A DNA stretch of 31,615 nucleotides from a virus (IMGVR_UViG_3300046837_000455:1-31615); one strand, 5' to 3'. Shown: positions 1 through 31,615, counted from the stretch's first letter. The notes: generated by a model not told the origin, from the sequence alone. Program-made: numbers and translations.

Positions 1-1
1 A

Positions 2-91
2 CTGGACTCCCATCCGTTCGATGTCACGATCGACAACGATGGTACCGTCGAAGACCTCTACGCACAGATCGACAAGCTGGTGAACAAATGA
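2..91 (+). CDS. C-terminal fragment of an upstream gene, truncated by the window
   Basis: An open frame enters from the left edge and ends at the TGA at 89-91. The visible 29 residues begin LDSHPFDVTIDN and end DKLVNK; they are acidic with a short helical-looking tail. The stop overlaps the ATG of the next gene in an ATGA arrangement, which supports both reading frames and suggests translational coupling. Too little is present to assign a family. Confidence 0.55.
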   Translation: MDSHPFDVTIDNDGTVEDLYAQIDKLVNK

Positions 92-1158
92 ACCCCGGAC
101 TCCAAACCCCCCACCTCAAAGAAGCCGCCAAGGCGTTGACTGCGCACAAGGGCAGTCATCGCGCGGCGGCAGCTTCTCTCGGTCTCGCCGAGAGCACCTT
201 CCGAAACCGGATCGCGGCCGGCAAGCGGCTGAAGGTGTCTGCCCCGCCGGACACTTATGCGAAAGGCACGCCGCCCGACACGAACGCATTGAACAAGACC
301 ATCGACCGGCTTTCCGGACAGGTTCGCCGCCTGACAGAAGCGAAGAAGTTCAAGCCCGTGAAGACGGTCAAGCGCGCGGGAAAGGATGATACCATCCGCG
401 TGTTCTGGCCGGATACGCATGGTTCGTACTGCGACCCGATGGCCGTCAGCCTGTTCCTCGAAGACATGAAGCGCCTGCAGCCGGACTACATCACGAATCT
501 CGGGGATCTGGTCGACTGCGGCGGGTTCCTGGCCGCGCACCACGTCATCGGGTATCAGGCGCAGATGGAGTACAGCTACGAGAACGACATCACGACCAGC
601 AACGGGATCCTCGATACGCTGCAGAAGAATTGCCCGAACACGAAGATCGAGATGATCGAAGGCAACCATGAAGATCGCGTAGAACGCTGGTGCATTCAGC
701 AGGCGCTGGGCAACGGCAAGGATTCGAAGTTCATGCAGAAGGCGTTCGCGCCGCAGTACCTGTTGGATCTGAAGGGGCGCGGCATCCCGTACTACCGCAG
801 GAGTGAAACGTATGACGGACTCTCCATCCCTGGCGCCATCAAGCGCGGGAAGATCATTGTCGTCCATGACCCGGGGTTCTCCGACCCTCGTCGAACTCTC
901 TCCCGTTTCGGGGCTCCTGTTGTTCATGGACACGATCATCAAAGCCACGCGAACGTCACATCTACCGTCGGTCAGGGCGACATTGGAGTTTGGTCCTTCG
1001 GATGCCTCGCCAAACGGCAGCAGTTATATGCTCACAGCCGACCGACCGGACATGTGCACGGATACGGAATCGCGCTCGAATCCAGATCTGGCCATTTCTT
1101 GATGGTTTCCGTACCTATTATCGGGGACACGTCCTACCTCGGGAGACTCTTCCAATGA
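88..1158 (+). CDS. HTH-metallophosphoesterase (calcineurin-like), 356 aa
   Basis: The C-terminal two thirds carry the ordered metal-binding motifs of the calcineurin-like phosphoesterase fold: DTH at 109-111, GDLVD at 139-143, GNHED at 192-196, VVHD at 258-261 and GHDH at 281-284. All expected metal ligands appear present, so the enzyme is probably an active Mn/Fe-type phosphoesterase or nuclease. Residues about 8-48 resemble a small helix-turn-helix of the Fis/transposase type (AAAASLGLAESTFRNRI), followed by a linker at 50-100. The fusion suggests action on a bound nucleic acid, but the substrate cannot be read from sequence. The ATG overlaps the upstream stop, and the TGA overlaps the next start, so it sits in a tightly coupled operon. 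A role in phage DNA metabolism is inference; RNA or protein phosphatase activity is possible. Confidence 0.9.
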   Translation: MNPGLQTPHLKEAAKALTAHKGSHRAAAASLGLAESTFRNRIAAGKRLKVSAPPDTYAKGTPPDTNALNKTIDRLSGQVRRLTEAKKFKPVKTVKRAGKDDTIRVFWPDTHGSYCDPMAVSLFLEDMKRLQPDYITNLGDLVDCGGFLAAHHVIGYQAQMEYSYENDITTSNGILDTLQKNCPNTKIEMIEGNHEDRVERWCIQQALGNGKDSKFMQKAFAPQYLLDLKGRGIPYYRRSETYDGLSIPGAIKRGKIIVVHDPGFSDPRRTLSRFGAPVVHGHDHQSHANVTSTVGQGDIGVWSFGCLAKRQQLYAHSRPTGHVHGYGIALESRSGHFLMVSVPIIGDTSYLGRLFQ

Positions 1159-1355
1159 AACAATACATCGCCACCAACCACATCGACGACAGAGTCCATA
1201 TCGACGACCGGGTCACCTACAGTTACAACACTAGAAAAGAAGCCGAAGAATACGTCACGTCGGCGGCGAAGAACCGACAGGAAAAATGGTTCCTGTTGAA
1301 AATCGTCGGCGTCGCCGAGCCTGTTCGCGGCTCGACCTTTACGGGGGTCAAATGA
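1155..1355 (+). CDS. Small hypothetical protein, 66 aa
   Basis: The start is the ATG at 1155 because it overlaps the TGA of the phosphoesterase gene (ATGA) and has GGGAG upstream. The protein begins MKQYIATNHIDDRVHIDDRV, which contains a local duplication of the heptapeptide HIDDRV(H). The middle (NTRKEAEEYVTSAAKNRQEKW) should be helical and the rest forms a short strand-rich tail. It may be a small alpha/beta domain that accompanies phage early genes. I do not recognise a family. Its stop overlaps the next start, again ATGA. Confidence 0.65.
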   Translation: MKQYIATNHIDDRVHIDDRVTYSYNTRKEAEEYVTSAAKNRQEKWFLLKIVGVAEPVRGSTFTGVK

Positions 1356-1579
1356 TTCCCGTCCCCTACGACCAAGCCACCCAGCGTCTCGCGACGCTGG
1401 GTGAAGTTCTTTCCTGTGTGACGGCGATCGTGGATCCGGGAGTCGAGAACGAGAACTGGAAACCGGCGGACCAGCCGAACCGGGAGCTGGCGGTTCAGCT
1501 CCAGGCTCGGCTGCTGACGGAGATCAGCGGGCATCTTTCAGCCGCTGAGACCAAGCCTCCAACAGTCGGTCGTAGGTAG
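1352..1579 (+). CDS. Small hypothetical protein, 75 aa, last gene of the left plus-strand operon
   Basis: The ATG at 1352 lies within the ATGA overlap with the preceding gene and has a GGGGG tract five bases upstream. The product is mildly acidic and probably helical, with MIPVPYDQATQRLATLGEVL at the N-terminus. No family is recognised. The last 56 bp overlap, in antisense, the 3' end of the giant virion gene on the minus strand, so the two transcription units converge here. A perfect 11-bp hairpin lies near the start of the gene. Coupling and spacing are the main evidence that it is real. Confidence 0.6.
   Translation: MIPVPYDQATQRLATLGEVLSCVTAIVDPGVENENWKPADQPNRELAVQLQARLLTEISGHLSAAETKPPTVGRR
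1378..1403 (+). other. Perfect 11-bp hairpin inside the 75-aa gene
   Basis: The arms at 1378-1388 (CACCCAGCGTC) and 1393-1403 pair perfectly around a TCGC loop. On the plus strand the stem is followed by GAAAG-free sequence AAGTTCTTTCC, only moderately U-rich, so it is a poor classical terminator. It begins 26 bases after the ATG and could attenuate translation or transcription of the operon end, or slow convergent transcripts. The stem is seen directly; its role is inferred. Confidence 0.5.
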
Positions 1580-4500
1580 AGATCCGGTCGAAGGTCGCGG
1601 CTCCGAGGTAATCGGCCGCGGCCTTTTTCTGTTCCGGCTTCAGGTCGTCGAGCACGCGGCGGGACATCAGGGACGTGGAGAGGGCGGTGAAAGCCTTCTC
1701 GCGCGCGACGCCGCCTGTGATCTTCGCCGACAGCGCCTTCTCCAGGAATTCCGTGGGGTCCTGGCCGTTCTGCACCATGCGCGCGGCTTTCTTCGACGCG
1801 GTGCGGAACTCACTGAATTCGGTGGGTGCAGACGCACCTTCGAACGGAGCATACCGCCGGCGCCAATCCCAGTACGACGTCATGGCGGCTTCCATGGGCA
1901 GATCGCGGGTGCCGACGCCCATTGCACCAGCGACATTCACCGCGGCCTTCATCAGTGGTACGTTGCTCTCCAGGAACTTCAGGCCGGCGTCGGCCGGGTA
2001 GAGGTCTTTGTAGCGCGACCCGGGCAGGCCGGTTTCGCCCATGATGGCGCGCGTCAGGTTGATGGCGTCCTCAGCAGCGGAGACGGGCAGCATGGCGCCG
2101 GTGACCAGCTGCGACGGGCTGGTATTCGGATCGGTACCCACACCGGTGAGGGCGGAGGTGGTCGAGCCGACGGCAGTCGCCGCGGGGCCGAAGAGGGAGG
2201 ACGACAGGGAGGACAGCAGGAAGTCCTTCCAGGCGGAGACCTTGTCCTCGCCGGTGAGCAGCTTGCTGCCGTACGCGCCGAGCGCGCCAACCAGAGACGC
2301 ACGGATCAGGAGACCGGCGCCGCCGGCGACGGTGTGCCCGAGGCCCATACCGGTCAGCAGGGCGGCGGCAGCCGCGGCCTGCCCCTTCTCGCCCTGTTTC
2401 CACAGCTCGGGGATCGAGTTCGCGGCGCGCATGAAACGGGCCATGGTCATCCGGGGGAACCGGTCGGCGATCATGAGCGTATTCCACCACTTCGAGCCGC
2501 CAGCGCGGGAACCTTCGGAGGGCTTCGAGGCATGGCCCTGCGTCCACTCGGGGAAGCGGCTGATGACGGCCTGATACTGCTCCGGCTTGGCGGTGCCGTC
2601 CATCAGGGCGGTGATCTCGTCGGGCTTGAAGCCGAGCCAATTCAGGCGCACGCGGTCGAACATGGTGCCGCGGCCAGCCTTCAGGTCGGCGGCCTTCACG
2701 GCGCCGGCCAGGGTGGCCAGCGTGACGTTCTTCTGCTCGATGACGTGCAGCGGCATGCCCAGCACGTCGCGGACGACGCGCTCGACCTGCTCCAGGCGCT
2801 TGCCGGGTTCGAGGTGCCAGTTGAACTCGTGGAGCGCCATGGCGCCCATGTTCTCCATCTCGGTGGCGGCGTCCGCCGGGTGCCGGAACAGCTTGCGAAG
2901 GGCGCGAACGTAGGGCGTGACGCCGGCCATGGGCAGGGTCTTGGCGAAGGACTCCGGAGCGTTCACGGCGGCTGACAGGGACAGCTTCGCGGAACGGAGC
3001 ATGCCGATCGCGGCGCCGAGACGGCGGGCGAAGATGTCAAGGCCGGACCCGGGGCGGGGGCCGGATCCGGGATTGTCGAGGGGCATGCCGTTCAGCGCAC
3101 GGAAGAGGTCTTCGGCGTGCTCGCGTTCGCCGCCGGCCTTGACGTATTCCTCGACGCCCTTCGATGGCGTCTCATTGCCAAACTTCTCGTGGAACGCCGT
3201 GCGCATGGGGGTGCGCGTGGCGAGGTCCTGGACCATGGTCAGGGGGTTCGACTTCAGGAGGGGGATAATCCGGCCGCCTTCACCACGCATGTGCGTGGGG
3301 AAATACTTCAGGCCGCGAGCCTGTTCGAGGGCGGCAGGGCGCTCCAGGGAACGCTCGCCGAAGGCGGCCTCCATCAGCGACTGCAGCTCCTCAGTCTTCA
3401 TTCCGTTCTTCTCGGCGACGTGCGCCATGAGCTTCTGGGAGTTTGGATCGGCGGGGTGTGCAACCAGCCAGCGGAGTTCCGCTTCAGGGGCGCGGATGGC
3501 TTCCTTGCGGTTCTTGTCGGCGCGGAACGGCACTTCTTTCCCGTTCGACTGGCGCTGCATGAGGCCGGCGTCTTCCGCCTGTTTGCCGGAGGCGTAGAAC
3601 AGCTCCTGGTGCGCTTTCTGCCACTTGGCTTCCAGCGGGGTTGGATCGATCTGGCCTTCAGCGACGAGGTGCGAGCGGGCGCGGCCGAACTCGCCGTCCC
3701 ATTCGATGTTGGTCAAGCTGCGGCCGGCGATCCGACCGTCGCGAGAGGTGCCGACGGTTTCGGCGGCGGTGCGGCGCAGGGGGGCCAGCTGACCTTCCAG
3801 TGTACGGGCGCGGTCATTCGTTTCGCGGGCACGCTTGGCAAATTCCTGGCCGACTTCGCCGCCACCGGAAGCGACGCGATCGATCAGAGGTTTCTGATAC
3901 CAGTCCACGACCTGTTTGCCGAGCTTCACCGGGGAGGCTAGGATGGCGGCTTCGTTGGCGGCGCTCTTGATGAGTGGGCCGACCTTTTTCACTCCGCGAC
4001 CGACGAGCTTTGCGGCCTCGTCGATCGGATCTACAGTCGCGCCACGGCGAGAGAGATTACTACCTCCGGCACCAGCGTCCGTTTCAGGAGCTGGTGGTTG
4101 TTTGCGATCCAGTTCGGTTCGAACTGGATCAGCGCGTTCAACATCTGGGCGGTTACCGGGCCGGGTTTCACCGGCGTCCCCGCTACGTACGGCAGGACTT
4201 CCTTCGGTTCCACGTCCAACGGGCTCGACTCCTGGCGCCGGTTCCGCCGCTCGCGGAACTTCGCCTGCAGGTACTTCTGACGCTTTTTCTGGTGCCGGAC
4301 GGGATGGGGCATTGGCTTTCTCCTGAGCGGCGAGGCGGGCGGCTTTCTTGGCCGCGCGCTCGCGCGGGCCGTAGACAGCCATCTTGATGTTGCCGATCAT
4401 GCCCTGCGGGTCGGATTTGCCATCCCAACCTTTGGCCGCAGCGCGCGCCTCCGCACGATCACCTTCAGGCATCGTGTTGATGAAGTCTTCGACGGGATTC

Positions 4501-6644
4501 TTCGCGCGGCCCGGAACCACCGGCGCGACGCCGGGCTCGGTGGCGGTACGGGGCTCAGGACGGATGTCAACGGGCTGGCGAGCAGCAGGCGTGCGGATCC
4601 GGTCGGCGTCGGCCAGATCGTTGAACCAGCTGGCGATGGGGGCGGGAGCGGCTTCGCTGTCGAACAGGTTCTGCGCGCCGCCGTCATGTTCGGGGACGGT
4701 GTCCAGGCCGGTGGCGGTTTCACTGGGGCGGCCGCCGCGAGCGCGGATCTCAGCGTCATCAGCGGCAGCCGCGGCGCGCCCTTCCGGGCTGGTGTCGCGT
4801 TTGGCTTGCGCACCCCACTCCTCGCGCTGAGCCTTCCACTCCGGAGTTTCCCCCTTGACACGCTGAGCCAGCCGTTCGATTTGCTTGCCGTACTGCGCGC
4901 GGTCGGCTTGATCGGCGCGACGGTTCAGCTCGGCGACGATGTCAGGGCTGATCTCCTGCGTCTGCTGATCCGGATCCACTTCGCCGGCGCGGCGCTCGCG
5001 GGTGAGGATGGCGTCAGAGGGCTTCAGGTCCATCGGGCGCTGCCGAGGGGTGCCAGAAGCAGTGACGATCGGCGCCATACCAGCGGGATTGGTATCGGCA
5101 GCCTCGGGGGCGATGTCACGGGCGCGAACGGCGGCCTGCTGATTGGCGGCGACCTCCTCGCCCAGAATGCCCAGCGGGTCTTCGATGGGGGCGTTCTGGC
5201 GCGCTTGCTCGCGGCCCTGGATGTCGGCGACTTCGCGACCGAGGGCGGCGGTGGGGTCGGCGGGGGCCGCTTCGTTCGCCGGGAATGGATCGATGCGCGG
5301 CTTCGCCTGCATGGTGAAGGGATCGACGGGACCGCCTTCAGCGATAACGGTAGGGCTGTAGCCGGGACGGTCGGGACCCATGCCACCAGTTTGACGGTCG
5401 AGAGGATTGAGAAGTGCACCCTGAGTCTGCGGCGACTCCAGGGACTGCAGATCGACGGGACTCCCTTCGTTCAGCAGGTTGCGCTGAACGGGCTGGTTCT
5501 TCATGCGCGCGACGACGTCGGGCGGCAGGTAGGAATCCACGCCGGCCGGAACCGGCTCGGCGATCGGCACTTCGGCGGGAGCAGTCTCCGCTGGCGAACG
5601 CAGGTCGAAGGCGCGCTGTCCAGGGCGCATAGCGCCGCGACCACGGGTCAAGAGGGAAGTCAGACCGCCGAGCCCGGCCATGGAACCGGAGGTGCCGAGA
5701 GTGGCGTCCCATTCCTGTTGAGCGAGTTCTGGGTTGTCTTCCAGCAGGGAGGTCTCGGCCGCGGTGCCGGCGCCCATGGCGCCACCGATTCCGCCCATAG
5801 CCAGAGTGTCGGCGACGACAGGCGCGGTGCCGACGCTGAGCGCTTTGCCGAGGGTCGGCAGACCAGCGCGCGTCGCGCGATTGGTCAAGCCGCCGAACAG
5901 GCCGGCGATACCACCGGCGATACGACCCGACGGCGCGGCGAGACCACCGAGGGCGGCGTTCACGCCGACACCGACGTCGGATTTGTTTTCGAGGAGCGCC
6001 GTGCCGGCGCCGATCGTCCCGCCGAGGACGGGGTTCAGCGCTGGTGCAGTCTGCCCGACGAACTGCGCGCCCTCGCCAGCGATGCGTGCAGCCGGACTCA
6101 TGGCGGCAACCATCGCCTCTTGTTCGGCAGCCAGATCACCGTAGTGCGCACCGACCGGATCGTCGACACGGCGGACGGAAGGAGTCGGGGAACCGGAGCC
6201 GAACCAACCGGCGAAACCACCGGCATCTTCGGTGTACGGGAGATCGACCGGCGCCCCGGTTACCGGGTCGACGTTCTGGGTGTAGAAAGGTGCACGGATC
6301 GCCTGTGTGGTCCGATGAAGCGCTCCGAGAAGTCCGTGCCCGACGCCCCCGAAACCCTCCGCAATGCGCCCGCCAGCCGTATCCGGCATCGGAGCCGGCG
6401 AAGCAGCCAGCGGTGTCGCATCGATCGCGTCCTGCTCGGCGAGCGCCCCGAGGCCGCCCTGCGCCTTGAGCTGGTCGAATTGCGTTTGCCACGCTTCGGG
6501 GCTGAGAGGGGCGTTCGCCAGGGGCGGGGCAGCGATCCGCTTGCGGACGTGTATCGGCACCACCGGCGGTGGTGCCACATCGTCCGTCAGAATGCCCAGC
6601 GGGTCGTCGGACAACAGGCCCAGCGGGTCATTCGGATTGGGCAT
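1524..6644 (-). CDS. Giant putative ejection (internal virion) protein, 1706 aa
   Basis: This is the last and largest late gene. The N-terminal 350 residues hold several Gly/Ala-rich hydrophobic stretches (for example GGLAAPSGRIAGGIAGLFGG) that could insert in membranes. Residues about 350-900 are Pro/Ala/Glu-rich, charged and probably disordered or coiled. The last 700 residues look folded and helical, with hydrophobic runs such as AAAAALLTGMGLGHTVAGGA. The make-up recalls phage ejection proteins and the large polyvalent proteins of mobile elements; no lytic transglycosylase motif is convincing. The motif DPLG[IL]L occurs at residues 6, 14 and 489. GGGAAAG lies about seven bases before the ATG, and the start is three bases past the preceding stop. 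Assignment rests on position after the tail genes, size and composition. Confidence 0.7.
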   Translation of the reverse strand: MPNPNDPLGLLSDDPLGILTDDVAPPPVVPIHVRKRIAAPPLANAPLSPEAWQTQFDQLKAQGGLGALAEQDAIDATPLAASPAPMPDTAGGRIAEGFGGVGHGLLGALHRTTQAIRAPFYTQNVDPVTGAPVDLPYTEDAGGFAGWFGSGSPTPSVRRVDDPVGAHYGDLAAEQEAMVAAMSPAARIAGEGAQFVGQTAPALNPVLGGTIGAGTALLENKSDVGVGVNAALGGLAAPSGRIAGGIAGLFGGLTNRATRAGLPTLGKALSVGTAPVVADTLAMGGIGGAMGAGTAAETSLLEDNPELAQQEWDATLGTSGSMAGLGGLTSLLTRGRGAMRPGQRAFDLRSPAETAPAEVPIAEPVPAGVDSYLPPDVVARMKNQPVQRNLLNEGSPVDLQSLESPQTQGALLNPLDRQTGGMGPDRPGYSPTVIAEGGPVDPFTMQAKPRIDPFPANEAAPADPTAALGREVADIQGREQARQNAPIEDPLGILGEEVAANQQAAVRARDIAPEAADTNPAGMAPIVTASGTPRQRPMDLKPSDAILTRERRAGEVDPDQQTQEISPDIVAELNRRADQADRAQYGKQIERLAQRVKGETPEWKAQREEWGAQAKRDTSPEGRAAAAADDAEIRARGGRPSETATGLDTVPEHDGGAQNLFDSEAAPAPIASWFNDLADADRIRTPAARQPVDIRPEPRTATEPGVAPVVPGRAKNPVEDFINTMPEGDRAEARAAAKGWDGKSDPQGMIGNIKMAVYGPRERAAKKAARLAAQEKANAPSRPAPEKASEVPAGEVPRAAEPAPGVEPVGRGTEGSPAVRSGDAGETRPGNRPDVERADPVRTELDRKQPPAPETDAGAGGSNLSRRGATVDPIDEAAKLVGRGVKKVGPLIKSAANEAAILASPVKLGKQVVDWYQKPLIDRVASGGGEVGQEFAKRARETNDRARTLEGQLAPLRRTAAETVGTSRDGRIAGRSLTNIEWDGEFGRARSHLVAEGQIDPTPLEAKWQKAHQELFYASGKQAEDAGLMQRQSNGKEVPFRADKNRKEAIRAPEAELRWLVAHPADPNSQKLMAHVAEKNGMKTEELQSLMEAAFGERSLERPAALEQARGLKYFPTHMRGEGGRIIPLLKSNPLTMVQDLATRTPMRTAFHEKFGNETPSKGVEEYVKAGGEREHAEDLFRALNGMPLDNPGSGPRPGSGLDIFARRLGAAIGMLRSAKLSLSAAVNAPESFAKTLPMAGVTPYVRALRKLFRHPADAATEMENMGAMALHEFNWHLEPGKRLEQVERVVRDVLGMPLHVIEQKNVTLATLAGAVKAADLKAGRGTMFDRVRLNWLGFKPDEITALMDGTAKPEQYQAVISRFPEWTQGHASKPSEGSRAGGSKWWNTLMIADRFPRMTMARFMRAANSIPELWKQGEKGQAAAAAALLTGMGLGHTVAGGAGLLIRASLVGALGAYGSKLLTGEDKVSAWKDFLLSSLSSSLFGPAATAVGSTTSALTGVGTDPNTSPSQLVTGAMLPVSAAEDAINLTRAIMGETGLPGSRYKDLYPADAGLKFLESNVPLMKAAVNVAGAMGVGTRDLPMEAAMTSYWDWRRRYAPFEGASAPTEFSEFRTASKKAARMVQNGQDPTEFLEKALSAKITGGVAREKAFTALSTSLMSRRVLDDLKPEQKKAAADYLGAATFDRISTYDRLLEAWSQRLKDAR
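5163..5180 (-). repeat. 18-bp exact repeat, copy 1 (DPLGIL motif)
   Basis: This codes for DPLGIL at residues 489-494 of the giant protein; the same 18 bases occur at 6588-6605 (residues 14-19). A third, diverged copy (DPLGLL) is at 6612-6629. Confidence 0.75.
6588..6629 (-). repeat. Tandem DPLG[IL]L copies at the N-terminus of the giant protein
   Basis: Two motif copies, DPLGLL (residues 6-11) and DPLGIL (14-19), lie next to each other. The second is identical in DNA to 5163-5180. Confidence 0.75.
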
Positions 6645-6647
6645 GAC

Positions 6648-7472
6648 TTACTTTCCCTGACGTTTGGCGCGCACCCGACGAATGAATTCGTCATCTGGGA
6701 TAGTAGCATACTGCGGATGCTGCTGTTTCAACTTCAGAATGTCGGCGTCGGAATCTGGGCTCTGGTTCGGCGCTTGTGACGGCTGATCTGACGGCGTTGG
6801 CATCTGCTGCGGACTGGCGGGCTGCCCGGCCGCGTTCATGGTACCAGGACCGAGACGGCGCTTCGTGACGGGGCTGTATCCCAGCGCCTTGAATTCGTTC
6901 TGCCGCATGTCTTCAATCACACCCGGAGAAACCTGCTGCTGGTTCAACGCGCCGGTGATACCACCCGCGTTGTTCATCGACTTCTGCATCGCCTTGACTT
7001 TCTCCCCGACGCGGCTTTCCACGTCCTTCAGGAGGTAGTCCGGGATCAGATCCGCATTCGGGTTCGGCGCGTGGCCGGCACCGGTCGGCGGCTTGCCGGC
7101 GAGCAGACCCATCAGTCCGCCACCCGTCTGGAAGTTGTGCACGGCGTTGCCGACGCGCTCCGCACCGAGAGTCGCCGAGTTCTGCGACGCCAGTTCGTAA
7201 TTGCGTTGGTCGTTCGTCTTCTTGTACTCGAAGTCCCGCGCATCGTTCTGCGCGGCGACCTCCGCGCTGTGATGGCGGTCGTCCATCGCCTGCTGCCGCA
7301 TCAGCTGGTCCTGCTCGTCATTGGCGCGGCGATCGTTCGCCGCCTGCTCGGCGAGCGCCAGCCGACGTTTCTCCTGCGGCGCCTGGACCAGAGCGGCGCT
7401 GAGGCCGCCGAGGCCGGCGGCGATGCCGCCGGGAGCGTTGATGGCGGCGTAGTTGAAGGAGGGAAGTGGCAT
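6648..7472 (-). CDS. Putative internal virion/ejection protein, 274 aa
   Basis: The N-terminus (INAPGGIAAGLGGLSAALVQ) is a Gly/Ala-rich amphipathic or membrane-active segment. It is followed by a long charged Gln/Arg/Asp-rich helix at about 30-95 that probably forms a coiled coil, and a Pro/Gln-rich low-complexity stretch near 215-245. The C-terminus ends in a basic helix (RRVRAKRQGK). The motif NSATLG at about residue 97 also occurs in the 357-aa protein two genes upstream. This design and the position between fibre and giant gene fit small ejection proteins of short-tailed phages. The upstream neighbour ends one base before this start. Confidence 0.6.
   Translation of the reverse strand: MPLPSFNYAAINAPGGIAAGLGGLSAALVQAPQEKRRLALAEQAANDRRANDEQDQLMRQQAMDDRHHSAEVAAQNDARDFEYKKTNDQRNYELASQNSATLGAERVGNAVHNFQTGGGLMGLLAGKPPTGAGHAPNPNADLIPDYLLKDVESRVGEKVKAMQKSMNNAGGITGALNQQQVSPGVIEDMRQNEFKALGYSPVTKRRLGPGTMNAAGQPASPQQMPTPSDQPSQAPNQSPDSDADILKLKQQHPQYATIPDDEFIRRVRAKRQGK
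7165..7183 (-). repeat. 19-bp exact repeat, copy 1 (NSATLG codons)
   Basis: The plus-strand sequence CCGAGAGTCGCCGAGTTCT recurs exactly at 8548-8566 in the 357-aa gene. Both copies are in frame and encode NSATLG. This suggests exchange or shared ancestry between the two ejection-protein genes. Confidence 0.7.
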
Positions 7473-7473
7473 G

Positions 7474-8190
7474 TTAGTACATTCCGACTACGCGGGAACC
7501 ATAATCCGGCTCCGCTGGTTGAGTACCACTGTTCGCGCCCGCCGCGCCGGCGATCTGCCCGGCACCGCCGAGGATCGAACCCCACAACCGGGTGTTGTCT
7601 CCGGCATGCTGGGCGTCAGTGAACGCGCGCTGCAGCTTCGAAAGACGCTGTTGCCACGCCCGGTTCCGGGCAGCGCCTTCGACATCCGCCAGCGCGTTGA
7701 AGTCCCGGCTCTCAACGCCGAGGTTCTGGTCGGCCCGGCCGAAGCCCGACAGCGCGTCACCGCGCTGCTGAGTCTGCGTGTCCTGCTGTGCGGCGTCACC
7801 GGCCAGGGTCATCAGGTTCTGGGTACGCGCGTCGATCGGCGCCGCGGCGTGCTGACTCCAAGCCGTCTGCTGCCCGTTCGTCTGCGCGGCGATCGGCGTG
7901 CCACCGGCGACCGTATCGGTGATGCGCTGCTGCGCGCGGGGGTCGGTAGCCGGCTTGGTGAAGCCGGCGAGCATGTCGTCGATCGCACCGAACTTCCGGC
8001 GGGTGAGACCCATTTGCTTGGCACGCGCCGCTTCAGACGCCGCCAGTTCATCAGCGCCGTGCTGCGCGATGGCCTGATCCTGCTGGCCCAGCGCACCGTT
8101 CATGGCGCCCTGCACCTGATGGTCGGCGTACAGGTTCAAGCCTGTGCCACCGGCCCCAAGAACTGCTCCGTAAAGTCCGCCGCCCGCCAT
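7474..8190 (-). CDS. Putative internal virion/ejection protein, 238 aa
   Basis: The open frame extends to 8220, but the ATG at 8190 is preferred: it has GGAG nine bases upstream and lies two bases beyond the stop of the previous gene. The protein then begins MAGGGLYGAVLGAGGTGLNL, a Gly-rich hydrophobic segment typical of proteins that sit in or cross a membrane. The middle is Gln/Ala/Asp-rich and helical, and the end carries a second hydrophobic stretch (WGSILGGAGQIAGAAGA). It recalls the small DNA-injection proteins of P22- and T7-type phages, without a specific family match. Confidence 0.6.
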   Translation of the reverse strand: MAGGGLYGAVLGAGGTGLNLYADHQVQGAMNGALGQQDQAIAQHGADELAASEAARAKQMGLTRRKFGAIDDMLAGFTKPATDPRAQQRITDTVAGGTPIAAQTNGQQTAWSQHAAAPIDARTQNLMTLAGDAAQQDTQTQQRGDALSGFGRADQNLGVESRDFNALADVEGAARNRAWQQRLSKLQRAFTDAQHAGDNTRLWGSILGGAGQIAGAAGANSGTQPAEPDYGSRVVGMY

Positions 8191-8192
8191 GA

Positions 8193-9266
8193 TTAGCTCC
8201 GTGCTGGCGTGCCGTACCACGCCGAAAGATTGGTGCCGCGGTTCGGGTCCTGCTGAATCAGATTGGTGAGACCAGCAAGGCCGCCACCGATCGACTGGGA
8301 CATCTGGTTCTGGTTGAACTGGCCGGCTTCCTGCCGGGTCTGGTCAGCCGCGGTCTGGTACGCGTCGTTCGCGGTCTGCTGCTGCATGCCCTGCAGCTGC
8401 GCGGCCGCGGCTTGGCGCTGGTACGGATCGTCCGAGTTGACCAGGGACAACAGCTGGTCCTGCACCGCGCGGTCGCGCGCGGTGAGATTGCTGAACGTCT
8501 TGTTCGCGCCCTGCGCGGCGCCGACCAGAGCCGATGACCGCTGCCCGCCGAGAGTCGCCGAGTTCTCGGCTTCCACCGATCCGCCCGTCAAGCCCTGGCG
8601 CGCGGCCGCGAGCTTGGCCTTGGTGTCGGCGTTGTCGAAGGTGGTGCCGATGTTCTGCGTGTCGGCTTTCAGCTGGTCCTGCGTCAGCCGTTCGTATTCG
8701 TTCGTCCGCGCGGGGTCGCTGAAATAGTCGTTGATCTTGTGCGTCGCCACACCACGGAGATTATCGCGCTCCTCCTGGTCCATGACGGCCTGGAGTTCTT
8801 CCTGGGTCGCGGCTTTCCCGCCAGCCAGGCGTTCACTGGCGTATTGCGACGTGCGCGACGTCGGATCATAGCCGTTCAGGTAGTCGGTCGGCCGACGCGC
8901 CATGAAATTCTGCTTCTGCTCCTCGAAAACCCGCGCGCGTTCGCGCTCTCCGTTGCGGGCTTTCTTGAAGGCATTCCGCCCAGAAAACGCGCGGTACGCC
9001 AGCGCGGCATTGCCGCTCGGCGTCGCATACAGCCACGGAGCTGCCGGCGATTTGACGTCGGATTTGACGTTCTCTCGGATGTAGTCTTGCGACGACCAGT
9101 TCGGATTGTACGTGTACCCGCTGTCCTGCATGCCGCCCTGATGCCCGACTGCGCCGGCCGGAGAGCCACGCCACGCCCCGATGGTACGCGTACCACCTTC
9201 GCCCGGCTGAACCGCCCGGTCCGGCATGTCGGACCACATCTTGTACTCGTCGGTGAACTGGGGCAT
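8193..9266 (-). CDS. Putative internal virion protein, 357 aa
   Basis: The first 100 residues are Gly/Ser/Tyr-rich and extended. From about 105 onward the protein is a long, highly charged helical region rich in Gln, Ala and Asp, ending in a Gly-rich hydrophobic patch (SQSIGGGLAGLTNLIQQ). It shares the peptide NSATLG and a 19-base exact DNA match with the 274-aa gene. AAGG lies upstream of the ATG and the gene starts ten bases after the fibre gene ends. It could be an ejection protein or a structural linker between tail and internal core; context favours the former. Confidence 0.55.
   Translation of the reverse strand: MPQFTDEYKMWSDMPDRAVQPGEGGTRTIGAWRGSPAGAVGHQGGMQDSGYTYNPNWSSQDYIRENVKSDVKSPAAPWLYATPSGNAALAYRAFSGRNAFKKARNGERERARVFEEQKQNFMARRPTDYLNGYDPTSRTSQYASERLAGGKAATQEELQAVMDQEERDNLRGVATHKINDYFSDPARTNEYERLTQDQLKADTQNIGTTFDNADTKAKLAAARQGLTGGSVEAENSATLGGQRSSALVGAAQGANKTFSNLTARDRAVQDQLLSLVNSDDPYQRQAAAAQLQGMQQQTANDAYQTAADQTRQEAGQFNQNQMSQSIGGGLAGLTNLIQQDPNRGTNLSAWYGTPARS
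8548..8566 (-). repeat. 19-bp exact repeat, copy 2 (NSATLG codons)
   Basis: Second copy of the sequence at 7165-7183, in the coding region of the 357-aa internal virion candidate, in the same reading frame. The flanking bases diverge at once. Confidence 0.7.
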
Positions 9267-9275
9267 GACAGGACC

Positions 9276-10883
9276 TTAGTAGGAGATGAGCACAGCGCCA
9301 GCAGCGCCTGATCCGGCGCCCACACCGTCGCCCGCGCCGCCGCCGCCGCCCGGGGCGACACCATTGGCGTAGGTAGAACCACCACCACCGGAGCCGGTGG
9401 AGTACCCCTTGCCCCCCCACCCGCCGCGGGCCGCATCGCCGCCGTACCCAGCACCGAAGTGGCCGACACCATCGTTGTCGTTGAAACCAGCCTCTCCGGC
9501 CTGCCCATTGATCCCGAAGCCCGTCACCGTGCCGTCGAAGGCGAAGGTGCCGCCGGCAGGAGTGGCGACAGTACCCGCCGCGCCGCCGTTGGCGGTCGTC
9601 AGGTCGGTGGCGACCCGGGTGATCTTGGAGACCGTACCGGCCGTAGGGACGGCTCCGCCGGTGCCGCCGGCGCCCACCGTGATCGTCAGCGTTTCGCCCG
9701 CCGTAACGGCGAGGATCGCAGTGGTGTACCCACCGCCACCGCCGCCGGCCGCCGGGTAGCCGACCGCCGCTTTGCCGCCGCCGCCCGCCCCCCACGCCTC
9801 CGTCTTGAGCTTCGAAATGCCAGCTGGCACGACAAAAGCGAAGGTGCCGGCGGCCTGATAGGCGACCAGGGTGGCGAATCCGGCCACCAGGGACTGGGCT
9901 TGCGACAGGTTGACCGCGTCGGTCGCGGCGACACCGGCCGCGAGGCCGGTGATCTTGAACCCGCCCATGTTCTGGTTGGCGGCGGAGGTGACCGTACCGT
10001 CCGCCTTCAGGGACAGGTCGAGTTGGCTCTTGTTCACGGCGTCAGTGGCGACCGTACCGTTCGCCAAGCCAGTGATCTTGTTCGCGCCCATCTGGAGCGC
10101 GCCGCCCATGGGGACAGTGCCATCCAGGCGCAGGAAGTACGACTGGAGGGCGTTCCAGACGGCCGTGTAGGCGTTCATCTGGCCGACCGTGACAGCATCC
10201 GTGGCGGCGGTGCCATTGGCCAGATTGGTCAGCTTGAAGCCGCCCATGGACTGGGCGGCGGTGAAGGGGACGGTGCCGGTGCGGCGGATCAGGTCGGCGG
10301 TGTTGCCGATCGCAGCGGTCAGCGCCACGCGCGCCGTGGCCTCTTCCTGGAGGGCGGCTTCCACCTGGACGGCGGCGAAGAACCCGCCGGCGTCGTTGAT
10401 GGCGATCAGGCTGGCGCCATCAGTCGCCGAGATGGTCTGGAGCCGGGACAGGAGCCCGGCACCCGATTCGAAGGCCGCGATGGTGACGACAGCGCCAGCC
10501 GCCTGTGCGGTGACCGTCACCTGCAGGAAGCCGCCGGAATTGGCCACCGTCACCGCCGCCGTCGATAGCTTGATGTTGTTCACGAACACGAAGACGTTCG
10601 ACGAGGTGAACGCCGCGGTCCAGGTGATCGACGTCAGGAATGCCGTCTGCGCTGCAGTCGCCGTGAAGTCCTGCGTACCGGCCAGTGCTTGGGCGGTAGC
10701 GGAAGCGAAGTTGACCAGAGTGCCGTCAGCCTCAGTGATGCCACGAAGGCGCAAGATGGCCTGATTGACGACGTTGATGATTGCGTTCAGCTCGCTGTCG
10801 ACCCCCGCCGCCGACGGCGCTGTCAGCCCGTTGTTGGCGTCGCGCTGGAAATTCGTGCTCCGGGCGGCAAATGGGGGTTGCAT
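9276..10883 (-). CDS. Tail fibre protein with glycine-rich tip, 535 aa
   Basis: Three copies of a fibre repeat are visible near residues 219-237, 270-288 and 311-329, with the core [IL]T[NG]LA.G..ATDAV..(G/S)Q; this repeat is common in trimeric phage tail fibres. From about 340 the pattern TFAFVVPAGISKLKTEAWGAGGGG opens a glycine-rich domain that runs to the C-terminus VLISY, as in glycine-rich receptor-binding tips of phage fibres. The N-terminus (1-60) probably anchors the fibre to the tail. It follows the 806-aa appendage gene with a 37-base gap. Host-range determination is likely but inferred; no chaperone gene is seen directly after it. Confidence 0.85.
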   Translation of the reverse strand: MQPPFAARSTNFQRDANNGLTAPSAAGVDSELNAIINVVNQAILRLRGITEADGTLVNFASATAQALAGTQDFTATAAQTAFLTSITWTAAFTSSNVFVFVNNIKLSTAAVTVANSGGFLQVTVTAQAAGAVVTIAAFESGAGLLSRLQTISATDGASLIAINDAGGFFAAVQVEAALQEEATARVALTAAIGNTADLIRRTGTVPFTAAQSMGGFKLTNLANGTAATDAVTVGQMNAYTAVWNALQSYFLRLDGTVPMGGALQMGANKITGLANGTVATDAVNKSQLDLSLKADGTVTSAANQNMGGFKITGLAAGVAATDAVNLSQAQSLVAGFATLVAYQAAGTFAFVVPAGISKLKTEAWGAGGGGKAAVGYPAAGGGGGGYTTAILAVTAGETLTITVGAGGTGGAVPTAGTVSKITRVATDLTTANGGAAGTVATPAGGTFAFDGTVTGFGINGQAGEAGFNDNDGVGHFGAGYGGDAARGGWGGKGYSTGSGGGGSTYANGVAPGGGGGAGDGVGAGSGAAGAVLISY

Positions 10884-10920
10884 GAGGTGAACCTAGCGTG
10901 GGAAGCGGGGAATGGAAGGA

Positions 10921-13341
10921 CTAGAGTCGGGCGCCGGTGGTGGCATTGAGGATCAAGATGTTTTCGGCGCGCGTGCCGTCGTAGGTATTCGACGCACCAG
11001 AGAAGTTTCCGACCACCACTATGGCGCCGAGCGCGGGCTTGGTGACATAGATCGACGGGTTCGAGGAAGCGAAGCTGGCGTTGCCGCGCGAGGCGAACGT
11101 GAACCCGGAGATGAGGGTTCCAGACGTGTCGAGTTTGACGAGGTATTTACGGGCTGAGTCGCCGTTGAAGCTGGTCAGTTGGTCGCCGCCCAAGAACAGC
11201 GAGGAGCCGTCGGTTCCGACCGTGAAGTTCGTGCCGACCATCGTCGGCGCCGGCGGCGTAGAGAGCGCAAGCGTCGTGCTGAACGCTGGTAGATCCGTAG
11301 CAATGGTCGGTGGCGCCCCTGACGCGGCCAGCGGCGCTGGTACCCAGAGAATGCCCTGATTATTGGCCCCAAAATACAGAGTGCCGCCGATCGAGCAGCT
11401 CGCATCGCGCGAAGCGCTGGTACACGTCGCTCCCTGATACCGACGTGTAGCCTGCGAGAAGACTCCGGTGGCAGCGCTCGCCACGCCGATGGAATTCGCG
11501 AGCGTTCCGAGCCCGGTATTCCCGGTATCGATGAATTGGCCGGCACTGTTGCCCGCGAGGAATATCTGACTTCCGAACGGCGTACAGCGCTGCCATCCCG
11601 CTCCGAACTGGCCGAGAGCGTTCTGCGGCTGCCAAGAGTTCAGGGAATTGCCGGTGAAGGCGCATCCAGAGGCCCGAGCCGTGGCGCTCACGGTAGCGAA
11701 TGATCCGACAGCGTAGAGAAAACTTCCCGACGAACATATGTCAGTCACGGTGGTATTGAAAGTATGATTGAACCCAGTCACCAGGGCTCCGGACGTGTCG
11801 ATACGAGCAATATATTGCCGCACGACGCCACCGATGCTGCCAGTCGAAACCGGATAGTTCACATAGATATCGCCGTCGGAATGGGCCACGATCTTCTGGA
11901 CCGCGTTATTGCAGTTCGGATTCCAGGTCGTCCAGCGCCCGGTCGTCAGATTCAGGCAAGCCAGATTGTTTCGCGTCAGGGACCCAGAGGCATCGGTGAC
12001 GCTGGTGAACTGACCGCCGCAGTAGACGAGATTCCCGACTACCGCGAGGCTATTTATCGCGCCATTCGTATAGACGCCGGTGTTGTTGCCGATCGCCGCA
12101 GTGACGGTGAGGACGAGAGTAGCCGAAGTCGTACCGCCCGCATTGGTCGCACGGATTGTCAGGTTCACCGTCGCTGGATCTGGCGGAGTGCCGGAGATGG
12201 CGCCGGTGAGGGCGTTGATTGACGTCAGCCACGCCGGGGGTGACGACACAGAGTAAGTGATTGGTCCGGTGCCGGTCGCCGTGATCGTGTACGACCATAC
12301 CGTATCTTCGGTCGTGCTCGCGATGAGTGACGACGTGATGACCGGCGCGGCGGGCGCGACGACCGGGGGCGGCGTTGGTGGAACGACGACCACAGGTGGC
12401 GGGGGCGTGACTGGAACGGTCGTGACGGTGTAATACGGCGTTGCGTTGTTCACCGTCCAGATCGAACCTTCGGGCGCGGCGACGAACATCTCGCCGGAGC
12501 CGATCGTCGAATCCCAGACGCCGAAGGTCGGACCGTAGAAATTATCCAGCGGCGTCGGCGACGTGACATAATCCTGCGCGATCCAATATTTGTTGTCGGA
12601 CATCACGACAAGATCCGTGTAGTCGACGCTGGCCACGCCGTAGTCCCGAGCGAATGTCGGCAGCAGCAGATCCGGATTTGCGACAGCCGCGATCGGGAAC
12701 GTGAAGCGCACGATGCGCCGGCGGCAGACGACGAACAGCTGTCCGGTTGTCGCGTTGAAGAGGTCGGCGGTGACTTTGATGATATCACGGCAGTTCGGCG
12801 CACGCACCTTGCCGACGTACGTCATGGCGCCAGTCGTGGTGTTGACCTTGATGACGGCGATATTCGCTGTCTTGCCGTCAACCACATACAGCACGCCCTG
12901 CGCCGTGTGCGCCACCGCATACCGCGAATCAGAAATCATGCCGGTGAGCACAGAGATCTGAGCGCCGGTCGTGGCGTTCAGGATCTGGACACCGCCGTTC
13001 GCCAATGGGGTCGCGAGGAACGAACCGAACAACGCCAGCCAGCGGCCGCCGCCCGGATCGAACAGCGTGGTCGAGACCACTTGCGGCGCCGACACGTTGC
13101 TGACGCGGACCATGCCCTTCGTCGTCAACACATGGAAGTTCGGCGAAGACGAATTCTCGACTGCTAGCGGTTCGCCGCCGAGATCTGCAGATTCACCGAG
13201 GTACTGCATCTGACCGCCGGATTTGGCGGCGCGCAGGATGGTGTGGCGCGGCCCGGCCAGCGCGACGAGTGGATTGGCGTTGGGACCGCCCATTCCGGTG
13301 ATCGCGCCGAATGCCACATCGCGGTTCAAGATCGACGTCAT
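10921..13341 (-). CDS. Tail appendage: N-terminal strand-rich domain, Ig-like domain, C-terminal propeller-like domain, 806 aa
   Basis: The frame is open to 13449, but the ATG at 13341 (MTSILNRDVAF) is chosen because it lies one base after the previous stop with GGGG upstream. Residues 1-305 are rich in short strands with recurring (L)NATTGAQ-type turns, compatible with a beta-propeller. Residues 308-330 are a proline/valine linker. Residues about 332-415 match the putative Ig (He_PIG) pattern: ITYSVSSPPAWLTSINALTG, AISGTPPDP and TIRATNAGGT. Residues 425-806 contain repeats such as LVYCGGQFTSV and LFLGGDQLTSF, as in bacterial delta-60-type propellers. It probably forms a surface-exposed binding appendage or tail-hub extension. 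The fold is inferred from motif spacing. Confidence 0.7.
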   Translation of the reverse strand: MTSILNRDVAFGAITGMGGPNANPLVALAGPRHTILRAAKSGGQMQYLGESADLGGEPLAVENSSSPNFHVLTTKGMVRVSNVSAPQVVSTTLFDPGGGRWLALFGSFLATPLANGGVQILNATTGAQISVLTGMISDSRYAVAHTAQGVLYVVDGKTANIAVIKVNTTTGAMTYVGKVRAPNCRDIIKVTADLFNATTGQLFVVCRRRIVRFTFPIAAVANPDLLLPTFARDYGVASVDYTDLVVMSDNKYWIAQDYVTSPTPLDNFYGPTFGVWDSTIGSGEMFVAAPEGSIWTVNNATPYYTVTTVPVTPPPPVVVVPPTPPPVVAPAAPVITSSLIASTTEDTVWSYTITATGTGPITYSVSSPPAWLTSINALTGAISGTPPDPATVNLTIRATNAGGTTSATLVLTVTAAIGNNTGVYTNGAINSLAVVGNLVYCGGQFTSVTDASGSLTRNNLACLNLTTGRWTTWNPNCNNAVQKIVAHSDGDIYVNYPVSTGSIGGVVRQYIARIDTSGALVTGFNHTFNTTVTDICSSGSFLYAVGSFATVSATARASGCAFTGNSLNSWQPQNALGQFGAGWQRCTPFGSQIFLAGNSAGQFIDTGNTGLGTLANSIGVASAATGVFSQATRRYQGATCTSASRDASCSIGGTLYFGANNQGILWVPAPLAASGAPPTIATDLPAFSTTLALSTPPAPTMVGTNFTVGTDGSSLFLGGDQLTSFNGDSARKYLVKLDTSGTLISGFTFASRGNASFASSNPSIYVTKPALGAIVVVGNFSGASNTYDGTRAENILILNATTGARL

Positions 13342-13342
13342 G

Positions 13343-14818
13343 TCAGAGCCCCAAGACCGTGTATTTGTACGACAGGCGGCCGAGCACCCAAGGCGTGGCA
13401 CCGCCGACAGCGCCAGTGAAGCGCGTCGCGATCGCTTCGCCAGAGACAAGTGCGGGGATGTCGTTCTGGGTCGAGGTAGCGCCGGTGATCGTTGGCCCGG
13501 CTTCGATCTGCGTCGTGTCGCGCACGTCGGGCATGAACGACAGCGTCGCGGTACCTTCCATCACCACGTCGACCGTTGCGGCGAACTTCCGCACACCAGG
13601 GGCGCCGAAGTGGTCGTAGTGTGTTTCGAAGGTGAACGAGGTGCCGTCTACGTAGTTCGGGTTGAATCGGTAGAGCGTAGCGCCAGAACGCACGTACAAT
13701 TGCTTGTCGTGCTCCACCAGATACTCCACCGGAACCGACAGCGTCCACTTGCGCCAGCCCATCACCTTCGACGTTTCGGACAGCGTGTAGACCCATACGT
13801 CGTTGCCGAACGCGCAGATGTACTGCGAGCGGGCTTGCGACCAGATGGCCGTCGGCGCTGTGGTGAGCAACGACGTTTCCGGCGCGATCGGGGCGCCGAT
13901 GTCGCCCTCGCGCAGCTGGCCGGTGTACGACGACTGTTTGATCGAGCTGAAGACGCCGGCGCTGAAATAGAACAGGTCGCCGCGGACGTTCACGATCGAC
14001 CCGGGATACTCCGTGCCAGGGCCGTTCATGACCCGGTCGAGCCGATGCAGCGCCGGGTCCGGATCGACCAGCCAGAACTGCACGGAGTCGCTGAAGATGA
14101 CGGCGAGATACCGGTCGTACAGGCCAAGGCCGCGGATCAGTCGATCGGACACTGCATTCCGCAGGGTAGCCAGAAACCCGGCGTCGGCGACCTTCGTCCA
14201 GTCGCGGGGGCCGGCGGTGGTGCTGGAGAAGTGCACGGTGCCGTTGACGTTGTCGATGGCCCAGATCTTTTCTGCGGTCTTGGCGATGGCCCCGCCCGGC
14301 TCGAAGCCAAGCTGGAGGGTGGTCACCTTCGTCGACACAGGATCGTTCGACGGCACGTAGGGCGGCGGAGGTGCACCATTGACGTTCGGAACTGGCGTGT
14401 CCGTGATCCAGTGGTGCTCGTACCGGCCAGTGTCGCGCTGCAGCAGGATGTAGGGATAGGCGCCGATCGCGGCATCGACACCCCATGAGGTCACGGCGAT
14501 TACCTTGGTGATCGTCCCAGCGCCGTACACGGTGCCGTCGCCCACGGAGTCGTAGTAGATGGGCACGGGGCCGATGGTCGACAGCGCGAGGCTGTAGCCG
14601 GCCGGGATGACAGACCGAAGGTAACCGTTGATCGAATAGAGGCCGATGGACTCAGAGAGCAGCGTGGCGACTGGTTCCAGGCCATCGCGGGCGCCGACCG
14701 AGCCGTCGGTGCGCAGGTCGACGTTCGTGGCCGTACGGAACGATTTCGGGTCGCCGTCGTCGGCGATGGTGCGGAGGTCCAAACCCTTCGGCCAGGGGCC
14801 GGCGCTGCGGGTGGCCAC
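13343..14818 (-). CDS. Putative tail hub/nozzle protein, 491 aa
   Basis: The N-terminus has the pattern WPKGLDLRTIADDG...FRTATNVDLRTDGSVGARDGLEPV, seen in many short-tailed phage proteins that follow the head-tail adaptor. The rest is strand-rich with regular W/F repeats, compatible with a propeller-like platform. It is close in length to P22 gp10 (tail hub, about 470 aa), and gene order agrees. The start codon is GTG at 14818, with GGAG seven bases upstream; the adaptor stop lies within that spacer, so the two genes are coupled. Orthology to gp10 or T7 gp12 is an inference from order and size. Confidence 0.65.
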   Translation of the reverse strand: MATRSAGPWPKGLDLRTIADDGDPKSFRTATNVDLRTDGSVGARDGLEPVATLLSESIGLYSINGYLRSVIPAGYSLALSTIGPVPIYYDSVGDGTVYGAGTITKVIAVTSWGVDAAIGAYPYILLQRDTGRYEHHWITDTPVPNVNGAPPPPYVPSNDPVSTKVTTLQLGFEPGGAIAKTAEKIWAIDNVNGTVHFSSTTAGPRDWTKVADAGFLATLRNAVSDRLIRGLGLYDRYLAVIFSDSVQFWLVDPDPALHRLDRVMNGPGTEYPGSIVNVRGDLFYFSAGVFSSIKQSSYTGQLREGDIGAPIAPETSLLTTAPTAIWSQARSQYICAFGNDVWVYTLSETSKVMGWRKWTLSVPVEYLVEHDKQLYVRSGATLYRFNPNYVDGTSFTFETHYDHFGAPGVRKFAATVDVVMEGTATLSFMPDVRDTTQIEAGPTITGATSTQNDIPALVSGEAIATRFTGAVGGATPWVLGRLSYKYTVLGL

Positions 14819-14821
14819 GGA

Positions 14822-15562
14822 TCAGCTCCAGATCCCTGAAGGCTGCCATCCCTCGTCCCAGCCAACGTCGCGACGAACTAGACGGTCGGTGCCTTCCGGG
14901 GTGACCACAGCGGAGGTTGCGCCGCCCAGCAGGCAATCACCGTCGTCACCCGATTGCGTCTTCAGGCTGTCGAGGTACTTCGCCAGGATGGCGTCCGCAC
15001 CGGAGATGGCGAGCAGGCCCATGCGGGGGCGAACCATGATCTCTGCCATCTGGATCAGGGCTTCGCTGTCGATCGTGCACAGATCGGTCTCGCCGACCAG
15101 CGGAGTGCACGCAAGGAAGGCATCGTAGACAAGGGCGTCGTACAGCGTGGTGTCCGGCGCCGGGGCGATCGTCAGCATCTCATTCTCGAAGGTGTACCGG
15201 CACGGGATGCTATTCGTGGTGGTCACCTGCGCCGCATTGCGCTCCATCCAATTGATGCCAGGACGTAGCGGGAAGATCCGCTGGTCCGAGAGCCGCCGCA
15301 CATAGATCGGGTTGAAGATCTGGCCCGGTTCGATGTCATCGGGGAAGTCGTAGGTGGTCACGCCATTTGACAGCGTGATCGTGCGGCGCACCTGCAGCCG
15401 CGTGTAATCGTGGTCGTAGTAGAGGACGCGCTGCGCGGAGTTCAGACAGCTGTCGACGACCTTCTGGGCGCGCGCCCCGAGGTTGCCGGTGGTGTTGAGT
15501 ACACAACGCTCCATGACGGCGTTGCGCAGTTCCACCAGCGACTTCTCGGGGGCGAGGGCCAT
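14822..15562 (-). CDS. Head-tail adaptor (tail tubular protein A/gp4-like), 246 aa
   Basis: The pattern LNSAQRVLYYDHDYTRLQVRR, followed by TITLSNGVTTYDFPDDIEP and IYVRRLSDQRI, is the hallmark order of T7 gp11/P22 gp4-type adaptors: a helical bundle, then a strand domain with a typical FPxD turn. A conserved-looking helix near 165-195 (IDSEALIQMAEIMVRPRMGL) completes the bundle. Such proteins form a ring below the portal and seal the DNA-filled head. AAGGAT precedes the ATG. The neighbours on both sides are separated by fewer than ten bases. Confidence 0.8.
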   Translation of the reverse strand: MALAPEKSLVELRNAVMERCVLNTTGNLGARAQKVVDSCLNSAQRVLYYDHDYTRLQVRRTITLSNGVTTYDFPDDIEPGQIFNPIYVRRLSDQRIFPLRPGINWMERNAAQVTTTNSIPCRYTFENEMLTIAPAPDTTLYDALVYDAFLACTPLVGETDLCTIDSEALIQMAEIMVRPRMGLLAISGADAILAKYLDSLKTQSGDDGDCLLGGATSAVVTPEGTDRLVRRDVGWDEGWQPSGIWS

Positions 15563-15571
15563 GTGCGATCC

Positions 15572-16159
15572 TTATTCGAGAGACGCCGAACCGACCAGGG
15601 TGGCCGACTCGATTTTCGCCTTCGCCTGATTGATGAGCGACTTCGCCAGCGCCGGCGTGATGCCGCGAGCGGCGCAGACGGACATCAGATCGCGGCGAGA
15701 CAGATCCAGGATGCCGGTGATGCCGATCTTGACCAGATCCTCTGCCAGCTCCTGCGTGAGACCTTCGAAACGGGCTTCGAGCAGTTCGCGCGGCACGTTG
15801 ATCTTCGGGATGATGTTGCCGACGTACATGTCGGTGTCGGCGGCCTTCTCGATGAGGCCGGCGAAGTAGGTGATGAAGTCGTCGGTGGTGGGCCAGATCT
15901 CGGGCACCAGCGGGGTCTTCTTGCCGGGGGCCATGGCGCTCTGGTACTTGTCGCTGACGCGCTTGAATTCCATCGCCGGATCGGGGATGTCGATGTAGCG
16001 CTGCTCGACCGGAACCGACGTGGGGACCTCAGTGATGGTGACCTTGCGATCGGACGTAGTCCACAGCCGGCGCAGAATCTCCGCCTCGTAGGCGGGGACG
16101 TCCTGGTTGCGGGAGGTCTTGGCGGGGATATGCACTCGGACGCGTGGAAGACGAAGCAT
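15572..16159 (-). CDS. Putative neck or head-completion protein, 195 aa
   Basis: The frame is open to 16228, but the ATG at 16159 (MLRLPRVRVHI) has GGAG at good distance and the leader CACCCCTGGAGATCCACC also found before the scaffold gene. Residues 1-100 are extended and basic. Residues about 140-190 form a helical pair (LVKIGITGILDLSRRDLMSV, then GITPALAKSLINQAKAKI) resembling a helix-hairpin-helix or NusA-type acidic-repeat fold, which can bind DNA or protein. It lies between the capsid terminator and the adaptor, where a connector is expected. No exact family is claimed. Confidence 0.55.
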   Translation of the reverse strand: MLRLPRVRVHIPAKTSRNQDVPAYEAEILRRLWTTSDRKVTITEVPTSVPVEQRYIDIPDPAMEFKRVSDKYQSAMAPGKKTPLVPEIWPTTDDFITYFAGLIEKAADTDMYVGNIIPKINVPRELLEARFEGLTQELAEDLVKIGITGILDLSRRDLMSVCAARGITPALAKSLINQAKAKIESATLVGSASLE

Positions 16160-16264
16160 GGTGGATCTCCAGGGGTGGGAATACGTGGCGCGGGCGGTTG
16201 CGCTCGTACGCCTTGGGCCGAAGACCAAGCCGCACGCACCGCTCGCAGGGTAGACGGGTGTCTA

Positions 16265-16298
16265 TAAAAAGCAACCCCGAGGTCATAGACCTCGGGGT
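16265..16298 (-). terminator. Intrinsic terminator after the major capsid gene
   Basis: An 11-bp perfect stem (arms 16274-16284 and 16288-16298, core CCCCGAGGTC) closes an ATA loop. On the minus strand it is followed by TTGCTTTTTATA, so it has both parts of a rho-independent terminator. It lies 47 bases after the capsid stop and before the neck gene, inside the late operon. Partial read-through would give more capsid than tail mRNA. Orientation and structure are seen directly; strength is not known. Confidence 0.85.
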
Positions 16299-16344
16299 AT
16301 GCCCACTGCTCGCGCGGGAGACAACGCACGCCGCAGTGTGAAAC

Positions 16345-17427
16345 TTACGCGGCGGAGGTGACCACAGCGTTGGCGTTGCCGATCGTGACGAACGGCGACA
16401 CGCGCTTGTCGAGGCTGACGCGCGTCATGCGGACGTCGGCCGGATCCGGCGGCATGCTCATCTTCTTGTCCTGCGCACCCGGGTGGCCGTACACGAAGCT
16501 GTCTTCCAGCAGCATGTAGCAGCGCAGGCTCCACGGGATCGCCGGCGCATCCAGCATGTCCAGGATGTCGAAGGTCGGGTCGATTTCCAGCGGCAGACCC
16601 TGGAACTGCAGACCCGAATCCGAGATGCTGATGTCCAGCTTCTTGGTGCCCTCAGCCTGGGTGTGCACCTGCCAGCTGTTGGCGGTGGCGTACCGGCTGT
16701 AACGATCCGCGAACTGGCGGCCGCAGATGATGCGGTACTTGCCGTTGGTCCGACCGCGGCTGTTCAGGCGCGCGTTCCACATCGCAGTGTTCATGCCTTC
16801 GCGCATGGTACCACCGGCGGTGTAGGTCAGGCCGAGGCTGATGTACGGCGCCACCAGCGGGTTGGTGAACGAAACGCCGCCCAGCGAGCCGGTGAGGGCC
16901 AGCGGAACGAACGCGTCGAGACCGGGCGGCAGCTTGGGATCCGCCGAACCGTCGCGGTGCAGGATCAGATCTTCCTGAACGTCGAAGTTGTCGTAGTGCG
17001 CTTCGAGCTTGTCCTTCACGATGTTGCGCAGGCGCGACGCTTCGTTCTGCGACAGGGGGCTCGCGATCTTGGCGTTCTTCTCGTTGAAATCGATCTCGTA
17101 GCCTTCGTTCATGAGGTAGTCATGGACGAAGATCAAGCCCAGGTGCAGATTGTAGAAATTGAACTCAGTCTGCAGATCGATCTCGTTCTCGTTGAACGCG
17201 AGCGGATCCAGATTGGTCCAACCCTGCATGGGGTTTTCAGCCGACTTCTGCAGAGCGACGCGAACGGCGCCCTGGTTGCTTTCGACTTTCTTGATGCGGC
17301 TGAACCAGAAATCCTTCAGCGGCATGGCCTTGCGGTCGATCTTGATCGGCGCGCGGCGGTTGTAGACGCCTTTGTCCACGGAGTTGATGATCTCCTGAAG
17401 GACAGCGGCTGGGACGGAAATGGCCAT
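16345..17427 (-). CDS. Major capsid protein, HK97-like fold, 360 aa
   Basis: It directly follows the scaffold gene and precedes a strong terminator, the usual place for the shell protein. The sequence has a helical N-arm (VPAAVLQEIINSVDKGVYNR), a long spine-like helix near 125-145 (SPLSQNEASRLRNIVKDKLE), and mixed strands with Pro/Gly turns through the C-terminal half, as in HK97-fold coats. It has no long low-complexity or signal region. Several hundred copies would build the icosahedral head. Assignment rests on size, composition and order (portal, scaffold, coat, adaptor), not on a single catalytic motif. Confidence 0.8.
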   Translation of the reverse strand: MAISVPAAVLQEIINSVDKGVYNRRAPIKIDRKAMPLKDFWFSRIKKVESNQGAVRVALQKSAENPMQGWTNLDPLAFNENEIDLQTEFNFYNLHLGLIFVHDYLMNEGYEIDFNEKNAKIASPLSQNEASRLRNIVKDKLEAHYDNFDVQEDLILHRDGSADPKLPPGLDAFVPLALTGSLGGVSFTNPLVAPYISLGLTYTAGGTMREGMNTAMWNARLNSRGRTNGKYRIICGRQFADRYSRYATANSWQVHTQAEGTKKLDISISDSGLQFQGLPLEIDPTFDILDMLDAPAIPWSLRCYMLLEDSFVYGHPGAQDKKMSMPPDPADVRMTRVSLDKRVSPFVTIGNANAVVTSAA

Positions 17428-17451
17428 GGTGGCGGCTTTCTAGCTGAAGGA

Positions 17452-18612
17452 TCAGCGTTTGATTTGGATCTTCCCGGTGAGGATGCCGAGTTCGTATTCT
17501 TCGGTTCCGGGCTTGGGTTCTTCGGACTGGGACAGGTTGGGGGTGGTCGGGCGGAAGGGCTTGGTGTTGGGCAGGACGGTGGAAGGGGTTTGGGCTTGAC
17601 GGCGGGAGAGGACAGTCTTGGCGGCCGCGCGCATGCGCGAACCCCATTTCATGGTGTTGTTCAGGTCCTCGGGCTTCATGCCCTTCTCGACCTTGGCGAT
17701 CTCCGCCATGACCTCAGACTGGAACGCCGCTTGGTCGTTCACCGGCACCTGAGCCGCAGCTTCCGCCAGGGACTCCTGTGCTTCGTACTTCGCGCGCTCC
17801 ACGCGCTCCTGCATCACCGCCTGCTGCACCAGCACCCGCGGATCGGGCGCCTGCTGCACAGGAGGTGGTTCCGTCGCCTTCGGCGCGGCCGGCTTGCGAG
17901 CGGCCAGAGCCGAACGCAGGGCTTCCGCATGGGCCGGATCCAGATCCAGTGACTTCTCCAGCTCCGCGATCTTCGCCACCACGGCCGCATTGTCCGGCTC
18001 GGGAGTCTCCACTTTCAGACCCGTCTTCAACGCGATCTGGTGCAGGCTTTCGATGGCCGCCTGCCGCACTGCCGGGTCCTTGGCGCGCAGGTCCAGACCG
18101 AGGTCCTGCCATGCGTGGAACTGGTCGGGGCTGATGCCGTTGCCGCGGAACCGGTCCACCAGCGAGGTGAACGCGGAGGCCGGGCCTTCGGTCTCTTTCA
18201 GCTTCGCCGTGAACTGCTCGATGCGCTTGCGGGTCTCGGGCTTGTACCCGGCCAGCTCGTGCGAGGTCGGCAGCTTGATGCCGGCGATCTCTTCGGCGGT
18301 CTCGACCGCCGGTGGCGGGGTCTCGACTTTCTCAGTGGCGACCGGAGTCGCCACAACCGTCTTCTCTTCCGTCTTTTGCCCTGTCAATCGTGCCATCACA
18401 TCCTGTTCTTCAGGAGTGAGTTCGTCGCCGTGATCGTCAACCACTTTCGTGGGAGTCACAGGCGTTTCGGCACTTGCTGCGGGCGGGGCAGCCGGGGTTT
18501 CGCCACCCTTGTCCGCGATCGGCGCTTCAACAACCGGAGTTGCTGGGGCGGCGGTATCGGGGAGAGGGGCTGAGGTTGACGGAACCTCAGTTTCTTTTGC
18601 GTCGGTGGTCAT
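17452..18612 (-). CDS. Capsid scaffolding protein, 386 aa
   Basis: The ATG at 18612 (MTTDAKETEVP) is chosen over the upstream one at 18639 because it has GGAG at normal spacing in the leader CACCCCTGGAGACTCCACC. Residues 1-115 are Pro/Ala/Thr/Glu-rich and disordered. Residues 130-310 are charged helices with coiled-coil character (VVAKIAELEKSLDLDPAHAE, RVERAKYEAQESLAEAAAQ). The tail ends in a small basic helix (ILTGKIQIKR), as in P22-type scaffolds, where a basic C-terminus binds coat. It lies between portal and coat. No protease domain is visible. Confidence 0.8.
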   Translation of the reverse strand: MTTDAKETEVPSTSAPLPDTAAPATPVVEAPIADKGGETPAAPPAASAETPVTPTKVVDDHGDELTPEEQDVMARLTGQKTEEKTVVATPVATEKVETPPPAVETAEEIAGIKLPTSHELAGYKPETRKRIEQFTAKLKETEGPASAFTSLVDRFRGNGISPDQFHAWQDLGLDLRAKDPAVRQAAIESLHQIALKTGLKVETPEPDNAAVVAKIAELEKSLDLDPAHAEALRSALAARKPAAPKATEPPPVQQAPDPRVLVQQAVMQERVERAKYEAQESLAEAAAQVPVNDQAAFQSEVMAEIAKVEKGMKPEDLNNTMKWGSRMRAAAKTVLSRRQAQTPSTVLPNTKPFRPTTPNLSQSEEPKPGTEEYELGILTGKIQIKR

Positions 18613-18648
18613 GGTGGAGTCTCCAGGGGTGAAAGTCAAGGGTGAGTT

Positions 18649-20820
18649 CTATCGTCCCGGTTTGGGGCCGGGGATGTTGGCGGCGGTCATGGGGCGGTTC
18701 TGGCTGGGGCCGGGATTGCCACCGCCCTGGCCTTGCTGCGAGTTGGGACTGGTTGGCCCCTTGGCGGTGTTCGACGTGTCGCCGCCTCCGCCAGGACCTT
18801 CCATGCCGGGCATGGGCATCGGAGCCTTCTCGAAGTACCGCGACAACCCTTCGTAGATACCGGTGTCGCGCGCGACGACATCCATCAGTTCCGGACCCTT
18901 CGCCTGCATGCCGCAAGCCGTGGCGAGGCCAAACATTTCCTTCCAGAACTTCAGGCGCTTCTCCGTGTCGGGTGCACCCATGCTGCCAGCCGTAACTTCG
19001 AGGTGCAGCTGGCGGTAGATGGTTTCCTTGTCGACAACCGGCCACACCGCGCCAGGACCGGCAACGGCCATGACATTGTTCAGCGGCAGGATCTGCAGCG
19101 CGATGTCCGCGACGCAGGTGCCGACGTCGAGGATCACGTCATCGAGGATGGCGGACTTGAAGTCGGCGAGCTTGTCGACGCCTTGCTGCGCCGTGACGAC
19201 TTCCGTCGCGGAGTCACTGGCCCCAGTGACACCTCCAGCCACAGTCGACACCCCAGCCATCTTTTGGAGGTCCATTTCAGCGCGAGAAGTGTCATAGAGC
19301 TGTCCGTTGTAGGCGACGGGCGCCGTTTCGTAAATGGCCTTCTTGACTTCGTCGACGCTCTCCAGCTCGATGACCTGATACGGCCGGCTGTTCTGGTACT
19401 TCAGCTTCTCGCCCTTCCGGAACGCGCCCTTCTTGACGAGGATGCGCGGGAAAGCTGCTTTCTTGGCGTGGCGGTCGTGCGTGCGGAAGAGGTTGATTTC
19501 TTCCTGCGCGGGACGCTGCAGCGCGGTCGAGGAGATGCCAACGAACCGGCCGGTGGTGCGGTTGAAGAGGGCCGGGATGAATGGGAACCAGTTGCGCCAC
19601 ACCGCGGTGGGGGTGTACTTCTGGAGCATCTTCTTGTAGCCGGGGATGAACACGCAGACGTAGTTCAGCTCGCGATCCCAGCATTCCCAGACGGAGGTCT
19701 CCGCGCCGGAGGTAGTGTCCTCCAGGTTCTGCCGCTGATCGTAATCGACGTCGATATTCGAGCCGTTGGTGTCCTTGGCTTCCTTCTGGAAGCTGGGGAT
19801 CATCTTCAGCTGTTCGTCGCTCAGTTTGAACTTGACGCCGACTTCCTTGCGCGTCATGCGGACGCGGTGATAGATCTTGCGCGCGTCGTAGATGTCTTCG
19901 GGACGCGTGATGCGCCAGTCGACACGTACGTCATCAGGGAGAAGGAAGTCGGTGGTCAGCCCGACGTAATACGGAACGTTCGGCACCAGCGTCGACGGGA
20001 TGGGCGTGCCGGCTTTCAGCGCGTCCATCTGCAGCTGCCGGGGGTCCGGTGGCTGCATGGCGATACCGGTCATCGGATCGATCTGTGGCGCGATGGGCGC
20101 CATGGTGATCTGCTCTTGCAGCTCGGCCGTTAGATACGTACGGACGGTTTCCGTCAGCTGTTTGAACCGCTCCATCTCGGCGGAGCCGTCCGAGATCTCG
20201 CCGGAGGTGACCTGCTGCTGGTAGTAGCGGTAGAGGGCGAACGTGTTCTGCTGGTCGTTGACGCGCACCGTGCCGATGGGATCGCGGCTGGTGTCCATCT
20301 GCTGGTTGACTTTGATCCAGACGAGGTTGTTCGTCTCGATGTCCTGCACAGCGCCGCGAAGGCGCTGGCGGAACCGGTTGGTCTTCAGGATGTCCTTGAC
20401 GATGATCGTGAGCGTGCGACCGAAATCAGTCAGATACTTCGGCGCCTCGCCGGGGGTCGGCGCGGAGACCATGCCGGTCATCGGGTCCATCTGGGGCGGG
20501 ACGTCCGGGTAGATCTGCTCGCCGGGACGCCACACGATCTGCGGGTCGCGAGCGGCGATGGTGGCGCTCAGCAGGAACTGGTTGCGAAGGATGTGGTTGG
20601 TGCCGACGGCGTCTTCAGCGTCAAGCAGCATGCACTCGTCATTGACGTAGTCGCGGTCTTTCTGGAACGCCTTGAACCACTTCGACAGCTTCGAGGGGAC
20701 CTTCAGGTCGCGTTCGTAGTCGGCGATGAGGGCGGCCTCTGCCGGGTCGATGGCATTGGGGTCGACTACGACGGGGGCTTCGGTGACAGGAGCTTCAGCG
20801 ATGGCGGTGGGATCATCCAT
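18649..20820 (-). CDS. Portal protein, P22-like, 723 aa
   Basis: The length is nearly that of P22 gp1 (725 aa). The N-terminal half holds a long helical/wing region (FKAFQKDRDYVNDECMLLDA, NQFLLSATIAARDPQIVWRP) and several acidic strands. Near 430-480 the pattern NWFPFIPALFNRTTGRFVGI, then QRPAQEEINLFRTHDRHAKK, is typical of P22-type portals, with the clip and stem region. The C-terminus is Gly/Pro/Gln-rich. The ATG at 20820 is favoured (GGGAAA upstream), although a TTG five codons earlier is possible. The start overlaps the end of the upstream membrane gene. Confidence 0.85.
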   Translation of the reverse strand: MDDPTAIAEAPVTEAPVVVDPNAIDPAEAALIADYERDLKVPSKLSKWFKAFQKDRDYVNDECMLLDAEDAVGTNHILRNQFLLSATIAARDPQIVWRPGEQIYPDVPPQMDPMTGMVSAPTPGEAPKYLTDFGRTLTIIVKDILKTNRFRQRLRGAVQDIETNNLVWIKVNQQMDTSRDPIGTVRVNDQQNTFALYRYYQQQVTSGEISDGSAEMERFKQLTETVRTYLTAELQEQITMAPIAPQIDPMTGIAMQPPDPRQLQMDALKAGTPIPSTLVPNVPYYVGLTTDFLLPDDVRVDWRITRPEDIYDARKIYHRVRMTRKEVGVKFKLSDEQLKMIPSFQKEAKDTNGSNIDVDYDQRQNLEDTTSGAETSVWECWDRELNYVCVFIPGYKKMLQKYTPTAVWRNWFPFIPALFNRTTGRFVGISSTALQRPAQEEINLFRTHDRHAKKAAFPRILVKKGAFRKGEKLKYQNSRPYQVIELESVDEVKKAIYETAPVAYNGQLYDTSRAEMDLQKMAGVSTVAGGVTGASDSATEVVTAQQGVDKLADFKSAILDDVILDVGTCVADIALQILPLNNVMAVAGPGAVWPVVDKETIYRQLHLEVTAGSMGAPDTEKRLKFWKEMFGLATACGMQAKGPELMDVVARDTGIYEGLSRYFEKAPMPMPGMEGPGGGGDTSNTAKGPTSPNSQQGQGGGNPGPSQNRPMTAANIPGPKPGR

Positions 20821-21346
20821 GGTTGCGTTTCCCAAACACCTTGCGCAGGTTCAGCTTGAGGGCTTCACCGTGGTTGACGTACATGGAGGCGACGATAGCA
20901 ACCAGGGCGCCTAGCGCAACGACCCAGAGGTACGGCAGGATCTGGCCGAGGATGATGGAGGCGATGCCCGCGGCGATCGCTGCGACACCGGCGAAGCGGA
21001 GGAAACCGACCAGGGGGTAGAAGAACGACAGGATGATGGCGGCGAGGCCGCCGGCAATGGCGAGGCCACCAGCGACGTTGAACCACAACTGGCGAGCGTT
21101 TGTTTCCGCAGTATTGGCGTTCTTCGCGTACCGCACAGCTTCAGCAGCGTAGCGCTCGGAGAGGTCCTTGAAATAGGCGGCGCGTTCACGATCGCCAGCA
21201 TCCGCGGGGAGAACTTTTGGTGCTGACAGTTCCGGCTTCGGAAGGATATCGGGGAGTGTCGGTATCACCGGCCCGCACCCGTACAGCAGTACGAGGACGA
21301 TCAGGGCGACCAGCGACCAGCTGTAGATGCGCCAGGAGAAGTTCAC
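20813..21346 (-). CDS. Membrane protein with lipobox-like N-terminus, 177 aa
   Basis: Translation starts at a GTG that overlaps the previous stop (GTGA). Residues 11-24 form a hydrophobic segment ending LLYGC, a plausible lipoprotein signal (Cys24 as acyl site). Residues 28-85 are polar with a helical run (RERAAYFKDLSERYAAEAVRY). Three further hydrophobic helices follow at about 89-110, 114-136 and 140-157, with a basic tail. This could be a virion-associated or lysis-related (holin/spanin-like) membrane protein; no family match is claimed. The frame upstream of the GTG only shadows the neighbouring gene, so it is not part of this protein. Confidence 0.55.
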   Translation of the reverse strand: MNFSWRIYSWSLVALIVLVLLYGCGPVIPTLPDILPKPELSAPKVLPADAGDRERAAYFKDLSERYAAEAVRYAKNANTAETNARQLWFNVAGGLAIAGGLAAIILSFFYPLVGFLRFAGVAAIAAGIASIILGQILPYLWVVALGALVAIVASMYVNHGEALKLNLRKVFGKRNHG

Positions 21347-21618
21347 GGCGTGTTGACTTTGATCGTGGCGGAGGGGTTCAGCAGGTTGGCCTTGATGAGG
21401 ATTTCGCGGTGGGCCTGGACCTCGATGGTCAGTGCGTCGACCTTCGCCGGGATGGCGTCGATCTTGGCATAGAACAGGGTCGCCCACACGACAGCACCGG
21501 CGAGGACGCTCCAGGTTCGCCACGTCGCGCTGACGTTGCCTTCGGGATCGATGCGCGCCCACGCCATGCGGACGGGGGGTTTCTGCGCGGGGAATGGGCG
21601 GTTGGGGGTATCGACCAT
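21343..21618 (-). CDS. Single-span membrane protein, 91 aa
   Basis: The ATG at 21618 (MVDTPNRPF) is preferred to the one at 21657, which would overlap the preceding gene by 35 bases. A proline-rich N-terminus is followed by one membrane helix at about 34-51 (TWSVLAGAVVWATLFYAKI) and an amphipathic helix at 55-80 with a short leucine-like spacing. The layout recalls small phage holin or XhlA-like membrane partners. It is coupled to the 177-aa membrane gene by a GTGA overlap, so the pair may work together. Confidence 0.55.
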   Translation of the reverse strand: MVDTPNRPFPAQKPPVRMAWARIDPEGNVSATWRTWSVLAGAVVWATLFYAKIDAIPAKVDALTIEVQAHREILIKANLLNPSATIKVNTP

Positions 21619-21622
21619 GGTG

Positions 21623-22360
21623 TTACCGGATCCGTGTGGCGACGAGGGTGGCGTCAATGGTGGGCGTTCCGGCGGCGTAGGTCACGTTGCCGGTGAGGTA
21701 GAGGGTGGTCGGCGCAGCGACACGGATGCGAACCTGCGGGATGGTCAGTGGAAAGATGCCGTTCGCGAGAAGGGCGAGGATGCTTTCCTGTGCCATCGTG
21801 CTGCCGGAGACGCCATCAGCACCGGTGGTGGTCGTGACGGACATCTTCGCGGTGGTGCCCGTCGTCAGGCCGGTGGCGCCGCCCTTGATGATGCCGAGCG
21901 CGGACACCAGCCAGTCGCCGGCGGTGAGGGCGATCGAGGTCCAGTTGGCGGTGACCGTGGTAGCGCCGACAGCGGCAGCGGCGACGGTACTCTTGATCTC
22001 TTCGCCGAGCTTCCCGGCGGCGGCAGTGGAGGCGTCGACGAATCCGAGGAAGGTCTGTGCGAAGGTCCAGGTGTTGGCCTGTTCCGCGACGACCACAGAG
22101 CTGTTCGCGGCCAGAACGGGGACGCTCAGTGATCGGCTCGCGGTCTGAATGCCAGTCTTGAGGGTCAGGGCGAAGCCAGAGGCGCACTCAACGTCGACCA
22201 GGAGTTTCTTGGTGGGGTCGGCAGCATCGACGATGGCGAAGGTGGTGTCGACGATGGTGGCGAAGAACGTGGTGGTGTCGATCCAGCCGGCGGCAATCTT
22301 GCCCGACGCGTTCGCCTTGGGCACGCTGAGAGCTGCAGGGGTTTGTGTGGCCGCGGTCAT
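21623..22360 (-). CDS. Putative virion surface/fibre protein, 245 aa
   Basis: It is Ala/Thr/Val-rich with many short strands, few charges and no signal peptide, as in phage decoration and fibre proteins. The N-terminal pattern ASGKIAAGWID and the C-terminal run LYLTGNVTYAAGTPTIDATL suggest a strand-rich trimeric or jelly-roll end. A hydrophobic helix near 120-133 (STVAAAAVGATTVT) may form a core. Its ATG overlaps the stop of the upstream PHPQY fibre-like gene, so they are co-translated. Function is inferred from composition and neighbours. Confidence 0.5.
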   Translation of the reverse strand: MTAATQTPAALSVPKANASGKIAAGWIDTTTFFATIVDTTFAIVDAADPTKKLLVDVECASGFALTLKTGIQTASRSLSVPVLAANSSVVVAEQANTWTFAQTFLGFVDASTAAAGKLGEEIKSTVAAAAVGATTVTANWTSIALTAGDWLVSALGIIKGGATGLTTGTTAKMSVTTTTGADGVSGSTMAQESILALLANGIFPLTIPQVRIRVAAPTTLYLTGNVTYAAGTPTIDATLVATRIR

Positions 22361-22938
22361 GTGTAAAGCGGGTCCAGGACCTGAGTTTGCAGTTCGACAT
22401 CCCAGACCAGTTCGCCGATGTCAGTATCGAGGATAGCTGCGGGTGTGGTACGAACGTACCGCGAATCGGCCGGGAGTCCAGCGACAGCCGTGTTGACCGC
22501 TTCGGTGATGTCGGCGAGCTGCAGGTACTGCGGGTGGGGGTTCGCTTCGGCGACGTGAGCCGCGATTGCCGCGGCAATGCCGGCGGCCGAGGTGTCGGCG
22601 ACGGTGGACCCGGCCACCTGCGGCGCACTGATCCAGGCCGTCGCCACCGTATTCGCCCGGAACACGGCGATGGTCCCCGACGTGCCGAGGACGCCGGCGG
22701 TGGCGGTCAGATAGAGGGTGGTTTCGGGGGTGAGGCCATCGAGACCATCCAGCTCGCCGCCGGTGACCACTTCGAACCGGTTGGTGTCTGGGATGGTGCC
22801 GCAGACGCCATTGAAGCCGGTGGAGGTGGTGGCGAGGCGGTAGATGCCGCCGGAGAAGACGACCGGCTGGCCGCGGGCGAACCCGTGGCCGGCTTGGTGT
22901 TTCATCGACGATACGCGCGACCCGGGCTGGGTGGCCAT
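22357..22938 (-). CDS. Fibre-like protein with PHPQY motif, 193 aa
   Basis: Residues about 120-145 read AAHVAEANPHPQYLQLADI, a match to the [AD]PHPQYL motif found in phage tail and head fibres. The first 90 residues (FARGQPVVFSGGIYRLATTS, LYLTATAGVLGTSG) form a small beta-sandwich of the kind that precedes fibre shafts. The protein then ends in short strands. It probably makes a short fibre or its base, perhaps with the 245-aa partner whose start overlaps its stop. The RBS is weak (GTAGG), consistent with coupling to the gene before. Confidence 0.65.
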   Translation of the reverse strand: MATQPGSRVSSMKHQAGHGFARGQPVVFSGGIYRLATTSTGFNGVCGTIPDTNRFEVVTGGELDGLDGLTPETTLYLTATAGVLGTSGTIAVFRANTVATAWISAPQVAGSTVADTSAAGIAAAIAAHVAEANPHPQYLQLADITEAVNTAVAGLPADSRYVRTTPAAILDTDIGELVWDVELQTQVLDPLYT

Positions 22939-22941
22939 GGC

Positions 22942-23232
22942 CTACCGCAGGACGAAGGCGTGGAGGAGACCGCTGGCGGACGCTGCGGCCGCGGTGAAGA
23001 CGGTTGTCTGCGCGATCTCCAGCTGCAGCGCCGCGCCGCTGGCGATTGGGAACGCTGCGTTGCCGCTGGAGCGGGCGAAGAGCGTGCAATCGACCGTCGG
23101 CCGGAAGGCGACGACGCGCGGGTAATTGGCGTTCACCGTGATGGTGATCGTGTCAGGTGACGTGGTGATCGACAACGCCTCGTTGCGATTCTTGCTGTCC
23201 GTGCGGTCCGAAAGGTCAATGGCCAGGGGCAC
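22942..23232 (-). CDS. Small virion-associated protein, 96 aa
   Basis: The start is GTG at 23232, six bases after a strong GGAGG; an ATG at 23259 would overlap the preceding gene by 26 bases. The protein is strand-rich: ALSITTSPDTITITV, YPRVVAFRPTVDCTLFAR and the Ala-rich tail. This looks like a small beta-sandwich that could decorate the head or cap a fibre. Similar small proteins often lie beside phage fibre modules. No family is recognised. Confidence 0.6.
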   Translation of the reverse strand: MPLAIDLSDRTDSKNRNEALSITTSPDTITITVNANYPRVVAFRPTVDCTLFARSSGNAAFPIASGAALQLEIAQTTVFTAAAASASGLLHAFVLR

Positions 23233-23233
23233 G

Positions 23234-23491
23234 TCAGCCTCCGAAAACGGCCTTGACACGGCCGAACAGAGATTTCGGTGCGTCAGGGTTCATGGGTTCG
23301 AGATCTGCGACGAGGACACCGGTGAAGGTCGCGCCATAGGTGGCGAACAGAACGTTCGCGTACTCCACGCCGTCACGCGTTTCGATGCCGACCACGACGC
23401 CCAAGCTGTCGCCGACGGCTGCGGACTGGCGGTCGGCCAGTTCGTTCGAACAGGGGCTGTCTTTGAACCAGACGGGGTCGTTGATCTTCAT
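23234..23491 (-). CDS. Small SH3-like protein, 85 aa
   Basis: The ATG at 23491 is chosen (MKINDPVWFKDSP; GGAA upstream) because upstream residues in the longer frame shadow the previous gene. The order NDPVWFKDS, GDSLGVVVGIETRDGVEYANVLFATYGATFTGVLVADLEPM is the five-strand layout of SH3/KOW-like barrels. Its C-terminus is basic (SLFGRVKAVFGG). Such small barrels occur as phage accessory or decoration proteins. The fold is inferred from strand pattern only, and the function is unknown. Confidence 0.6.
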   Translation of the reverse strand: MKINDPVWFKDSPCSNELADRQSAAVGDSLGVVVGIETRDGVEYANVLFATYGATFTGVLVADLEPMNPDAPKSLFGRVKAVFGG

Positions 23492-23501
23492 GGGATTCCG
23501 T

Positions 23502-25061
23502 TCAGGTGTAGAACATGCTGACGCTGTGCTCGGACACGGCCACAGCGCCGGTATCCGCCACAGTGATACCAGTCGTGAGGGCATATGCAATGCCGGTCGA
23601 GAAGCGCATGCCGTACGGCCCGCAATCGAGACTGATGTTCGAGTTCGGTGGGATCGCGATGGTCATGACTGGTGTGTCAGTTCCAACGGTGGGTGCCGTC
23701 GCTTTGTTGTAGAGCTTGAGGTACCGCACGGCGGCGTTGATGTTCGAGCACTGCAGGACGCCGACCGTGCCCGCGCTGCCCTTGACGGACGTGGCGTTGG
23801 TGCTGGCGGCGCTGATGAGGTGGTGCGTGCTGCTGGAGCCCTGCGCGGCGGATGGCACGAGGGTGTCGAGCCACGGATTCGAGTTCGCCGTGTTGTCCGA
23901 TGCGATGGCGATGCGTGCAGTGTTCGCCGAGACCGTACCGTTGCTGGTGGCGATGGTGCCGCCGTTCAACTGAGCGATGTTCGTCGACTGGTTGCCGACC
24001 AGTGCGCCGATGATGGCCGTGCCGGCCGGCAGTGCGTTGTCGAGAGCGACCATCGCGGCCGCACCCTGGATAACGCGGATGGTGACGACAGCGGTACCCG
24101 TCATCGCCGCGAGCCCAGTCACGCGCATCTTCAGCGCGCCAGCCGCTTCGCACTGGAAGACCGACTGCAGTGCCGACGTAATGCTCGCGAGGTAGCCGCT
24201 GGTGTTCAAATTGATGAGTGGCGTACCGCCGAGCGTGATCCAGTTCGTGCCGTCCAGCGTCGCCTGCAAACTGAGTGCACCGGTGTAGGTGCCGGTGACC
24301 TGGATCGCCGCGGTCGACCCGCCAGCCATCGTCACTTCGACTGCCGAGCCGGCGGTGGCGACGCCAGCCGGCACCAAGTTCTGCGTGGTGATCGATCCGG
24401 AGGCCGCGGCCACTTCGGTGGTCGTCGAGAGCGAGCCAGCGGCGCTGACCGCCGCCGCAACACCGTTGATCTCGGAGATGGAGATCGGCAGATTGCCGAG
24501 AGAGGTAACGGCTGGCAGGGTGCCGAACGCCGTGTTGATATTGAGGGTGGTAGTGGTGCTGCCACCGTTGTTGACGAAAGTCAGAGAGAAATAATTGCCG
24601 TTCGCCGTGAAGCACCGGCTGAATGGGACACCCGCAGTGACCACGTATGGAACTGAACTGCTGATGCGCGTTCCGGCGAGGTCGATGTATTGCTTGAGAG
24701 TCAGCGTGCCGGTCTGATCCGACGTGACGAGCAGGCTGATAGCCTGCGCATTGATGATGCTCTCGATGGCGCCGGTAAAAGTTGCCGCCGCGGCGAGTTG
24801 AGCTGTGCTGCTATTCGCTGTCGAGAAGAAGAACTCGGTGGCGCCGGCAGCGACGAGTAAACCTTCGACACCAGTGCCGGTGCCGAGTGATCCGATCGCC
24901 ACTGCACTCGCGTTCTGGAGTGTAACAGGGATCTTCGATTGGTCTGAAGCGATCACCACCGGCCCACTGTTGGCCGCCGTGGCTTGCCCGTTCGGGTTGA
25001 TCGTATTGATGAGGATGTTGGCGCTGAACGCGTCTTTGACTGTCAGGGTCGGCTGTGCCAT
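23502..25061 (-). CDS. Putative head fibre or surface protein, 519 aa
   Basis: A strong AAGGAG sits six bases before the ATG. The protein is rich in Ala, Thr, Gly and Ser with few charges and contains VVIASDQSKIPVTLQ near 35-50 and a related RIAIASDNTANSNPW near 380, a strand motif repeated in phage fibre and capsid-associated proteins. Around 255-335 (TGTYTGALSLQATLDGTNWITLG, then AAGALKMRVTGL) the pattern is that of a jelly-roll/carbohydrate-binding-like domain. It probably forms trimers on the virion surface. Host binding or decoration is inferred. Confidence 0.6.
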   Translation of the reverse strand: MAQPTLTVKDAFSANILINTINPNGQATAANSGPVVIASDQSKIPVTLQNASAVAIGSLGTGTGVEGLLVAAGATEFFFSTANSSTAQLAAAATFTGAIESIINAQAISLLVTSDQTGTLTLKQYIDLAGTRISSSVPYVVTAGVPFSRCFTANGNYFSLTFVNNGGSTTTTLNINTAFGTLPAVTSLGNLPISISEINGVAAAVSAAGSLSTTTEVAAASGSITTQNLVPAGVATAGSAVEVTMAGGSTAAIQVTGTYTGALSLQATLDGTNWITLGGTPLINLNTSGYLASITSALQSVFQCEAAGALKMRVTGLAAMTGTAVVTIRVIQGAAAMVALDNALPAGTAIIGALVGNQSTNIAQLNGGTIATSNGTVSANTARIAIASDNTANSNPWLDTLVPSAAQGSSSTHHLISAASTNATSVKGSAGTVGVLQCSNINAAVRYLKLYNKATAPTVGTDTPVMTIAIPPNSNISLDCGPYGMRFSTGIAYALTTGITVADTGAVAVSEHSVSMFYT

Positions 25062-25070
25062 GAAGGCTCC

Positions 25071-25238
25071 TTAGACGAACGCCGACACAATCGCCGCGTA
25101 CATGCTGTTGGAATCGATCGAGAAGTCGATCACCGGGCCTGGAATAGCAGGAGCACCGGACGGGAAATACCCAAGGTAAGGACCATCGGCAAAGCCGATG
25201 ATCCCCAGCGCTTGGACATACCCGAGCCGGATCTCCAC
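25071..25238 (-). CDS. Candidate small protein, 55 aa, filling the gap before the 519-aa gene
   Basis: Reading from a GTG at 25236-25238 gives 55 residues, MEIRLGYVQALGIIGFADGP through SAFV, ending TAA at 25071. It fits exactly between the stop at 25243 and the RBS of the 519-aa gene, and its hydrophobic residues are regularly spaced. The RBS is poor because AAGG is only two bases away. The reading frame is +1 relative to the preceding gene, so a frameshift extension is an alternative. No database match can be claimed. Confidence 0.45.
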   Translation of the reverse strand: MEIRLGYVQALGIIGFADGPYLGYFPSGAPAIPGPVIDFSIDSNSMYAAIVSAFV

Positions 25239-25242
25239 GGCC

Positions 25243-26085
25243 TTACAGGCGTTCGAGATTCACCAGCGCGGCGCTGGTGTTCCAGGTCACATCGAAGCAG
25301 GCGGCCTGATAGTCGATGTTCGCGGTGAAGGTACCGCCGGTGATCTGCGTGATGTCCGCAGCGTCGTTCACCCACACTTCGACCTTGGAGCCGACAGCGA
25401 TGGTCTGGTTGAAGATGATGCCCTTGCCGCTGGCGGCCGCGATGGTCACGACCTGAGTGGCGACCTTCGCCACCTGCAGAGGTGGGGTGATCGGCACGAG
25501 GACTTCGGTGGTGCCGTTCAGCGCGGTGCTGGTGGCGGTGGCGTAGTACACCGTGGCATCGGCCGTACCGGGGCTGGTGGCCACAGTGATGCGGTCGCCG
25601 ACCAGGATGGTCTGGGTGTCAGCACCCGAGCTGGCGATCGACATGCTGGTCGAACCGACGAGCAGAGCGGAGGCGGTGGTGCCCTTGATGCTCAGGGTGG
25701 CGTCGGCCACCGCAGTGCCGCCGCCAGCCGCCACGATGAAGGCGTTGGTGGGGACGACCTGATCGCCACGAGCGCGGCCAGCCGCGGTCACCGCGTCGTT
25801 GACCAGCGCGACCACGCGGAGCTGGTTCAGATCGCTCAACGCGCCGCCGGTGGTATTCTGAGGGGTGTTGATACCCGAGCTGAGCAGGAAGTGCTTGTTG
25901 CCCGTCAGCGTCTGTTGGAAGCGCTGGTACTTGGTGGCGGAGCCTGAACCAGGGCTATTCACCCCGTACATCACAGCCGCGCCCGGACTCTGATACGACA
26001 GCGCATTACCCTTGATGAAGGGCAGCGCGTTGTTGCGGGTGAGAGTCGAAACGGCGACAGACTTGGTGAGCGCGGCAGCAGCCAT
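25243..26085 (-). CDS. Putative virion structural/decoration protein, 280 aa
   Basis: AGGAA lies eight bases before the ATG. The N-terminus (ALTKSVAVSTLTRNNALPFI) is an amphipathic helix, and the rest is Thr/Ala/Val-rich with strand repeats such as DATLSIKGTTASALLVGSTS and VGSKVEVWVNDAADITQITG. The C-terminus ends in TWNTSAALVNLERL. It lacks charged clusters, Cys pairs or catalytic motifs. It lies in the terL-portal module and may decorate the capsid or bind fibres. A second shell protein is possible but less likely than the 360-aa capsid gene. Confidence 0.55.
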   Translation of the reverse strand: MAAAALTKSVAVSTLTRNNALPFIKGNALSYQSPGAAVMYGVNSPGSGSATKYQRFQQTLTGNKHFLLSSGINTPQNTTGGALSDLNQLRVVALVNDAVTAAGRARGDQVVPTNAFIVAAGGGTAVADATLSIKGTTASALLVGSTSMSIASSGADTQTILVGDRITVATSPGTADATVYYATATSTALNGTTEVLVPITPPLQVAKVATQVVTIAAASGKGIIFNQTIAVGSKVEVWVNDAADITQITGGTFTANIDYQAACFDVTWNTSAALVNLERL

Positions 26086-26162
26086 GGTTCAGTTCCTGGG
26101 GAGACCCCGTGGAGGTGGAGAAAACTTCGGCCTGCCCTATTCAGAGCAACACCGACGGTACA

Positions 26163-26444
26163 CTAACTCAGTCTCTTGCGAGTCAAGGGGTGAATTACCG
26201 CCCCCGGCCGGATGTGTGCTTCGATCGAGTACGTGCCCAGCGGCAGCAGCCATTTCTTCCCGGTGACCGCCTGCACCCACAGCTGGTTCGCATGGTCCAG
26301 ATACAGTTCGTACGGCTTCAGCATTTCCGCCACGTCGTACTCCACGATCACTCGCCAGTGCGCCCGGTTCTTGATCGGCACGCGCCGCGTGGCGTCAGTT
26401 GGCCCCGGCTCGCTCGGCGTCCCTTTGTAGTACCGGGACACCAT
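26163..26444 (-). CDS. Small hypothetical protein, 93 aa
   Basis: The frame is open to 26504, but the ATG at 26444 (MVSRYYKGTPSEP) follows the large-terminase stop by one base and has GGGACGACGAG upstream, so this is a re-initiation site. The protein has a strand-rich centre (HWRVIVEYDVAEMLKPYELY, QLWVQAVTGKKWLLPLGTYS) and a basic end. It may be a small beta-barrel partner of the terminase or of the downstream structural gene. No family is recognised. Confidence 0.6.
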   Translation of the reverse strand: MVSRYYKGTPSEPGPTDATRRVPIKNRAHWRVIVEYDVAEMLKPYELYLDHANQLWVQAVTGKKWLLPLGTYSIEAHIRPGAVIHPLTRKRLS

Positions 26445-26445
26445 G

Positions 26446-28026
26446 TCACTCGTCGTCCCGCGCGAAGAACTGCCCGCGCTTCGCCGGCCCCCGTTCGTCC
26501 GCATCGAGTGCCGCTTGAATGAAGTCGTGCACGTAGTCTCCCGGCGGTGCGTCCGGGATCTCCACTTCCGCTTCCGGTTTCATCATCTCGTGGAAACTGA
26601 GGAACGGCAGCGCCGCAGTGTCGATCGGGTCGTCCTGCTTCAGGTTGTCGAATCCGAGGAACAGCGGATAGATCCGCTCCCGGAAATACGGCGTGTCGGG
26701 GAAGTGCACCTTCCCCTGTTGCATGTGGTTCGCCAGCGCCACCGAATGTTCTTTCTTCTTCTTGGTCCGCGCGAATTCCACCATCTTCACGTTGTAGAGT
26801 TTGCGCCGCGTCTGCTGCGTACGGAACTCCGGCCGGTGTCCGTTCAGGATCACACCTTTCTCCACGAACAAGTACCGCGCGTCATACTTCTGGATCTTCG
26901 CCCAGATGTCTTCCGCGTGGCGCTGCGTGTCGCACTGTTCCAGGAAGATGTCGTCGAGGAACCAGATGTCATCGCGGTCGTCCAGGAAGAACGGCCACGT
27001 CACACTGAAGTCACCGCTCCCTTCGCTCGTCGCGAAGTCCGTGCTGATCCCGTATGTGCGCGCCGTCGGGAACGCTACGTTGCGCGGATCATACCATCCT
27101 TTCTTGAACCATTCTGCCTTGAAAAAGTTTCCGTCGTCCGGCACCGGATTCTGCTGGTACAGCGCGCTCCAGATCCGACCTTGCTTGCTAGCGTAGTACG
27201 TATCCTTCATCTGCTGACAGATTGCCGTCGTGAACCGTTCCGGGTGCAGTGACTCGCCCGTCTTCCGGCGCAACGTTCCATCCGACTTGAATTCGTCCTG
27301 CGTCGCCACAAGTGGGAACTTGTAGCTCATCCACTGATCGCCGCCGATCTTCGCCGCTGCAAGGCGACGGCCGATCAGGTCGTCCTCGTGCCACCGGGTG
27401 TGCAGGATGATGATCCCGCATCCCGGCAGCATGCGCGTATACGCGACGGCCATGAACCAGTCGTCGACCTTCTTGCGCATCAGTTCCGAGTCGGCCTCTT
27501 CCATGTCCTTGAACGGATCGTCGACCACGAACGAATGCGCGCGCTTGCCAGTTGCCCCCGCGCCCACGCCGACGAACGACAGCTTGCCGCCCTTCGTCGT
27601 CTCCAGGTAGGACATCGACGTCGTGCGCGAGTCCAGTTCCAGATGGGGGTGGAGTTGCTTGAACGTTTCGTTCTGCATGACCCGGCGGAAGTCACGCCCA
27701 ACTTCGTCCGCCCGGTCCTGGTTGAACGTGCCAACGATCTGGAACCACTTCGGGTGTTTGCTCCAGATGAAGGCAGGCAGGTGACGGGAAACCATCAGTG
27801 TCTTGCCAAACCCCGGTGGGAGTTCGATCAGGAGCCGCGGTGACTTCCCCTGCTCGCACGCCTTGATGTACACTTCGAGGATCTGGAACAGTTCCGCATG
27901 CACCGCCCCGGTCATCCAGTCCGTTTCGAGCAGTTCGACTTGATGGCGGAGTGATGTCTTCGCCGCCTCCTGCTTCGCCTTCGCGGCGAGGAGGATGTCG
28001 CGAGACGCGTCGAGATCGGCAGTCAT
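26446..28026 (-). CDS. terL: Terminase large subunit (packaging ATPase and nuclease), 526 aa
   Basis: The ATG at 28026 overlaps the upstream stop (ATGA) and starts MTADLDASRD. The ATPase half shows a deviant Walker A (PPGFGKT, 70-76), Walker B (VVDD, 167-170) and the coupling motif ILHTRWH near 207-213. The nuclease half has the acidic triad candidates D330 (GISTDFA), E389 (FVEKG) and D501 (DYVHDFIQA). The adapted length of about 530 residues is normal for the family. The enzyme pumps DNA into the prohead through the portal and cuts it; a headful versus cos mechanism cannot be told from this window. Confidence 0.95.
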   Translation of the reverse strand: MTADLDASRDILLAAKAKQEAAKTSLRHQVELLETDWMTGAVHAELFQILEVYIKACEQGKSPRLLIELPPGFGKTLMVSRHLPAFIWSKHPKWFQIVGTFNQDRADEVGRDFRRVMQNETFKQLHPHLELDSRTTSMSYLETTKGGKLSFVGVGAGATGKRAHSFVVDDPFKDMEEADSELMRKKVDDWFMAVAYTRMLPGCGIIILHTRWHEDDLIGRRLAAAKIGGDQWMSYKFPLVATQDEFKSDGTLRRKTGESLHPERFTTAICQQMKDTYYASKQGRIWSALYQQNPVPDDGNFFKAEWFKKGWYDPRNVAFPTARTYGISTDFATSEGSGDFSVTWPFFLDDRDDIWFLDDIFLEQCDTQRHAEDIWAKIQKYDARYLFVEKGVILNGHRPEFRTQQTRRKLYNVKMVEFARTKKKKEHSVALANHMQQGKVHFPDTPYFRERIYPLFLGFDNLKQDDPIDTAALPFLSFHEMMKPEAEVEIPDAPPGDYVHDFIQAALDADERGPAKRGQFFARDDE

Positions 28027-28211
28027 ACCCGCTCCGAAGGGTGCCGCCATCCGGGGGCGATCGCGTCCCGCTTCCATTGGGGCCACCCCGCGATGGCCGT
28101 TTCCGCCCGCCGTAGTTGATGTGCGAGCCACCCCATTGGGGGTGGCTCAGGCGGGGGCACTGATAGGGGCACCGGTTGTGCACCAAATATGAGGTCGATG
28201 GGGGTGGTCAT
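28023..28211 (-). CDS. Small proline-rich hypothetical protein, 62 aa
   Basis: It is bracketed by ATGA overlaps on both sides, with the 66-aa gene before and terL after, which supports translation. The N-half is proline-rich (PVPLSVPPPEPPPMGWLAHQ), and the C-half is basic and may be helical (LRRAETAIAGWPQWKRDA). It could help translation coupling from the small terminase to terL or be a small packaging helper. A perfect 10-bp hairpin at 28125-28148 lies in its coding region. No family is recognised. Confidence 0.6.
   Translation of the reverse strand: MTTPIDLIFGAQPVPLSVPPPEPPPMGWLAHQLRRAETAIAGWPQWKRDAIAPGWRHPSERV
28125..28148 (-). other. Perfect 10-bp hairpin within the leader gene of terL
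   Basis: Arms GAGCCACCCC (28125-28134) and its complement (28139-28148) flank an ATTG loop; on the minus strand the loop reads CAAT and the right arm contains the ATG of codon MGW. The stem lies about 100 bases before the terL start. It could tune translation or act as a pause site. Structure is seen directly and function is inferred. Confidence 0.5.
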
Positions 28212-28408
28212 GAGATGAACGGCTGTTCCAGGGTGGCGATCGGACGGCCCTCTTCGACGCGTTGGAAGTGGATGGGGTTGTCCAGTCCGAACCGCCGGTG
28301 GGCTTCAGTCGCGGCTTCGCGGAGGAAGGTGAACGGGCCTACGGGAGTCGGGTGGGCGCCGAGGTGCCCGGGGACGATGAACCATCCGTCGCCTTCTGTG
28401 GGGGGCAT
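28208..28408 (-). CDS. Small hypothetical protein, 66 aa
   Basis: Its ATG at 28408 has GGAG at good spacing in the leader CACCCCGGAGACTTCACC, nearly the same as before the scaffold gene. The gene overlaps the last 70 bases of the small-terminase candidate in another frame. The protein has aromatic and Gly/Pro turns early (GDGWFIVPGHLGAHPTP) and a helix at 28-41 (FLREAATEAHRRFG). The Pro/Gln-rich end joins the next gene by an ATGA overlap. No family is recognised. Confidence 0.6.
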   Translation of the reverse strand: MPPTEGDGWFIVPGHLGAHPTPVGPFTFLREAATEAHRRFGLDNPIHFQRVEEGRPIATLEQPFIS

Positions 28409-28806
28409 GGTGAAGTCTCCGGGGTGATGGTGAATGTCGCAGCGATCGCCTCATCCAGCTCCGCGGGAGTCAGCTCTTGGGCTTCCTTCACGCTCGCGGG
28501 CAGGGTGGTGGGGTCGAAGTCCCGGCCGCCCTCGTCTTCGACCTTGGGGTTTGGCACCCGTTTGTCGGCGAGGTAGCGGAGGGTGTCCAGGCGGGTCTTG
28601 GGGTCGATGGGCGTGGCGGCGGCCACTTCGTCCCCGTTCCGGTCGTACGCCGGCAGCAGGCCGGTAACGGCGGTCTCGACCAGCATGCGGATGATGAGTT
28701 CGGCCGGGATCAGCTTGCGCAGTTCCTTGGCCGTCTTCGCGACGCCCCGGGACTGAATGTCGGCGGCCACGGCGCGCGACTGGATGGCAGGTGCGAGGAA
28801 CTGCAT
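28339..28806 (-). CDS. terS: Putative terminase small subunit, 155 aa
   Basis: The ATG at 28806 is chosen (GGAAGG upstream) rather than 28857. The protein is a helical, basic N-domain (RGVAKTAKELRKLIPAELII), then the pattern AAATPIDPKTRLDTLRYLADKRVPNPK, like the oligomerisation region of small terminases (RLxxLxxLxxRxxGKP type). The acidic, Thr/Pro-rich tail is disordered. As first gene of the late block, three genes before terL, it would recognise the packaging site. Sequence support is moderate because small terminases diverge quickly. Confidence 0.65.
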   Translation of the reverse strand: MQFLAPAIQSRAVAADIQSRGVAKTAKELRKLIPAELIIRMLVETAVTGLLPAYDRNGDEVAAATPIDPKTRLDTLRYLADKRVPNPKVEDEGGRDFDPTTLPASVKEAQELTPAELDEAIAATFTITPETSPCPPQKATDGSSSPGTSAPTRLP

Positions 28807-28865
28807 ATTGAGGGTGCCTTCCGGCGGTGAGTGTGTGGGGCGTTCAAGGAATAGCAACCTCTAAG

Positions 28866-28900
28866 TGGAGTATACCGGGTGATATACAGATGATATACAT
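28866..28900 (-). promoter_or_regulatory. Candidate late promoter with tandem TGTATATCA sites
   Basis: On the minus strand a good -10 (TATACT, 28874-28869) lies 63 bases before the terS ATG. No TTGACA lies at the -35. Instead the element TGTATATCA occurs twice at 28888-28880 and 28899-28891, exactly 11 bp apart, or about one helical turn. This is the layout of a promoter controlled by a tandem-binding activator or repressor. Sequence is direct; regulation is inferred. Confidence 0.5.
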
Positions 28901-29507
28901 TTCATCCAACTCGCTGACCGCGGACTTGGAACCTTGTTTCCTATGGTACCTACAAGCACCCCCGCCCCTCCAATCAACTTCGCCTCCCCGATGACCCGCC
29001 TCCTCTACTATTCCGGATGCGAGATACGACCCGATCGAGCAAGACACCTGCTAGCCCCATGCGATACATGCACTCATGCCAAACACCTATCGAATTGATC
29101 CAGACGAATCGCAACGCAGGCGATTCTAGCCATTATTCCGGGTGGTCGGTTGCTGAGGTATGGGATAGAATGTGGGTGATCCGGGCTGGGCGGACGGCCG
29201 GGTTTCAATGAACCCTAGGGATGATATGTATATCGCCCAATTTTTGAGCACACCAAAGTCCTCCCTCTCTCCTCCTATACTTACTCTATTAGGTATTCTA
29301 TTTATAATTTATAGGAAGGACTAGAATCAGAGACTACACCATAGACCACAGGGCAGCCGGCGGCGCGGCGGCGCGGCGGTGGCTCCCGCCAGTTTCCTCG
29401 GCTTCATAATTTAGAATACCCATTACCCATACAACCTGCTGTATACGGAAAGACCCAGGTGTAGTACGTTTGGAACATTTTTATTTTCGTAGACCGAATA
29501 CTCTAAC

Positions 29508-29538
29508 TTGACTTGTTATTGCGCGTGATATAACGCGC
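29508..29538 (+). promoter_or_regulatory. Extended -10 promoter inside a perfect palindrome
   Basis: TTGACT at 29508-29513 and TATAAC at 29529-29534 are separated by 15 bases; the -10 is preceded by TGA, giving an extended -10 (TGnTATAAC). Arms GCGCGT (29521-29526) and ACGCGC (29533-29538) form a perfect palindrome around GATATA, so an operator would overlap the -10. GGAG at 29542-29545 and the ATG at 29556 follow. It probably drives the early operon and may be repressed by a dimeric regulator. Confidence 0.65.
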
Positions 29539-29555
29539 GTCGGAGCACTTCATTT

Positions 29556-30029
29556 ATGCCGAGCCCACGCGGTCGCGAACCTCGTCCGTACACCCGCCAC
29601 CTCACTCCCGGCCAGCGCTTGTATCTGCGCGTGCCGGATGCGGCCGACAGTTGCTGGGAGGCGGCGCAGATGCGGACCCCGGGCCTTCTAGGCTGCAGAC
29701 TGAAAGTGGCGCAGGCCCGGTACCGGCTGAGTGAGGTGTTGCGGCGGACCATAGACCCCCGGGAAGGCAGCCAGAGCGCCGGCCAGATGGAGTGGATACG
29801 CGACCACATGCGCGTCTGCCTTGATGCGCTGCCGGAAGTCCTGCGCTTCGCGCGCGCCCCTGGTTACGCAGATAAATACCCCACACACCTGGACCACGTG
29901 CTGCGCGCCCAGGAGTTCGCCACGCAGCTGCACCAGATTTGCCAGACCTACCTGCACAACCATCCAGGACCGTACGACCGATCGCGGTTCAGCGCCTGGA
30001 ACACCGATGAAGAGGAAGAACCGTCATGA
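29556..30029 (+). CDS. Hypothetical early protein, 157 aa
   Basis: First gene after the palindromic promoter, with GGAG ten bases before the ATG. It is helical and charged: TPGQRLYLRVPDAAD, CRLKVAQARYRLSEVLRRTI, QMEWIRDHMRVCLDALPEVL and HLDHVLRAQEFATQLHQICQ. Three His and three Cys residues are scattered without a metal-site pattern. The acidic C-terminus (DEEEEPS) overlaps the next start (ATGA). The position suggests an early host-takeover or regulatory protein; no family is recognised. Confidence 0.7.
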   Translation: MPSPRGREPRPYTRHLTPGQRLYLRVPDAADSCWEAAQMRTPGLLGCRLKVAQARYRLSEVLRRTIDPREGSQSAGQMEWIRDHMRVCLDALPEVLRFARAPGYADKYPTHLDHVLRAQEFATQLHQICQTYLHNHPGPYDRSRFSAWNTDEEEEPS

Positions 30030-30334
30030 ACACCCCACACCAATCCCTCGCCGCTGAAATCCTGGGTAAAGCCTTCCGGGCTGCACTCAAGGAAGTCCTG
30101 TGGACGCGCACCGGCACGCAAGTGAAGCGCGACCTGCAAGTGTTGAAAGCGGTGGTCGCCGACCCAAACTTTGCGCACCTGTCTGCGGACGACTACGCCA
30201 CCGGTGAGCGCGCCATGGCGTACGTATACAGCTATTGCCACCTCTGGTCCCTGCGCCCGCAATGCAACATGGCGACACTCGTTTCCCAGGCATGTCAGAA
30301 ATATGGTGGTGTGACACACCACGACGATGAATGA
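30026..30334 (+). CDS. Hypothetical early protein, 102 aa
   Basis: It is coupled to the 157-aa gene by an ATGA overlap. The sequence is a mostly helical bundle (SLAAEILGKAFRAALKEVLW, VKRDLQVLKAVVADPNFAHL, YATGERAMAYVYSYCHLWSL) with an aromatic centre and a His/Asp end (VTHHDDE). It may form a complex with its upstream partner. I recognise no family; helical small early proteins of phages often bind host enzymes, but no evidence here supports a specific target. Confidence 0.65.
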   Translation: MNTPHQSLAAEILGKAFRAALKEVLWTRTGTQVKRDLQVLKAVVADPNFAHLSADDYATGERAMAYVYSYCHLWSLRPQCNMATLVSQACQKYGGVTHHDDE

Positions 30335-30345
30335 CCGGGCCAGGA

Positions 30346-30373
30346 TGTGAAAGACGGAACCACCTCGTATAAT
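30346..30373 (+). promoter_or_regulatory. Candidate sigma70 promoter, consensus -10
   Basis: TATAAT at 30368-30373 is a perfect -10 (CGTATAATG). The best -35 around 30345-30351 (ATGTGAA) is poor, so an activator or extended contacts would be needed. The gene starts at 30405, and AAGGA precedes it. The site lies in the only gap (70 bases) among the first three early genes, which supports a real second promoter. Confidence 0.55.
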
Positions 30374-30404
30374 GTCGTCATACACCTGACAAGGAACACC
30401 AGCT

Positions 30405-30713
30405 ATGAGCACCACCAAACACACCGCCGCGCCGTGGATTTACACCGGGAGTGTCCTCGTTGAGGACCAGAACCGCAACGTCGTGGCCCGCTGCAATACG
30501 CACTTCCGGATGGATGCGGAGGAGGCCAATGCTGCCCGCATCGTCGCATGCGTGAACGCCTGCGCGGGGATCGAGGATCCGGCGGCGGCATTGGCCGAAG
30601 CCAAGGAAGCACTCCGCAAGATCCTGCGCCACATTCCAGCGTCATCGGGTGGAGCATCGGTGTCCGCTGATGTCCACCTGTGCAAGCAAGCCCTCCGCGC
30701 GTTGGGAGGCTGA
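30405..30713 (+). CDS. Conserved phage protein of the APW...NARL type, 102 aa
   Basis: The order HTAAPWIYTGSVLVEDQNRN, VVARCNTHF, EEANAARIVACVNACAGI and a C-terminal helix is the pattern of a common, small phage family (AAPW..., then an ANAxxIxxxxN helix). No biochemical role is known for it. AAGGA lies eight bases before the ATG, and a consensus -10 lies upstream. The final residues (KQALRALGG) are followed after three bases by the next gene, so it heads its own short operon. Confidence 0.75.
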   Translation: MSTTKHTAAPWIYTGSVLVEDQNRNVVARCNTHFRMDAEEANAARIVACVNACAGIEDPAAALAEAKEALRKILRHIPASSGGASVSADVHLCKQALRALGG

Positions 30714-30716
30714 GCC

Positions 30717-30962
30717 ATGAGCCCTAGCACCTGCATCCACGGCCTGAACCAGGACAACGACAAACACGTCTCCGCTGAATACGTCGCCGGCATCACTGAA
30801 GGGCGCCAGCTCTTGAAGTTGATGCAGGCGGCCGGCGATGACATCCAGGCGGAGATTCCGTCAATCCTCGCCAACCTGAAAGCGGCGTGTCGTGGCGCCT
30901 CTGCCCCCGTGCGTGAGATGTACCGCGGCGAAGCGGATTTCTGGCGCGGACAAATTCGCTAA
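30717..30962 (+). CDS. Conserved small phage protein, 81 aa
   Basis: GGGAGG lies eight bases before the ATG. The C-terminal order [22 protein letters not shown] is like a recurring phage family whose members end PVREFxxGExDFWRxQL; the middle helix ([20 protein letters not shown]) is also typical. Its role is unknown. It follows the APW-type gene by three bases. The similarity is recalled from pattern, not searched. Confidence 0.65.
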
Positions 30963-31028
30963 CTCTTCCCCTCCTCTACGTCCCGCCGGAGACTGTCCCG
31001 GCCTGCCTACCCAAATACAGGAAACACA

Positions 31029-31283
31029 ATGTCCATCACTCACACCAGCATCAGCGCCAACCACAACGAAGTGCACCTGGGGCAGACCGCCCTTCTGGTC
31101 TTCAGCTACCAGACCCTGGTCGCCGTCGAAGTGTTCGGACCCAACCACGCCAAGTACCGGACCAGTGAATACCACTCCATCACCACCTCCAAGCACATCA
31201 ACGCTTCCGGGTTCAGGGGCGCCCTCGAAGTGTCCCCGGAACGTCTCGCCGCTCTCGCACTCACCAATACGGAAGGGAACTAA
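31029..31283 (+). CDS. Small phage protein, possible DUF8033-like domain, 84 aa
   Basis: AGGAA lies before the ATG. The core [15 protein letters not shown]..., [16 protein letters not shown] resembles small phage domains with a YSYQTPVA strand followed by a Y.VTTxKHI segment, which I remember as DUF8033-like. It should fold as a small alpha/beta domain; its function is not known. It directly precedes the pentapeptide gene (one base gap after the TAA). A 66-base gap before it contains no clear terminator or promoter. Confidence 0.6.
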
Positions 31284-31284
31284 C

Positions 31285-31615
31285 ATGTCATACACCATCA
31301 AACACCGATTCACGTCCGCCACCCTGTTTCACAGTGAGACCGCGGAGAATGTGACGACCGCCGTCGAAGAGGCGGTGAAGGCAAAAGCAAACCTGAGTGG
31401 CGCGAACCTGAGTGGCGCGAACCTGAGTGGCGCGAACCTGAGTGGCGCGAACCTGAGTGGCGCGAACCTGAGTGGCGCGAACCTGAGTGGCGCGGACCTG
31501 AGGTACGCGAACCTGAGGTACGCGAACCTGAGGTACGCGAACCTGATGGACGTGGACCTGAGGGACGTGGACCTGAGTGGCGCGAACCTGAGTGGCGCGG
31601 ACCTGAGTGGCGCGA
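31285..31615 (+). CDS. Pentapeptide-repeat protein, N-terminal part, truncated by the window
   Basis: The ATG at 31285 has GGAAGGGAA upstream. About 35 residues of lead-in ([20 protein letters not shown]) precede at least 15 pentapeptides from 31390 to the edge: seven NLSGA, then [40 protein letters not shown]. The A(D/N)LxxA pattern builds a right-handed square beta-helix. Some members mimic DNA and protect or inhibit gyrase; others have no known role. The C-terminus is missing here, so length and capping are unknown. Confidence 0.9.
31390..31494 (+). repeat. Seven identical 15-bp tandem units within the pentapeptide gene
   Basis: AACCTGAGTGGCGCG repeats seven times without a single change; further units to 31614 differ by a few bases. 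Identical codons, rather than just identical amino acids, point to recent slippage or unequal recombination. The unit length keeps the frame, so copy number can vary without breaking the protein. Confidence 0.95.

Follow-up and report, generated by a model that had tools for sequence, protein, structure and literature searches.

A ten-gene block with fibre-like products between terL and portal in an uncultivated P22/Pam1-type phage

Introduction

Few gene neighbourhoods of tailed phages are as stable as the pair formed by the terminase large subunit (terL) and portal genes. Pam1, Mae-Yong1326-1, RHph_N65 and KPP25 have terL and portal genes related to those studied here and a similar order of head and tail genes, and Mae-Yong1326-1 and RHph_N65 also have a related major capsid protein; in all four, however, terL and portal are adjacent and the block described below is absent. 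Insertions between the two genes have been published for other phages. Microbacterium phage Quhwah carries 17 ORFs between terL and portal and Hendrix carries 40, while Arthrobacter phage Laroye has five genes there, and in cluster AT an endolysin gene lies between terL and the protease gene (PMC7302621, PMC5513430). Insertion at this site thus has precedent. A further described system that bears on one of the products is XepA, from a lytic cassette of prophage PBSX; this beta-sandwich protein is described together with the putative holins XhlA/XhlB and the amidase XlyA (PMC6834076).

Here we analyze a single uncultivated virus record, IMGVR_UViG_3300046837_000455, of 31,615 bases and 63.7% GC, which we call the window. 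Its structural genes lie on the minus strand in the order terL, ten ORFs, portal, a scaffold-like ORF, major capsid protein, SU10-type adaptor and tail genes.

Results

An earlier note on this DNA had listed ten genes, with products of 93, 280, 55, 519, 85, 96, 193, 245, 91 and 177 aa, between terL and portal. All ten were found with these lengths, on the minus strand and in one direction, spanning 5.6 kb (Table 1), and each is named here for the length of its product. The ATG of g93 is 1 nt from the terL stop codon, g91 and g177 overlap in the sequence GTGA, and the g177 stop codon overlaps the portal ATG by 8 nt. GC3 of the ten ORFs ranges from 0.70 to 0.88, and their strand, GC and third-position bias are like those of the flanking genes. 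With junctions this tight, the block reads as an integral part of the operon and not as an assembly joint. The least certain gene of the block is g55.

Table 1. Genes of the terL to adaptor region of the window
Feature	Coordinates	Strand	Remarks
terL, terminase large subunit	26446..28131	-	phrog_38 E 2.9e-67; Pfam Terminase_6N; upstream border of block in transcription order
g93	26163..26444	-	ORF, GC3 0.83; phrog_3249 only at E 0.035
g280, Ala/Gly/Ser/Thr/Val-rich	25243..26085	-	phrog_1302 E 0.018
g55, small ORF, GTG start	25071..25238	-	weakest third-position bias
g519, multidomain fibre-like protein	23502..25061	-	motif, fold and tip-domain matches
g85, small protein after g519	23234..23491	-	phmmer homologues E 6e-24 (L180), 3e-14 (L179)
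g96	22942..23232	-	phrog_13532 E 0.011 only; no phage match
g193, fibre-like	22357..22938	-	HVAEANPHPQYLQL stalk motif in sequence
g245, tail-fibre distal piece, C-terminal tip domain at residues about 100-245	21623..22360	-	phrog_11393 tail fibre
g91, possible single-pass membrane protein	21343..21618	-	KD 1.59 at residues 38-56; no matches
g177, membrane protein	20813..21346	-	four hydrophobic segments; no phage match
portal	18649..20820	-	phrog_156 E 1.8e-10; phrog_12082 E 7e-5; downstream border of block
major capsid protein	16345-17427	-	
SU10-type adaptor	downstream of capsid gene	-	

Pfam and NCBIfam scans of the block returned nothing above cut-off, and searches of PDB sequences returned nothing beyond an insignificant match of g280 to HslV. 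Scanning for promoters and terminators gave signal at or below chance, and the RNA structure upstream of g280 did not differ from that of shuffled sequences. Neither by DNA nor as a module of any described phage did the block find a match, and most of its proteins were without matches. No close relative of the window phage was detected by DNA among 50,697 phage records, nor in IMG/VR by portal, terL and g280 peptides, nor by g280 in 84,980 genomes.

Outside the block, the tail module contains a tail-fibre gene (9276-10883, minus strand) in which Pfam recognises three YadA-stalk repeats and a tip rich in glycine. It is adjoined by a gene for an 842-aa protein (10921-13449, minus strand) having a weak beta-propeller (DUF5122) match and no PHROG match. 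Large internal or ejection proteins are often encoded downstream of tail genes, where the window has a gene for a 1706-aa protein with no family match (1524-6644, minus strand). On the opposite strand to the structural genes, the left end encodes a calcineurin-like phosphoesterase (88-1158, plus strand). The last 60 bases (about 31555-31615, plus strand) contain a repeated GACCTGAGTGGCGCG-type unit that translates into a pentapeptide repeat (LSGADLSGA-like); a pentapeptide-repeat gene is also present in KPP25.

Among described phages, those most closely related to the window by terL, portal or capsid include Pam1, Pan3, KPP25, CBW1004C-Prop1, phiA008, Mae-Yong1326-1, RHph_N65 and ctsTn925, and the window portal could be aligned with those of Mae-Yong1326-1 and RHph_N65. 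Portal comes straight after terL in seven of these eight; one 182-aa gene lies between the two in phiA008. The gap was then surveyed, using local HMMs, in the best 80 IMG/VR loci by terL profile and the best 80 by portal profile, sampled in order of their similarity to the proteins of the window, plus the 8 known relatives. Counts were taken from loci with both genes on one strand (n=154), leaving out a few that had no recognisable portal. Among the matches listed, the median terL-portal gap in these 154 loci was -15 nt; the gap exceeded 300 nt in 12 of them and exceeded 1 kb only in L070, at 4.7 kb. The relatives and the survey bear out the claim that terL directly precedes portal in the usual P22-like order, from which the window deviates. 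From the adjacency in relatives and the gap survey it follows that the block, with its ten ORFs, is a real and rare multi-gene insertion in a lineage whose terL and portal are normally adjacent. Nor did it turn up as an ordinary module in any group of described phages examined here, although multi-gene inserts of other content have been published (PMC7302621, PMC5513430). The surveyed loci held no relatives of block proteins other than g519, and those of g519 came through annotated phages fetched with it.

The notion that terL-portal gaps never occur was rejected, as both L070 and L222 have one. In L070 (3731-8422), the gap is filled by fibre-like genes, including one of tail-fibre type, whose sequences are unrelated to the window's block. 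L222 (IMGVR_UViG_3300009537_000472, 2714-7242) has six genes in 5.3 kb between terL and portal, encoding among others a relative of g519 (E 2e-24), a membrane protein (KD 2.6) and a possible coiled-coil protein. Since its terL (phrog_2, E 3e-29) and portal belong to other families than those of the window, the L222 insert probably arose independently. Other terL-portal sites, at which the earlier note had suggested looking for the same block, thus yielded a related insert with a g519 relative and a fibre-like set, but not the same gene set.

The product of g519 comprises an N-terminal VKDA...ASDQ motif (the ASDQ motif reported earlier is present), beta domains, a XepA/YomS-like domain at residues 218-335 and a C-terminal tip domain at residues 411-518. 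Its last 110 residues match uncharacterised proteins of Caulobacter phages S2B, KSC and Cr30, cyanophages S-SRP01 and DSL-LC07, Octadecabacter virus DB2, Xanthomonas phage PBR31, Arthrobacter phage Tweety19 and Mycobacterium phage Funsized. This C-terminal domain of about 110 aa has the invariant residues of the KSC gp046-type tip family and places g519 in it. In IMG/VR the tip domain was found in at least 584 stretches, 185 with stricter patterns, and in more than 100 loci. Across the family the tip is kept and the N-terminal part varies; two tip-domain proteins of the family occur in tandem in L241 (2365-3312). Two of the nearest relatives, in L179 and L180, have the N-terminal VKDA...ASDQ/STEQ motif in common with g519, and each is followed directly by a gene homologous to g85. 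The small protein g85 thus co-occurs with g519, possibly as its partner or chaperone.

An AF2 model of g519 built on a 30-sequence alignment was confident for the C-terminal beta domain (pLDDT about 93), moderate for the middle domain at 218-335 (about 55-83) and low for the N-terminal half. The fold of this moderately modeled middle domain resembles the beta-sandwich of the XepA C-terminal domain (VIA-align Z 10.0, 106 aa, 2.5 A) and YomS (Z 9.8), and it also resembles a phage virion baseplate-cup protein (9f4b). Rows under Z 8 were taken as background and left uninterpreted. Foldseek also listed peptidylglycine monooxygenases, vicilins and similar proteins, which were rejected as long, low-TM alignments. 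At moderate pLDDT, the domain therefore belongs with XepA/YomS by fold; profile searches of PDB sequences found no homology of g519 to either. Of the block products, g519 is also the only one for which the jelly-roll pattern noted earlier is upheld, by the beta-sandwich domains of its model.

Over residues 82-245, g245 matched the phrog_11393 tail-fibre family at E 9.4e-6 and can be assigned to it. Homologues of g245 occur in 10 IMG/VR loci, and the one in L263 matched the same family at E 2e-13. The PHPQY motif reported earlier is present in g193, as NPHPQY, which we take to be a motif of fibre proteins and which is the basis for calling g193 fibre-like; database searches with g193 gave no match. 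We tried g280 as a distal tail protein, as its residues 130-206 resemble a domain of such proteins and are 32% identical over 77 aa to an L241 protein, and rejected it for having one short domain in common and no membership. A g280 AF2 model made without an alignment was discarded (pLDDT 31). The earlier view of several products as fibre or surface proteins thus holds for g245, by family and homologues, and for g519, by its tip family and virion-gene neighbours, and extends to g193 by motif.

Relatives of g519 are located beside terL, portal or capsid genes in many phages and in tail modules in others. A PHROGs scan of 150 genes lying immediately beside members of the g519 family matched, as the commonest annotated families, virion structural protein, portal, major head, head closure, tail and tail fibre. 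The 25 most frequent included no lysis family, though each family was matched by few members. In 24 loci where the terL or portal profile also matched, the tip gene was 6 nt to 8 kb from terL or portal. It follows shortly after portal in L243, L213 and L275, follows the capsid gene in L182 and L179, and lies right before terL in L299; the order in L248 is terL, portal, tip gene, small genes, scaffold and capsid. In L263 (2616-3970), tip genes of the g519 and g245 types are adjacent, 0.3 kb before terL, portal, scaffold and capsid genes. L307 (223-11132) is a contig of a Methylibium MAG. Its portal (E 3e-23), capsid (E 4e-18) and adaptor are of the same type as the window's, its terL matches differently, and one of the five small genes that separate portal from capsid encodes a 154-aa g519-type tip protein. 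This contig faintly suggests that phages of this group have a beta-proteobacterial host.

Two adjacent genes had been read as encoding membrane proteins. This is certain for g177, whose four strong hydrophobic segments have KD values of 2.1-2.3 at residues 10, 95, 115 and 136, the first followed by a lipobox-like LYGC, and only probable for g91, with one marginal segment (KD 1.59). That the two form a lysis or envelope pair, as the earlier note had proposed, is possible but found no support: neither had a family match, and no endolysin domain was detected by Pfam or PHROGs in the window, which is a fragment. A classical o-spanin is a small lipoprotein without further membrane spans, and g177, with three more hydrophobic segments after its lipobox-like start, has too many for one.

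Discussion

We consider it fairly probable that the block is an accessory virion-fibre cassette that a P22/Pam1-type phage carries as an insert in its head operon, at the junction of terL and portal. Position, rarity and gene content of the block are the observed part of this reading. From homology for g519 and g245, and from its motif for g193, these three are predicted to be fibre or appendage proteins with beta-rich tips on stalks. The block products would be made late, with those of the head genes; the fibre proteins could be incorporated into virions by attaching through their N-terminal parts to the head surface or to the neck or tail, and the tip domains would bind the host surface. The two terminal membrane-type ORFs might conceivably add a lysis or envelope function.

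In favor of the fibre cassette we count the g519 tip homologues in head, tail and terminase neighbourhoods, the structural families that prevail beside its IMG/VR relatives, the tail-fibre family of g245, the likeness of the g519 middle domain to XepA/YomS and a baseplate-cup protein, the tip pair of L263, the inserts of L222 and L070, the small-gene block of L307 and the tip genes that follow portal. Counted against it are the lack of informative relatives for g93, g280, g55, g96, g91 and g177, the moderate model confidence of the XepA-like domain (pLDDT about 55-83), the occurrence of such tip-domain proteins beside lysis genes in KSC, and the fibre-like genes already in the tail module (9276-10883). 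An extra fibre set is plausible given these tail-module genes, though they prove nothing.

The tie to XepA raises the alternative of a block that is mainly a lysis or envelope cassette, in which g519 acts like PBSX XepA, g91 and g177 are its spanin- or holin-like partners and the fibre-like genes are passengers. The fold match to XepA and YomS and the company XepA keeps in PBSX would fit, as would the membrane proteins (g177 and probably g91) at the end of the block and the gene order in Caulobacter phage KSC, which runs from terL through gp045 and gp046, the g519 relative, to a SAR endolysin and i-/o-spanin genes. We nevertheless think this unlikely, given that the annotated families met most often beside g519-type genes are structural, that the window has no detectable endolysin domain, and that the four hydrophobic segments of g177 are unlike a classical o-spanin; in addition, YomS, a C-terminal-type domain alone, is not cytotoxic (PMC6834076), and the same fold is found in a virion baseplate (9f4b).

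About as unlikely, in our estimate, is a collection point, where unrelated small genes with no common task were captured singly at a tolerant site. Most block products are without relatives, and many genes in the published inserts of Microbacterium EC/EI phages, Hendrix and Arthrobacter AL phages have functions that are unknown or unrelated (PMC7302621, PMC5513430). Yet at least three of the ten products are fibre-like, g519 and g85 travel together, tips of the g519 and g245 types are adjacent elsewhere, and all ten ORFs run in one direction and are tightly coupled. Far less credible still is a chimeric assembly or rearranged contig that wrongly puts fibre genes between terL and portal: the window is a single uncultivated contig for which no close relative was found, but both ends of the block have tight junctions, strand and composition are uniform, and an arrangement of the same type occurs on L222, an independent contig.

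More speculatively, the proposed fibre cassette might encode a multi-protein capsid appendage, a head fibre or turret for adhesion, made of g519, g193, g245 and perhaps g280 and co-expressed with portal because it is built onto the head; many uncultivated phages would then carry such cassettes, at terL-portal and at portal-scaffold sites. We regard this extension as doubtful, if somewhat less so than the lysis and collection-point alternatives. The block is in any case a concrete candidate set for head-borne adhesion. If fibre-type cassettes with a common tip family settle independently at or near the terL-portal site in unrelated phages, then looking there would be an easy way to find, from the genome, host-attachment proteins so far overlooked in phages for which only sequence is available.

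Compared with known systems, the arrangement is unusual and its parts are familiar; it is not a new system. Like the window, Microbacterium EC/EI/EF phages, Hendrix and Arthrobacter AL phages have several to many genes between the usually adjacent terL and portal, but they are actinobacteriophages, and the inserted genes are mostly described as of unknown function or non-structural rather than as a fibre set (PMC7302621, PMC5513430). XepA and YomS of the Bacillus prophages PBSX and SPbeta (6i56, 6i5o) share the fold of one g519 beta-sandwich domain (Z about 10), whereas sequence similarity to g519 was not detected and g519 is longer and multidomain. Caulobacter phage proteins KSC gp046 and S2B gp004c, and similar uncharacterised proteins of phages, have the C-terminal tip domain, with 29-50% identity, and their genes lie close to terL; they differ in being shorter, in their other N-terminal parts and in belonging to phages classed as Autographiviridae. 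L222 comes nearest in layout, with its g519-family tip and membrane protein among the six genes between terL and portal, while its terL and portal families differ and its other five genes have no detectable sequence in common with the window's block. What is new here is that a P22/Pam1-type phage has a fibre-rich set between terL and portal, together with the recurrence of one tip-domain family at and around this site in unrelated phages.
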